Positions 1 through 64,000 of a DNA stretch of 64,000 nucleotides are shown here, piece by piece. Position numbers and translations under genes: made by a program. Within the stretch, counting starts at the first letter, position 1, and each line of letters opens with the position of its first letter. Under the pieces are notes generated by a model that saw nothing but the letters and a program-made list of their open reading frames with translations, searched no databases and was not told the DNA's origin. This stretch comes from Taxillus chinensis (Eukaryota > Streptophyta > Magnoliopsida > Santalales > Loranthaceae), in NCBI GenBank assembly GCA_023512835.1, contig CM042090.1, positions 58,391,865 to 58,455,864 of the forward strand. The letters are read 5' to 3'.

Positions 1-1044
1 TGTGACCGGTCTTCCACCCACCACCGGGAGGAAGGATATGATTTGGGTGATTGTGGATCGACTCACAAAGTCGGCCCATTTCCTTGCTGTTCGTGAGCGG
101 GACTCTATTGGGACCTTGAGTCACCGTACATGAACGAGATTGTGAGACCGCATGGCGTACCATCATCGGTTGTCTCGGACCGGGATTCGAGGTTCACTTC
201 CCGTTTTTGGGCAGGTTTGCAGGAGGCTATGGGGACCAAGCTTCACTTGAGTACAGCCTTTCACCCCGAGACCGACGGCCGACAGAGAGGACGAATCAGA
301 CTTTGGAGGACATGTTGAGGGCTTGTGTGCTAGATTTTGGGGGTTCGTGGGCAACTCACCTTCCTTTGGTGGAGTTTGCCTACAACAACAGCTTATCAGG
401 CATCCATTGGGATGGCTCCTTTTGAGGCGTTGTATGGACGGCCGTGTCGATCCCCTTTGTGTTGGACCGAGGTGGGGGAGACGGCTCTCTTGGGACCGCA
501 GCTTGGTTCAAGAGGCTACGGAGAAGGTCAAGTTGATTCGTCGCCGTTTGTTGTCGGCTCGAGTCGGCGAAATCTTATGCGGATCAGCGACGGCGACCTT
601 TGGAGTTTTCTCGTTGGTGATCATGTGTTCCTTCGTGTCTCTCCACGTCGTGGACATCGACGGTTTGGGCGGGGTTCCAAGCTATCTCCGCGGTTTATTG
701 GTCCTTTTGAGATTCCTGGATCGTGTAGGGCCTGTAGCCTACCGGTTAGCGTTACCACCGAGGTCGAGTAGAGTGCACAACGTGTTTCACGTGTCCCGGT
801 TGCGAAGTATCACCCCGACCCCACTCATGTGATTGATTGGGGGACGTTGGACATCGAGGATGACATGTCCGTCGTTGAGGCCCCTATTCGTATCCTCGAT
901 CGGCGAGAGAAGCTTTTGCGTGGTCGTGCTATTCCTTTGGTTCGCGTGCCGTGGCAGCACCGTGGCATTGAGGAGGAGACATGGGAACGTGAGTCCGTGA
1001 TGCGTGAGCGGGACCAGGAGTTGTTCGAGGACGAACAATCTTAA
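1..1044 (+). pseudogene. pol: Chromovirus (Tekay/Del-like) pol 3' end: integrase core and chromodomain
   Basis: This is the C-terminal part of a Ty3/gypsy polyprotein whose integrase would insert element cDNA into nuclear chromatin and whose chromodomain would guide targeting. The core is readable in pieces: a WVIVDRLTKSAHF segment near base 50, [12 protein letters not shown] near 175 and the third acidic region near 270-300. The last frame (829-1044) ends in a chromodomain-like stretch with RILDRREKLLRGRAIPLV and WERESVMRERDQELF. At least four frameshifts separate the pieces, so no integrase could be made from it as read. The gene enters from outside the window. Family assignment rests on this tail and on the TGTAATGACCC LTR that follows. 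Confidence 0.85.
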
Positions 1045-1333
1045 GGGTGGAGGGGTGGCTGTTGGCTGGTGTATTTGTATTTCCTTTCGACTTTTGACTT
1101 TAATTTATATTGAATGTGTTAATGAAATGTGCTTGTGATGGATATTTGTGACATGTGGATGTGTTTCCATAGATTGTGATGCATGTGGTTATGGACTGTG
1201 GTGGCACTATGTTATGTGCTATTGTGTACAATGTGCGGTGTATGACCCATTTGGGTGTTGTAGCTCGCCGTGTGGCAAATGGGTAGCTTGTGTTTGTTTT
1301 CCTCGTATCATTTCTTTTCGAGGACGAAAAGTC
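1045..1333 (+). other. Non-coding spacer between chromovirus pol stop and PPT
   Basis: I see no coding signal here. The sequence around the pol stop (1021-1060: a GAGGACGAA motif, then TCTTAAGGG and a purine run) recurs at 1318-1348, so the spacer is bounded by two imperfect copies of the polypurine region. In related elements the PPT normally follows the stop closely, so the roughly 290 bases between may be a local duplication or small insertion. Confidence 0.5.
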
Positions 1334-1348
1334 TTAAGGGGGAGAGGA
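1334..1348 (+). other. Polypurine tract (plus-strand primer site) of the chromovirus
   Basis: A purine-rich run (AAGGGGGAGAGGA) directly precedes the TG that opens the LTR at 1349. That is the expected position of the plus-strand priming site for reverse transcription. Confidence 0.75.
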
Positions 1349-1755
1349 TGTAATGACCCGTGTGTAACCCGTGTGTAAGGAGTTAACCACAAACACTTTG
1401 GATGTTGGTACACAAGTTTAAGGTAAGAGATGAGCCCAAGAGGGGACTTTTGAGAGGTGCATGTGTCAAGTGATAGCGTACATTTATGCCCTAAGAAGAT
1501 GCTATGCGTTCTAAGCGGTTTTAAGCTGTTTTGGCTGATCTTGGAGCTCACTTTTGACCTAGTAGATGGCCTCAAACAATTGGCGTGCAAGAACAAAAAG
1601 TTTCTTAGAATGAGGTCCTCTATCTACCACGGAAATTTCAGAGCATTTGGAGCTGAACGTGAATTCACCCATTTCACGTGCAAGCATATTTTTGCTCCTC
1701 AGGCCTCTACAAGATGCAAGGAGACTTGTGGTGAAGTTTGAGTGCATTTGGAGCT

Positions 1756-1781
1756 GCACGCCAATTGGGGAATTGGCGTGC
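1756..1781. repeat. Perfect 11-bp inverted repeat (hairpin) in chromovirus LTR
   Basis: The arms GCACGCCAATT and AATTGGCGTGC flank a GGGG loop. The inverted LTR has the same structure at 4041-4066 with changed but still complementary arms, GCACGTGAATT and AATTCACGTGC. Confidence 0.85.
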
Positions 1782-1912
1782 AAATTGGCGTGCAGGCATA
1801 TTTTTGCATGGTTCCCTTGGTTTTGACATTCTAAGGAACTTTCTCCAAAGGACCATGTTGAAATTCTAAGTATTTTGGCCTATATGGGTGCGGAAAGGTG
1901 GTGACTTGTGTG

Positions 1913-1934
1913 ATCAAAACTACGTCGTTTTGAT
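1913..1934 (+). promoter_or_regulatory. 22-bp ACGT-centred near-palindrome upstream of LTR TATA box
   Basis: The 8-bp arms ATCAAAAC and GTTTTGAT flank TACGTC. It ends 11 bases before the TATA box. The same 22-mer occurs twice in the inverted LTR (3851-3872, 3888-3909) and twice in the third LTR (41758-41779, 41795-41816). ACGT cores are typical plant bZIP targets, so an enhancer role is inferred. Confidence 0.7.
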
Positions 1935-1945
1935 GTTGTGTTGTC

Positions 1946-1953
1946 TATATAAG
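1946..1953 (+). promoter_or_regulatory. Probable TATA box of chromovirus LTR
   Basis: TATATAAG lies shortly downstream of the ACGT dyad. The related LTRs have a TATA-like motif in the same relation to the dyad: 3832-3839 on the minus strand and near 41829. Confidence 0.7.
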
Positions 1954-2552
1954 GAGGAGAAGCCCCTCTGTTTTAGGTTTAGGGTTTGTTGCTTCACCAC
2001 CGGCGTCGCAGAGAGAGAGAGAGAGGAAGGAGAGCTCCTGGTTGCTGCCGGGCGTCTTGCGTGGGTGGTCGGTGCTCCGTGGGTGGACGGCGTTCGGCTT
2101 GGGATCAGACCGTTGTTGCGTTGTTGCGTTTTCCTTGAGGTAGGGATTCTGTTCTTCCTACATCCTCCTCTGTCCTAGGGTCCTAGGGCAGAATATTATA
2201 TTATTTATATGTAAATTCATATAGGTGTGACCTCCTATATGAATGTTGGCCTTCAATGGCGATTTTGGTGTTTCTGGTGTTTGTGTGATGCATGAAAAGT
2301 GTTTGATAAAATGCCTGTACGACATGCCCGCTACATGTTTGATGAAATACCTGTGTGAACTTAGCCGTGTGTATATGCCCATTAAGTGTTTGGTAATATG
2401 TCCGTGTGACTGGACTTGTGGTTTAGTGTATGTATGTATGCTGGATGTTTGCTCTATGGCCTGAATGGTTGGGTTTGTACGCTTGTGAACGGGTGCTCAC
2501 CAGGTGTTTGGTTGTATGCTTGTGTGACCATGTGTGTTGTGTGCTTGACTGG

Positions 2553-2682
2553 CACTTGGCCTGAAGAGGCGGTTAAATCACTTGGCCTGAAGAGGCGGTT
2601 AAATCACTTGGCCTGAAGAGGCGGTTAAATCACTTGGCCTGAAGAGGCGGTTAAATCACTTGGCCTGAAGAGGCGGTTAAAT
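2553..2682 (+). repeat. Five tandem copies of a 26-bp unit inside the LTR
   Basis: The unit contains CTTGGCCTGAAGAGGCGG and repeats five times without visible change, followed by a partial sixth. At the same relative place the other two chromoviral LTRs carry unrelated short repeats (3182-3242; about 42780-42930). The position is therefore prone to repeat growth while the repeat sequence itself is not conserved. Confidence 0.9.
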
Positions 2683-3178
2683 CACTTGTGGTTAGAGTGT
2701 TGGCCTGTGTGGCAGTGGAGGATTGTAAATTGTTGATGTGGTTGTTATTATGTTTGTTGAAACCGTTGTAACACAACACCGCACTTGTACACATGGCATG
2801 TAGATGCTAGGAACATGGGATGGGTCAGGGAGACATGATCCCTACCGAGCTGTGGTTGCTCACCCCCTCCTACTGTTTGTTTGTTTTCCAGGAACTTACA
2901 GGCGTTAGGTGGATACACCAAGGCGGAGGACCTTATTTACTTTACTGTTTATGTTGTTTTCTTTTATGGGAACTGATGTAACCCCAGTGGGGATGGGGTT
3001 GGAAATAATTCTTTTGTAATAAACTGGTTTGGATTATTTGTATGAACATTACTTTCTTGAACGTGTTGTGGATGTTTGAAATGTAAAATTCTTGGTTTGT
3101 ATCCTAACCCCTCTGCCCTCCGTGTGGGTAAGGGGAGTCACGTGCCGGTTTCCTCGGGTTGGAAATCCGGGCGTGACA

Positions 3179-4340
3179 GGTCCCGGGCTTCCACAGCCAC
3201 CGGGTTCCACAAAACAGTCCCGGGCTTCCACAGCCACCGGGTGTACAAGCAAACACGCAGCACATAAGGCCATACAGGCATAACATCAAACACTTAATAT
3301 GCTTAGTCACACGGAAATAACGTCGAACACTTAGCAAGCATATATTCACAGGCTTACAAACCCAGCCACACAGCTATTATTCCAAACACATAATATGCGT
3401 AGCCTCACAGGCATTATTTCAAACACGTTCTGAGCATACACACAGGCATATTCATACAGGCATATCCACACCGGCATTTTATCAAACACTTAACATGCAC
3501 CAACCACCCAATCTCAGAAATCACACCAAAACGCCACTGAAGGCCAACATTCATATAGGAGGTCACACCTATATGAATTTACATATAAATAATATAACAG
3601 ATATAACTCATATTCTGCCCTAGGACCCTAGGACAAAGGAGGACTTAGGAAGAACAGAATCCCTACCTTAAAACAGATCTTCCCTGCTCCCGCACTAAAC
3701 GCCGTCCTCCCCACGCAAGTTGCTCCGGCCCGGCAGCAACCAGCAACTCCCCTTCCTTCTCTCTCTCTCTCTCTACGACGGCCACAAAGAATCGAAGAGA
3801 ACCCTAAACCTAAAACAGAGGGCTTCTCCTCCTTATATAGCCAACACAACATCAAAACGACGTAGTTTTGATTAAGTGAAACCCAGCATCAAAACGACGT
3901 AGTTTTGATCACACAAGTTAGCACCTTTCCGCACCCATATAGGCCAAAATACTCAGAATTTCAACATGGTCCTTTGGAGAAAGTTCCTTAGAATGTCAAA
4001 ACCAAGGGAACCATGCAAAAATATGCCTGCACGCCAATTTGCACGTGAATTCCCCAATTCACGTGCACCTCCATATGGACTCCAAATGCTCTCAAACTTC
4101 ACCCCTAGCCTCCTTGCATCATTTAGAAGTCAACCACACTTGCACGTGAATTGGACCCATATCACGTGCACCTCACATACATGTCCATTTGGCCTGAAAC
4201 TTCTGTGGTAGATAGAGGACACCATTCTAAGCATCTTTCCTTTTGCACGTGAATTTATTGGAGTCCATTTACTAGGTCAAAATCTAGAAAAACTCTACTC
4301 AGGAGGCAAAACTGACTAACTCAAGGTACGGGTCCTTACA
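3179..4340 (-). repeat. Inverted, 3'-truncated LTR of a second chromovirus
   Basis: Read on the minus strand it starts TGTAAGGACCCGTACC at 4340. It follows the order of the plus LTR (G-box/hairpin region, two ACGT dyads, TATA box, CT-rich leader, telomere-like ACCCTAAACC) to about 3250, then two copies of a roughly 37-bp repeat (3182-3242). It stops where the plus LTR ends at 3178, so the plus element probably inserted into this LTR. The rest should lie left of the window. Its right edge abuts Tat pol codons, showing insertion into element C. Confidence 0.8.
3832..3839 (-). promoter_or_regulatory. TATA box of the inverted chromovirus LTR
   Basis: The minus strand reads TATATAAG, preceded on that strand by two ACGT dyads (3851-3872 and 3888-3909), the same arrangement as in the plus LTR. 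Confidence 0.65.
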
Positions 4341-4341
4341 A

Positions 4342-4437
4342 GCATTCTCGGGAGGCGCATTGATCCTTGCCAAAATGGACAGAGATGAGCTTCCTAATCC
4401 AGTGAATAGTGATGCCGTCAAAACGTTTTATGCTTAA
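4342..4437 (+). pseudogene. pol: Tat-lineage pol C-terminus (end of integrase)
   Basis: The last 31 codons and stop of a Tat-type polyprotein are open here, including AFSGGALILAKM and NSDAVKTFYA. The same end is readable on the minus strand of element D (stop at 33747-33749), where upstream codons continue into the integrase C-terminal domain. The insertion point of the chromoviral LTR falls just before the AFSGG codons. Confidence 0.85.
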
Positions 4438-4477
4438 CTCTCATACCTCCCAACAAGATTCTCATTCCTGTAATGAG

Positions 4478-4602
4478 CGGACTTGGTGAAAACCCGAAAG
4501 GGCACCAAGGGTAAAATACAAAGCTCCAACAAAAGACAAAAAAAAAAAAACAAAGGCGGACTTGGTGAAAACCTGAAAGGGCACCAAGGGTAAAATACAA
4601 AG
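4478..4602 (+). repeat. Two direct copies of a roughly 47-bp unit after Tat pol
   Basis: Copies at about 4478-4524 and 4555-4602 share GGACTTGGTGAAAACC and GGGCACCAAGGGTAAAATAC, with an A-rich linker between them. Element D carries the motif at 33660-33710 in reverse. Role unknown. Confidence 0.75.
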
Positions 4603-5672
4603 CCAACAATAAATCTTGAAAGGGTGAAATCAGTCAGAATCTGAAAGGATCAGGACCACAACAAATAGGGTCCTTTACAAACAGTGGAGACAACATCATC
4701 CAAAAACAGCGGCTGCAAATAGTGGAAGACTTGGTCAAACCTGCAGCACACTCGAATCAAATTTGTATATTATGCTTTTTAAAGACTTGTAATTCTGTTT
4801 ATCAGATTATAACAATAGGACACTTTTTATGATATAAATATGTTTTGTGGAATCAAACCAGCAAAATCCCGTTTTATATCCTTAATCATATTTTATCCTC
4901 TTCATTTCACATTTAAATAGAATATCTTAAATCCCCAGTGGGATCCATTGGCATTACCTTATGAGTAGGGTCAAGCTCAAAATCCCCACACAAATTAAGT
5001 CCCAAACTCAGAGTACTCATATCTCCACAGAATATCACTATCCCCAGAGAAGCCGTCAAGTCAAGCTCCTTAATATGGTGAAGCTAAATTTAACAGACCC
5101 TTCATGTACAAAAGGGAGTTCCCCAGCAAAGACAGAACGGACTCCCCATCCAAAGAGAACATTGTTCCCCAACAAGTTGAATGTTAGCCAACCTCTCCAA
5201 CAGCATTGAGATAGATCTCTAGTCCTGACCAAACCCTCAGTGATACATCACATTGCATTCGATGCATACATCGCATTGCATCGCATAGCATCATATGGCA
5301 CCACAGGTTGAGGTTTATGCATCCCCGCATACAGCACATTGCAGTCCATGCATCATTTACATACATTCAAAGCATACTCTGTAATTTCAGGAATGTTGTC
5401 GTCTCTGAAGATCCTAAGAGCTCATACTCAGCAAGCTTCTCATCAAGCTATCCTAGCTTTCTTTGTTCAACTTTACAACTCTTTCTTTGCAATTTCCCCA
5501 AGCTCTAACGCATCCTTTTGGCACTTGACAAACTTTTTCCCCTTTTAGGTCACCTCGTAGAAGCGATCTCCTTGAGTGAACTCGTGAGGGAGCCCAAATT
5601 GGGTTACTTCCCAAACTCACCATTCCCTTAAAGCATTTCCCCAAATACCAATTGATGTCTCCAACAAGTCTT
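4603..5672 (+). other. Tat element C 3' untranslated region, no gene seen
   Basis: No family-like protein is visible. Short open frames such as 4961-5209 have no recognisable motif. The stretch corresponds, inverted and diverged, to 32821-33660 of element D, including a conserved block on an AAGGAGATCGCTC theme (about 5560-5600 and 32920-32940). It is best read as the untranslated region between pol and the minisatellite. Confidence 0.6.
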
Positions 5673-6690
5673 TCCAACTTAAGCCTATCATTCTTCGTGG
5701 GCTTTCCATTTTCAATTCGAGCCTATCGTTCTTTGTGGGCCTTTCAATTTTCAGTTCAAGCCTATCGTTGTTGTGGGCTTTCTCTTTTCCATTTAAGCCT
5801 ATCGTTCTTTGTGGGCTTTCCATTTTCAATTCGAGCCTATCATTGTTGTGGGCCTTTCAATTTTTATTTTAAGCCTATCGTTCTTTGTGGGCTTTCCATT
5901 TTCAATTCGAGCCTATCGTTGCGGTGGGCCTTTCATTTTTAGTTTAAGCCTATTGTTCTTGTGGGCTTTTCCATTTAAGCCTATCGTTGTTGTGGGCTAT
6001 CCATTTTCAATTTGAGTCTATCGTTCTTTGTGGGCCTTTCAATTTTTAGTTCACGCCTATCGTTCTTTGTGGGCTTTTCCATTTTTAATTGACACCTATC
6101 GTTCTTGTGGGCTTTTCCATTTCAATTCAAGCCTATCATTGTTGTGGGCTTTCCATTTTCAATTCTAGCCTATCATTCTTGTGGGCCTTTCAATTTTTTA
6201 GTTTAAGCCTATCGTTCTTTGTGGGCTTTCCATTTTTCGGTTTAAGCCTAACGTTCTTTGTGGGCTTTCCCTTTTGAATTTAAGCCTATTGTTTTTGTGG
6301 GCTTTCCATTTTCAATTTAAGCATATCGTTGATGCGGGCTTTTCATTTTCAATTCAAGCCTAACGTTGTTGTGGGCTATCCATTTAAGCCTATCGTTCTT
6401 GTGGGCTTTCCATTTTTTAGTTTAAGCCTATCGTTCTTTGTGGGCTTTCCATTTTTTAGTATTAAGTCTAAACGTTACCGTAGGCTTTCCTTTTGAATTT
6501 AAGCCTATTGTTGCTATGGGCTTTCCATTTTCAATTTAAGCTCTATCGCTATTATGGGCTTTTCATTTTTAATTCAAGTGTTCCCGTGGGCTTTCCTTCT
6601 TTTCCTGATCACGCCTATCGTTGCGGTAGGCTTTCAAATTTTAGTTTAAGCCTATCTTTGTTGTAGGCTTTCCTTTTCCAGTATCTTTGC
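5673..6690 (+). repeat. Minisatellite of a 36-40 bp unit in Tat element C
   Basis: There are about 25 diverged units on the theme AAGCCTATCGTT, then GTGGGCTTTCC, then ATTTTCAATT. Element D carries the inverted counterpart at 18617-19613 and 32638-32820. Tandem repeats between pol and the 3' LTR are known for Tat-lineage elements and can seed satellite DNA. Open frames across the array come from its low stop content and are not called as genes. Confidence 0.9.
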
Positions 6691-6858
6691 ATTATGGGCG
6701 GTAATCCTATGGCCTCTGCAACACCTTCTACACCTAGCCAGTACTCTCCTTTCGCTTTAAAATCAGGTAAGTCAGGTAAGTGCTCTGACCCGTCCAAAAT
6801 GGCTCCCTTTTATCTTTGTACATTGTTTGTACACAAACAATGCACAAAGAGGGGCAGC
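6691..6858 (+). other. Pre-LTR segment and polypurine tract of Tat element C
   Basis: A unique segment with ACACAAACAATGCACAAAG ends in the purine-rich AAAGAGGGGCAGC just before the LTR. Element D has the same segment inverted at about 18399-18480. Confidence 0.6.
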
Positions 6859-7410
6859 TGTTGGACCCCATTTTGTCTGGGTTAGACATACTAACCCCAT
6901 TTGATATACCTTCTGCCCATGCCATATACCTTGTTGAACGGGTCCACAATGATCCCATACTTCCAAGGAATGGTTTGGAATTGATGTTAACCCCAGTTTG
7001 CACGAGATGGATCAATTGACACGGACGGGGGAGTCCAAAATTAATGACTTCTGCTACAAGTCTTTGAAGCACCCCAAGACCAACACCAGGTGATAGAGGA
7101 TGAAAATTGGAGACTAGCGCACTTGACCGAGCTCAAATCGGACTTAAAATGAAGAAGTTATGGCCAAAACAACTTTCGTTGGAAAAGTCAAAACTTGCCA
7201 AAAGATAGTCAATGCCCCTGGTCAAATCGCCCGAAAAAGTGGCCATGCGAAATTCTTCAAAGTGTCAATTTAGGCGAATACGGATCTCCCCAAACAATCC
7301 CTGGAAAGTTATCCTTTTTTGCATTTTAGGTGAAGGGTAAGAAGGTAATTAAAACTTTGGGGTTGACCATTGGCATTGAACGTTGACCGCCGACACTTTG
7401 ACCCATTGAC

Positions 7411-7990
7411 CTTCGAAGCCTTGAAGCCCCGAAGCCTCGAAGCCCCGAAGCCTCGAAGCCCCGAAGCTTCGAAGCCTCGAAGCCTCGAAGCATCGAAGCC
7501 TCGAAGCCTCGAAGCCTTGAAGCATCGAAGCCTTGAAGATTCGAAGCCTCGAAGCCCCGCTGCCGACACTTCGACCTTCGACTCGCCCTTTCGACCTTCA
7601 ACCCCCTAACTCTTGAAGCCTCGAAGCCCCGCTGCTGACACTCCGACCTTCGACCCTTCGACCCTTGACCCTCGAAGCCTATAAACCTTCGACCCGCGAC
7701 TTACGAACCTACGACGCCTTGACTGCGACGCCTTGACACGCGACCTACGACGCCTTGACTTGCGAGGCCTTGACCTGCGAACCTTCGAACCTTGACCTAT
7801 GACCCACGGACCCTCGAAGCTTTGTCAACCTCCGACCTTCGACCCTTCGACCCGTTGACCGTTGACCTTTGACCTGCCGACACTTCGACCCGTTGACCGT
7901 TGACTTTCGCCCCACCGAAATTTCGACCCATCGCAGCTTCGACCTTGCCGACACTTCGACCCTGCCGACATTCGACCCTTAACATCCGAC
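7411..7990 (+). repeat. Short tandem repeats on CGAAGCC / TTCGACC themes in Tat LTR
   Basis: The first part is CGAAGCCTCGAAGCCCCGAAG in 8-17 bp steps. The second part shifts to TTCGACC and TTGACC steps. The inverted counterparts lie at about 17580-18060 and 35015-35200 on the minus strand. Confidence 0.85.
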
Positions 7991-8885
7991 TTTCGCTATT
8001 TGGCTCCTCTCACTGGCTTTTCTCGCCGGGCCGTTCACGAGACCCATATTTATGCGCTAGCCATCCGATAAAGATGCTTTTCAACGCCTGTCGGTCACAT
8101 GTGCTAAAATAAAAATTAAAAAAAGGCAATCACGAGCTGCCCCATTTTACGCACGGGCTGTCGAACCACCGGACAAAGCACGAATACGCAATTAAAAAGC
8201 GCCGGCATTCATAATAGAGCATTAAATGCGGCAATTAATGACATCCAGCCAAAATTTTTTGTTAGCCCTTTAAATCCAGACTCTTGTCCACGTGCAACAT
8301 ACACCAGAGAGACCCATCGATACATCAAAAGAAAACGCCGATTACGCCCCAAAGAAAAAACACCCAAATTTTCGCCCCAAATTCTCTCCCTTTTCCAAAA
8401 TCAAAAACAAGCTACCCGGATTTTCTCCCTGCCTTTCAGGCTTCTTTTTTCAAACATAAAAAAAAGGAGGTCTCCCCGATTTTCTGTTTCTCTCTTACGA
8501 ATTTTCTTGCCCAAAGCAAAAAAACTCTACCATTTTCAAATCCCCTCTCACGTTTTTTCCGCCCCAAAACCCCAAATAAAAATCCTCTCATCATCTGCTC
8601 TCGGTTCCAACATACACTACGGTCTCCATGGTATATCCCATCCGATTTTCGTAATTCTTGGATTTGGTGCTTTTATACTCGACCTGGAGAATATCGGCGC
8701 ATGCAGGATAACTCGAACGGAAGGCCGGTGTTGAAGCCTTACCCAAACTAAAGTCGGTTCAATTTCTAATTCATTTGTATTTGTATGTTTATTGCTTATT
8801 AGCTTATTTATATCCCTACTTGATGTAAGCTATAGTATTTCGTTTTGTTTATGATTGTTGATATATGTTGTATATCTTGTCTATG

Positions 8886-9560
8886 TTGTAATATGTAAAG
8901 TGCGGTAAAAAAAAAGAGGGACAAAAATAGAGATATAAAGATAAAGAAAAAAAAGAGTGAAAAAAAGATGAAAAAAAGAGTGGCTATGTTTTCATATGAT
9001 CTGTGGATGTCACAATCGGACACTCCACATCTATTTTGGTATATATGTTCATATGTATTTTCAATTGTTGAGACGCGTAGATTTAGGTTCAAGGCTTTCT
9101 ATAAGTAAAAAGGTAAAAAAAATAATAATAAAAATAACAACGGTTTCCACAAAAATATCTGCAATAAAAATATTTTTTAAAAAATGTTTCCTAAAAAAAA
9201 CAAAACAAAAAAAAAACCAAAAACGTTTTCAACAAAATGCTTTCCAAAATGTTTTCACTAAAATATATTCAAAATGTTTTAATAAAATATGTTCAAAAAA
9301 TATCTTCAAAAAAAAAAAAAAAAACAAAACAAAACAAAAAAAAAACAAAAACAAACAAAAAAACATTTTCATGTTTTCAAACAAAAAAAAAACCAAAATT
9401 AGTACTTGTCCAAAACCAAAAAAACAAAAAAAAAAGACAAAAAAAACAAAAACAAACAAAAAATGTATGTTTTCTAACCCAAAAAAAACCAGAAAAAAGG
9501 GGAAAGTAAAAAAGAAAAAAAATCATATTTGAGGACTTCAATTTCCAAAATAAAACCAAA
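8886..9560 (+). repeat. A-rich low-complexity tract in Tat LTR
   Basis: Runs of A with scattered C (AAAACAAAAACAAACAAA) give long Lys/Asn or, reversed, Phe-rich frames without meaning. The T-rich mirror is at about 15960-16560 in element D. Confidence 0.85.
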
Positions 9561-9967
9561 CACCAAAACCAACTCGTAGGATCTCATTTAAACAAAAACC
9601 CAAAACCTTTAGGATTCCTTTTAGAAATTTAGGTTAAATCCATTTTCACCATGACTTCAATAAATAACTTAGCTAAATAAAAATCATAAACTTCTTAGGA
9701 AACTTAACCTGATCATGACAAGTACAAATAAAATAAAAAACCTCCTCCTCCTAAATTAGATACCGAATGGGCCCCGTAGGGGTGCTAATCCTTCCCTACA
9801 CGTCCCGAACCCTTCTCTCGATAACGCAGACCACACACTTGAAACAACTCAAAGTAGAGGGTATCCAACTGTACCCCAAAAACGGTTGGTGGCGACTCTA
9901 AATTTTATCACCATTGGTTTAGTTTGAGCTCACCCCAAACGGGCCCGGACGAAAACCGGTGATGACA

Positions 9968-10300
9968 AACCCTGGAGAACTTCCTAGCCGTTCAGAGCCC
10001 AACCCTCGAGAATACTGCAAAGCAGTAACTTTAAGAAGTGGTAAGGAACTTCAACAATCCCAACCTCCAAAAGAATCTGAGCCAAGCAAAGAACAAAGTC
10101 AACCCAAGGAGGTTCAACAAAGTAAAGTGCCTACTCAAGAGCCCGAGAAGGACGAGCCAAAGGAAGCTCAAACAAATGAAGAAATACCACGAAGAAGGAG
10201 TTTAAGTCATATGTTCCACCTCTCTTGTTTCCTTAAAGACAAGCAAAACGGAAGAAGGATGAATAATTCAACAAATTTGTGGAAATCTTCAAGCAAATAA
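9968..10300 (+). pseudogene. gag: Athila-like gag C-terminal region
   Basis: The frame shows PREYCKAVTLRSGKEL followed by a Glu/Gln/Lys/Pro-rich stretch, the usual end of Athila gag before the protease. The 5' part is missing because the Tat LTR ends at 9967. A frameshift near 10210 separates it from the protease frame. The AACCC at 9968-9972 is the expected target duplication of Tat element C. Confidence 0.8.
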
Positions 10301-10302
10301 AG

Positions 10303-10791
10303 GTAACAATTTCCTTTGTCGACATCCTTGCAACTATGCCATCTTATGCGAAATTTCTAAAAGACATAGTGGGGAACAAACGAACACTAGCAGAACATGC
10401 CACAGTAGCATTATCAGAGAACTGCAGTGCTATTATTCAGAGAAATCTTCCACCAAAGCTAAGTAATCCAGGAAGTTTCTCTATCCCTTGCATCATAGGA
10501 GACCTATCCTTTGAGAATGCCTTATGTGATCTTGGTGCAAGTGTTAGTTTAATCCCGTTCTCTATGTGCAAGAGGTTAGGATTTGGTGAATTGCAACCAA
10601 CATCAATAACCCTCCAGCTGGCCGAAAAGTCCATTAAACACCCGGTCGGGATTTTGGAGAATGCTCCTCTACAAGTTAGAAACTTAATAATCCTGGTGGA
10701 CCTAATTGCGCTAGATATGGACGAGCAGGAGCTATGCCCCTCATTTTGGGATGGCCTTTTCTTGCAACAGCTGGAGCTATCATCGATGTGA
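10303..10791 (+). pseudogene. pol: Athila-like aspartic protease
   Basis: It begins with the gag-protease linker containing MPSYAKFLKDIVGNKRTL. The retroviral-type aspartic protease follows, with active-site segment LCDLGASVSLIPFSM around 10530 and RLGFGELQPTSITLQLAEKS after it. The protease would cleave the gag-pol precursor in the particle. The frame is open to 10791, but the flap region and the join to reverse transcriptase are damaged. 10792-11140 is readable only in fragments. Confidence 0.8.
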
Positions 10792-11141
10792 AGGGAGGGT
10801 GAATGACTCTAAACATCGGTGACGAGAGCTATCATCGATATGTTTCAAAAGTATGAAACATATGGAAAACTCGGATCAAGGGTGCGAGTAGACCTTGTGG
10901 ACAGCTTGGTGAGTGATCTTACACTTAATTTTAGGAACCATTAGCTATTGCCATGACAGGTACACTTCATGCATATAATGAGGAGGTGGTAGAAGAGGAA
11001 AAAGCCCTGGAAGCTATGCCCTATGTTCCATTTACGAAGAGGCGAAATTTGAAGAACTTGGTCCAGGAAATCCATTATCTCCTCCTTCAATTTAACTTGC
11101 TCCAAAATTAGAGTTGAAGGATCTTCCCCCCTGACTCAAGT

Positions 11142-11920
11142 ATGCCTTTTTAGGGGAAGGGGGGCGATCTGCTAGTAATAGTAGCTGCTGAATTAATAGG
11201 AGAAAGATTAAAGAGTCTCCTTAAAGTACTACGCAAGTACAAAGCAGTATTCGGCTGGACTATGGCAGACATCAAAGGAATTAGTCCTACCATATGCAAG
11301 CACAAAATTTTTATGGAGGACAAAGAGAAAAAGACTTTGGAGCATCAGAGATGACTCAACCCAAATATGAAAGAAGTCATCAGAGCTGAGGTAATGAAAT
11401 TATTAGATGTTGGAATTATTTACCCCATCTCTGACAGCAAATGGGTGAGTCCAGTACACATTGTGCCAAAGAAAGGTGGAATGACCACAATACAAAATGA
11501 GAACAACGAGCTCATTTCCACTCGAACTGTGACGGGATGGAGAGTGTGCATTGACTACAGAAAGCTCAACAACAATACCAGAAAGGACCACTTTCCCCTG
11601 CCTCATATAGATCAGATATTGGAGAGACTTCCAGGGCATGCATATTACTATTTCTTAGACGGTTACTCTGCCTATAATTAGATCCTTATCGCACCAGAAG
11701 ATCAAGAAAAAACAACCTTTACATGCCCCTATGGTACGTTCGCATATCGACGCATGCCATTTGGGTTATGTAATGCCCCGCCTACTTTCCAACGTTGCAT
11801 GATGGCTCTATTCTCTAAATTTGTGGAGAAGACGATTGAGATATTTATGGACGACTTCTCGGTATTTGGACCTTCATTTGAGGAATGCCTCAATAATCTC
11901 TCAGATTCCGCAACGTTGTG
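11142..11920 (+). pseudogene. pol: Athila-like reverse transcriptase (fingers-palm)
   Basis: Readable blocks are VLRKYKAVFGWTMADIKGIS, then WVSPVHIVPKKGGMT and TGWRVCIDYRKLNNNTRKDH, RRMPFGLCNAPPTFQRCMM, and the catalytic segment IFMDDFSVFG near 11841-11870. In the catalytic motif the two Asp are present. Stops interrupt at about 11352 and 11682. The product would copy element RNA into cDNA in cytoplasmic particles. Order and motifs match the minus-strand Athila-like element at 58990-60191. Confidence 0.85.
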
Positions 11921-12663
11921 AGGAATCGGACTTAGTTCTCAATTGGGAGAAGTGTCATTTCATGGTGCAGGAAGGCATAGTCTTGGGCCACAAGGTCTCC
12001 AAGATTGGAATTGAAGTGGACAAAGAAAAAATTTCGGTTATAAAGAATCTTCCTCCTCCAACAATTGTGAAGGGAGTAAGGAGCTTTCTTGAGCATCTTG
12101 GATTTTATCGAAGGTTTATCAAAGACTTCTCAAAGATCTCTAAACCCCTTTGTTCACTACTAGCCAAAGATGTGGAGTTCATATTTTCAAAAGAATGTCA
12201 AGAGTCTTTTTCTCAACTTAAGCTTGCCCTTGTCGAGGCTCCGATCATTCAAAGACCAGACCGGAGCCTACCGTTTGAACCGATGTGTGACGCAAGTGAC
12301 TATGCGGTAGGAGCGAGTGCTTGGACAAAGAAAAGACAAGAAATTATATGCCATAGCATATGCCAAGCAAACTCCTCAATGAAGCTCAACCGAACTATGC
12401 CACAACAAAAAAGAGCTACGCGCAATAGTTTTCGCCTTCGACAAGTTTAGGTGTTACTTGTTGGGATCCAAATCTATGGTTTACACCAACCATGCGGCAA
12501 TTAAATACCTTGTTTCGAAAAAGTATTCCAAACCAAGGTTGATAAGATGGGTCCTACTCCTCCAGGAATTTGAATTTACAATTACTCAGACAAAAGGGGA
12601 CCCAAAATGCGGTGGTCGATCATTTATCTCACCTAGAAAACTCTTGTCGGCAGGAGGAAAATA
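11921..12663 (+). pseudogene. pol: Athila-like RT connection and RNase H
   Basis: The first part has LVLNWEKCHFMVQEGIVLGH and FLEHLGFYRRFIKDFSKI. The RNase H begins near 12280 with PMCDASDYAVGA, giving the first acidic residue, and continues with [10 protein letters not shown] and [17 protein letters not shown] to about 12600. RNase H removes the RNA strand during reverse transcription. Frameshifts near 12330, 12450 and 12600 break the chain. 12664-12770 holds the diverged linker to integrase. Confidence 0.8.
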
Positions 12664-12770
12664 AAGAAGATATTCAGGAAACATTCCCGATGAGCGGTTA
12701 TTCAAGGTAGAGGCACATACACCCTGGTTTGCTGATTTTGTCAATTACATAGTTGGAGGTGTAATGCCAT

Positions 12771-13568
12771 ATGGAACCGATTAAAGAAAAGAAGAAATTC
12801 CTGGCGGACGTTAAACACTACATATGGGAGGATCCACTTCTATTCAAAACATGTGGTGATGGAATAATCCAAAGATGTGTCCCTGAAGAAGAAATATCTA
12901 TAATTCTAAACCATTGCCACACAAGGGAGTGTGGGGGACATGTGGGACCCACAAAAACGGCGGCTAAGGTATTACAATATGGATTTTTTTGGCCTTCTCT
13001 ATTCAAAGATGCAAGAGAATATGTGGTGAACTGTGATGCCTATCAAAAATCTGGAAACCTTGGAAAAAAGAATGAGTTTCCTCGTACAAATATTCTTGAA
13101 GTGGAATTATTTGATGTATGGGGAATCGAATTCATGGGACCATTCTGCCGTCTTTCAACAATCAATATATTTTCTTGGCGGTCGATTATGTTTCAAAGTG
13201 GGTTGAAGCAGTAGCTGTCCCTGCAAGTAATTCCAAGGTAGTGCACAAGTTCCGACAAAAACAGATATTCACAAGGTTCGGAGTACCTCGAGCATTAATC
13301 AGTGATGGAGGATCTCATTTTTGCTATCATTACATGACCAAGCTGCTGAAGAAATATGGAGTACGCCATAGGGTCACTACACCCTATCATCCACAAGCTA
13401 ACGGACAAGCAGAGGTTTCTAATAGGGAAACCAAGAAGATCCTGGAACGAACAGTATGCTATTCTCGGAAGGACTGGAGCCTCAAGTTAGAGGACGCACT
13501 ATGGGCATACCGAACAACTTTCAAGACTCCAATTGGGACCTCTCCCTATCAACTGGTCTATGGGAAAG
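12771..13568 (+). pseudogene. pol: Athila-like integrase, zinc-binding and catalytic domains (5' part)
   Basis: The zinc-binding region reads NHCHTRECGGH followed by CDAYQ, so the second Cys of the usual CxxC is Tyr. The DDE core is complete by motif: Asp in LAVDYVSKW, Asp in ISDGGSHF, Glu in [10 protein letters not shown] frameshift near 13140 divides the two domains. The gene stops in the codons for VYGK at 13568, where the copia LTR begins, and resumes in frame at 50594 after the five-base duplication. Confidence 0.88.
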
Positions 13569-14758
13569 TGTTGGATCAAACCGAGAATTTGGATAATGCG
13601 GAACAAACCCTATATAATTTGACTCGAGATGTTTGTTTACCATTAAGTCTATGCAGATGAGTTAACTCTTGAGGAACCCGTGTCTAACTCTCAATTTGAC
13701 TAAGTCAATTGAAAATGAATAAGATTCCAAGTCTATCACTTGCACGGAATAAGAGAGACTTGTTACGAAGAGAGAATCAAAATTGTCACTCCACTGGACT
13801 AAAGAAAAGGAAGACACGAACCGAGAAATACGAGTCTCATTTGAACGGAGCAAGGACAATTGTTGCAGAGTAAGGACAACAATGCGGAATAAGGAATCCA
13901 ACCCATTACTCATGTGGAGTAAGGATTCACCGATGCGGGGTAAGCATTCAGTACCTACTTTATGCGGAGTAAGAAAGCGGCGATGCGGAATAAGCTCTCC
14001 GAGCCTATACTTCATGTAGAGTAAGAGGCGCCGACACGGAACAAGGATTCCAGGACTTCATTCATACGGAGTAAGCAACCACCGACACGAAGTAAGGATC
14101 CGAGCTGATATGGAGTAAGGAACCTTATGACGGACTAAGAAGATTTTGCTTCATCATTTCCAAGCCACTTTCATTACAATCGGCTCGCTTCGTCCCGATG
14201 TAAAACAAACCCATTGAAAACCTAACTCCTTACATGTGGATCACGCGGAGATGTGGATGCGGTCTCAAATGCAATTGGAATCAAGCAAGAATTCATCACA
14301 ACTTACACTTCCAATATTTCGAGCTCCACATCCATGCCAGATAAAGCTTAAGCATTTTCCGATGAAGAACTTCAATGCTTCACTTGCTCGAAAAATGCAG
14401 CTCCAAAATAGATTCCTAGGATGTCCATATATATACCTGAAGCAATGTAAATAGTGTGTGCGTAAGCTTATAAAATACGAAGACTTACAATCGTACATCA
14501 CGTGAAAAAGCTCATACGTAGATTTCTGACCAAGTGTGTGTAACTATAACGAGTGTTGTGTTGTAATCACTAAAACGTTGTTTTGCTTCGTTGGAATTAT
14601 CTTTAGATAATAAAGCAACATACTTCCACTACCTGGTTAACCTTCCGCACTGATTCTATCCGTTTAACCGAGTGAGTGTCTAAGCCATTAAGAGAGAGAA
14701 AGAATTTTCGGAGAGCCTATTCAACCCCCCCCCCCTTCTAGGCTCTCCGGGACCAACA
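13569..14758 (+). repeat. Copia element A 5' LTR
   Basis: It opens TGTTGGATCAAACCGAG and closes GGGACCAACA (1190 bp). It follows the GAAAG duplication and precedes a primer binding site. Relative to the 3' LTR (49481-50588) it lacks a segment of about 145 bp after the first 110 bases but has extra copies of the GGAGTAAG-type repeat (13865-14120). It has a TATA-like run near 14426 and a poly-C run near 14726. Confidence 0.9.
14426..14436 (+). promoter_or_regulatory. Probable TATA box of copia A LTR
   Basis: ATATATATACC lies downstream of the GGAGTAAG repeats and about 330 bases before the LTR end. The 3' LTR has the same run near 50250. It is the best core-promoter candidate in the LTR. Confidence 0.55.
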
Positions 14759-14759
14759 A

Positions 14760-14772
14760 GTGGTATCGAGCA
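14760..14772 (+). other. Primer binding site of copia A (initiator Met tRNA type)
   Basis: GTGGTATCGAGCA follows the LTR end by one base. It matches the TGGTATC-GAGC pattern complementary to the 3' end of plant initiator tRNA-Met used by most Ty1/copia elements, with one base missing. Confidence 0.75.
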
Positions 14773-14818
14773 AGTTCTACCTGCTCGTAGAGATCCCTCA
14801 CTCCCTCTCAACTTAACA

Positions 14819-15522
14819 ATGGCCGAAAGCGAAAGATGCTATTCAATACCCGCCTCAACTCCGGGGGAGCTCAAGAGCCCCTTCCCAACCGAAAGCGATA
14901 GTGAAAATGTTGATCCACCTCAACCTCGTTGCTGCCGCTACTCCTCAACCACGGAGTTTAGGCTACATTTTAAGGAAACCGCCAAAGTTCACACCAGAGC
15001 TTTTCTCCCAGTGGAAAGCTCGCATGAAGATGTTCATGACCTGTCATGATCATCTAATGTGGCCTTGTCTTCATCAGGAGCTTCCCATTCCGATGACCAT
15101 CAGAGAAAATGGGGTCAGGAGGCCAAAGACTGATGCTGAACTCACTCACGATGAAATTGCCTAGCAATACGCCAGTGAAAAGGCACTAGCTTACGTGACA
15201 TCGTCCTTGGATTCGAGAGGCTTTCACGGACGTCGGGTGCACAAGACAAGAAAAGTCGTGTGGGACAAATTGACTATTCTATATGAAGGAAGTCGGTCTC
15301 GGATGCGAACGTCATTTGCGCTCTCGAGACAGGACTTTGAGAGCTTCAACCACAAACCTGGCAAATCGCTGGAGAGCATCTATCGGCGATTCGGCAAGCT
15401 CATCCTAGAATTGAAAGCCGTCAACGAGCACTACACTCGGTTCCAAATAAATAACAAGTTCTTTCGTTCCTTGCCGGATCGCTATTACTCAGCGGCTCCA
15501 GATGCAACCCAAAGACAACTGG
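14819..15522 (+). pseudogene. gag: Copia A gag, 5' part
   Basis: The start ATG follows AACA 60 bases after the LTR. Gag forms the particle shell. Shared blocks with element B are KPPKFTPELFSQWKARMK, then CHDHLMWPCLHQE, RRPKTDAELTHDE and SFNHKPGKSLESIYRRFGKL, a UBN2/DUF4219-type copia gag. A frameshift near 14950, a stop near 15164 and indels near 15225 break it. At 15523 it is interrupted by Tat element D and continues at 35514. Confidence 0.85.
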
Positions 15523-16974
15523 TGTCATCACCTGGTTTTCATCCGGGTCCGTTTGGGGTGAGCTCAAACTAAACCAATGGTGAGAAAATTTAGAGTCGCC
15601 ACCAATTGTTTTGGGGGTACAGTTGGATACCCTCTACTTTGAGTAGTTTCAAGTGTGTGGTCTGCGTTATCGAGAGATGGGTTCGGGAGTTGGTTACGTG
15701 TAGGGAAGGATTAGCACCCCCTACGGTGCCCTTTCGGTATCTAATTTAGGAGGAGGAGGTTTTTATTTATCTTGCCTTATGACTAGACTAAATTTCCTAA
15801 AAAGTTTATGATTTTTATTTGGTTAAGTTACTTGTCAAAGTTATGGTTAAAATTGATTCACCCTAAATTTCTAAAGGGAATCCTAGAAATTTGGGTTTTT
15901 TGTGTGAAGTGGGGAATGAGATCTTAGGGATTGGTTTTGGCTTTTTTGGTTTTACTTTTGGAAATTGAAGTCCTAAAAAATATTTTTTTATTTTCCTTTT
16001 TTTTTTGGTTTTTTAGGTTAGAAAACATACATTTTTTTTTTGTTTTTTGCATTTTGTAGAAACGTTTTGTTTTTGTTTTGTTTTTTTTTTGGAAGATATT
16101 TTTGAAAATATTTTATTAAAACATTTTCAAAACATGTTGTTGAAGAGATTTTGAAAACATTTTATTGCAAAACCTTTTGGTTTTTTTTTTGTTGGTTTTT
16201 GTTTGTTTGTTTGTTTGTTTTTTTTTAGGAGATGTTTTTTGGAAAACATTTTGAAAATTATTTGTTGAAAACGTTTTGGAAAACATTTTTGTGGGAAAAC
16301 ATTTTGTTATTCCTTTTTTGTGTGTTTTTTTTTTAAGCTTGAACCTAAATTTATGCGTTCCATCAACAATTGAAAATACATATATATCAAAATAGATGTG
16401 GAGTGTGTGAGTGGGACATCCACAAAAGAAAAAAAATAAAATCACTCTTTTTTTCTTTTCTTGTTTTTTATCTTCTCCCTTTGCTCTCTCCCTTTTCTTT
16501 TCTTTCTTTCTTCTTTTTTTTGTTTTTTCTTTTCTTTTTACTATACTTTACATATTACAACATACACATAGGAAGAAATACGGGAAAATACAATGAAAAA
16601 AGGCCTGAAAAGTAATTACATCAAATATAAATAAGCTCAAAACAGAAACTAGAAAAATGCTAAAAAAATAATTACACCAAATATAGATACAAATAAGCTG
16701 AAAAAGTAGTGAAAAGATAAGGGTTGAACCGACTTTGAAGCTTTGCAACGCCAATCTTCTGCTTGAGCTCCCGCCAGCGCTGATAGTCACTTGCTCGACT
16801 CAGAACCGACAAATCTGACAGTGGGACTTATGAAGAGACTTCCCTGGTATTTGGAGATGGAAGGGCTTGGAGTGGGTGTAAGAGAAAGAGAGGGCTGAAG
16901 TTGGAGTTTGCAAGGAGTGGACGAGTGATCTCTTATGATGATGATTCTAGGATTCTGTGTTTTTTTTTGTCTGG

Positions 16975-17127
16975 GTTTGCAAGGAGGAAGCTGGGGCGTT
17001 TTTTGATGATGAGGCTGGGGCGTTTTTCTTTATGATGAGGCTGGGGCGTTTTTTGATGATGCTGAGGCTGGGGTGTTTTTTTTTTTATGATGAGGCTGGG
17101 GCGTTTTCTGATGATGATAAGGCTGGG
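16975..17127 (-). repeat. Tandem repeat of about 28 bp in Tat D LTR
   Basis: Five diverged units share GATGAGGCTGGGGCG followed by a T run. This is an expansion not seen in the LTR at 6859-9967, so it arose after the two copies separated. Confidence 0.8.
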
Positions 17128-17579
17128 GCTAAATGGCAGCAGGTTTTTTTTTCTTTTTTTTCAACAATGATGGTTTTTCTCTCTGCCTCCTCTCCCTCTT
17201 TTTTTCAACCAACCAGCCTCCTCTCCTCACGATGATGGCTCTCTTCAACGAAAACAGGCCCCCTCTGTGCAGGGATGGACGACTGCATCTTAAGGGCTGC
17301 AGAAAATTTTTGGCTGGATTGTCATTAATTGCTGCATTTAATGCTCTATTATGAAGGCAGCGTTTTTTTAATTGCAGATTTTGTATTTTGTCCGGTGGTT
17401 AGACGACTGTGCGTAAAATGGGGCAGCTCGTGATTGCCGTTTCGTTCTTTTGTGAACACATGCATCTGACAGGCGTTGAAAGGCATCTTTGACAATTGCC
17501 AGCAAATAAAAACACATCCCGTGAGCAGTCAGCAAGAAAAGCCAACGAGAGGAGCCAAACAGCGAAAGTCAGACGTTAA

Positions 17580-18112
17580 GGGTCAGAATGTCGGCAGGGT
17601 CGAAGGCTGCGATGGGTCAAAATTTCGGTGGGGCAAAAGTCAATGGTCAACGGGTCGAAGTGTCGGCAGGTCGAAGGGTCATAGGTCAAAGTTCGAAGGT
17701 TCGCAGATTAGTGGGTCGTAGGTCAAGGTTCGAAGGTTCGTAGATCAGGGTCGAAGGGTCGAGGGTCGAAGGTCGGGGTGTCGGCGTCGTAAGTCACGGG
17801 CGTCGTAAGTCGCGGGTCGAAATGTCGGCAGTGAGGCTTCGAGGAACAACGGTCAAAGGGTCAAATAGTCGGAGTGTCGGCAGCGGGGCTTCGAGGCTTT
17901 GAGTCTTCGAGGCTTCGAGGCTTTGGGGCTTCGAGGCTTCGGGGCCGAGGCCCGAGGCTTCGGGGCTTCGAGGCTTCGAGGCTTCGGCTTTGGGGCTTCG
18001 GGGCCTCAAGGCTCGAAGGTCAACGGGTCGAAGTGTCGACAGTCAACATTCAACGGTCAACGGTCAACCCCGAATTTTTTCTTTATTATTATTTTTATTT
18101 ATTTATTATTAT

Positions 18113-18148
<36 letters not shown>

Positions 18149-18152
18149 TTCT
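17580..18152 (-). repeat. GGCTTCGAGG / GGTCGAAG short repeats and (TTA)n tract
   Basis: The region is the inverted form of 7411-7990 and is followed on the plus strand by a TTA/TTTA microsatellite at about 18080-18152. The same pair (GAAGC repeats then TTA) recurs at 35015-35265. Confidence 0.85.
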
Positions 18153-18616
18153 TTCAAAAATTATTTTGGCCATAACTTTTTCATTTTAAGTCCGATTTGA
18201 GCTCGATCAAGTGCGTTGGTCTCCAACTTTTATCCTTTATCACCTGGTGTTGGTCTTGGGGTGCTTCAAGGACTTGTAGCGAAACCATTCCTTGGAAGTA
18301 TGGGATCATTGTGGACCTGCTCAACAAGGTATATGGCATGGGCAAAAGGAATATCAAATGAGGTTAGTATATCCGGCTGGACAAAATGGGGTCCAACGAC
18401 TGCCCCTCTTTGTGCCATGTTTGTATACAAACAGCGTACAAAGATAAAAAGGGAGTCATTTTGGACGGGTTGGAGCACTTACCCGACTTACCTAGGGGAA
18501 CAAGTGGCGGTTGGGTCTGTCCCGAGAGGGAAAAGCAGCTTCACAAGTTCGTTGACTTGGATAATACTTTGATGTGGCGTCTGAGGTTGCCTACAATGCA
18601 AGGATATCGGAGATTG

Positions 18617-19613
18617 AAAGCCTTCTACAATGACAGGCTTAAACTGGAAGATGGAAAGTCCACGGCAACGATAGACCGGGGTTAAAATGAAAAGCCCACA
18701 GCAACGATAGGCTCGAAATGAAAAATGGATAGCCCACAGCAACGATAGGCTTGAATTAAAAATGGATAGCCCCGAGCAACGATAGGCTTGAACCAAAAAT
18801 GGATAGCCCATAGCAACGATAGGCTTAAATTGAAAATGGAAAAATGAAAGGCCCACTGCAACGATAGGCTCGAATTGAAAATGGAAAGCCCACAGCAACG
18901 ATAGGCTTGAATTGAAAATGGAAAAGTGAAAGGCCCACTGCAACGATAGGCTTGAATTGAAAATGGATAGCCCACAGCAACGATAGGCTTGAACTAAAAA
19001 TAGAAAGCTCTCAGCAACGATAGGTTTAAATTGAAAATGGAAAGACCACAACAACGATAGGCTTGAATTGAAAATGGAAAAGTGAAAGGCCCACTGCAAC
19101 GATAGGCTTGAATTGAAAATGGATAGCCCATAGCAACGATAGGCTGAAATTGAAAATGGAAAAATGAAAGGCCCACCGCAACGATAGGCTCGAATTGAAA
19201 ATAGAAAGCCCACAAAGAACGATAGGCTTGAATTGAAAATAGAAAAGTGAAAGGCCCACTGCAACGATAGGCTTGAATTGAAAATGGATAGCCCACAGCA
19301 ACGATAGGCTTGAACTAAAAATGGAAAGCCCTCAGCAACGATAGGTTTAAATTGAAAATGGAAAGACCACAACAACGAAAGGCTTGAATTGAAAATGGAA
19401 AAGTGAAAGGCCCCACCGCAACGATAGGCTTGAATTGAAAATGGATAGCCCACAAGAATGATAAGGCTGAAATTGAAAATGGAAAAATGAAAGGCCCACG
19501 CAACGATAGGCTCGAATTGAAAATAAAAAGCCCACAAGAACGATAGGCTTGAATTGAAAATGGAAAAGTGAAAGGCCCACCGCAACGATAGGCTTGAATT
19601 GAAAATGGATAGC
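18617..19613 (-). repeat. Minisatellite of Tat element D, left part
   Basis: About 25 units on the plus-strand theme CAACGATAGGCTTGAATTG, then AAAATGGA, then AGCCCAC. Copia B is inserted after ATAGC at 19609-19613 and the array resumes with ATAGC at 32638. A 378-codon minus-strand frame runs through it (18488-19624) but only because the units lack stops. Confidence 0.92.
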
Positions 19614-19839
19614 TGTTGGATCAAACCCAGAATTTGGATAATGCTGATAAAGCCTTATGTAATTTGATCTGAGATCTCTTGTGTTTATTTGATCGTTGCA
19701 GAAGATATGTTATTAATCTGGAGATACACTCGTGAGAGCAAAGCTAAGGACAGGATACATAATCCTGATCCGGACAAGAGTGAGTGTCGTCAAACACTTG
19801 GTAAATAACCAAGTCATCAATACATACGGAATAAGGAAC

Positions 19840-20365
19840 ATTCGTGCGGACTAAGAACTTAAAAGCTACGGATTGCAGAATATGTTCTTAAGTACCTCAA
19901 ACGGACCTAGTCAAACTAATACGGAGTAAGAAGTATTGATGCGGAATAAGGATCCAAGCCTTTATTCGCACGGAGTAAGGAAATTAGATGCGGAGTAAGG
20001 AATCCGGACAACTTACTCATACGGAGTAAGGAAGCGCTAGTACGGAGTAAGCACTCCGATCCCTTAGACTCGCCCGGAGTAAGGAACTTACATACAGAGT
20101 AAGGAATTTACATACGGAGTAAGGAACTTGCATGTGGAGTAAGGAAGCACCGATACGGAATAAGTCATCCAACTTTTCAAGACTCGCCCGGAGTAAGGAA
20201 CTTACATACGAAGTAAGGAATTTACATACGGAGTAAGGAACTTACATGCGGAGTAAGGAAGCGCGACACGGACTAAGGATTCCAAGTACTAAACAGATAC
20301 GGAGTAAGCAACCACCGACACGGAGTAAGGTTCCGAGCTTCGTTAGCAACGGAGTAAGGAGAATT
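19840..20365 (+). repeat. Interspersed GGAGTAAGG motif array in copia LTR
   Basis: The core CGGAGTAAGGAA, with AT or GC before it, recurs about every 18-40 bases, with variants CGGAATAAG and CGGACTAAG. Some units group as a higher-order block (roughly 20070-20140 and 20185-20255). The same motif fills the LTRs of A, E and the 3' LTR of B, always upstream of the TATA box, a U3 enhancer-like position. Confidence 0.8.
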
Positions 20366-20657
20366 ACACCGGACCAAGAAGATACTACTTCAACTCACCG
20401 CATTTAAAGTTATCGGCTCGTGGCGTCCCGATGTAAGACAAATTTATTGAGAACCCGAAGAATCTTACACGTGGATCATCCGGATATGTGGACACAACCT
20501 GAATTGTATTTGGGAACTCACAAACGCACTTATACTCTTCAAACCCAAGATCTTGAGCTCCACAAACCCAAGCCAAGGCGAGAGAGATTACCGAGGAATA
20601 GTTAGTGCTAAACGAATTCCGGAACTACGAGTTCCAAGGTTGTCTCTTAGGAATGGT

Positions 20658-20665
20658 TATATAAA
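20658..20665 (+). promoter_or_regulatory. TATA box of copia B 5' LTR
   Basis: TATATAAA is about 320 bases before the LTR end and after the motif array. In the 3' LTR the equivalent is TGTATAAATATT near 32320. Confidence 0.65.
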
Positions 20666-20833
20666 TATTCATACTTGTATATTTGTAAGGGTGTGTGATA
20701 TAGTGCGAAAAAGCCTGAATTAATCCTGTGTATGCACAAGAGCTCAAGGACAAAATCCAGGCTAGTGTGTGAATCCGTTTGTAAAATAGAGTGTAAGAGA
20801 GTTGCTTCTATTTTGTTGTAATTATCTCTTGAT

Positions 20834-20839
20834 AATAAA
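20834..20839 (+). terminator. AATAAA polyadenylation-type signal in copia B LTR
   Basis: AATAAA lies about 175 bases downstream of the TATA box in the 5' LTR. The 3' LTR has the same sequence near 32496, where it would serve transcript end formation. Confidence 0.5.
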
Positions 20840-20975
20840 ACAAAATACTTCCACTATCTGGTTATCTTCTGCAGTGATTCTATCACTTAACTAGATCAGT
20901 GCAGTGCCTTAAAAGAGTTAGAAAAGAGTTTCGATAAGAGCCTATTCACCCCCTCTAGGCTCCAAGGGACCATCA

Positions 20976-20990
20976 AGTCGTATCGAAGCG
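20976..20990 (+). other. Degenerate primer binding site of copia B
   Basis: AGTCGTATCGAAGCG directly follows the LTR. It resembles the initiator-Met-tRNA complementary site of element A but with one mismatch and a one-base rearrangement. Confidence 0.6.
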
Positions 20991-21035
20991 ATCTATTTGT
21001 TCAAAAGTAGAGATCCCACTCTTTTACTCTAAGCA

Positions 21036-23333
21036 ATGGCCGAAGAAAGTAGTATGCTATTCAACACTCGCCTTAACTCCGGAGGTGCACAAGAGCCCAT
21101 CCCAAATCGAAGCAGCAGTGAAAACGTCGACCCACCTCAACCTCGCTGGCCGCCGCTCCTCAACCACGGAGTTCTGGTTTTACATTGACGAAACCGCCCA
21201 AATTCACACCTGAGCTTTTCTCCCAGTGGAAAGCTCGCATGAAGATCTTTATGGTATGCCATGATCATCTCATGTGGCCATGTCTTCATCAGGAGATTCC
21301 AATTCCGATGACTATCGAAGAACATGGAGTTAGGAGGCCAAAGACGGATGCTGAACTTAACAACGATGAAAGAGCCTGGCAGTGCGCTAGCGAAAAGGCT
21401 CTGGCTTATGTTACATCATCCTTGGATTCCGAGGCTTTCACTAATGTCCAGGGTTACACGACAGCAAAAGCCGTTTGGGATAAACTGACAATCCTCTATG
21501 AGGGGAGTCAGTCCCAAATGCAAAATGTGATATGTACTCTCAGGCAAAACTTTGAGAGTTTCAATCATAAACCAGGCAAATCACTCGAAAGCATCTATCG
21601 GAGATTCGGCAAGCTCATTCTTGAGCTGAAGACTGTCAATGAGCATTATTCTCAATCTCAGATCAATGACAAGTTCTTTCGCTCCTTGCCGGATCGATAC
21701 TACTCCAAACAACTCCAGATGCAATCAGACAAAAACTGGCAGTATGTTCCCCTTGAAGAACTATATGGAGAGCTGCAGACTCATGAAGTCAGGTTTAAGT
21801 ACTCTGATCGGGATGAGAAAATAGCTCGGAAAGAAAAGGGGGTAGCTCTCAAAGCTACGGAATGTTTGAACATACTGAGGAATGATGATACGGACGTGTC
21901 CGAGAATTCTGACTCTGACGAGGAGGAGATAGCTCTTCTCGTCAAATCCTTTGAGCGATTCCTACGGAAAAGCAGAAAAGGATTCAGGAGACGCTTATCA
22001 TCATCTTTCCAAAGGAAGGAGAGACCGGAGTCCAGTTCTAAGAATGCTACAACTGTGGGAAAACCGGTCATTAGGCCAAGGAATGCAGATCCCAATCAAA
22101 AGTGGCCGAGAAAAGTGACAAGGTAACTCATCGCCGCTCCACCTCAGACAACAGCAAGAACAAGAGGAAGGCGTTCGTGACAAAGTACATCAGTGGCTCG
22201 GAAGAAGAGGAGGAATCCTCGGATGATGAGCCAACTCCTAAGCCGAACGTCTGCCTCATGGAAAACACTGAGGTACCTTCTATCTCTGAGCTCATGAGTC
22301 AATTAGAATCTCTTATTAGTGAACGTGATCATGAAAAGAATGAGAGACAAATATTTACTCAAATGTACAAAGATGTGGAAAGTCAGAATAAACGCCTTGA
22401 ATTTACTATCACTAGACTTGAAAAGGACATAGCTGACTTCAGAGGAAAATAGGCTTGGTATCATGATCTAAGAGCTGAAAATCATCTGTTAAATACCAAC
22501 CTAACGGGCCTAAAAGTTATTGTGAAACGACTCAAAAACGAACTGGAACAGGAAAGGGGAATAAATCATAAGTGGCTAAAATCCGGGGAAATAGCCTCTA
22601 CTTTTAGGACTGATCCTGACAACATCCGAGTCAAACCTGGCCTAGGCTCAGAACCATCGACTTCCATAGCTCAAGCTACCGAGTGCCCTCCGGATTTCAC
22701 TCCAAAACTAACCAACTTATATCTTGTTAGTACATCTAAACCGTTGGATGGTTTCATTTCAGGTGGCACCATAGTTTATGACTGTGGAGTTAAGGCTATT
22801 ACTGCACTTCCCGAAGTAGTAGCACCCGTAACTAATGATGAAGGGAAGGGCCGCAGCTTAAAGCCAAAACTCGCAAAGACCCAAAAAGAAAGGAAAGGCT
22901 AAGGCCGACGCATCTAGGGCCAAGAGCGCGTCACCCAATCGCAATAGATTAGGCCACGGGAAGTGAAAGTAAAGTCCAAAATCTAAGAGACCTGTATCCC
23001 CTGTTTGTACTTCACATTATAGTGTCTGTTCCATCCGTAGGGAAATTGGTCATTATCACTATGAATGTTGGAGTTTATCCGACAACCGGCTTTGTAATCA
23101 AATTCAATCCAATAAAGATCAGTTTAATAAAAGGGTTTCTTCGAGCAAAACAAAATTTAACCCTCAAAGGAGTGTCTCTCCCAAGAAAACCCAAATAAAA
23201 GAAGCGAGTTGAAACAAACAAGGTAAAGTCAACTTGGAGAGCTAAAAGTCCTAGCAAAATCAAATCCGGAACTGTGACGATCCCGCTTGCTCTCTCTAAC
23301 CGCCCGAAACAAGTTTGGGCACCAAAAGTGTAA
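21036..23333 (+). pseudogene. gag: Copia B gag
   Basis: Start ATG follows AGCA, 60 bases after the LTR. A frameshift near 21175 leads into a 313-codon frame (21185-22126) with KPPKFTPELFSQWKARMK and RRPKTDAELNNDERAWQ. A zinc knuckle of CCHC spacing follows near 22045, all four ligands present but with a stop where the Trp after His would be. Then come an acidic Ser-rich region, a coiled coil (22260-22620; MSQLESLISERDHEKNE) and the end KQVWAPK-V-stop. The length fits the large gag of SIRE-type elements. The TAA at 23331 is matched in element A. Confidence 0.85.
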
Positions 23334-26300
23334 ATCGTTGTCTTTCAGGAGCATCTCTGGAATAGATTGCCGGATCACTTGAAGTTAAAGATCAATCAAA
23401 GCAAGTGGATCCTCGATAGTGGATGCTCCTGGACATATGACGGGTGATCGACTCGCTCGTAGAAGTTAATGAAGAACGAGGTCCATCCGTTTCATATGGT
23501 GACAACAGCAAAGGTAAGACTGTCGGGTATGGCACTTTAACTAACGGCTGTGTATCAATCACAAGAGTTGCACTAGTCGAAGGTTTGAAGCATAATTTGC
23601 TAAGTGTCAGTAATTTATGTGACAAAGGATTCACTGTTTCCTTTATGTCCAACTCCTGTACAGTAAGAGAAAACTTATCCGAAGATATTAAGTTATCCGG
23701 ATCAAGAGATGGGGACATATATTCAGTGGTCTTAAGAAATAATTCTTCCGACCCTGTATGCTTCCTCACTAAAGCTTCAGATGAAGATAGTTGGTTATGG
23801 CACAAGTGATGCGCACATTTAAACTTTAAGACAATGTCTAAATTAGCGTCACTTGATCTTGTCACTGGTCTACGTAAACTCAAATTCTCCAGAGACACTC
23901 TCTGTCGAGAATGCCAACTGGGCAAACAGACCAAACATAGCTTTAAGAGCAAATCAGTTAATTCAATAACCGCTCCTCTACAACTTCTTCATATGGACCT
24001 ATGTGGTCCTATATCTGTTCCGTCACTAGCTGGTGCGAGATATACCCTAGTGGTTATCGATGATTTCACCAGATACACATGGGTGATGTTCTTGAAATCA
24101 AAGGATCAAACTTTTGAGCATCTAGTAGATCTCTTCAACCTGGATAAGCAACTCACAAGGACCGAGCATAAAGTGCATCAGGAGTGATCATGGTACGAGA
24201 ATTTGACTTTTCAGAAATGAGATCATATTGTTTCGAACAGGGCATACAAGATGACTTCTCTCGCTCCCAAAACTCCACAACAAAATGGAGTAGCCGAGCG
24301 CAAAAATCGTACTCTAGTTGAAGCTGGTAGATCCATGTTAGCAGGGGCAACGTTTCCTCTCGTCTATGGGTTGAAGCTGTGTCCACCGCCTGCTATGTTC
24401 GGAACGGAACTCTAATAAATAAATCTACCATGAAAACACCCTATGAGATGTGGAGAGGACGAAACGTTCAATTTCACATTTCAGAGCTTTTGGGTGTACT
24501 TGCTATATATTGATAAATGGCAAAGAGACCCGGAATAAATTTGAACCAAAATCCGATGATGGGATTTTTGTCGGGTACTCGAAGACATAGCAAGGCTTAT
24601 CGGGTCTTCAATAGAAAACTTTTTAAAGTTGAAGAATCTATCCATGTGACTTTTGATGAAGCTAACCTTGATTGGTCAAAAGTCGGTTCTTCAAGTTCTA
24701 ATGTGCAGGTCATGGACAACAACGTCGATTATTCGAATTTTATGAATGTTCCTGTTACACATCTTGACAAACCATGTGGCATCAGCGAAGCACAACGAAA
24801 ATATATGGATGATGCTACGGATGACTCGGACTTCGGATTACCATTTAGCTCCGGACATACTCCTATGGATATCCAAAATTCCGGAGCACCTTCAAGTTCG
24901 TCCTGGACTAGTTAACACTCGAAAGAAACAAGTGTTAAAGAACCTTCTAGTTCAACCGTACCTTTCAATACGGAAACATCTAGTCCGGACGAAGCTCAAC
25001 CAGCGGATGCAACTGAACCACCTAATCTGGAAGAGCTTCAAATTGTTCAAGATCATCCATCACATGCACAGAATTACAGATGGACCCGAAACTATCCCTC
25101 GGATCAAGTGATTGGTGATCCTCTTGTTGGTGTAAGAACAAGAGCAGCCACCTCCAACATGAGTCTTTACTCGTGTTTTCTATCTCAAATAGAACCAAAG
25201 GTGGTAGATGAAGCTCTTCAGGATTGAAATTGGATAGAAGCCATGCAAGAAGAGCTGAATCAATTTAAGAGAAATAATGTGTGGACCTTAGTACCAAGCC
25301 CTAAGTCTCAGCAAGTCATTGGTGTTAAATGGGTGTTCCGAAACAAGCTTGATACGGATGGAATTGTAATCCGGAACAAAGCCGGACTGGTAGCCAAAGA
25401 GTATCGTCAAGAAGAAGGAATAGACTATGATGAGACCTTTGCTCCAGTAGCAAGACTTGAGGCAATCCGGATGTTTCTGGCGTATGCTTCATATGAAAAC
25501 TTCATAGTTTATCAAATGGACGTCAAGAGCGCATTCCTGAATGGAGATCTTCAAGAGGAGGTTTATGTAGAACAACCTCCCGGTTTCATTGAACCTAGAG
25601 CACGGGACATCTAGTCTACAAACTTCGGAAAGCTTTATATGGTTTGAAGCAAGCTCCAAGAGCCTGGTACGACACATTGTCGAATTCATACTTGCTCACA
25701 ACTTCCAAAAAGGGAAGATTGACACCACCTTATTTCTACGAAAAGAGAAAGGACACACTCTAATCGTACGGATATACGTGGATGATATCATTTTCGGATC
25801 AACGAATCCGAAGCTTTGTGAGGAGTTCGCTAAGTTGATGACAGGCAAGTTTGAGATGAGCATGATGGGAGAACTGTCCTACTTCCTCGGAATAGAAGTT
25901 AAACAATTGAAGGAAGGAATCTTCATTAATCAAGCTAAGTACACTCGCGATCTTATTAAGAAGTTTGGTATGGAAGGTTCATCTCCCGTCAAAACTCCCA
26001 TGCTGTCGGTGCCAAGTTAGATCCTGATGTGGACGGCATATCGGTAAATGTGATCGACTACGAGAGGGATGATAGGATCCTTGTTTGTATCTCCATGACA
26101 AGTCGCCCAGACATTATGTTTGCAACTTGCATTTGTGCACGCTATCAGGCGAATCCCAAGGAGTCACATATGCTTCATGTTAAACGGATATTAAGATATC
26201 TCAAGGGAACGATGAATTTGGGACTCGGTACCCAAAGGAGTCAAACTTCACCTTATCCGGATACTTTGATGCCAACTTCGTTGGATGTCGCATCGACAAG

Positions 26301-26724
26301 AAGAGCACAAGTGGTACATGTCGTTTCTTGGAAATAGATTGATCTCATGGTTCAGAAGAAGCAGAATTCCGTATCAACCTCTACTCGCCGAGGCGGAATA
26401 TATAGCTGTCGGGAGTTGCTTTGCGCACGACTACTCTAGATGCAAAGTCAACTTATCGACTACGGTTTCACCATGTCATCTATTCCACTTTACTACGACA
26501 ACACTAGTGCAATTGCTATTAGCAACAATCCTGCCATGCACCCTAAGACGAAGCATATTGAAGTGAGGTATCACTTCATACGCGACCATGTTCTCAAACA
26601 TCACATTTCACTGGAACATGTTGCTACTGAAGATTAACTGGCAGACATACTTACAAAGCCCCTACCTGATGCAAGATTCTCGGAACTACTCTTCCGATTA
26701 GGTATGCTTGACTTCTCTGCATAG
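23334..26724 (+). pseudogene. pol: Copia B pol: protease, integrase, reverse transcriptase, RNase H
   Basis: Domain order is that of Ty1/copia. The protease active site SKWILDSGCS is at about 23400, with a frameshift just after it. The GAG-pre-integrase segment with CRECQLGKQTKHSFKSKS is near 23910, and integrase core MDLCGPIS near 23990. The second and third acidic blocks (24180-24320) are split by indels. RT has [31 protein letters not shown] and an intact [11 protein letters not shown] near 25780. RNase H ends LADILTKPLP and GMLDFSA before TAG at 26722. Around ten frameshifts or stops break the chain. Confidence 0.88.
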
Positions 26725-28381
26725 CTTCACATTTAAATTACCCAACAGTATACTTACTTTCAGAACATGCATTGTGCTTTTATTGAAAGTGGAAGATACA
26801 TACCGATTTTAATGCCGATCATACTTATCGATTAATGGCTTCATGCTTCGATATTAATATCAACTTCATATTGGGAGGATGCTTGCGTTTTCCGATGAAG
26901 TCGTTTAAGCTAATATGATTTACCTCCTTCCGGTTTCATGATCTTAATTTCCACTAATCACCACATGACAATAGCATGTTCATTTAGATTACTCTATTAA
27001 CATGTATAGTTGAAGAAATGAAATGGGTTAGCTCGGAATGCCTGGTGGATGAATACTCAATCGCAAGTCTGGTCAGCTTCTGAAGTATAGTTTTCTAATA
27101 AGATAGCTGATCTTGAATTCTATAAACCGGAAATGTCAACCTGAGAGGATTGCACAATCTACGGGGAGAAAATGCTCTATATATTATTCAAGAATACCCC
27201 CGTATATGTCTCATGACCTCTTTCCTGGCTGTTTATTTGAGGGGGAGCGTTTCATTGAGAGGATTAAATGATCTACGGGGGAGCAAGTAATGAACCCCTA
27301 ATATGTCTCGGATACTCCCTCCTGTAAACTTTTACTTCCGGATCTGGCTGGACATGCTTGTTTTGGATCGAAAAGTGGCATGCTTGGATGTATTTTCTTT
27401 CTTCAACCATGCATTTTAATCGGATAATCACCGCTTACTTTTGACATGTGTTCGCTTCCTCATTTTTCACTCATGAATCCTAAGTTGGCCAAATCATATG
27501 ATCTTTAATTAATCTTAGCTACATTGTTCAGCAAGACGGTTTCTTTATGTTGACCTATATGAACTTGTGTATTGTTATCCGACATATGCCCCGATTCAAG
27601 TAATATTGATCATTCTCACGTATGTATATGTCTCTCGCATGCTTAGTAATGTATAAGTTTTGTTTCTCATTAGTTCGGATTATGTCGTTTTTCACCGATT
27701 ATTTTCCCTAATCCGTACTAATCCTTGCCTGTTAGGTTTTTGTATTTTCGGTTCATTTTTTAGCTATAGGTTCATATTCTCTTTGTAACCGTATCGATGA
27801 ATCTAGTCCATAGTCTTGGATTTGAAGTGTTGTGGTACTTCTCTTCTCTACGACTTATTGACTGCAAAGGAATCTACTTTACTCTCTCGCCGAACTCTGT
27901 ATACTACGGACACGGTCTACTTTTCATCCGGATACTCTTCCTCGACTATTATTTACTCCAGATGATTGTCGGTTCATTCCTCCGAACTCCTGACACAGTC
28001 TCATTGCGACAATCCATGTCTTCCTATGTGTCACGTGCTTTTGAGGAGGAATCATGATGATTCATTAAATGCTAATCTCGGGATACACACACACTTCTCT
28101 TGAATGGCAACCAGTGTTACACTTATTTAGTCCTACGATCTCCACGACATCGTTTCATTCGGAGGCGCATCGATATCCAGACTCATGACATCAGCCTGTC
28201 AAGCGGGTCCCTGTTTCACTCGCCATTTCCTAGACCCACTGACATTTGCGGACTCAGTCTTATATGTTCTGGTCATTCCTGCGAAGCACGAGTATTGCTC
28301 ATTTCAAATCCCTAAACCTCTCGTTGCTCCTTCCATCGCCAAGACCTCACCTTTCCTCTTATCCTTCAAATTTCATCTGCA
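26725..28381 (+). other. Copia B spacer between pol and env-position gene
   Basis: No conserved protein is seen. Three purine tracts resemble PPTs: ACGGGGAGAAAATG near 27160, GAGGGGGAGCG near 27240 and ACGGGGGAGCAAG near 27275. Toward the end the sequence becomes promoter-like, with CTTATATG near 28258, CCCTAAACC near 28308 and a CT-rich leader, matching the better-kept promoter-like segment of element A (44806-44926). Confidence 0.6.
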
Positions 28382-31129
28382 ATGGCACCCGAATATCTCT
28401 TTCCAGCATTAATCCCGGCCATCCGGTTGATTGGAGTGCTGTCTCTAATCCTCCGGATTGGTTTTTCCAGCTTCGCCCTCTCTTTAAAGCCTCGCATATA
28501 CTTAACCTCGATCTCCAATCCCGTCGATCTTCTTATCGACGACATCATTGAGTATTACCAACGGATTCGCCGCACCACCGATTCTATAATCTCCAATGTC
28601 TGCGGTGAATCCATCACCATCACTCCGGCCGTTCTCCTCGCTGCTCTCTACCTACCTCTTGGTGAACCACAGCGCCTAGATGCCGATCCAATGGCGGCTT
28701 TTATGGGTTGCACACAAAAGGGCAAGGAATACAAGGTGAAATCCTTCCAAGGTCGCTATCGATGTATGGCGACCATCTTGAGTCGATGCTTATTGGCTCG
28801 CACATCCGCCCTCGACTCCGTTCCGTACGACCTTCTCCTGGCCATGTACGGCGTTTTTGAAGGTCTTCCGATGGATTGGGGGATGTTCTTGTTTCGGTTT
28901 GCTCGCAGAATGGTCCCAAGAACCGTTCCTTCGGGCGCATCTTCAGGCATTGTCTTCCGGCATGTTAATCCGGACCATTTCACCCGATATGATCTTGTTC
29001 CATTTCCTTCGACTTATTACTTTCGTTATCTTACGCCGAATGGGAACATGACAGCCCGCCGACCATCCGCGGCTCTCCGCATTCTCCTGCCTCGGAACAA
29101 CAAGGTAGTTCGTTGGTCACCCCTCCGACGCCCAAGCCCCCGACATCGGTTCGCACCCGATCCTCCCGGATTCGGTGCCATACAGACCTTCTCATTCTCG
29201 GGCCTCCCAAGACAAGCGTTCGTGCCGATCCATCCAAGGTTGCGGGGCCATCTCAGCCAGGTGCCCCTAAAGTTGTTTCCTCGGCCCCCTCTGCTGCGGA
29301 TGCCCCCACTCCCTCCTCCTCCTCCGCCGTTGTCGCTACGGTTGATACTGCTGTTGCGGCCGCCATTGCCGATGTCCTGGCCTCTTCTCCGGAAGCCCCT
29401 TTGCCTCCCCTACCTCAACCCCCCGAGATTACCTTGACCATCTCTCCGCCGACACCTTAACGGACCTATGGCTTCGTTTTAGCCTTGCCCACACCGCCTC
29501 CATTCCCGACAACGATCTCCGGGGTGTTTTACACACGACATACCCAATCCCCGGGAGACAATGATCATGTAGAACCTGGATCACGGCTTTCTTACGCCGG
29601 CCTCCATTCCGGATGTGGCGTTCACTACTCCCTCCAGCCCCAGTCCATTCCGCCCGGGGTCCTTCTCCTGCTAAGGCTGGCCCCTCTTCTCCCGCTCGCC
29701 GCCATTCCCGTGGTTGACCTTCTGGTCAAAGCAGGTCACCGCCTCCGGATGCCTCCGATGCTCCGGATGCCCCCTCTTGCTGCTTCGCTGCTGATACTCC
29801 TGCGGACTCCTCTGCCCAGCGCACTCCCGCTCCTGTTCATGCGGGGGAGTCCTCCAAAGCTCCGGAGTTAGTCCTTGGGCGTGCCTCATTTGGAACGGTT
29901 CACTCCGATGCTGTGCTCTCCGCCTAGCTGGACCGACAGGCCCAGGCTCAAAGCGCCCAAATTTCCGCCATCGCTGCCAAGGTTGATGCACTCGGCGCCC
30001 AACTCCTCTCCGCTCTCACTGACTCCTCCACTTCAATGGAGCAGAAAATGGATCTCGTCGCCTCGTCCGTCCATTCATTGTCTACCTCCTTCGCGGACCT
30101 GGTGCACACGATGGCTCGTCCTCCCGTTGCTTCCCGGTGATCTGCCAAACTGGGGGAGAAAGTGTCATCTGATCCGTCTGCCCCTTCTGCTCCTTCTGCA
30201 CCACAACCATCTTCTCGGACTGAGAAGCGGCCTGCCACTTCAGTGCTTCAGAGAGTTCAAATTCCCAAACGAAGTCGCTTCTCTCAACCAAGCTCCTCTA
30301 CTGCTGCTCCAGCTCCTCCTCCATCCTCCTCACCCGCAGCCGACACCTTCCTCCCATCATATGCGGCGTGTTATCCTTCTGATGCGGATGGAAGTGTTCG
30401 CAAAGCAATGAAGTCCTATGCAGCGTCTTCCGCTGAGAGAAGATGTCTTTCTGAAATGTACCCTTTCTCCCCGGATGACATTCAGACTCTTTGTTCGAAG
30501 AAAGGACTCTTTACTACGAAGACATTGACAACTTCTCGAGGGTCGCTAAAATAGAGATGAGGCTGTTTCCATCTCTATACAAGGACGGGCACTTGTTTGA
30601 AGTTCGCCGTGTTGGAATGAAGGTTATCTTCCCAGGTGCGGATCTAATTCAGTCCTTCATCGACGGAACTACCGAGGATAGCAAGCCATGGAAAACTCTC
30701 TCAACTATCCTCATTCCGTACCGGATCATGTCATCACACTTCATGATGGTGTCTTCATGATTCAGTCCAAGAAAATGATTCTCATTGATTCTCATCAGAT
30801 AGTGGAGCACTTTGTAAGAAAGAATCAATGGGAACCACCGTGTCTCAGCCGATCAAGTCGTGAAGAAAGCCGGTTTATATGAAGAGTTGGGCATCACACC
30901 CTTGGGTCTAATTGAGAAGTCGAAGGCGACATTCCGGGGCAAGAAGCAAGTGCCACAACACTGGATGGAGATAGGCAAGGGGCCTTTGTCTCGTTACTTC
31001 ATCAAGTCATTTTTGACTGTGGACAAATCGTGGAGCCAACACACTACTTATACGATGAAGTAGACAATGGAGCTTAGAGAGAAGGTAGCAACTATGATCT
31101 TCAAGTATAGTAAGCCTTATGTACCTTAG
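28382..31129 (+). pseudogene. Copia B env-position gene: transposon-type N-domain plus Ulp1-like protease, decayed
   Basis: Reading frames shift several times but follow the element A gene throughout. The N-terminal domain has DIIEYYQRIRR, ITITPAVLLAALYLP and FVPYDLL-like text near 28530-28860, resembling the plant-transposon/env-like domain of Athila elements. A Pro/Ser/Ala linker follows (29110-30150), then a nuclear-signal-like IPKRSRF near 30265, then the protease region with SKPWKTLSTILIPYR, SSHF (catalytic His) and ILIDSHQ (catalytic Asp) near 30690-30800. At the position of the catalytic Cys the codon is CAA (30976-30978). The tail IFKYSKPYVP ends at 31127-31129. Likely a dead copy. 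Confidence 0.8.
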
Positions 31130-31272
31130 TGAAAATCTTGTATTAAGGCTGAATTGTACTTAGTTGCTGATAAATGAAATTGGTTGTGATGCGTATTTCG
31201 TATGTTATCTTTTTGCACTACTTACCAGATCGGATTACAAAGGGTTTGGGCATATCCATAATTGGGGGAGAT
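31130..31272 (+). other. Copia B 3' untranslated segment and polypurine tract
   Basis: It ends ATTGGGGGAGAT directly before the LTR at 31273, the expected plus-strand priming tract. Element A has the counterpart TTGGAGGAGAT before each of its LTR starts. Confidence 0.75.
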
Positions 31273-32637
31273 TGTTGGATCAAACCCAGAATTTGGATAA
31301 TGCTGATAAAGCCTTATGTAATTTGATCTGAGATCTCTTGTGTTTATTTGATCGTTGCAGAGGATATGTTATTAATCCGGAGATACACTCGTGAGAGCAA
31401 AGCTAAGGACAGGATACATAATCCTGATCCGGACAAGAGTGAGTGTCGTCAAACACTTGGTAAATAACCAAGTCATCAATACATACGGAATAAGGAACAT
31501 TCGTGCGGACTAAGAACTTAAAAGCTACGGATCCAGAATATGTTCTTAAGTACCTCAAACGGACCTAGTCAAACTAATACGGAGTACGGAAGTATTGATG
31601 CGGAATAAGGATCCAAGCCTTTATTCGCACGGAGTAAGGAAATTAGATGCGGAGTAAGGAATCCGGACAACTTACTCATACGGAGTAAGGAAGCGCTAGT
31701 ACGGAGTAAGCACTCCGATCCCTTAGACTCGCCCGGAGTAAGGAACTTACATACGGAGTAAGGAATTTACATACGGAGTAAGGAACTTACATGCGGAGTA
31801 AGGAAGCACTGATATGGAATAAGTCATCCAACTTTTCAAGACTCACCCGGAGTAAGGAACTTACATACGGAGTAAGGAATTTACATACAGAGTAAGGAAC
31901 TTACATGCGGAGTAAGGAAGCGCTGACACGGACTAAGCATTCCAGTACTAAACAGATACGGAGTAAGCAACCACTGACACGGAGTAAGGTTCCGAGCTTC
32001 TTTAGCAACGGAGTAAGGAGAATTACACCGGACCAAGAAGATACTACTTTAACTCACCGCATTTAAAGTTATCGGCTCGTAGCGTCCCGATGTACGACAA
32101 ATTTATTGAGAACCCGAAGAATCGTACATGTGGATCGTCCGAATATGTGGACACAACCTGAATTGTATTTGGGAACTCACAAACGCACTTATACTCTTCA
32201 AACCCAAGATCTTGAGCTCCACAAACCGCAGCTAATCAAGGCAGAGAGATTACCGAGGAATAGTTAGTCTTGAACGAATTCGGAACTACGAGTTCCAAGT
32301 TTGACTCTTAGGAATGGTTGTATAAATATTCATACTTGTATATTTGTAAGGGTGTGTGATACAGTGCGAAAAAGCCTGAATTAATCCTATGTATGCACAA
32401 GAGCTCAAGGACAAAATCCAGGCTAGTGTGTGAATCCGTTTGTAAAACAGAGTGTAAGAGAGTTGCTTCTATTTTGTTGTAATTATCTCTTGATAATAAA
32501 ACAAAATACTTCCATTATCTGGTTATCTTCCGCAGTGATCCTATCACTTAACTAGATCAGTGCAGTGCCTTAAAAGAGTTAGAAAAGAGTTTCGATAAGA
32601 GCCTATTCACCCCCCTCTAGGCTCCAAGGGACCATCA
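31273..32637 (+). repeat. Copia element B 3' LTR
   Basis: It is 1365 bp with the same ends and internal motif array as the 5' LTR. Differences seen by eye are scattered substitutions and short indels. It is followed by ATAGC, the target duplication. Confidence 0.93.
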
Positions 32638-32820
32638 ATAGCCCACAGCAACGATAGGCTTGAACTAAAAATGGAAAGCCCTCAGCAACGATAGGCTTAA
32701 ATTGAAAATGGAAAGCCCACAACAGCGATAGGCTTAAATCGAAAATGGATAGCCCACAGCAACGATAGGCTTAAATTGAAAATGGAAAAGCCCACAGCAA
32801 TGATAGGCTTAAACTGGAAA
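32638..32820 (-). repeat. Minisatellite of Tat element D, right part
   Basis: About five units of the same repeat as 18617-19613 continue after copia B. The first five bases ATAGC are the duplicated target. Confidence 0.9.
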
Positions 32821-33746
32821 GATTTATTAGAGACATCGATTGGTATTTGGGGGAAATGCTTTAAGGAATTGGTGAGTTTGGGAAGTAACCCAATTTAAGC
32901 TCCCTCTACGAGTTCACTCAAGGAGATCGCTCTACGAGGTGACCCAAAATGGGAAAAAGTTTTTTCAAGTGCCAAAAGGATGCGTTTAAAGCTTGGGGAA
33001 TTTGGAAAGAAAGAGTTGTACAGTTGAACCAAAGAAAGCTAGGATCGCTTGATGAGAGGCTTGTTGGGTATGCTCCTAGGATCTTCAGAGGCGGCAACAT
33101 TCCTGAAATTACAGAGTATGCTAAATGTATGCAAATAATGCATGGACTGCAATATGTTGTATGTGGAGATGCATAAACCTCAATTTGTGGTAAAATATGA
33201 TGCTATGTGATGCAATGTGATGTATGTATTGAGGATTTGGCCGTTGTTGGAGAGGTCGGCTCATTCGGCTTGTTGGGGAACGATGTTCTCTTCGGATGGG
33301 GAGTCCGTCTTGTCTTTACCGGGGAACTCCCTTTTGTGCATGAAGGGTCTTGTTAAATTGAGCTTCACCATATTTGGAGCCCGACTTGACGGTATCTCTT
33401 GGGGGACAATGACATTTTGTGGAGATATGAGTACTCCGAGTAGGGGAACCTAATCGATAAATAGAATCACAAGTCTTTTAAAAAGCATAATATACAAATT
33501 TGATTCGAGCGTGCCGCAGGTTTGACCAAGTCTTCTCTTGTTCGCCGCCATTGTTTTCGGATGATGTTGTCTCCACTATTTGCAAAGGACCTGATTTGTT
33601 GTGGTCTTGATTCTTTTAGATTCGATCGATTGGTTTCACCCTTCAAAATTTATTTGTTGGCTTTGTATTTTACCCTTGGTGCCCTTTCGGGTTTTCACCA
33701 AGTCCGCTCATTACAGGAATGAGAATCTTGTGAGGAGGTATGAGAG
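32821..33746 (-). other. Tat element D untranslated region, no gene seen
   Basis: Inverted and diverged relative of 4438-5672. It includes one copy of the GCACCAAGGGTAAAATAC block (33660-33710). Plus-strand open frames here are reverse reads of untranslated sequence. Confidence 0.6.
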
Positions 33747-34990
33747 TTAAGCATAAAACTTTTTAACGGCGTCGCTATTCACCTGGATTAGGAAGCTCAT
33801 CTCCGTCCATTTTAGCAAGGATCAATGCGCCTCCCGAGAATGCTTTTTCCACAACATATGGGCCTTCATAATTGGGAGTCCACTTGCCTCTAGGGTCGTA
33901 TTGAATTGGCAAGATCTTCTTGAGAACAAGATCACCTTCTTGAAAGCTTCGGGCTTCACTTTTTTATTGTAATTGTTCATCATTCTCTGTTGATCTCGCT
34001 GTCCTCTCGCAAACCGCCGCCAAGCGCTCGCCTTCAATTAAATTCAACTGTTCATAACGACTTTGGACCCATTCCGCCTCCTCGAGCCGAGTATCCTTAA
34101 GCACTCGGAGGGAAGGTATCTCCACTTCGACTGGTAGAACCGCTTCCATGCCATAGACCAAAGAAAACGGAGTTTCCCCAATCGATGTACGCACTGAGGT
34201 ACGATAGGCATGCAAAGCGTAAGGTAGCTTTTCGTGCCAGTCTTTGTATGTTTCAGTCATCTTTCTGATAATGTTTTTGATGTTCTTGTTGGCTGCTTCG
34301 ACTGCTCCATTCATCTTTGGGCGATAGGGGGTCGAGTTGCGGTGTTGAATTTTGTATGTTTCACACAACCTCCCTATCATCCGGCTGTTTAAATTGGCAG
34401 CATTGTCAGTTATGATCTGTTCAGGAAGCCCATATTGGCATATGATGTTGTTTTGCATAAATCGAAGTACCACACTGTGTGACGTTAGCATATGATGCTT
34501 CTTCCACCCACTTGGTGAAGTAATCAATGGCTACCAAAATGAAACGATGACCATTGGAAGCTTTTGGAGTTATTGGTCCGATAACGTCAATGCCCCAAAG
34601 TGAGAACGGCCATGGGGAGACCATCACATGTAGTTTGGACGACGGTACTTGAATCTTGTTGCCATAAATTTGACACTTGAGGCATTTGCGCACATATTCA
34701 ATGCAATCTTTTTCCATGGTGACCTAATAATAGCCCATTCGCATGATTTGTCTTGTTAACGCATGTCCATCTGCATGTGAACCACATTCCCCTTCGTGCA
34801 CTTCTTTCATGATTTGTGTTGATTCTTCTTTTGCCACACACCGCAATAACACCATGTCGTGGTTTCTCTTATACGTAAATTCAGCCATCAATATAATAGT
34901 TGGACGCCGACCTTCAGATATTTCTCTTATCAGATTCAGTGGCCCCTGCTGGGTATTCTTGCTTAAGCAAATATTGTTTAACGTCCTCAA
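33747..34990 (-). pseudogene. pol: Tat element D integrase and pol C-terminus
   Basis: From the right it reads a short linker with FTYKRNHDMVLLRCVA, then the zinc-binding domain (HEGECGSHADGH and CLKCQ), then the core with GIDVIGPITPKASNGHR, IITDNAANLNS and NGAVEAANKN, giving the D,D,E set. The C-terminal domain follows with SLVYGMEAVLPVEVEIPSLR and, after frameshifts near 33965, sequence equivalent to the pol tail of element C, ending at the TAA 33747-33749. The shift near 34475 also breaks it. Upstream pol and gag are deleted. The motifs are those of the Tat lineage (Ogre/Retand type). Confidence 0.85.
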
Positions 34991-35009
34991 ACCAAGGTTT
35001 TTCTTCAGT

Positions 35010-35221
35010 AAGTCGCGGGTCGTCGTAAGTTGGCATCGTAAGTCGCGGGTCGAAATGTCGGCGACGAGGCTTCGAGGAACACGGTCAAAGGGTCAAATGG
35101 TCGGAGTGTCGGCAGGGGCTTCGGGGCCACAAGGCTCCGAAGGTCAACGGTCGAAGTGTCGCCAGGTCAACGGTCAACGGTCAACGGTCGACCCGAATTT
35201 TTTTTATTTTTTTATTTTTAT

Positions 35222-35261
<40 letters not shown>

Positions 35262-35513
35262 TTCTTTCAAAAATTGTTTTGGCCATAACTTTTTCATTTT
35301 AAGTCCGATTTGAGCTCGATCAAGTGCGTTGGTCTCCAATTTTTATCCTTTATCACCTGGTGTTGGTCTTGGGGCGCTTCAAGGACTTGTAGCAGAAACC
35401 ATTCCTTGGAAGTATGAGATCATTGTGGACTTGCTCAACAAGGTATATGGCATGGGCGAAAGGAATATCAAATGGGTTTAGTATATCTAGCCCGGACAAA
35501 ATGGGGTCCAACA
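35010..35513 (-). repeat. Tat element D 5' LTR, truncated
   Basis: The right edge reads GGGGTCCAACA on the plus strand, the mirror of TGTTGGACCCC. Only the first 504 bases of the LTR remain, to the GAAGC-type repeats. At about 35010 it passes abruptly into pol sequence, marking the deletion junction. Confidence 0.85.
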
Positions 35514-37115
35514 ACCGGCGAGATGCTCCCCTTGAAGAGCTATATGGAGAGCTATGGACTCATGAGGTCAGATTCAAATACACCGACCGAGACGAGAAGA
35601 TAGCTCGGAGAGAAAAGGGGGGTAGCTCTTAAGGCTACTAGCTGGACCAAGCATCTTTGGCAAGAGGATGATACGGAAGAGTCGAAAACTCGACTCGGAC
35701 ATAGAAGAAGAAATAGCACTCCTGGTGAAATCCTTCACATGATTTCTACGGAAAAGCAAAAAAGGATTCGAAGAGGTTCTTCCTCATCCTCGAGAAGGAA
35801 GGAGCGGTCGGAGTTAACATCCCAAGATCGCTACAATTACGGGAAACCTGGTCATTGGGCCAAGGACTGTAGATCCAAACTCAAGATGGCCAACACGGAT
35901 GACAAGGTTAAACCCCAACGCTCCACCTCAAACAACAGCAAAATGAAGAGGAAGGCGTTCTTCTTAAAATACAACAGTGGTTCGGAAGAAGAAGAGGAAT
36001 CTTCAAATGACGAACCAACGGAAAAGGCGAACGTCTGCCTCATGGCAAATGCTGAGGTACCTTCTATCTCTGAGCTCTTGAGTAAACTAGAATCTCTTAC
36101 TAAGGAACGTGATGATGAAAAGAATAAGAGATTAATAATTACTCAAATGTATCAAAATATGAGTGGTCGGACTAAACGCCTAGAACTTACTATTTCTAAA
36201 CTTGAAAAGGATATAGTCGACTATCGAAACAGGGAGGTTTGGTATCATGACCTAAGAGCTGAAAATCACTTGTTGAATACCAACCTCACGAGCATGAATG
36301 TAAATCTTAAAAGACTCGAGATTGAACTTGAGAAGGAAAAGGAAATAAATCGTAAATGGCTAAAAACTGGAGAAATAGCCTCTACATTTAGAACTAATCC
36401 CGACAATATCCGAGTCAAACCTGGCCTAGGATCCGAATCCACCTCCACTTGCTCCAGCCTACTAGTGCCCTCCGGACTACACTCCAAAACTAACCAACCT
36501 ATATCCTGTTAGTACATCTAAACCGTTGGATGGTTTTGTTTCAAGTGGCACCATAGTTTATGATTGTGGATCCGAGGTCACATCGCTAATCCCGAAGTAG
36601 TAGACCCGTGCCAAACGATGATGGGAAGGTTACCGTAGTTAAAGCCGAAACTACAGCACCCTGGAAACAAAGAAAAGGCTAAGGTTGACGCTTCCAGGGC
36701 CAAGAACACGTCACCCGTTCGCAGAGGATTAGGCCATAGGGAACGAGTAGAAACCTGTTAAGACAAAAAAACCTTGTATCCCTCACTATAACTCCACATC
36801 ATATGTTCTGCTTCGATATGTCGTGAAATAGGTCACTACTATTATGAATGTTGGAGTTTATCTGATGACTGGTTATGTAGTCACTTTTCAATCAATAAAA
36901 ATCAGGTTGTCAAAAAGGGTTCTTCTCGGAAATCTAAATCTAAAACTCCTCGGAGCGTCTCACCTAAGAAAACCCAAGTTAAAGAAGCAACTAATACGGA
37001 AAAATCTAAGTCAACCTGGAAAGTTAAAGTTCCGAGAAACGTAAAATCCGGAATAATTGACACTGTTGTTGCTTCTCCTAACCGCCCAAAACAAGTCTGG
37101 GCACCAAAAGTGTAA
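35514..37115 (+). pseudogene. gag: Copia A gag, 3' part
   Basis: It resumes after ACCGG with APLEELYGEL, the same place in gag where element B is uninterrupted. The zinc knuckle near 35830 keeps GKPGHWAKDC but its first two Cys are Arg and Tyr. A long open frame (35739-36512) carries an acidic Ser-rich block (SGSEEEEESSNDEP) and a coiled coil with LLSKLESLTKERDDEKNKR, followed by KPGLGSES. Further frameshifts lead to KQVWAPKV and TAA at 37113-37115. Confidence 0.85.
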
Positions 37116-40100
37116 TCTATTGTCTTGCAGGAGCATCTATGAAATTCACTGCCATCTCACTTGAAGTCAAAGATCAATCAAAGCAAGTGGATACTCGATA
37201 GCGGATGCTTCGGACACATGACGGGTGATAAGTCTCTACTTGTGGATATTACCGACAAACGAGGCCCATCCGTAACATATGGCGACAACAGTAAAGGTAA
37301 GACTGTGGGGTATGGCACTTTAACCAACGACTTTGTGTCAATTACTAAGGTTGCATTAGTCGAAGGTTTGAAGCATAATCGTTGAGTGTCGGTAATTTAT
37401 GTGACAAAGGATTCACGGTTTCCTTTTTGTCAAACACCGCACAGTTAGAGATAACTTATCCCAGGAGATATTAAGTTATCCGGATCAAGAGATGGGGACA
37501 TATATTCTGTGGTCTTGAGAAACAATTCTTCTGTCCCTGTATGCTTCCTCACTACAGCGTCACATGAAGATAGTTGGCTATGGCACAAGCGTTGCGCACA
37601 TTTAAATTTTAAGATCTTGTCTAAATTAGTGTCGCTTGATTTGGTCACCTGGTTTGCCTAAACACAAATACTCCAGAGACACTCTCTGTCGAGAATGCCA
37701 ACTTGGCAAACAGACCAAACATAGTTTTAAGAGCAAATCAGTTAATTCAATAACTGCTCCCTTACAGCTACTTCACATGGATATTTGTGGTCCCATTTCT
37801 GTTTCTTCACTAGCTAGTGCGAGATACACTCTTGTGGTTATCGATGACTTCACCAGGTACACATGGGTGTTGTTCCTGAAATCTAAGGATCAAACCTTTG
37901 AACATCTTGTCGATCTCTTCAACTGGATAAGCAACTCACAAGGACTGAGCATTAAATGCATCAGGAGTGATCATGGTACAGAATTTGATTTCTTAGATAT
38001 AAGGTCATATTGTTCTAAACAGGGCATTCAGCACGACTTCTCTGCGCCCAGAACTCCACAACAAAATGGGGTAGCTGAGTGCAAGAATCACACTTTAGTC
38101 AAGGCTGGCAGATCAATGTTAGAAGGGGCAAAGCTTCCTCTCTGTCTATGGGCTGAAGCGGTGTCTACTGCCTGCTATGTTCAGAACAGAACTCTTATAA
38201 ATAAAGTAACCATGAAAACACCCTATGAGATGTGGAAAGGCCGAAAGCCTTCTATTTCACACTTCAGAACTTTTGGGTGTACTTGCTACGTACCGAACAA
38301 TCGAAAAGAATCCCAGAATAAATTTGAACCAAAATCCGATGATGGGATATTTGTTGGGTATTCATTTCACAGCAAGGCTTATCGGGTTTTCAATAGAAAA
38401 CTCTTTAAAGTTGAAGAATCTATCCATGTAACCTTTGATGAAGCTAACCTGGATTGGTCGAAAGTTGGTTCTCCAAATTCCAGTGTGCAGGATCAAGACG
38501 ACAACATTGACTACTCAAAGTTTATGAATGTTCCTGTAACTCCTACCGACTAACCACGTGGCACCAAGTGAAGAACGAAGAAATGATACGAGATGATACT
38601 ACGGATGAATCGGACTCGGGACTTCAACTTATCTCCAGACATGTTCCTTCAGATATTCAACCTATCGGAGTATCTTCAAGTCCATCCGGACCAGCTAATA
38701 CAGAAATGAATAGTAATGGAGAACAGCAAAACACTCCAGAAACTATTAATATGGATAATACTGGTCCAGGAAGAAGCTCACACACAGACGAACAAGAACC
38801 ACCTAATCGACAGAGCTTCAAATCCCTGAATATTCACCACCACTTGCACAAAACTATAGGTGGACTCAAAACCACCCTCAAGAACAAGTGATTGGTGATC
38901 CTACTCGTTGGTATTAGAACAAGGGTAGCCACCTCCAATATGTGCCTTTACTCTTGCTTCTTGTCGCAAATAGAGCAAAAGGTGGTGGAAGAAGCACTTC
39001 AAGATTCAAATTGGGTAGACGCCATGCAGGAAGAGTTAAATCGGTTCAAAAGAAATGATGTGTGGACTCTTGTACCTAGGCCAAAGTCTCAACAAGTCAT
39101 TGGAGTTAAATGGGTGTTGGAACAAACTTGATACGGACGGAATCATAATCCAGGAACAATGCCCGATTGGTAGCCAAGGGTTATCGTCAAGAAAAAGGAA
39201 TAGACTATGACGAAACTTTTGCCCTAGTAGCCAGACTTGAGGCAATTAGAATGTTCTTGGCATACGCTTCATACAAAAACTTTAAAGTTTATCAAATGGA
39301 TATCAAGAGTGCATTTCTAAATGGAGACCTTCAAGAGGAAGTATATGTTGAACAACCTCCAAGCTTCGTTGAACCAAAGGCTGGACATCTGGTCTACAAA
39401 CTAAGGATAGCCTTGTATGGATTGAAACAAGCTCCAAGAGCCTGGTACGACACACTTTCGGAATTCTTACTTGCTCACAACTTTCAAAAAGGGAAGATTG
39501 ACACCACACTATTCTTACGGAAAGAGAAGGGACATACTCTGATCGTACAGATCTACGTGGTTGATATCATTTTCGGATCAACTAATCCGAAACTTTGTGA
39601 TGAGTTCGCCAAGTTGATGACGGCAAGTTTGAGATGAGTATGATGGGAGAACTGCCCCACTTCATTGGGATCAAAGTCAAACAACTGAAGGAAGGGATCT
39701 TCATAAACCAAGCTAAGTACACTCGTGACTTAATCAAGAAGTTTGGTATGGAAGGTTCGTCTCCCAACAAAACTCCAATGCCAGTCAGTGCCAAGTTAGA
39801 CCCAGATGTTGATGGCAATTCAGTGAATGTGACTTGTACAAAGGGATGATTGGATCTTTGCCGTACCTTACAGCGAGTCACCCAGACATAATGTTTGCAA
39901 CTTGCATCTGCGCAAGATATCAGGTGAATCCCAAAGAGTCACATATGCTTCATGTAAAACGAATATTAAGGTATCTCAAAGGGACGATGAATTTGGGACT
40001 TTGGTACCCAAAAGAGTCCAATTTCACCTTATCCGGATATTCTGATGCTAATTTTGCCGGGTGTTGCATAGACAGGAAAAGCACCAGTGGTACATGCCAA

Positions 40101-40497
40101 TTCCTTGGAAATAGATTGATCTCTTGGTTCAATAAGAAGCAGAATTCCATATCAACCTCTCTCGCTAAAGCGGAATATATAGTCTCTGGGAGTTCTCGCA
40201 TGACTTCTTTGGATGCAAAGTCAACTTATCGACTACGGCTTCAACATGACATCTGTTTCACTCTACTGTGACAATACCAGTGCTATTGCTATCAGCAATA
40301 ATCCCATCATGCATCCAAAGACTAAACATATTGAGGTCAGGCATCATTTCATTCGCGACCATGTTCTTAAAAAGCACATATCCCTGGAACATGTTGCTAC
40401 CGAAGATCAACTGGCGGATATACTTACAAAGCCCCTACCTGATGTAAGATTTTCTAAACTTCTTCTCAAATTAGGTATGCTTGACTTTTCTGCATAG
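37116..40497 (+). pseudogene. pol: Copia A pol: protease, integrase, RT, RNase H
   Basis: The protease has SKWILDSGCFGHMTGDKS (37180-37235). The integrase lies in one open 305-codon frame (37636-38553), with CRECQLGKQTKHSF, MDICGPIS, RSDHGTEFDF and QQNGVAECKNHT supplying D, D and E, then the GKP-type C-terminal region. RT (39000-39640) has [20 protein letters not shown], but the catalytic YVDD reads YVVD (39556-39567), losing one metal-binding Asp. RNase H (39640-40497) has SGYSDANFAG and HIEVRHHFIRDHV and ends GMLDFSA. Frameshifts near 37640, 38550, 39110, 39640 and 40190. The RT change makes this copy non-autonomous even without the shifts. Confidence 0.88.
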
Positions 40498-41459
40498 CTT
40501 CTCACCTGTTATCCATCAGTAGTTATTTTCAGAACATGCATTGTTGTACTTCATAGATCTTGAACTTCATTTTTAAACTATCTTACTTTAGTCGTGTAAA
40601 TGTTCGATATTTCTCACTAAGTTCATATGGGAGGATGCTTGCTTATCCAGGACCGATAGTGAATCAAGCAAACATAATTAAATATATATGACACAAATCC
40701 TCTTCCGATGTCATGAATTCTACTCCATCTTCCATCTCATGTCTTATGATTTCGTGATTGATCGAACTATTAAACAGAAACGTCTTAACAGGCTCTAAAA
40801 GTCCACGGGGGAGAAATTGCTCTCTCTATTATCTAAGTAATACCCCCGGATTCGTACTTCATGACCTCTTCCTGGTGTCTATCCGAGGGAGAGTCATCCT
40901 CGAGAAGATCACATTAAAATGATTCGCTGATCTTAGGGGGAGAGAATACTTCATTGAATCTAAAGTAAGGCCCCTTGTTTCAGCAAAAGGCATGACTACA
41001 GGGTGAGAGAATGCTTATTATTAAGTAATGCCTCTTTGATATGTCTCGGATGTTCCGCCCTATAACTCTCACTCATAAAGCTGATTGGATTTGCACTATT
41101 GAATCGGAATTGTGGATTGCTTGGCTGTTATCTTCCTCTTCCTAGCATTTTAGGCATGACAGTCGGTTGTAACATCATACATCATGTGATCTTCTTTCCA
41201 TTTTCACTCATACATTCTCTGATGGATGAAGTCATATAAATCTAATTAATCTTTGCTCTCATTCTCAGTATGAAGGATTGGCTATGTTGACCTATTGGAT
41301 TTATGTGTTAATTATCTCACACATACATTGATTTCAGTATGATGGCTTTCACTTCGTATGTATGTGTCTAGCACTTAACTTCTTATGCATAAGTTCCGTT
41401 TTCTTCTTATTTCGGATTGTGTGTTATGCTCTTATATTGTTTATCCGTACTAACCCGAA
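40498..41459 (+). other. Copia A spacer after pol, left part
   Basis: Non-coding. Purine tracts CACGGGGGAGAAATT (about 40804), CGAGGGAGAG (about 40871), TTAGGGGGAGAGAAT (about 40936) and AGGGTGAGAGAATG (about 40999) repeat a PPT-like theme, each near a TATGTCTCGGATG or ATGACCTC block, also present in B. The spacer is cut by the insertion at 41460 after CCGAA (41455-41459) and continues at 44253. Confidence 0.6.
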
Positions 41460-41894
41460 TGTAAGGACCCGTGTTTAAGGAGTTCTTGGAGTTAGCCTTA
41501 AGTAAGAGACCTTGTCTTAGAGAATGAACATCGGAAACGGTGAGGTGCTAGTCAAATGGAGAATTTTGACTATACTTGAGCTCAAGTTGGAGTTCGAGGC
41601 CCTGAGGGGTATTTTGGGAATTTCACACATCGTAAATAATATTTACTTGAGAGATTTATTTAAATATTTATTGGGCTTAATGAATTGGGCCGTTGAGCTT
41701 AAGAGATGGGTTAGAAAACCTTAGCCTTTGGGCTTATAGATCTTGGGCTTTAGATTAATCAAAACTACGTCGTTTTGATGTAGGGATTCACTTAATCAAA
41801 ACTACGTCGTTTTGATTATGTGGGAAAATATATAAAGAAAAAGGGGTTAAAAATTAGGGGATTTCTCATTTTGCAAACCCTAGCGGCCGTCAGG

Positions 41895-41935
<41 letters not shown>

Positions 41936-43770
41936 GGCCAGAGAGAGAGAGAGAGACGGCCAGAGAGAGAGAGAGAGAGGGAGGGAGACGATCCAAGGCC
42001 GACGATCTGAGGTTCCTGCTGACGATGGGAGACCGGAGGCGTCGAGGTAGCTAGGATACAACGATCTGTTGTATTCCCAAATTCTTGAGGTAGGGATTTC
42101 TTGATCAACCCTTGAAACTCTCTCACAAAATTCTGTATTTTTACCTGTCATGGATGTGATGCCGAGTATATACCTATATATATATAAGCGCGTGTTGGTT
42201 TATTATGAGATTTTCAATAGATATCTGAGGGAAAATTGATTTGGATGGCCTAGGTTTGTCTGGATGGGTGGTTAAGCATGAGTGTAGAGGCTGGAATTGA
42301 AAATAGGCCTTGTATCCTAGGTTTAACGCCTAATGATTTACAAACTAACCGGAATTGGAGGTGAGTTCTTTAGAGAGAAGTCTTTAGAATAACAAAACAA
42401 AGAAAACTGTGCAAAAACATAGCTGCACGCCAATTTGCACGCCATATCCCCAATTGGCGTGCAGGTCTAATTGCCCTAAAAATTTACCCCGGACATCCCT
42501 GAAGTGTGTAGAATGTAGGGAGCCAAAAATACCCCTGCACGCCATATGGCCCATATGACGTGCACCCTTCATTTTGCTTCTTTTGGCTGCCCCATTTAGC
42601 CAGAAGTCCCTTGTGTGAAAAATAGAGTGATTTGGGTAACAATCATGAGTTGAATTTGTCTAAAGATTTGCCAAAACAGCTCAAAAACACCTATGTTGGT
42701 AGAACTGTAAACTGTGAATGTTAGTGAATGTTGTTGCACACTGAATGCACTGTTGATTTACACTGATATATCTAAGTTATGCTTGCTGAGTTGCATTGAT
42801 ATATTTGAGTTGTGCTCTCTGAGTTGCTTTGTACTGAGTTGAGACGTATGCCTGAGTTGCATTACTGAGTTACACTTGCGTTTGAGCTGTGTTTGCTGAG
42901 ATGTACTTGTAATGTATTTGCTGAGATGCTGTGAACTTGTATTTGAGAATGAGTACCCAAACACTTGTGGGTTGAGATGACTTATGGGCCAGGCACAACT
43001 ATTGGACCCCCTTTGAGATTTGGCCGGGATCGCGGTCCTGAGTCTCGGTGTAGTACTCACGACGGCGGGCTAAGTCTGCACCCATTCCTGAGGGTAGGTA
43101 TGGCATCCGAGGAGGTGATGGCCATATTTGACTCGGGTAGAAAATGTTGCATTGGTGACCATGCAACATTCGCCTGGGTGTGGTATGTCATGTCGCCGTG
43201 GTGGCGAGGTGTCCTCTGCCCTCCAGTGTGGGCACAGGTAAATGGTGTGTTACTTGGTGATGTGTGCTGTTTAGATTTAGGCACTACACGAGCACAAGCA
43301 TACACTTTTCATGCATATTGTAGAGTGGGACAGGTCAGGGGAGACTGGAACCCTACTGAGCTATGGTTTGCTCACCCCTCCTATAAACTGTTCTTTTGCA
43401 GGGTCTGGCAGGCGGTAGGTGAAAGAGCTGTGGTGGTAGGCTACTGAGGCTGAAGATTTTATTAATTTTATTGTTTTTGTGGAATTGTACTTTTATGGTT
43501 TGGATTGTTTGTAAACAGAATATATTATGGTTTGATGGGAGTTTTTCCCCAACTGAGTTGTAATAGACTTTGAGTCCCTTCAAAAATTGAGATATGATTA
43601 TCATTTAATTTGTGGTTGTATGCATGGTTTGGGAGTAGGAGCATGCCCTGTGGCATGTAGCCTGGTTGTACAAGTTTGGGACAGCACCCATGTCAAGTCC
43701 TTTTTCTTTTAGGTGCTTGCACCAACCCCTTGACCCTTTGGGTGCGGGCATGGGCGGTCATTACCCATTT
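41460..43770 (+). repeat. Chromoviral (Tekay/Del-like) LTR inside copia A
   Basis: It opens TGTAAGGACCCGTG after the CCGAA duplication. Landmarks shared with 1349-3178 are two ACGT dyads (41758-41779, 41795-41816), TATATAAAG (about 41829), GCACGCC hairpins (42437-42462 and near 42537), a short-repeat zone (about 42780-42930) and GGTCAGGGGAGACTGGAACC (about 43333). No gag or pol is present, so it is a solo LTR or fragment. Its 3' end is unclear because an inverted TRIM follows directly. Confidence 0.75.
41897..41980 (+). repeat. (GA)n microsatellite in chromoviral LTR leader
   Basis: Two GA runs are separated by GACGGCCA units. GA or CT runs stand at the same place in the other two LTRs (about 2011 and 3757), soon after the TATA box. 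Confidence 0.85.
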
Positions 43771-44252
43771 CCGAGATAGCCCAACCCATACCCGTCACAA
43801 GAATTTTGGGCCTCGCCCTCATGGCCTGCTCTGCACGGTTTTGTCTTTGGGCCTCGCCCAAAATGCGTCCCTGTGAGGTGAGGTATCCGTTCCCTCCTAT
43901 AAGACGGACTTTGTTCCCCTCACCAAGCAATGTGGGACTAACACCCACTCATGGGTCGTTACAATCCACCCCCCTTAGGAGGCCCACGTCCCCATGGGAC
44001 CATGGCACACCGCTCCGGGTCCGGCTGCGATACCATCCGAGATAGCCCAGCCCATACCCGTCACAAGAATTTTGTCCACTTTGGCCAACCAGTCTTGGGC
44101 CTCGCCCTCATGGCCTGCTCCACACGGTTTTGTCTTTGGGCCTCGCCCAAAACGCGTCCCTGTGAGGTGAGGTATCCGTCCCCTCCTATAAGGCGGACTT
44201 TGTTCCCCTCACCAAGCAATGTGGGACTAACACCCACTCATGGGTCGTTACA
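43771..44252 (-). mobile_element. TRIM (terminal-repeat retrotransposon in miniature)
   Basis: On the minus strand: 5' LTR 44252-44037 starting TGTAACGACCCATGAG; primer site TGGTATCGCAGC within 44021-44036, close to the initiator-Met-tRNA complement; about 40 bases of internal sequence; polypurine tract CCTAAGGGGGGTGGAT (43979-43964); then 3' LTR 43963-43771 with the same start. The LTRs are 216 and 193 bp and share GGGCCTCGCCC and CACCAAGCAATGTGGG on the plus strand. It has no coding capacity. CCGAA follows it at 44253. Confidence 0.8.
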
Positions 44253-44926
44253 CCGAACCTGACGAGACTTGCTCTTCAAAGCATCTATTTGTTAAGTCAC
44301 AAGTTCGATTCTCTTTGCAATTCATCGCTCTATCTTGTCGGATGTCTCAGATTTCTGAGGTGTTGTGGTACTTCATACTTTCTCGACATCAAGATAACAA
44401 AGGAATCATCTCTACTCAACACTCTATTAACACAAATACGGTTAGTCGGTCTCATCCGAATGTTCTTTATATGGATTATCCTTCTCCCGGATGAAAGTCG
44501 GTTTATTTCCTCCCGATTCTTGGAATTCTCAATTCGCGATAAACCAAGTAATTATCTTACATCGCTTATTTTTGAGGAGGGATAATGATGGTTCATTTAA
44601 TGCATGCATCGAGCCCGGTATTTTATCTTTTCAAAAATCCGGAAGTATGCCTACAGTTGTCATCTTTGAATGGTTAGCACAGCCGCCACGTCATAGGTCT
44701 ATTCGACGGCGCTAATCCATCACTTCTAATGACATAAGGAAGTCGGGTGGCTCACTGTTCATTTCGCTTAAACTCGAGACCCACTTGCTTCCGCAGAAAG
44801 GATCCTATTTATACCGCATTATCAGCGTCGACCGAGGTTATCGCTACCAACTCTCAAAACCCTAAACCCTCGCCGCACCCGTTCTGCAAAGCTTTTCTCT
44901 CCTTCTCCCTTAATCTTTCACTCTCA
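44253..44926 (+). other. Copia A spacer, right part, ending in a promoter-like segment
   Basis: The sequence continues from 41459 after the CCGAA duplication and matches B 27730-28381 in outline. No coding is seen until the last 120 bases, which carry a TATA-like box, a telo-box and a CT-rich leader before the ATG at 44927. Confidence 0.6.
44806..44870 (+). promoter_or_regulatory. Gene-type promoter ahead of the Ulp1 gene: TATA-like box and telo-box
   Basis: TATTTATA (44806-44813) lies 121 bases before the ATG. AAACCCTAAACCCT (44857-44870) holds the plant telo-box AAACCCTAA, usual near start sites of plant genes. A CT-rich leader (about 44890-44925) and the start context TCTCAATGGCA follow. 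Element B has decayed equivalents. Internal promoters are not typical of LTR elements, so it may have come with a captured gene. Confidence 0.5.
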
Positions 44927-46449
44927 ATGGCATCCCAAGCTCTCTATGGTGTTATTCCTGGCCATCTTGTTGATTGGTCCAGAATCTCGATCCTCCAGCA
45001 TGACTCCACGAGGTTCGCCAGCTACTCGAGCACAAAGCAACCTTTTCGCACTTGTCTCTCGCCCCGGCCGATCTTCTAGTGTCGGCCGTCTTGGACTTCT
45101 ATCAGCACTCTACCTCCACCGAGGAGTATATCTTTTCCGTGGTTCGAGGGGAACGTATCAAGATCACACCTCGGGTGATCCGGGACGTCTTCAACCTTCC
45201 TTGCCGGCGATGACATCCGGCCAAACGCTGTTGCCATGGCTGCTTCCATGGGGTGTCCTAATAAGGTGAAGGAGTACAAAATGAAGTCTTTCCATGGTCC
45301 TCACCATTTGTATGGCCACCATACTCGGCTGGTGTCTTCTGGTTCACTCCACGGCTCTTGACTCGGTTCCGTACAATCTCCTACTTGGCGATGTATGCGG
45401 TTTTTGAGTCACCGCCACTTGACCGGGGCAACTTTCTCTTTCGGGTGTTGCGGAATGGGAAATGGTACTCGTCCTTCGGACAGATTCTGTCCCAAATTTT
45501 CCGGCATCTTCACCCCGCGTACTTCCAGGGTGAACTGGTGATTCCCTTCCTGGCGTCCTACTACTTCCGCCATCTTACCGCCGACGGGACCCTCACCGTT
45601 CGCCGCCCTCCGTCTCCCGTGCCCTTCTTGTTGCTTCGAACAGCAAGCTAGTTCTGTTGGTGAACCTGTTACAAGCTCGGGCCACGAAGTTAGTTTTGCT
45701 CTCCATCCGTTCATCGCCGCATCCGATCGTTGCCGCTCGGCACGCTCCCGCAGATTCGGCGCACGGCGTTCGGGCTCATCTATCTCTTGTTGTAGGGCCC
45801 TCTCGCCCGCCCTTCCATGAGGTTACCACATCCGCCTCTCTTGCTGATGTCCCTACCTCTCTTCCTGCTTGTCTGTTGCCTTCCGCGCCGATGCACCCGC
45901 ACCCATCTCTCCAATCCACGCCGGCTGTTGCTATTGTTCTTCCGGACCTTCCATCTTCTCCTGCGGAAGCCTCTCCCGCTCACTCTCCGGCCCTCCAAGA
46001 CTACCTCGACCATCTCCCCACCGACCTACTGAATGACTGCCTGGCTACGCTTTATCCTCGCCATTACTGCTGACATCCCCGAACCTACCCTCCGGGTGTT
46101 TAATGCTCAACACACCCAGACCCCGGAGGAAATGCTTATTTGGAACTGCTATCACAGCTTTGTGACGCCGTCGCTCCTCAAGGTTGCACCTCCTGCTGCT
46201 GCCTCTTCAGGCCTTGCCCATGACGCACGGACACCGCCCCTGCCGAGGCTGGCCCCTCTTATCCTTCGGATATCCCTATCATTGACCTCTCCGGTCAAAG
46301 TGGATCTGCCGCACCTCCTGCTACTGGCCGTCGTATAACCACCGTCCTCTCCTCTGCCGCCGACTCTACCCCCGCCCACACCTGCCCCTCTTCATGCGGG
46401 CGAGTCTTCGAAAGTTCCCGCCTTTGGTCTTGGGCGCGCCTCTTTTGCC
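44927..46449 (+). pseudogene. Copia A env-position gene, N-terminal domain and linker (frameshifted)
   Basis: The ATG at 44927 starts a frame with IPGHLVDWSRIS. After indels near 45005 the text continues with VLDFYQHSTSTEEY, then VRGERIKITPRVIRDVFNLP near 45100-45200, resembling the FYANL/VRG/LP pattern of the plant-transposon (Transposase_32-type) domain, then KEYKMKSFHG near 45270. Several frameshifts follow (about 45330, 45400, 45610). A long Pro/Ser/Ala linker occupies 45700-46400. The same order is kept in B. Domain identification is by pattern only. Confidence 0.65.
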
Positions 46450-47589
46450 ATGATTTTATCTGAGGCTGCTTTCTCCGCCCAACTCGATCGCCTTGCTGAG
46501 GACAGTCGTCTTCAGACCCAGGCCCTTTCTGACCATGTCCGGGCCATGGGTGCTGAGCTTCTTTCTGCCTTCTCCTCTACCTCTCTCTCCATGGATCAGA
46601 AGCTTGAGCGGCTTGCTGTGTCTTTCTCTGACTTGTCTACCTCCATTGCGGACTTAACGCAAGTCGTGGCTAGTCCCTCCCGCTCTTGCCGATCTGCCAA
46701 ACCGGGGGAGAAATCATCTGATCCTTCCCCTCTTTCCACTACTGGCGTTGCCTCTCACAAACGGTCTACACCTGCTCTTCCTCCAGGCCTTCCAGTGCCT
46801 AAACGCAGCCGTTTCTCCACTCGTCAGACCAGCTCTCCCACTCCTCCTGTTCCATCTGGTGCCATCTCCTTCCTCCCATCATACGCGGAATTGCATCTGG
46901 ATGATGCTGATGGGAGCATTCTTGCTGCGGCCAAGGCCTATGCCTTCTCCACTGTCGAGCGCCGATGTGTGTCTGCCTCGTCCCCCTTCGAACCTCAAGA
47001 CATCCGGACCATACTGTCTAAGGAGGGACAATTTTCCACTGACGACATCGACAACTATGCTCTGGCAGTAAAGATGGAGTTAAGGCTATTCCCTTCTTTA
47101 CTTGAGGAAGGCCTTGATTTTGATGTTCTTCCTTGCTGGGTTGAAAACCAGTTTCCTGCTGTGGACGTTATTCTATCCTACATCTATGGTACAACAGAGA
47201 ACAGCCGACCATGGACCTCTTTGTCCATCGTTTTCATCCCCTTCCGGGTCGACTCCCCACATTTCATACTGACTGTTTTTCTGATCAAAGAGAAGAAAAT
47301 CTTGTTTCTGGATTCTCATCAGGTTGTTGACCACCCGATTAGAAAGAATCAGATGAGGAGTCTCGTTCGAACCTTGTCGGATGCAATTAGACAGAGTTCT
47401 CTCTACGAAGACTTTGATCTACCGCCTCTTGGTCAGGATGAAGTACTTATGAGGACGATCTGGAACAAGAAGAATGTGCCCCAGCAACCCGATGGAAACA
47501 GTTGTGGAGCCTTTGTCTGCTACTTCTTGAAATCTATTATCTCCTTCGATGATGACTGGAAAAATATCATCGAGTTCTCCAAGAAGTAG
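46450..47589 (+). CDS. Ulp1/SENP-like C48 cysteine protease (C-terminal half of copia A env-position gene)
   Basis: An uninterrupted 379-codon frame. Residues 1-75 form a predicted coiled coil (LDRLAEDSRLQTQALSDHV). KRS at 104 and PKRSRF at 117-122 look like a nuclear signal. Residues 135-250 are a conserved pre-domain, and the protease is at about 250-379: RPWTSLSIVFIPF, His271 in PHFIL, Asp288 in FLDSHQ, Gln346 and Cys352 in QQPDGNSCGAFVCYFL. The His-Asp gap of 17 and the Gln six before Cys are those of SENP/Ulp1 enzymes, which cut SUMO or related modifiers. The substrate here is unknown. The chain probably begins at 44927; the ATG at 46450 is internal. A TAG at 47587 ends it, while the second tandem copy suggests about 22 further codons. 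Confidence 0.85.
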   Translation: MILSEAAFSAQLDRLAEDSRLQTQALSDHVRAMGAELLSAFSSTSLSMDQKLERLAVSFSDLSTSIADLTQVVASPSRSCRSAKPGEKSSDPSPLSTTGVASHKRSTPALPPGLPVPKRSRFSTRQTSSPTPPVPSGAISFLPSYAELHLDDADGSILAAAKAYAFSTVERRCVSASSPFEPQDIRTILSKEGQFSTDDIDNYALAVKMELRLFPSLLEEGLDFDVLPCWVENQFPAVDVILSYIYGTTENSRPWTSLSIVFIPFRVDSPHFILTVFLIKEKKILFLDSHQVVDHPIRKNQMRSLVRTLSDAIRQSSLYEDFDLPPLGQDEVLMRTIWNKKNVPQQPDGNSCGAFVCYFLKSIISFDDDWKNIIEFSKK

Positions 47590-47792
47590 ACAATGGCACT
47601 ACGAAAGCATGCAGCAAGGATGATCTTCAAATATAGTAAGCCGTATGTACCATAATTTATATCTGTACTAAGGCTTAATGTATTCCTGCTGTAACTGAGT
47701 GGAACTGTTCACTTTAATCCTTACCTCTGTGTTATTTGCTGCCTTACCGGATCAGATTACAACGGGTTTGGCATATCCATATTGGAGGAGAT

Positions 47793-48340
47793 TGTTGGAT
47801 CAAACCGAGAATTTGGATAATGCGGAACAAACCCTATGTAATTTGACTCGAGATGTTTCATGTTTACCATTAAGTTTGTGCAGATGAGTTAACTCTAAAT
47901 CCGGATCTACTCGTGTGAGAACAAAGCTAAGGACAGGATACATAATCCTGATCCGGATCATCATGAGTATCGTCATTCATTTGGTACATAACCGAGTCTT
48001 TATCTGGAGTAAGGACTTTTCGTGCGGACTAAATTCTTGACAAATCGACTTGAGGAACCCGTGTCTAACTCTCAATTTGACTAAGTCAATTGAAAATGAA
48101 TAAGATTCCAAGTCTATCACTTGCACGGAATAAGAGAGACTTTTTACGAAGAGAGAATCGAAATTGTCACTCCACCGGACTAAAGAAAAGGAAAACACGG
48201 ACCGAGAAATCCGAGTCTCATTTGAACGGAGCAAGGACAATTGTTGCGGAGTAAGGAACCTTATGATGGACTAAGAAGATCTTTGCTTCATCATTTCCAA
48301 GCCGCTTTCATTACAATCAGCTCGCTTTGTCCCGATGTAA
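47793..48340 (+). repeat. Copia A LTR fragment in tandem unit 1
   Basis: It starts TGTTGGATCAAACCGAG after the PPT and ends at CCCGATGTAA, where the next gene-end copy begins. No TATA box is included. Confidence 0.88.
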
Positions 48341-48501
48341 ACAGTTGTGGAGCCTTTGTCTGCTACTTCTTGAAATCTATTATCTCCTTCGATGATGACT
48401 GGAAAAATATCATCGAGTTCTCCAAGAAGCGGAGACAATGGCACTACGAAAGCATGCAAGCAAGGATGATCTTCAAATATAGTAAGCCGTATGTACCATA
48501 A
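48341..48501 (+). pseudogene. Second copy of Ulp1 gene 3' end
   Basis: It carries NSCGAFVCYFLKSI and continues in frame through RQWHYESMQARMIFKYSKPY to a TAA at 48499-48501, showing the likely true C-terminus. The first copy has a TAG instead where this copy reads CGGAGA. It lacks the His and Asp region and cannot be a protease alone. Confidence 0.85.
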
Positions 48502-48638
48502 TTTATATCCGTACTAAGGCTTAATGTATTCCTCGTAGAATCGAGTGGAACTGTTCACTTTAATCCTTACCTCTGTGTTATTTGCTGCCTTACCGGATCA
48601 GATTACAACGGGTTTGGCATATCCATATTGGAGGAGAT

Positions 48639-49187
48639 TGTTGGATCAAACCGAGAATTTGGATAATGCGGAACAAACCCTATGTAATTTGACTCGAGAT
48701 GTTTCATGTTTACCATTAAGTTTGTGCAGATGAGTTAACTCTAAATCCGGATCTACTCGTGTGAGAACAAAGCTAAGGACAGGATACATAATCCCTGATC
48801 CGGATCATCATGAGTATCGTCATTCATTTGGTACATAACCGAGTCTTTATCCGGAGTAAGGACTTTTCGTGCGGACTAAATTCTTGACAAATCGACTTGA
48901 GGAACCCGTGTCTAACTCTCAATTTGACTAAGTCAATTGAAAATGAATAAGATTCCAAGTCTATCACTTGCACGGAATAAGAGAGACTTTTTACGAAGAG
49001 AGAATCGAAATTGTCACTCCACTGGACTAAAGAAAAGGAAAACACGGACTGAGAAATCCGAGTCTCATTTGAACGGAGCAAGGACAATTGTTGCGGAGTA
49101 AGGAACCTTATGACGGACTAAGAAGATCTTTGCTTCATCATTTCCAAGCCGCTTTCATTACAATCAGCTCGCTTTGTCCCGATGTAA
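48639..49187 (+). repeat. Copia A LTR fragment in tandem unit 2
   Basis: Same extent as the fragment in unit 1, from TGTTGGATC to CCCGATGTAA. It differs by a few substitutions and single-base indels. Confidence 0.88.
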
Positions 49188-49312
49188 ACAGTTGTGGAGC
49201 CTTTGTCTGCTACTTCTTGAAATCTATTATCTCCTTCGATGATGACTGGAAAAATATCATCGAGTTCTCCAAAAGCGGACAATGGCACTACGAAAGCATG
49301 CAGCAAGGATGA
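49188..49312 (+). pseudogene. Third copy of Ulp1 gene 3' end
   Basis: NSCGAFVCYFLKSIISF is again readable, followed by a three-base-shorter joint (CCAAAAGCGGACAATGG) that shifts the frame and ends in TGA near 49310. Only the tail of the protease is present. Confidence 0.85.
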
Positions 49313-49480
49313 TCTTCAAATATAGTAAGCCGTATGTACCATAATTTATATCTGTACTAAGGCTTAATGTATTCTCTGTGAATCGAGTGGAACTGTTCAC
49401 TTTAATCCTTACCTCTGTGTTATTTGCTGCCTTACCGGATCAGATTACAACGGGTTTGGCATATCCATATTGGAGGAGAT

Positions 49481-50588
49481 TGTTGGATCAAACCGAGAAT
49501 TTGGATAATGCGGAACAAACCCTATGTAATTTGACTCGAGATGTTTCATGTTTACCATTAAGTTTGTGCAGATGAGTTAACTCTAAATCCGGATCTACTC
49601 GTGTGAGAACAAAGCTAAGGACAGGATACATAATCCTGATCCGGATCATCATGAGTATCGTCATTCATTTGGTACATAACCGAGTCTTTATCTGGAGTAA
49701 GGACTTTTCGTGCGGACTAAATTCTTGACAAATCGACTTGAGGAACCCGTGTCTAACTCTCAATTTGACTAAGTCAATTGAAAATGAATAAGATTCCAAG
49801 TCTATCACTTGCACGGAATAAGAGAGACTTGTTACGAAGAGAGAATCGAAATTGTCACTCCACCTGGACTAAAGAAAAGGAAAACACGGACCGAGAAATC
49901 CGAGTCTCATTTGAACGGAGCAAGGACAATTGTTGCGGAGTAAGGAACCTTATGACGGACTAAGAAGATGTCGCTTCATCATTTCCAATCCGCTTTCATT
50001 ACAATCAGCTCGCTTTGTCCCGATGTAAAACAAACCCGTTGACAACCTAACTCCTTACACGTTGATCACGCGGATATGTGGACGCGGTCTCAAATGCAAT
50101 TGGAATCAAGCAAGAATTCATCACAACTTATACTTCCAATATTTCGAGCTCCACATCCAGGCAGATAAAGCTTCAACATTTTCCGATGAAGAACTTCAAT
50201 GCTTCACACCGCTCGGAAAATGCGGTTCCAAAATAGATTCCTAGGATGTATATATATACCTGAAGCAATGTAAATAGTGTGTGTGTGAGCTTAGAACATA
50301 CGAAGACTTACAATCGTATATCGCGTGAAAAAGCTCATACGGAGATTTACCGACCAAGTGTGTGTAACTATAATAGGGTGTTGTGTTGTAATCAGCTAAA
50401 ACACTGTTTTGCTTCGTTGTAATTATCTTTACATAATAAAGCAACATACTTCCACTACCTGGTTAACCTTCCACACCGATTCTATCCGTTTAACCAGAAT
50501 GAGTGTCTAAGCCATTAAGAGAGAGAAAGAATTTTCAAAGAGCCTATTCCCCCCCCCCCCCCGCCTTCTAGGCTCTCCGGGACCAACA
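49481..50588 (+). repeat. Copia element A 3' LTR, complete
   Basis: It opens TGTTGGATCAAACCGAG and closes GGGACCAACA (1108 bp), followed by GAAAG. It keeps the segment the 5' LTR has lost (AGGACAGGATACATAATCC) but has fewer GGAGTAAG motifs. It includes a TATA-like run near 50250 and a poly-C run (50549-50561) where length may be uncertain. Confidence 0.9.
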
Positions 50589-51030
50589 GAAAGCATGTCA
50601 TCTTCCAGTTGAGCTTGAGCATAAGGCATATTGGGCAACTCGATATTTAAATATGGATGCTCAAAAGGCTGGTGAAGAAAGATTGCTACAACTGAATGAA
50701 CTGGAAGAATTCAGACGATCAGCTTATGAAAATGCCAAGATCTATAAAGAGCGAACCAAGCAGTGGCATGACAAGCACATTTCTTCAAAACAATTCACAG
50801 TGGGACAAATGGTATTATTATTCAACTCCAGATTAAAGCTCTTTCCAGGGAAGCTTAAATCAAAGTGGTCAGGCCCATACCATATCCGTGAGATAATGAA
50901 GAATGGAGCCATCCGTATACAGTCAGGGATAGATACTCCATTCCTTGTAAACGGACAAAGATTGAAGCCCTATGTGTGTAAGGAACCACTCGAGAAAATG
51001 GTGATTTACCTCAAGGATGAGGCAACTTAA
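50589..51030 (+). pseudogene. pol: Athila-like element H integrase C-terminal domain
   Basis: After the GAAAG duplication the frame continues the integrase interrupted at 13568 and stays open to the TAA at 51028-51030. Residues include EEFRRSAYENAKIYKERTK, RLKLFPGKLKSKWSGPYHI and VNGQRLKPY, the usual DNA-binding end of Athila integrases. There is no internal stop in this part. Confidence 0.9.
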
Positions 51031-51832
51031 TTGTCACCCAGGATCAGTCTAGCTAGGACCCTAAACAAGTGCTCCCAGGAGGCAGCCCGGTCTAATATTG
51101 TTTGCTTTGTGTGTTAAGTGTTATAGGAACTTAAACTTTTTCCAAGCGAGGACAGTAAGTTCAGATGCACAGGACGAAATTCAAAGTGGTCGGATGAATA
51201 ATTTTCACCCGACCTTCATTCGATCAAAGACATCATGGAGGCCAAACTGTTTTAACAGTCACGGTGAAGAAAAGGACGAAAAAGCGGGTTGGTCGGGTGA
51301 AGCCTTTCACCCGACCTTCACCCAACCTTTACCCGACCGAGTTCATAAATTACCAACCGACTCCAAAATGCTTTAGAAGGTTAACGGTGAAGAAAAGGAC
51401 GAAAAAGTAGATTGGTCAAGTGAAGCCCTTCACCCGACCTTCACCCGACCAAAACTAAAAATTCCAGAATGCTTAGTTTCATCCCCAGAAGCTCCACGGT
51501 GTAGAAAAAATTGAAAAATCCGGTGGTCGTGTGAAGCCTTTCACCCGACCTTCACCTGACCAGAGCAATAATTGAGGGAATCTTATCTTTTTACTGCTAT
51601 GCCACTTGTCATCAGCTTATTGGAGGCGCCACCTCATCCACCAACTCTAGAAACTTCATCCAAGTGCTATAAAAGGAGGTGCAGCCTCCTCATTTCTCTT
51701 CACCCGACCAAAGGAGCTCCCTTCTGTCTCTGATTTTCTTGCCGGAAATTTTGGCCAAAATTTCGCCGGAATCTTGCCGGAGTAGTTCTTGTCCTACCAG
51801 CAGGTGCCTCAGTCCCTCCTCAATCATACCAG
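51031..51832 (+). other. Element H leader of the env-position gene with GGTCGGGTGAA/TTCACCCGACC repeats
   Basis: About three imperfect units of roughly 110 bp (51185-51560) each contain TTCACCCGACC runs facing a GGTCGGGTGAAG-type motif, so each can fold as a hairpin. The same motif returns in the 3' LTR (55350-55615). GAGCTCCCTTCTGTCTCTGA and CT-rich sequence near 51710 resemble a leader. No convincing gene. Confidence 0.65.
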
Positions 51833-52660
51833 ATGGCTGTTTTTCCCCGATATTGCTTGGATTGGGCCTCTTTTGCCCAAAGTACAGTCTCATGGAAGCC
51901 AGGAGTGATGCAGGAACTAGAAGCAGGTGGAATCCGGCAGCTATGCTCTGATCCTTCGCCTTTTCTTCCTAATGGAGCTGGCGAGTTCTATGATTCACTC
52001 TACAAGGAGACAAGGAATGGTGAAGATTGCTTAGTGGGCATAGTGCAAGGATTTGAGGTGGTGGTTTCGGTTGGAATTATCCATCAAATATTCTAGTTGC
52101 CTGAAGTAAGTGCTCCCCTTCCTAATCTGACTAGTCAGGAACATAGCATGGCTTTAAATTATCAAGACCCAGGTGGATCAGCTAGGAGGTACTGCAAGAA
52201 AACTGGTTTTCAAATGCATGTTAGGTTCTTGGCTATATTATTAGGCAAATGTGTTTTTAGTCAGCACCCTAAACAAGAATCAGTTATTCATGAGCACTTG
52301 TTATGCATGTATGCTGTGGTCATCTTACTGAGTTATTTACTCAGGTAAGATCATGTTGGAGCAATATCCTTACTTAGCACAACTTACTTCCGTGACTCCT
52401 TACCCCCGGGGTTCATTATGAGGAGCATCTCGAGAGGATGGCACACTTGCTGTCCGTTTGGTGGGCCGTGTCTTTCGGCGTGTCCATGGTTATGAGTCAC
52501 ACCAAGCAGCTGCCCCTCCTTCACCACAAGTGACATCAGAAAGCCCTCACCATTTATTCCATTTTTCAAGATAGCCTTCTTTCTTTCCGGCCACCGAAGA
52601 ACCTCCTGAGCCCAGCCGCGCTTCCTCTTTCCAGGCACCTGATTATTCTGATTTTCCAAC
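51833..52660 (+). pseudogene. Element H env-position gene, N-terminal (Athila env-like/plant-transposon type) domain
   Basis: One frame runs from the ATG at 51833 to 52348 with a single in-frame TAG (52094-52096), giving FYDSLYKETRNGEDCLVGIV and then NLTSQEHSMALNYQDPGGSA and SVIHEHLLCMYAVVI. Later blocks continue in other frames to about 52640. The pattern (helical domain with a conserved histidine-rich HEHLLCMYA block) is what Athila env-like proteins show. Start and exact family are uncertain. Confidence 0.55.
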
Positions 52661-52670
52661 TTAACAATTC

Positions 52671-53009
52671 ATGGATCAGCTAAACACTTTGGCTCGGTTG
52701 GTGGAAGTTTCACACCAAGCTCACACAAAGAAGTTAGCTGGTCTTTTCTCTTTTGTGAGGGGATTCACTAAGCGCAAACAAAAAAGTCCACACCCACCGT
52801 CACCACCTGTTGAAGAGGAGGAAAATATTGAAGAGGAAGAGCCTGTTGAAAAAGAAGCACCTGCTCCAGCTATATATGGATACTTGGCAAACCAACCATA
52901 TTCCTCTTATTCTCCAATGACTTCCCCGTGCCTATTTATATTCCAGATGAACTCATGACAGAGGAACCTTCTCCTCTACAACCTTCTCGAAGACCGCCAT
53001 CCTCCCGGG
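52671..53009 (+). pseudogene. Element H env-position gene, acidic/proline linker
   Basis: An open frame of 95 codons contains a basic KRKQKSPHPPSPP stretch followed by EEEENIEEEEPVEKEAPAP. It sits between the N-terminal domain and the protease, as the Pro/Ser linker with basic cluster does in copia A. A frameshift near 52925 leads to the protease frame. Confidence 0.6.
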
Positions 53010-53831
53010 TTGCTTAGCAAAGCTGCGATGACACGCATGCAGGGTCGCAAGAAGGAGGCATCCTTCTGGAAGGTCCTTGATATTTTTGTGCCACCTGGGA
53101 TAACAACACCATCCGCTCAAGCCGAATATATTGCCTTCAAACATAGCAATGCCGACTTATACCGAAGCACAGGTTTCGCCCAGTATACATTTCCCGCAAA
53201 CCTACGCTATATCACACAGCGCCATTGGTTTGATAGCTCTGATATTTCCAACTTTGGGTATGCCTTACGGATTGCCATTCGCCGGTTTTCTACGGTTTTT
53301 CCTTTAGGAAGCCGTGCTTTGAGATCCTACCTACCATGTCCTATCAACCAAGTAATGCCGGCTTCCATCTTCCAACAATACATTGAGGGCCGTTTCAATG
53401 GTTTTCAGCCATGGGTTACACTTGACTTCGTCCTCATCCCTGTACACTTCATGAATCACTTTGTGCTCTTACGCGTCAACCTTTGTTCTTTGGTGGTCGA
53501 GCTCTTTGATTCTTATGCTCATCCAGAGCCCAGTGACCATCTCCTTTCCCTCTAACATTCCATCGTTTCAAACATCAGTGATGCCTTACACACCTCTGGT
53601 TTCTTTTCCCAAAGCGGCAGACAGCCACCTTCACCACGCCTTCCACTCTTCTAGCGCCAGAGCATTCTGCAACAACCGAATATCAACGGTTGTGGAGCAT
53701 TCGTGTATTACTACATGACCGCTTGTGTTCAGGCTTATGGCGGAACGTGGACAACCGTCCTAAAACTCTCACCTGATGCACCGAGGGAAATAGTTGCTCA
53801 ATTCATCTACTTTTTCAGCCAACCGGTGTAG
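53010..53831 (+). pseudogene. Ulp1-like C48 protease of Athila-like element H
   Basis: One frame covers 53010-53831 with two in-frame stops (TAA 53553-53555, TAG 53652-53654). Counting from 53010, the pre-domain has RHWFDSSDISNFGYALRIAI. The protease has QPWVTLDFVLIPVHF, His150 in NHFVLL, Asp167 in ELFDSY, and Gln222 with Cys228 in QQPNINGCGAFVYYYM. His-Asp spacing is 17 and Gln-Cys is 6, equal to copia A. The pre-domain aligns by eye with copia A 196-266 (DDIDNYALAVKMELRLF, RPWTSLSIVFIPF). So it is homologous, not just the same fold. Both stops lie between Asp and Cys, so this copy is inactive as read. Confidence 0.8.
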
Positions 53832-55098
53832 TTCAGGTACTTCTCTCCTTACTTTCCTCTCATTTTTGGCATGAAGACCATGCCTTGGTTTAAGTGTGAA
53901 GGAGGGGAAAGTGTTGCACACTTTTATATTTGTTTCGTTTGATTGCATTTTTTTTTGTATCCCTTGTATATACATTGCATGATTGATTGATTGCATGAAG
54001 GCTTGCTTGACTTTGGAGATAGCATATGGTCTAGGATAGAGGCACCCGCACCTACTTGAAGTATATTGTGTATATTGGAAGTAATGCTTAGACTCTTTAA
54101 ATTATTTTCTCTATGCTTGGAATGATATCATTATATGCATGAGCCAACACTTGGGTTCGTACTAGGTTTTCATGTTTAAATGCAAAAGCTTGCTTAATCT
54201 TTGGAGTTGTGTGATTAGAGAGAAATAGTCCATCACCGCAATTATCTTTTTATGAGGGATTTTAGCTCTTGGTTGATGAGCTTGGGCAAGTGCATGTTTG
54301 ACCTACTTATGGTGATTGATTTGTGCTAAATAAGATAGGCTAGAGTCACATGCTACTGCGATGTGGGTAGCTTAGTTGATGCTCCTTAGTACTGACTCTA
54401 CTTTATTTAAAAAAAAAACAAAAACAAAAAAACAAAAACAAAAAAACAAAAAAAAAAAAAAACAAAAACAAAAACAAAAATCTAGTGGCAATTGTGTAAA
54501 TGGGGTTTTATCATCTTTCGAGGATTACCCGCTCCTCTCTCAAATAATTATATTGTACACCCCATATGTTTGTGCCACTTTTAGTTGTGTTTTGATACAT
54601 TTAAGATTTTCTGAGTCTACATCTTTTAGGTTGAGCATCATTTGGGTAACTCACCTCTCGCGGTGGCATGTGGCAAAGGCTACGGTTTGTGGTAAGACTG
54701 GATGTGTCACCATAAGAAAGGACTGCTTGTACTCACTTAAGGTCTGAAAACCCTTAGAGGTACTGAGAGTGAGTGATGTGAGACTTACACTTGAGTGAGG
54801 CAGCCTTGTTTCCATTGTGAGAACTCCATGGACTTGCTTGTTATGCTTTTAATCTGATTAACTTGGTTGTTCCTTAGTATTGGTCAGGATTGTATATAAT
54901 TGTTAGACTAAGTATAAGAAGACAATGCAAAGTGTTTTGGGCTGCACTCTAATCATGCAATGCACTTTCATATATTACATGTGTTTTCTGCTAACCATTA
55001 TCTCACTTGTGATTTTCCTTTTCTTATTTTTCACTTGCTTGATTGAGTGTTTATTTCTTTTCTTGCTCGGGACGAGCAAGGTTCAAGTGTGAAGGAGA
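53832..55098 (+). other. Element H 3' untranslated region
   Basis: Non-coding, ending near GGACGAGCAAGGTTCAAGTGTGAAGGAGA, a block typical of Athila elements just before the PPT and LTR. It contains a low-complexity A/C tract at 54408-54480. The region 53832-54400 and 54500-55060 shows no motif I recognise. Confidence 0.6.
54408..54480 (+). repeat. A-rich AAAAAC low-complexity tract
   Basis: Runs of A with single C at 5-8 base spacing. Its product is a Lys/Gln repeat without meaning. Confidence 0.9.
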
Positions 55099-56891
55099 TG
55101 ATTGGGGGGATTTATACCCCCTTTTAGGGCCATTTGGATACATTTTCATACTCTTTTGATTCATTTATTGCCCAATTGTGCTACTTTATCATATTTTCAT
55201 GCCTTAACCTAGAAAGGAGGATTTCTTGTAGTTTTTGTGGTATTTGTGCTATATTTTGACAGGAATCCAAAAATTAAGGAAGAATTCACCAAATTCACAG
55301 AGAGAAAGAAAGAATACCAAAGACCTAAAGTTTACAACGCTCAAATCTCAAGTTGGTCGGGTGAAGGCCGGGTGAAGCTCATACTTCAGGGATGGCTTTG
55401 CAGGAACACATTGAAGATTTTCTCCTTCTGGTCGGGTGAAATCCGAGGTCACTTGGAGGTGGTCGGGTGAACCACTCTTCACCCAACTAGGTCGGGTGAA
55501 GCTGATTTTGCACAGGAAGACTCTCCAAGCATCATGGAACATAACTCTCTTCTGGTCGGGTGAAATTTGAAGATGCTACGGTGTGGTCGGGTGAAGAATT
55601 CTTCACCCGACCAAGCTCAAATTCCGGCGATAGACTTCTTATTTTTGAAGATCACTTTTTCCCTACTGGACCAAAATCATTTGAGCAAAGGACAAACACC
55701 AAGCACTCAGGTCAAAGAAGAATTAAATGAAGAAATTTGAATTCAAATGGGTGCTTTGTATTTGGATTAAGGTCTTTTATGGGGATTAAGAGGGAGATTT
55801 ATATTATTTTCAAATTCAAAAATAGGAAGTTACATGAGAGTTAATATGGGATAATTATTTGGAAGAATTATGAGAAATAATAGGGAATTCAAATTCAAAA
55901 ATTCAAATATAACCTTGGGAGGCTATAAAAGGGGAATGGATCCTTCATTTGTAATCATCCAAGTGATCCAATATTCAACAATTCTCTTCCATTCCATTCC
56001 TCACTTAAAGTAGAGAGAGAGAGAGAAAGAAGAAGGTTTGGGGCATCTCTTGGAGCTTGAAGGCAACCTACTGGGAAAAGAAGATCAACCTTGGAATTCT
56101 TGTTCTAAATAGGCAAGCTATCCTTTTTGGTTTTTCTAATCCATGTTCTGTAATTTTGTTGTTTTTAATTTAACTATGGAAACTTAAAAACCCCTGATTG
56201 GGGTTATGATGGAGTTTGATGTAATAAATTAAATAGCAATGTTTTAGTTTAATCTTCTTCACTTTGTGAGTGTTTATTGAATATCTTGGGTTGAAATATA
56301 AAATGGACTTGACCACTTCATTTTATCATATTAGGTATTTATGTGAAGGATTGAAAAATGAAGCATAATTACTGGAAAAAGCAAGATAATCAAACTAGGG
56401 GTTGCATAATTTGCGAAAGCCAGTGTAAAACCTAGGATACCAAGTTAAGAGTAGGTGTGGTACCTGCTCTAGACTAAACAACCCAAATCTTAAAGGGTCA
56501 CCCATCCCTCATGCTAGGGTGTACACACGGATTATGGCACTTGAAAAAGGCTAATTCATGCATTAAAGGTCGGGTATTAAATATTGTCACAAGGAAAGAA
56601 TTAGATTGAACTAAGGCATATTCTTGGGAAAAATACATCAAATGAAATCTTAGCTCCAATCACCTTTATCAATCGAACTTATCTCTACTCAAAACTACAT
56701 TTCCATTTCTCATTACCATTTAATCATTTGTTTTAAATTCAATTCTGTTTTTATTTATTTTTAACCAAAAATCTCTTCATAAGCTAGTTAAAATTTCCAA
56801 ATTCTACATCCTTCCCTTGGGTACGATAATCCGGACTTAAAAACCCACTTTATTACTTATCATGATTTGTACACTTGCAAATCCTCGATCA
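55099..56891 (+). repeat. Element H 3' LTR, 3' end truncated
   Basis: The likely start is TGATTGGGGGGATTTATACC after a purine run. Near the other end are CGATAATCCGGACTTAAAA and CACTTTATTACTT, typical of Athila LTR ends, then TGATTTGTACACTTGCAAATC. It is cut at about 56891 by a copia LTR fragment. The start could be off by a few bases because no intact partner LTR is in the window. The GGTCGGGTGAA motifs (55350-55615) mark its early part. Confidence 0.6.
55585..55612. repeat. Perfect 28-bp palindrome in element H LTR
   Basis: GGTCGGGTGAAGAA is followed directly by its exact reverse complement TTCTTCACCCGACC. It is the most symmetric case of the motif repeated at 55355, 55431, 55462 and 55554. 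Confidence 0.92.
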
Positions 56892-57657
56892 CTTACATCG
56901 GGACACAACGAGCCGATAACATAAATGCGGTATGGATAAGTTGTAGTAGCATCTTCTTAGTCCGGTGTAGATTTCCTTACTCTGTATCAATGAGGCTTGG
57001 ATCCTTACTCCGTGTCAATTATTGCTTACTCCGTGTAAATGAAGTCCTGAAATCCTTACTCCATGTCAGCGCTTCCTTACTCCGCATGAGGTAGATATGC
57101 GGAATCCTTATTCCGCATCAGTGCTTCCTTACTCCGCGTGAGTTCCTTCGCTTGAGTAATAGTTCGGATTCCTTATTCTGCAATAGTTGTCCTTACTCCG
57201 TATCAGTCATTTCTTACTCCGCTCAAATGAAAGACTCGGATTCCTTAGTCCGTATCTTCTTTTCCTTAGACAGCTGAAGTGAAAGACTTAATTTCTTTCT
57301 CCGCAATAAATCTCTCTTACTCCGTACGAGTTGTAGACTCGGATTCTCATTCCGCATAAATTGACTTAGTCCAATCAAGAATAAAAGCACGGATTCCTTA
57401 GTCTTTTTTGTCAAGTGATTAGTCCGTACGAAGGGTCCTTACTCCGGATGAAGACTTGGTTATTTACCAAGTGTTTGACGACACTCATGATAATCCGGAT
57501 CAGGATTATATATATCCCGTCCTTGGCTTTGCTCTCTCGAGTGTAAGTCCAGTTTAGGATTTTATCTTCGCAAGCTTAGAATAAACATGAAACATCTCAA
57601 ATCAAATTACATAGGGTTTTTTAACAACATCATCCAAATTATGGGCTTGATCCAACA
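56892..57657 (-). repeat. Copia (A/B-related) LTR fragment, inverted
   Basis: On the minus strand it starts TGTTGGATCAAGCCC at 57657, carries the GGAGTAAG motif array (seen as CTTACTCCG) and ends at CCCGATGTAAG near 56892. That is the same LTR position at which the tandem units of element A are cut. The TATA and R-U5 part is missing. It abuts integrase codons of the minus-strand Athila-like element. Confidence 0.85.
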
Positions 57658-58437
57658 AATGACATTCCTTCCCATAAAGAATGCGATACGGTCACATTCC
57701 AATGGGAGTTTTATAGGCTGTCCTATATGCCCATGAGGCTTCATCAATCCTTTAAGACCAATCCTTCATGTTTCCTCCAACTATCTTCTCTAAAATGGCT
57801 TTAATCTCTCTGTTGGACACCTCAGCCTGTCCATTAGCTTGTGGGTGGTAAGCTAAATACTTCCAATGGTTCACACCATATTTCACCAATAATTTATCAA
57901 ATAACTTATTACAAAAGTCATCACTAATTATAGCCCTTGGTGTCCCAAAGCAGCCTAAAAATATTCCTTCAGAGGAATTTAGTCACAACCCTGGCATCAT
58001 TTACTTTTGTTGGAATTGCCTCCACCCATTTCGACACGTAATCCACAGCCCAACAAAATATATGAATAGCCATCAGAGATGGGGAATGGCCCCATGAAAT
58101 CTATACCCCAAATGTCAAAAATCTCAACCGAAAGAATTCCAGTTAAGGTCATCTCATTCTTCCTAGACAATCCACCTACCCTTTGGTATCTATCACAGGT
58201 TTTAATGTAAGTGTAAGTGTCCTTAACCATTGTGGGCCAATAAAACCCACATTGCCTAATTTTGGCCACTGTCCTTTGGACTCCAAAGTGGCCCCCATAG
58301 TTAGATGCATGGCAATTATGCAAAATAGCATTGGTTTCTTCATCTGGGACACACCTCCTAATGATCCGATCAAGACACCGTCTGTAGAGGATGGGATCAT
58401 CCCAAATGTACCTCTGAGCTTCAGTGATAAACCTCTT
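57658..58437 (-). pseudogene. pol: Element F integrase (zinc-binding and core)
   Basis: Zinc-binding region: NCHASNYGGHFG and CDRYQ, where the second Cys of CxxC is Tyr as in element H. Core: IWGIDFMGPFPISDGYSYIL, then, after frameshifts near 58010 and 57960, blocks for the second Asp (58000-57930) and for the QANGQAE-type Glu (about 57830). The last codons read PYRILYGKECH and stop at the copia LTR edge (57657). Confidence 0.82.
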
Positions 58438-58989
58438 TCACTGGTGATAATCAAACCTTTTGGGAATAAATTCAGTGGCTAAATAGTTTGCTATGTCAGC
58501 AAACCAAGGAAGTTGGCTAACCTCAAGTACCTTCTCATCAGGGAAGTCATCTAAAATGGGTAGAGACTTTAGTGCATTTTCCACACGGGAGAGGTGATCA
58601 GCCACAGTATTCAGAGCTCCCTTTGTATCTCTAATTTTAAGATCAAACTCCTGTAAAAGGAGAACCCATCTAAGCAAGCGTGGCTTAGCTTCCTTTTTGG
58701 CAAACAAATATTTCAAGGCTGCATGATCAATAAACACAACAACCTTAGACCCAAAGAGGTAGGGTCTAAATTTGTTACATCCATAAACCACTGTCAGCAG
58801 CTCCTTCTCAGTGGTGGTGTAGTTGTGTTAGGCCTCATCAAGGGTTTTACTTGCATAATAAATTACCCTAAGCACCTTATCTCTTCGTTGCCCAAGGACT
58901 ACCCCCACAGCATAGTCACTGGCATCACAAATCAGTTCAAAGGGTTGTTCCCAGTTTGGTGTGACTATCACAGGTGCAGTGACGAGCTT
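58438..58989 (-). pseudogene. pol: Element F RNase H
   Basis: The frame 58791-58438 contains [40 protein letters not shown] and [11 protein letters not shown], the C-terminal half of Athila RNase H. The first half (58985-58800; CDASDYAVG and KALDEA-type blocks) is separated by a stop near 58828. It would remove template RNA during cDNA synthesis. Confidence 0.85.
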
Positions 58990-60191
58990 CTACTTAAGAA
59001 CATTAAAAGCAGTTAAACATTCGTCATTGAATACAAAACTTTTGTCTTTCTCCAGCAGCATATTAAGGGGTTTTGCTATTTTTGAGAAGTCCTTGATGAA
59101 TCTTCTATAGAACCCAGCATGTCCTAAGAAGCTTCTCACCCCTTTCTCATTGGTTGGAGGTGGCAACGTTTCAATGGTGGATATTTTTTCCTTATCCACC
59201 TCCAAACCTTTTGAGGACACCTTGTGCCCTAGAACTATGCCCTCATGTACCATAAAATGGCATTTCCCCCAGTTGAGGAGTAACTCTTTCTCCTCACATC
59301 TTTCCAAGACTATATCCAGATTGTTTAAACATTGTTGGTAGGAGGAACCAAACACTGAGAAATCATCCATGAACACCTCCATGATTTCCTCCACCAAGCC
59401 TTGGAAGATTGCCATCATGCACCTCTGAAAAGTGGCAGGTGCATTACACAGCCCAAATGGCATCCTTCTAAAGGCAAAGGTGCCAAATAGGCATGTGAAG
59501 GTAGTTTTTTCTTGGTCATCGGGCTTAATCATAATATGATTATACCCTGGATATTCGTCTAAGAAACAAGAATGACTATATCCCGCTAGCCTATCCAACA
59601 TCCTGGTCAATAAAAGGAAGGGGGAAAGTGATCCTTCCTTGTGGCATTATTAAGCTTTTTGTAGTCAACACACACCCTCCATCCAGTTACAGTCCTGGAT
59701 GGAATCAGTTCATTTTTGTCATTTTTAATTACTGTCATGCCTCCCTTCTTTGGCACAACATGTAAACGACTCACGCACTCACTGTACGAGATCGCATAAA
59801 TTATCCCAGTATTTTTCCATTTTAAGATTTCTTTTCTAACCACTTCCTTCATTACTAGGTTTAACCGTCTTTGCCTCTCTATAATGGGTTTAAATTCATC
59901 ATTCATTAAGATTTTGTGCATGCAAATTCCTGGACTTATGCCCCTAATATCATCAATGTTCCATCCTAGGGTCTTTTTATGTCTCCTAAGGATTTCTAGC
60001 AGTTGAGCACATTCCACATTATTTAAGTTTGCAGCAACAATCATAGGAAATTTATTTGTGGAGTCTAAGAACTCGTACCTTAGATGTCCAGGTAGCTCCT
60101 TCAATTCAGGAGCTGGAGTTGTGTCCTCTTCCTTTGCTTCTTTAGCTTGCTCCAGTGGGCTTGACATTTTATCATCCTCTTCATCTATCAA
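58990..60191 (-). pseudogene. pol: Element F reverse transcriptase
   Basis: Two long frames cover it. Frame 60191-59607 has FPMIVAANLNNVECAQLLEI, the HKKTLGWNIDDIRGISPGIC block, and LHVVPKKGGMTVI with TGWRVCVDYKKLNNATRKDH. Frame 59610-58990 has FLDEYPGYNHI, RRMPFGLCNAPATFQRCMMA and VFMDDFSVFGSSYQQCLNNL with both catalytic Asp, ending in GFYRRFIKDFSKIAKPLN. Only one frameshift (about 59607) parts them. SGY, expected before NQI-type residues, is PGY here. Confidence 0.9.
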
Positions 60192-60203
60192 ATCTTCCTC
60201 TCC

Positions 60204-60671
60204 CTACTGTTGGGTTTCTGTAAGTAGGAGCTCTTCATCTTCCACTTGTTCCATTTGGTCTCCCAAGAAGTCTTCAACCAAAGCCTCAAAGTCATCAACC
60301 CAAAAGCAATCCTCTTCTTCTTGTCCTTGCAGAGCTCTCTCTATAGTAAAGGCTAGAGTGTCTTCATTGATTCTCAAGGTTAGCTGCCCTTGAGCCACAT
60401 CTATAAGTGCACACCCCGTTCTGAGAAATGGTCTTCCAAGGAGGAGCTGGACTCCTCGAGCTTCCAACATTTCCAAAACCACAAAGTCTCCTGGAAAAAT
60501 GAAGGAGCCCACCTTTATTAACACATCTTCAATAATTCCTTCAGGTCGTCCAAGAGACCGATCAGCAAACTACAATGATATGGAAGTGGGCTTCATTCCC
60601 TTCAGTCCAAGTTGCTTGTAAAAGGAAAAAAAGATTAAGCTTATGCTGGCCCCTAAATCACAGAGGGCCTG
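60204..60671 (-). pseudogene. pol: Element F aspartic protease
   Basis: The active-site segment CDLGASISLI is encoded at about 60668-60630 just after a stop. The rest is the open frame 60524-60204: VGSFIFPGDFVVLEMLEA, LLLGRPFLRTGCALIDV and an acidic C-terminal linker to RT. Damage: a stop before the active site and a frameshift near 60570. Confidence 0.82.
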
Positions 60672-62340
60672 CTACGGTGGTGTATCTCCTATCACACACG
60701 GGAGAGTAAAGCTGCCCGGATCCTTATGCTTAATGGGCGGTTTCTCTCGAACCACGCTGCTCACCTCATTTGTTACAACAACCGTCTCATGGTCTCCATA
60801 CTTCCTCTTCTTCATCACAAAATCTTTTAAAACTTTCTTGCATCCGGGCATCTCGCTTAAGAGCTTCAATAAAAGGAATGTTGATTTCCAGCTTCTTGAA
60901 TATCTTCAAGAAGTGTTCATTTTCTTCTTCCATCTTTTGATTCCTCATACGCTGAGGAAATGGCATTGTAGGCCTTACCTCTTTTGGCCTTTGTTCTTTA
61001 GCTGGGTCCACTCCCAACTATTTCTCTTCTTCTTCAGCTTTTCCTTCATTTTCAGGCACCAAAGGCTTGCTCTTTTCTCCATGATTGATTTTCTTTTTAG
61101 GCTCCTTGACCTCCTTCAATCCTTTTCCACTCCTTAAAGTAATAGCCTTACAACTCTCCTTGGGGCTCACTTCGGTGTCACTTGGAAAAGATTTGGAAGA
61201 CACCCCTTGGTTGGCGTTTTAGGCCAAATTTACTAGTAGTTTTTCCACATTCTTGATGAAAGATTTCATGCTTCCCACCTTCTCCTTTAAATCACCAACC
61301 TCTCTTCTTGTTGCTTTTTCCTCATCTGAATAATTTCGAGAGCAAAATTGTTGCTGTGGTTGATTCTCTACCCTAGGTGGCGCTTGAGTACTAGGTTGCT
61401 CTTGGAGGAAATTGTCTGTAGTGTAAGGATTTTACCTCATTCCCGGTGGAATATACTTGTAAGGCATTGAGGCCTCACCTCCTCTGGTTTGGGTTTTCTG
61501 AAAACCCTGATGTTGTTGTTGTTGGTTGTTGTATCCTGAACCTTATTGTTGGAAGCTATGGCCTTGCTGTTGTGGGTAGTAGGGCTGCTTCTGATATAAA
61601 CCCTTGCCTCCCACATAATTCGTTTCTTCAGCTCCACTCCAGCTTTGATCTTGTGTTTGTGGGGCTGGTTGTTGTTGTCCTCCAACTTTTAAAGCCAAGA
61701 CCTCCATGCTCTTTGCCAAAACATGAATCTGTTCTTGCATGTCATTGGAGGTGTTATCCACTATAGCTGCCTTCTCCTTTGGCCTTGACGTTCTTACATT
61801 TCACTATCGCCAATCAACTAGCGACAATCTCTCTAGTAGCTCAACGACTACATTAGGCTCTAGGTTCATCAAGCAGCCTCCTGCACTCGTATTCACCATA
61901 TCTTGAGAGTGAGACCGTAATCCGGTGTAAAAGGATTCCATTTGAATCCATTGAGGTCTTCCATGCTCAGGGCACCTTCGACCAAATCCTTAATTCTCTC
62001 CCATGCCTCATGGAGAGTTTCCATTTCATCTTGCCTGAACCGGCTAATTTCTCCTCATAGTTATATCACCTTGGAAGGAGGGAAGTATTTGGACATGAAC
62101 TTATTTTGCATCTCCTCCCAAGTAGAAATTGAACCAGTGGCAGGCGTTAAACCAACCAAGCACTCTGTCGCTCAAGGAGAAGGAAAAGAGTCCGAGTTTT
62201 ATGGCTTCATCGGACACATTGTTTATCTTTATGGTGTCGCACATCTAGTAAAATCTCATCAAGTATTGATGGGGATCATCTATTGCAGTGCCTCCAAAGG
62301 CATTATTGCTCATCATATTGATGATTGCCGGTTTTAATTC
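60672..62340 (-). pseudogene. gag: Element F gag
   Basis: The gag domain begins near 62340 with FELKPAIINMMSNNAFGG and DEAIKLGLFSFSLSDRVLGW. It runs to about 61850 through a damaged HGRPQW-type region, then a Gln/Asn-rich region (61760-61440), then KESCKAITLRSGKGLKEVKE (about 61165) and the linker MPFPQRMRNQKMEEENEHFL to the protease (61017-60672). Stops and frameshifts occur about every 250 bases. Gag would form the particle. Confidence 0.82.
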
Positions 62341-62820
62341 AAAATTATTGGCTTGGACTCTTGTTTGTCGGATCCCGAGTAGTGGTCGACATGGTTGGCC
62401 TTGCGTAGTCCAAGAATATTCTCGGCATAGTTCCTGTTACCCTCCCCTTCCGGGTATTGCCCATTGAAAGTTGCCCCTTGTTTGCTGTCCACCGCCTTCA
62501 AGTCTTTGATATGCTATAAATTCCAAATGTGTGTTTTCCAGGACCTTGTAGAGCGTCATCAGCTTCTTTAGCAACATCCCTAGCTACTCTGTGATGATTT
62601 CGAGAACTGTTCAGGTTCTGGATTAAAAGGCACAAGTTCTCTACGTCGCATGCACAATTGAAAATTTTCTCAAACACCGTTGTGCACTCCTGCAAAACAG
62701 CAAAAACACACCCCGGTAACTCCGTACAATACCAAAAAAAAAAAATAGAATGTATATACTAAAATCACAATTCAAACTATTTCAACCAATGTTGATGTAA
62801 AAACCAACAAACCGTTGAAT
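62341..62820 (-). other. Element F leader and gag start region
   Basis: Between the primer site and the recognisable gag domain. A 65-codon frame (62695-62498) may be remnant N-terminal gag, but I cannot match it to a motif. Confidence 0.4.
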
Positions 62821-62836
62821 CCCAAGAACGGCGCCA
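62821..62836 (-). other. Primer binding site of element F
   Basis: The minus strand reads TGGCGCCGTTCTTGGG, close to the tRNA-Asp-type primer complement used by Athila/Tat elements. It lies three bases inside the LTR edge. Confidence 0.75.
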
Positions 62837-62839
62837 ATT

Positions 62840-63694
62840 TGATGAACAGATTTTTAGCTATACTAAAGTAGTTTAGCTATTATTGTTTAATTTGTTCCTC
62901 AAAATTTCTATTTTTAGTTCGTTTAATGTTTACTACAATGTATAGCAACAAGTAAGGGGTTGAACCCATAGGGATTAACCAAGTTTCTCAATTTTTCAAT
63001 CAAATTACCAATTTATTCAAGTCCTAGAACATGTTTTAGCTTACCCTTCTTCGTGTTTTTTTAATGAACTAATGTTTTTAATGTTCTAGAAATTAATGAA
63101 GCCAGAGATTGATTTGGATTTGATATGTTAGAATAAAGGCATCTAGGGTCACAAATTCACCAACCCCACACTGTTTCTACCGATTTAGGTATTTTTGAGT
63201 TTGTTTTTCCAGAGATGCATGCTATCAACCAAGGTCTCGCAATGGTCATTGTCAGACCTTCTAAGAGCTTACTGCATGAATGGTCATCACTACAGTAGCT
63301 TACACAACCAATAAATCACACACATGCAAGGATAATGGTCACACCAAACATGTGTATGTCAAGAATCATAAGATCTGTCCCAGACTAGGACTAAGAAAAC
63401 CAGAAGTGCACATCCCAGATTATAGAAGTGAAGATAAAATTTTTGAAACACGCAAAGATTCACATAAATAACCCAGAATTCACCCAAAGTCAGTATTACA
63501 GCATAGGGGGGCTACATTGCTCTCCTAGAATTAAAGGACTACTCACACATGCTAAAGTTTACAAAGAATTCCATCAAATACAGCATTTGAAACAAGTGCA
63601 AGATAGATCCAAACCCCATCTTTGATCTTCAGTTCCAGCAGCAATCCCGGCCTTCAAGGTAGTTCTTCAGCCCAGCGTTTTCAATGTTGTCTAG
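62840..63694 (-). repeat. Element F 5' LTR, partial
   Basis: The inner edge on the plus strand begins TGATGAACAG. It has no coding content. The outer edge is missing because copia element E starts at 63695. Short frames such as 63280-63471 have no recognisable motif. Confidence 0.65.
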
Positions 63695-64000
63695 TGTTGG
63701 ATCAAACCTAGAATTTGGATTATGCAGATCAAACCTAATGTAATTTGATTTTAGTTGTTTCATGTTTATTTTAAGACTGTGTAGAAGATAAAATTATTAC
63801 TCGGACCTACTCCTATAAGAGCAAAGCAAAGGACAGGATACATAATCCTGATCCGGGTCATCATGAGTATCGTCTAACACTTGGTAAATAACCAAGTCTT
63901 CATCCGGTGTAAGGACCCTCTCGTACGGAGTAAGAGAGATTTGTTGCAGAGAAAGAATTAGGTCATTTACTCCAGCTGTCTAAGGAAAAGAAGATTCGGA
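63695..64000 (+). repeat. Copia element E 5' LTR start (continues past the window)
   Basis: It opens TGTTGGATCAAACCTAG and follows the A/B LTR order (AGGACAGGATACATAATCC near 63831, CGGAGTAAGAG near 63916). TCTAG at 63690-63694 is the expected target duplication. Whether an element or a solo LTR follows cannot be seen. Confidence 0.85.

Follow-up and report, generated by a model that had tools for sequence, protein, structure and literature searches.

C48 (Ulp1-type) peptidase domains are known from several kinds of mobile element. The nearest studied parallel to the gene described here is KIU (Kaonashi), an Ulp1-bearing VANC protein of VANDAL MULEs that counters silencing and includes a C48 domain (PMC13317346). 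In the sections cited, anti-silencing is described for the VANDALs that carry KIU (PMC13317346, PMC6117577), the KIU proteases are argued to be unlikely to act on SUMO (PMC6117577), and VANC proteins are stated to have DUF1985 (PMC5735166). Peptidase_C48 is also reported in CACTA elements (PMC8978399), and C48 domains are reported in Ginger1 (PMC2836005) and in NeSL/Utopia non-LTR elements (PMC4640811). The gene reported here likewise places a C48 domain within a mobile element, whereas the CACTA, Ginger1 and NeSL/Utopia carriers, as the cited descriptions have it, are DNA transposons or non-LTR elements with the domain in a transposase, an RT protein or a second ORF.

The slot between pol and the 3′ LTR is also that of the SIRE1-type env-like gene, whose carrier probably belongs, by junction motifs, to the same genus as the copia elements examined below. 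The cited portions describe the SIRE1-type gene as envelope-like and mention no peptidase domain (PMC3599292, PMC2829016). Transposase_32, the family to which the N-terminal domain of the gene reported here appears to belong, occurs in the 3′ additional ORF of sunflower Athila 14, but the text of that paper contains no Ulp or SUMO match (PMC11728184). Nor do the terms Ulp, SUMO, protease and peptidase occur in a review that covers the additional ORFs of plant LTR elements (PMC7264820), and in the open-access PMC literature we found no LTR element described with a C48 domain in its env slot (the “C48” in the relevant passage of PMC8127270 is a treatment label, not a peptidase). Within that literature, C48 domains are known from MULE, CACTA, Ginger and NeSL-type elements and the env slot of LTR retrotransposons is a new place for one, which ties LTR elements to the theme of repeated Ulp1-type protease acquisition. 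The function of env-like genes in plant LTR elements is an open question, for which a predicted catalytic C48 domain offers a concrete biochemical role.

The 64-kb stretch of DNA that we analysed (the window), at C7:58391865-58455864 of a 521-Mb genome, is a heavily nested retrotransposon stack, as judged by self-BLAST and by reading of the junctions. Copia element A has a 5′ LTR at 13569..14758 (+) and a 3′ LTR at 47793..50588 (+), bounded by an exact 5-bp TSD (GAAAG at 13564-13568 and at 50589-50593). It is inserted in the integrase of a gypsy element that we take, from its integrase features, to be Athila-like and that resumes at 50590. Located within the span of A is copia element B, whose LTRs at 19614..20975 (+) and 31273..32637 (+) are 96.6% identical and lie between copies of the TSD ATAGC (19609-19613 and 32638-32642). 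The gag-pol region of B (21185..26775, +) was assigned by a Pfam Retrotran_gag_2 match (E=1.8e-22) and by homology to A. The corresponding region of A, from the gag end to the pol end (35509..40497, +), is 80.5% identical in DNA to B at 21730-26775, includes an integrase core and an SH3-like domain within 37636-38550 (Pfam rve, SH3_retrovirus), and closes with the annotated pol stop TAG at 40495-40497. The spacer that follows pol measures 7.3 kb in A versus 4.5 kb in B, because A is enlarged by a 2.8-kb insertion at 41460..44252 (strand unassigned) that reads TGTAAGGACC...GGTCGTTACA with CCGAA on both flanks and appears to be solo-LTR-like. The 3′ LTR of A has grown as well, through tandem repetition of an ~843-bp unit in which the final ~100 bp of the C48 frame is included.

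Junction motifs were compared with those given for Sirevirus in the relevant part of PMC2829016, and several of those examined agree. In A as in B, an inverted repeat surrounds the PPT/3′ LTR junction with a score that none of 1000 shuffles reached, the AT/TG attachment site and the position of the PPT 10 bp before the 3′ LTR are exact in both (in A, the polypurine tract plus AT occupies 47783..47792, +, directly 5′ of the LTR), and a polyC run is present near the LTR ends of each element. The PPT octamer departs from the Sirevirus AGGGGGAG by one base in B and two in A. No Sirevirus-like cluster of identical PPT octamers was found near the 3′ LTR of A or B; the exact octamer occurs twice in the linker of A (once within the inserted stretch) and once in that of B. 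The 5′ junction is close to that described, and with the PBS it reads AGTGG TATCGAGC in A and AGTCG TATCGAAGC in B, against ATTGG or its G variant and TATCAGAGC in Sirevirus. Judged by these motifs, Sirevirus is the best label for both elements.

The first-pass annotation had proposed that a sense-strand C48 gene occupies the env position of A, at 44927..47655. The C-terminal part of this proposal stands: a 379-codon frame is open at 46450..47589 (+), within a stop-free stretch of 416 codons that begins at 46339, and in 1000 sequences simulated from a first-order Markov model of the region no stretch was as long (maximum 331). The 5′ half does not, since 44927..46447 (+) is broken into several frames, and A therefore does not encode the full protein. 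Residues 251-364 of the open frame match Pfam Peptidase_C48 (PF02902) with E=1.5e-9 and 38.5 bits (cut-off 20.7), so that the absence of any C48 match, which the annotation had named as counting against its proposal, did not occur. His271, Asp288, Gln346 and Cys352 lie at the residues claimed, with a His-Asp spacing of 17 and Gln six before Cys, and they follow the C48 order when the frame is aligned to a solved enzyme. A profile built from the copia and gypsy proteins matches SENP1 in the PDB with E=2.5e-10. Thus, the Pfam and PDB profile matches, the exact TSDs of both copia elements, the recurrence in the genome described below and the junction motifs all agree with a TSD-bounded Ty1/copia element of Sirevirus type in which a C48 gene follows pol and precedes the 3′ LTR. 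Further upstream, at 45052-45210, A retains a Transposase_32-like piece (PF20167, E=0.0043, 17.4 bits versus a cut-off of 45).

That B has this gene too, in the corresponding position, is borne out by tblastn (E=3.5e-35 and 1.9e-27), although its copy at 28382..31060 (+) is broken by frame shifts and stops. The N-terminal part of this copy is open in 28382-29434, and the gene has 40% amino acid identity to residues 2-200 of the A frame. In its C48 part, the position of the catalytic Cys reads Gln in the matching frame, and this copy of the peptidase is dead. Pooled over 339 codons, A and B differ by pN 0.35 and pS 0.71, values that are near saturation.

Searches of the 521-Mb genome returned at least 40 DNA matches to the copia C48 sequence, including the window's own (40 scored of 2342 candidates), and the scored copies other than the window's own are 94-97% identical. 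The first-pass annotation had allowed that A and B might be the only copies of the family with the gene; the 39 other copies scored in this search for the C48 sequence contradict this. Downstream context and codon statistics were taken from 7 of these 39 copies, and in 7/7 the family LTR starts ~200 bp after the C48 stop. Upstream context was taken from 22 of the 39 (ranks 2-23 of the 40 scored), using 2-kb stretches 2.7-4.7 kb upstream of the C48 sequence. Eleven of these contain pol (L039, L042, L043, L047, L050, L065, L067, L070, L071, L072, L073), three hold post-pol spacer and no pol (L045, L049, L066), and one (L068) has displaced env-gene sequence plus a short match to 35270-35513, which is common to other window repeats and was not counted as pol. 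Nothing was recognised in the remaining seven (L040, L041, L044, L046, L048, L069, L074). These seven, and the heavily nested state of the window, are what might be expected if the gene belonged to some other transposon nested near the 3′ ends and not to the LTR elements themselves. We give that explanation almost no credence, as the TSD-bounded elements A and B have the gene at the same place, the LTR lies directly downstream in every copy examined and pol is upstream in half of the stretches. Chance insertion, or a nested foreign gene, is rejected on the basis of the TSDs, the place shared by A and B and the genome copies, in line with the earlier view that the gene belongs to the family.

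Among eight copia sequences (the window and seven others), the catalytic His, Asp, Gln and Cys are kept in 8/8. Stops interrupt the A frame in three of the eight and are absent from the other five, although L008, one of these five, lacks a single base. Pooled pN/pS across the eight is 0.45 in codons 171-379 versus 1.31 in codons 1-110 and 1.13 in codons 111-170, which argues for constraint on the peptidase; the whole-frame pairwise dN/dS has a median of 0.71. This pattern shows the C48 part of the copia gene to be under purifying selection and the preceding part not to be.

That the gene is special to copia is not supported, because the gypsy element in the same window carries a C48 gene too. 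This third copy, at 53193-53771, was found by tblastn (E=8e-16, 26% identity) and is absent from that annotation. It forms the end of an env-position gene at 51833..53828 (+) composed of an N-terminal part, an acidic/proline linker and the C48 domain. The gene follows the integrase C-terminus (50590..51024, +) and immediately precedes a purine tract (53898..53911, +) and a putative LTR start, TGTTGC, at 53912, and it is therefore the last gene of its element. A gypsy (Athila-like) element that ends in a similar two-domain gene before its putative 3′ LTR is new here; no second gypsy LTR was found within the 64-kb window.

To the left of A, the gypsy pol frames at 10267..13563 (+), interrupted by the copia insertion, have the order RT-RNaseH-integrase as read by eye. 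Pfam matches rve at 13115-13600 (E=4.6e-13) and weakly matches the protease piece (E=0.05); no Pfam family matched the RT piece at 11355-11678, and no Pfam integrase model matched the C-terminus at 50590-51024, whose homologues lie directly after the integrase core in L059, L061, L063 and L064. The C48 frame has two in-frame stops, its His-Asp piece reaches a Pfam E of 0.0091, below the cut-off, and its Cys piece has no Pfam match.

Relatives elsewhere in the genome give a clearer picture. A protein search gave at least 150 places (150 scored of 4702 candidates). One of them, L018, is open over 674 aa and scores 52.9 bits for Peptidase_C48; for Transposase_32, the domain of the Athila-type 3′ additional ORF, it scores 33 bits and so falls short of the cut-off of 45. 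The presence of Transposase_32 in the sunflower Athila ORF (PMC11728184, as excerpted) is, beside the integrase features, the reason for the Athila label. Eight diverged relatives (L051-L058) have C48 in frames of 386-616 aa at 33-36% identity, several of these frames being truncated where the retrieved sequence stops, and some have open frames of ~600 aa with all catalytic residues. In L051, a gag frame runs into C48. A gypsy integrase lies upstream in the same orientation in four of six gypsy-type C48 genes followed further upstream (L059, L061, L063, L064; tblastn), each with RT/RNaseH-like frames by eye, and this also speaks against a nested transposon as the owner of the gene; in L060 and L062, the 3 kb upstream contain nothing beyond the gene's own N-terminal part.

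The C48 domain might instead help an env-like or movement protein to bind or to reach its target, its catalytic activity being no longer needed, and the slot has indeed been read as env-like in the cited portions of earlier work (PMC3599292, PMC11728184). Element B without the Cys, and the relative L052 with Ser in its place, are in keeping with this idea. We nevertheless consider it very improbable, given that the four residues are kept in all eight copia copies, that an open frame reaches and includes the Cys at 6 of 30 gypsy loci (L009-L038), most of the other frames ending earlier, and that it is kept in five of the eight diverged relatives (L051, L053-L056). The frames of L057 and L058 end before the Cys, and L057, cut by its frame break, scores 19.4 for C48 versus a cut-off of 20.7.

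Codon counts bear on a different alternative, in which a piece of a gene, captured from the host or from a transposon, was amplified with the family as a passenger without function for the element. Plant TEs commonly capture genes, according to the passage cited (PMC13317346), the linker codons are neutral and many copies have stops, including 16 of 26 gypsy sequences with at least one over the stretch compared. Yet pN/pS in the C48 region is low not only in the copia copies but also in these 26 gypsy sequences (0.36 over 174 codons; the window plus L010-L034, with L035-L038 and the remaining protein-search matches left out), the gene is found in diverged families of two superfamilies, and open frames of about 600 aa persist. 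We therefore regard a passenger as unlikely.

The N-terminal parts of the copia and gypsy proteins align as profiles over 78 columns (94.8% probability, E=5.5e-8), which indicates a common collinear two-domain plan. How the two families came to share it was approached through the C48 domains of the genome, where the Pfam model has at least 150 places, all 150 of those scored being above the cut-off (4308 candidates). Some of these are gypsy copies and others, such as L076-L082, represent different groups. In an unrooted FastTree analysis of 15 sequences, L018, L014, L056, L053, L054 and the protein P0001 (see below) group together with support 0.84, and copia A groups with the genomic C48 sequences L078-L081 (support 0.71), apart from the gypsy group. 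Frames that end early (L055, L057) were left out, as were L017, L023, L051, L052 and L058. With modest supports and an unrooted tree, we do not claim an exchange of C48 between copia and gypsy; on these sequences, the two families may equally well have recruited it in parallel, out of the many C48 genes present.

Cellular ULP/SENP SUMO proteases resemble the element protein in sequence profile and catalytic residues and, modestly, in predicted fold, although Ulp1 and SENP1 are cellular genes and have 13-18% identity to it in structural alignments. An AlphaFold model made from window pieces only was poor (pLDDT 45.5), and in the prediction that entered the fold comparison pLDDT is under 50 at the Cys. 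Among the first 24 fold matches listed, TM-scores by query are 0.27-0.44; two of the matches listed have an E of 0.001 or less, and Z is little above the tool's stated background of 7-8. Support for an Ulp1-like fold from these comparisons is thus modest. The best matches in both sequence and fold are SENP/Ulp1 deconjugases, and this counts against a role inside the particle, where the peptidase would carry out late cleavage of gag or other precursors in the manner of adenovirus adenain, beside an aspartic protease. Since an aspartic protease seems to be present in the gypsy pol in any case (the weak Pfam match noted above), we view such a maturation role as distinctly improbable.

Our preferred reading, which we hold tentatively, is that the two-domain protein of the copia and gypsy families is an element-encoded deconjugase, perhaps directed against silencing. 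Part of it is shown by the comparisons above: the homology with its catalytic residues, a location after pol and before the 3′ LTR, recurrence in many copies and purifying selection on the peptidase region. Accordingly read, the last gene of this Sirevirus-type copia family and of the Athila-like gypsy families of this genome would encode a protein that starts with a plant-TE domain resembling Transposase_32, continues through a proline-rich/coiled linker and ends in a C48 cysteine peptidase. The protein, presumably made from the element's RNA, would act as an isopeptidase that strips proteins of the host or the element of SUMO or some other ubiquitin-like modifier, with the N-terminal domain perhaps providing targeting, and it would not be an envelope protein. 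The benefit would most likely be reduced silencing of the element, as for the Ulp1-bearing VANC (KIU) of VANDAL MULEs.

Several observations weigh against this reading: the many broken copies, the modest fold scores, Transposase_32 scores below the Pfam cut-off, the loss of the Cys in B, the Ser of L052, the low C48 score of L057, a tree that does not group copia with gypsy, and the argument, in the part of PMC6117577 cited, that KIU is unlikely to act on SUMO. DUF1985 was also undetected, not being listed up to E=10 in L018, L056, P0001 or the L060 piece, although absence by HMM is weak evidence. KIU, too, is an element-encoded plant protein with a C48 domain (PMC13317346, PMC6117577), but the carrier here is not a MULE: the hosts are copia elements with TSDs, LTRs and pol. 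As far as the cited text goes, KIU thus pairs DNA transposons with the DUF1985 of VANC (PMC5735166), whereas LTR retrotransposons are here paired with a Transposase_32-like N-terminal domain.

A C48 gene in two LTR families hints at interference with the cell's tagging or silencing machinery. If the enzyme did reverse the modifier marks of silencing, retrotransposons would have in it a weapon against their own silencing. One would then also have to ask whether two superfamilies with the same pairing of N-terminal domain and C48 had exchanged the gene. A broader conjecture, that the “envelope” gene of plant endogenous retroviruses (in the Sirevirus and Athila-like lineages of this genome) is a Transposase_32-C48 deconjugase, exchanged or recruited in parallel, that counters silencing as the LTR counterpart of VANC/KIU, strikes us as doubtful.

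The 379-aa protein had no match at an E of 0.001 in a set of 5.8 billion proteins (5744 candidates), and in viral contigs no relatives were found for the C48 protein or for either integrase, copia or gypsy. A search with an eight-sequence profile found one protein, P0001, of 365 aa, which is closest to the gypsy relative L057 (75% over 305 aa).

The 3′ long terminal repeat (LTR) of element A, the Sirevirus-type Ty1/copia retrotransposon (LTRs at 13569-14758 and 47793-50588), is enlarged because a unit of ~843 bp is tandemly repeated. Self-BLAST places approximately three copies of this unit, with 98% identity, at 47488-50029 of the assembled sequence, each comprising the end of the Peptidase_C48 (C48) frame, the polypurine tract, and the first part of the LTR. 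These copies represent either a real duplication or an assembly artefact.

Element B, the related copia element (LTRs at 19614-20975 and 31273-32637), is housed within an array of 37-bp units, and arrays of such units are common to three places (5671-6680, 18613-19613, and 32638-32821). Another gypsy pol is present on the minus strand (57755-60905), wherein nucleotides 58595-59808 share 66.6% DNA identity with 11411-12622 of the first, Athila-like gypsy pol. A related copia LTR (56892-57658) occupies the place expected for the 3′ part of this minus-strand element.

Elsewhere in the same genome, the diverged gypsy relative L051 carries a single open stretch of 609 amino acids, in which the C48 domain directly follows a gag frame; a zinc-knuckle-like motif is visible by eye in the latter. 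This continuity suggests a non-autonomous gypsy derivative that has retained gag and C48. At the copia-type locus L049, LTR-like sequence lies near a post-pol spacer 5′ of a C48 gene, without gag-pol, and this locus is possibly a pol-less derivative.

The top Pfam C48 match among the 150 places scored, of 4308 candidates, is L075 (G000:C191:94603-95094), which resides in a 1092-amino-acid open frame on a small contig. It looks like a cellular Ulp1, perhaps of fungal origin, and might reflect contamination of the assembly. Loci L078-L081 carry C48 frames of a different type.
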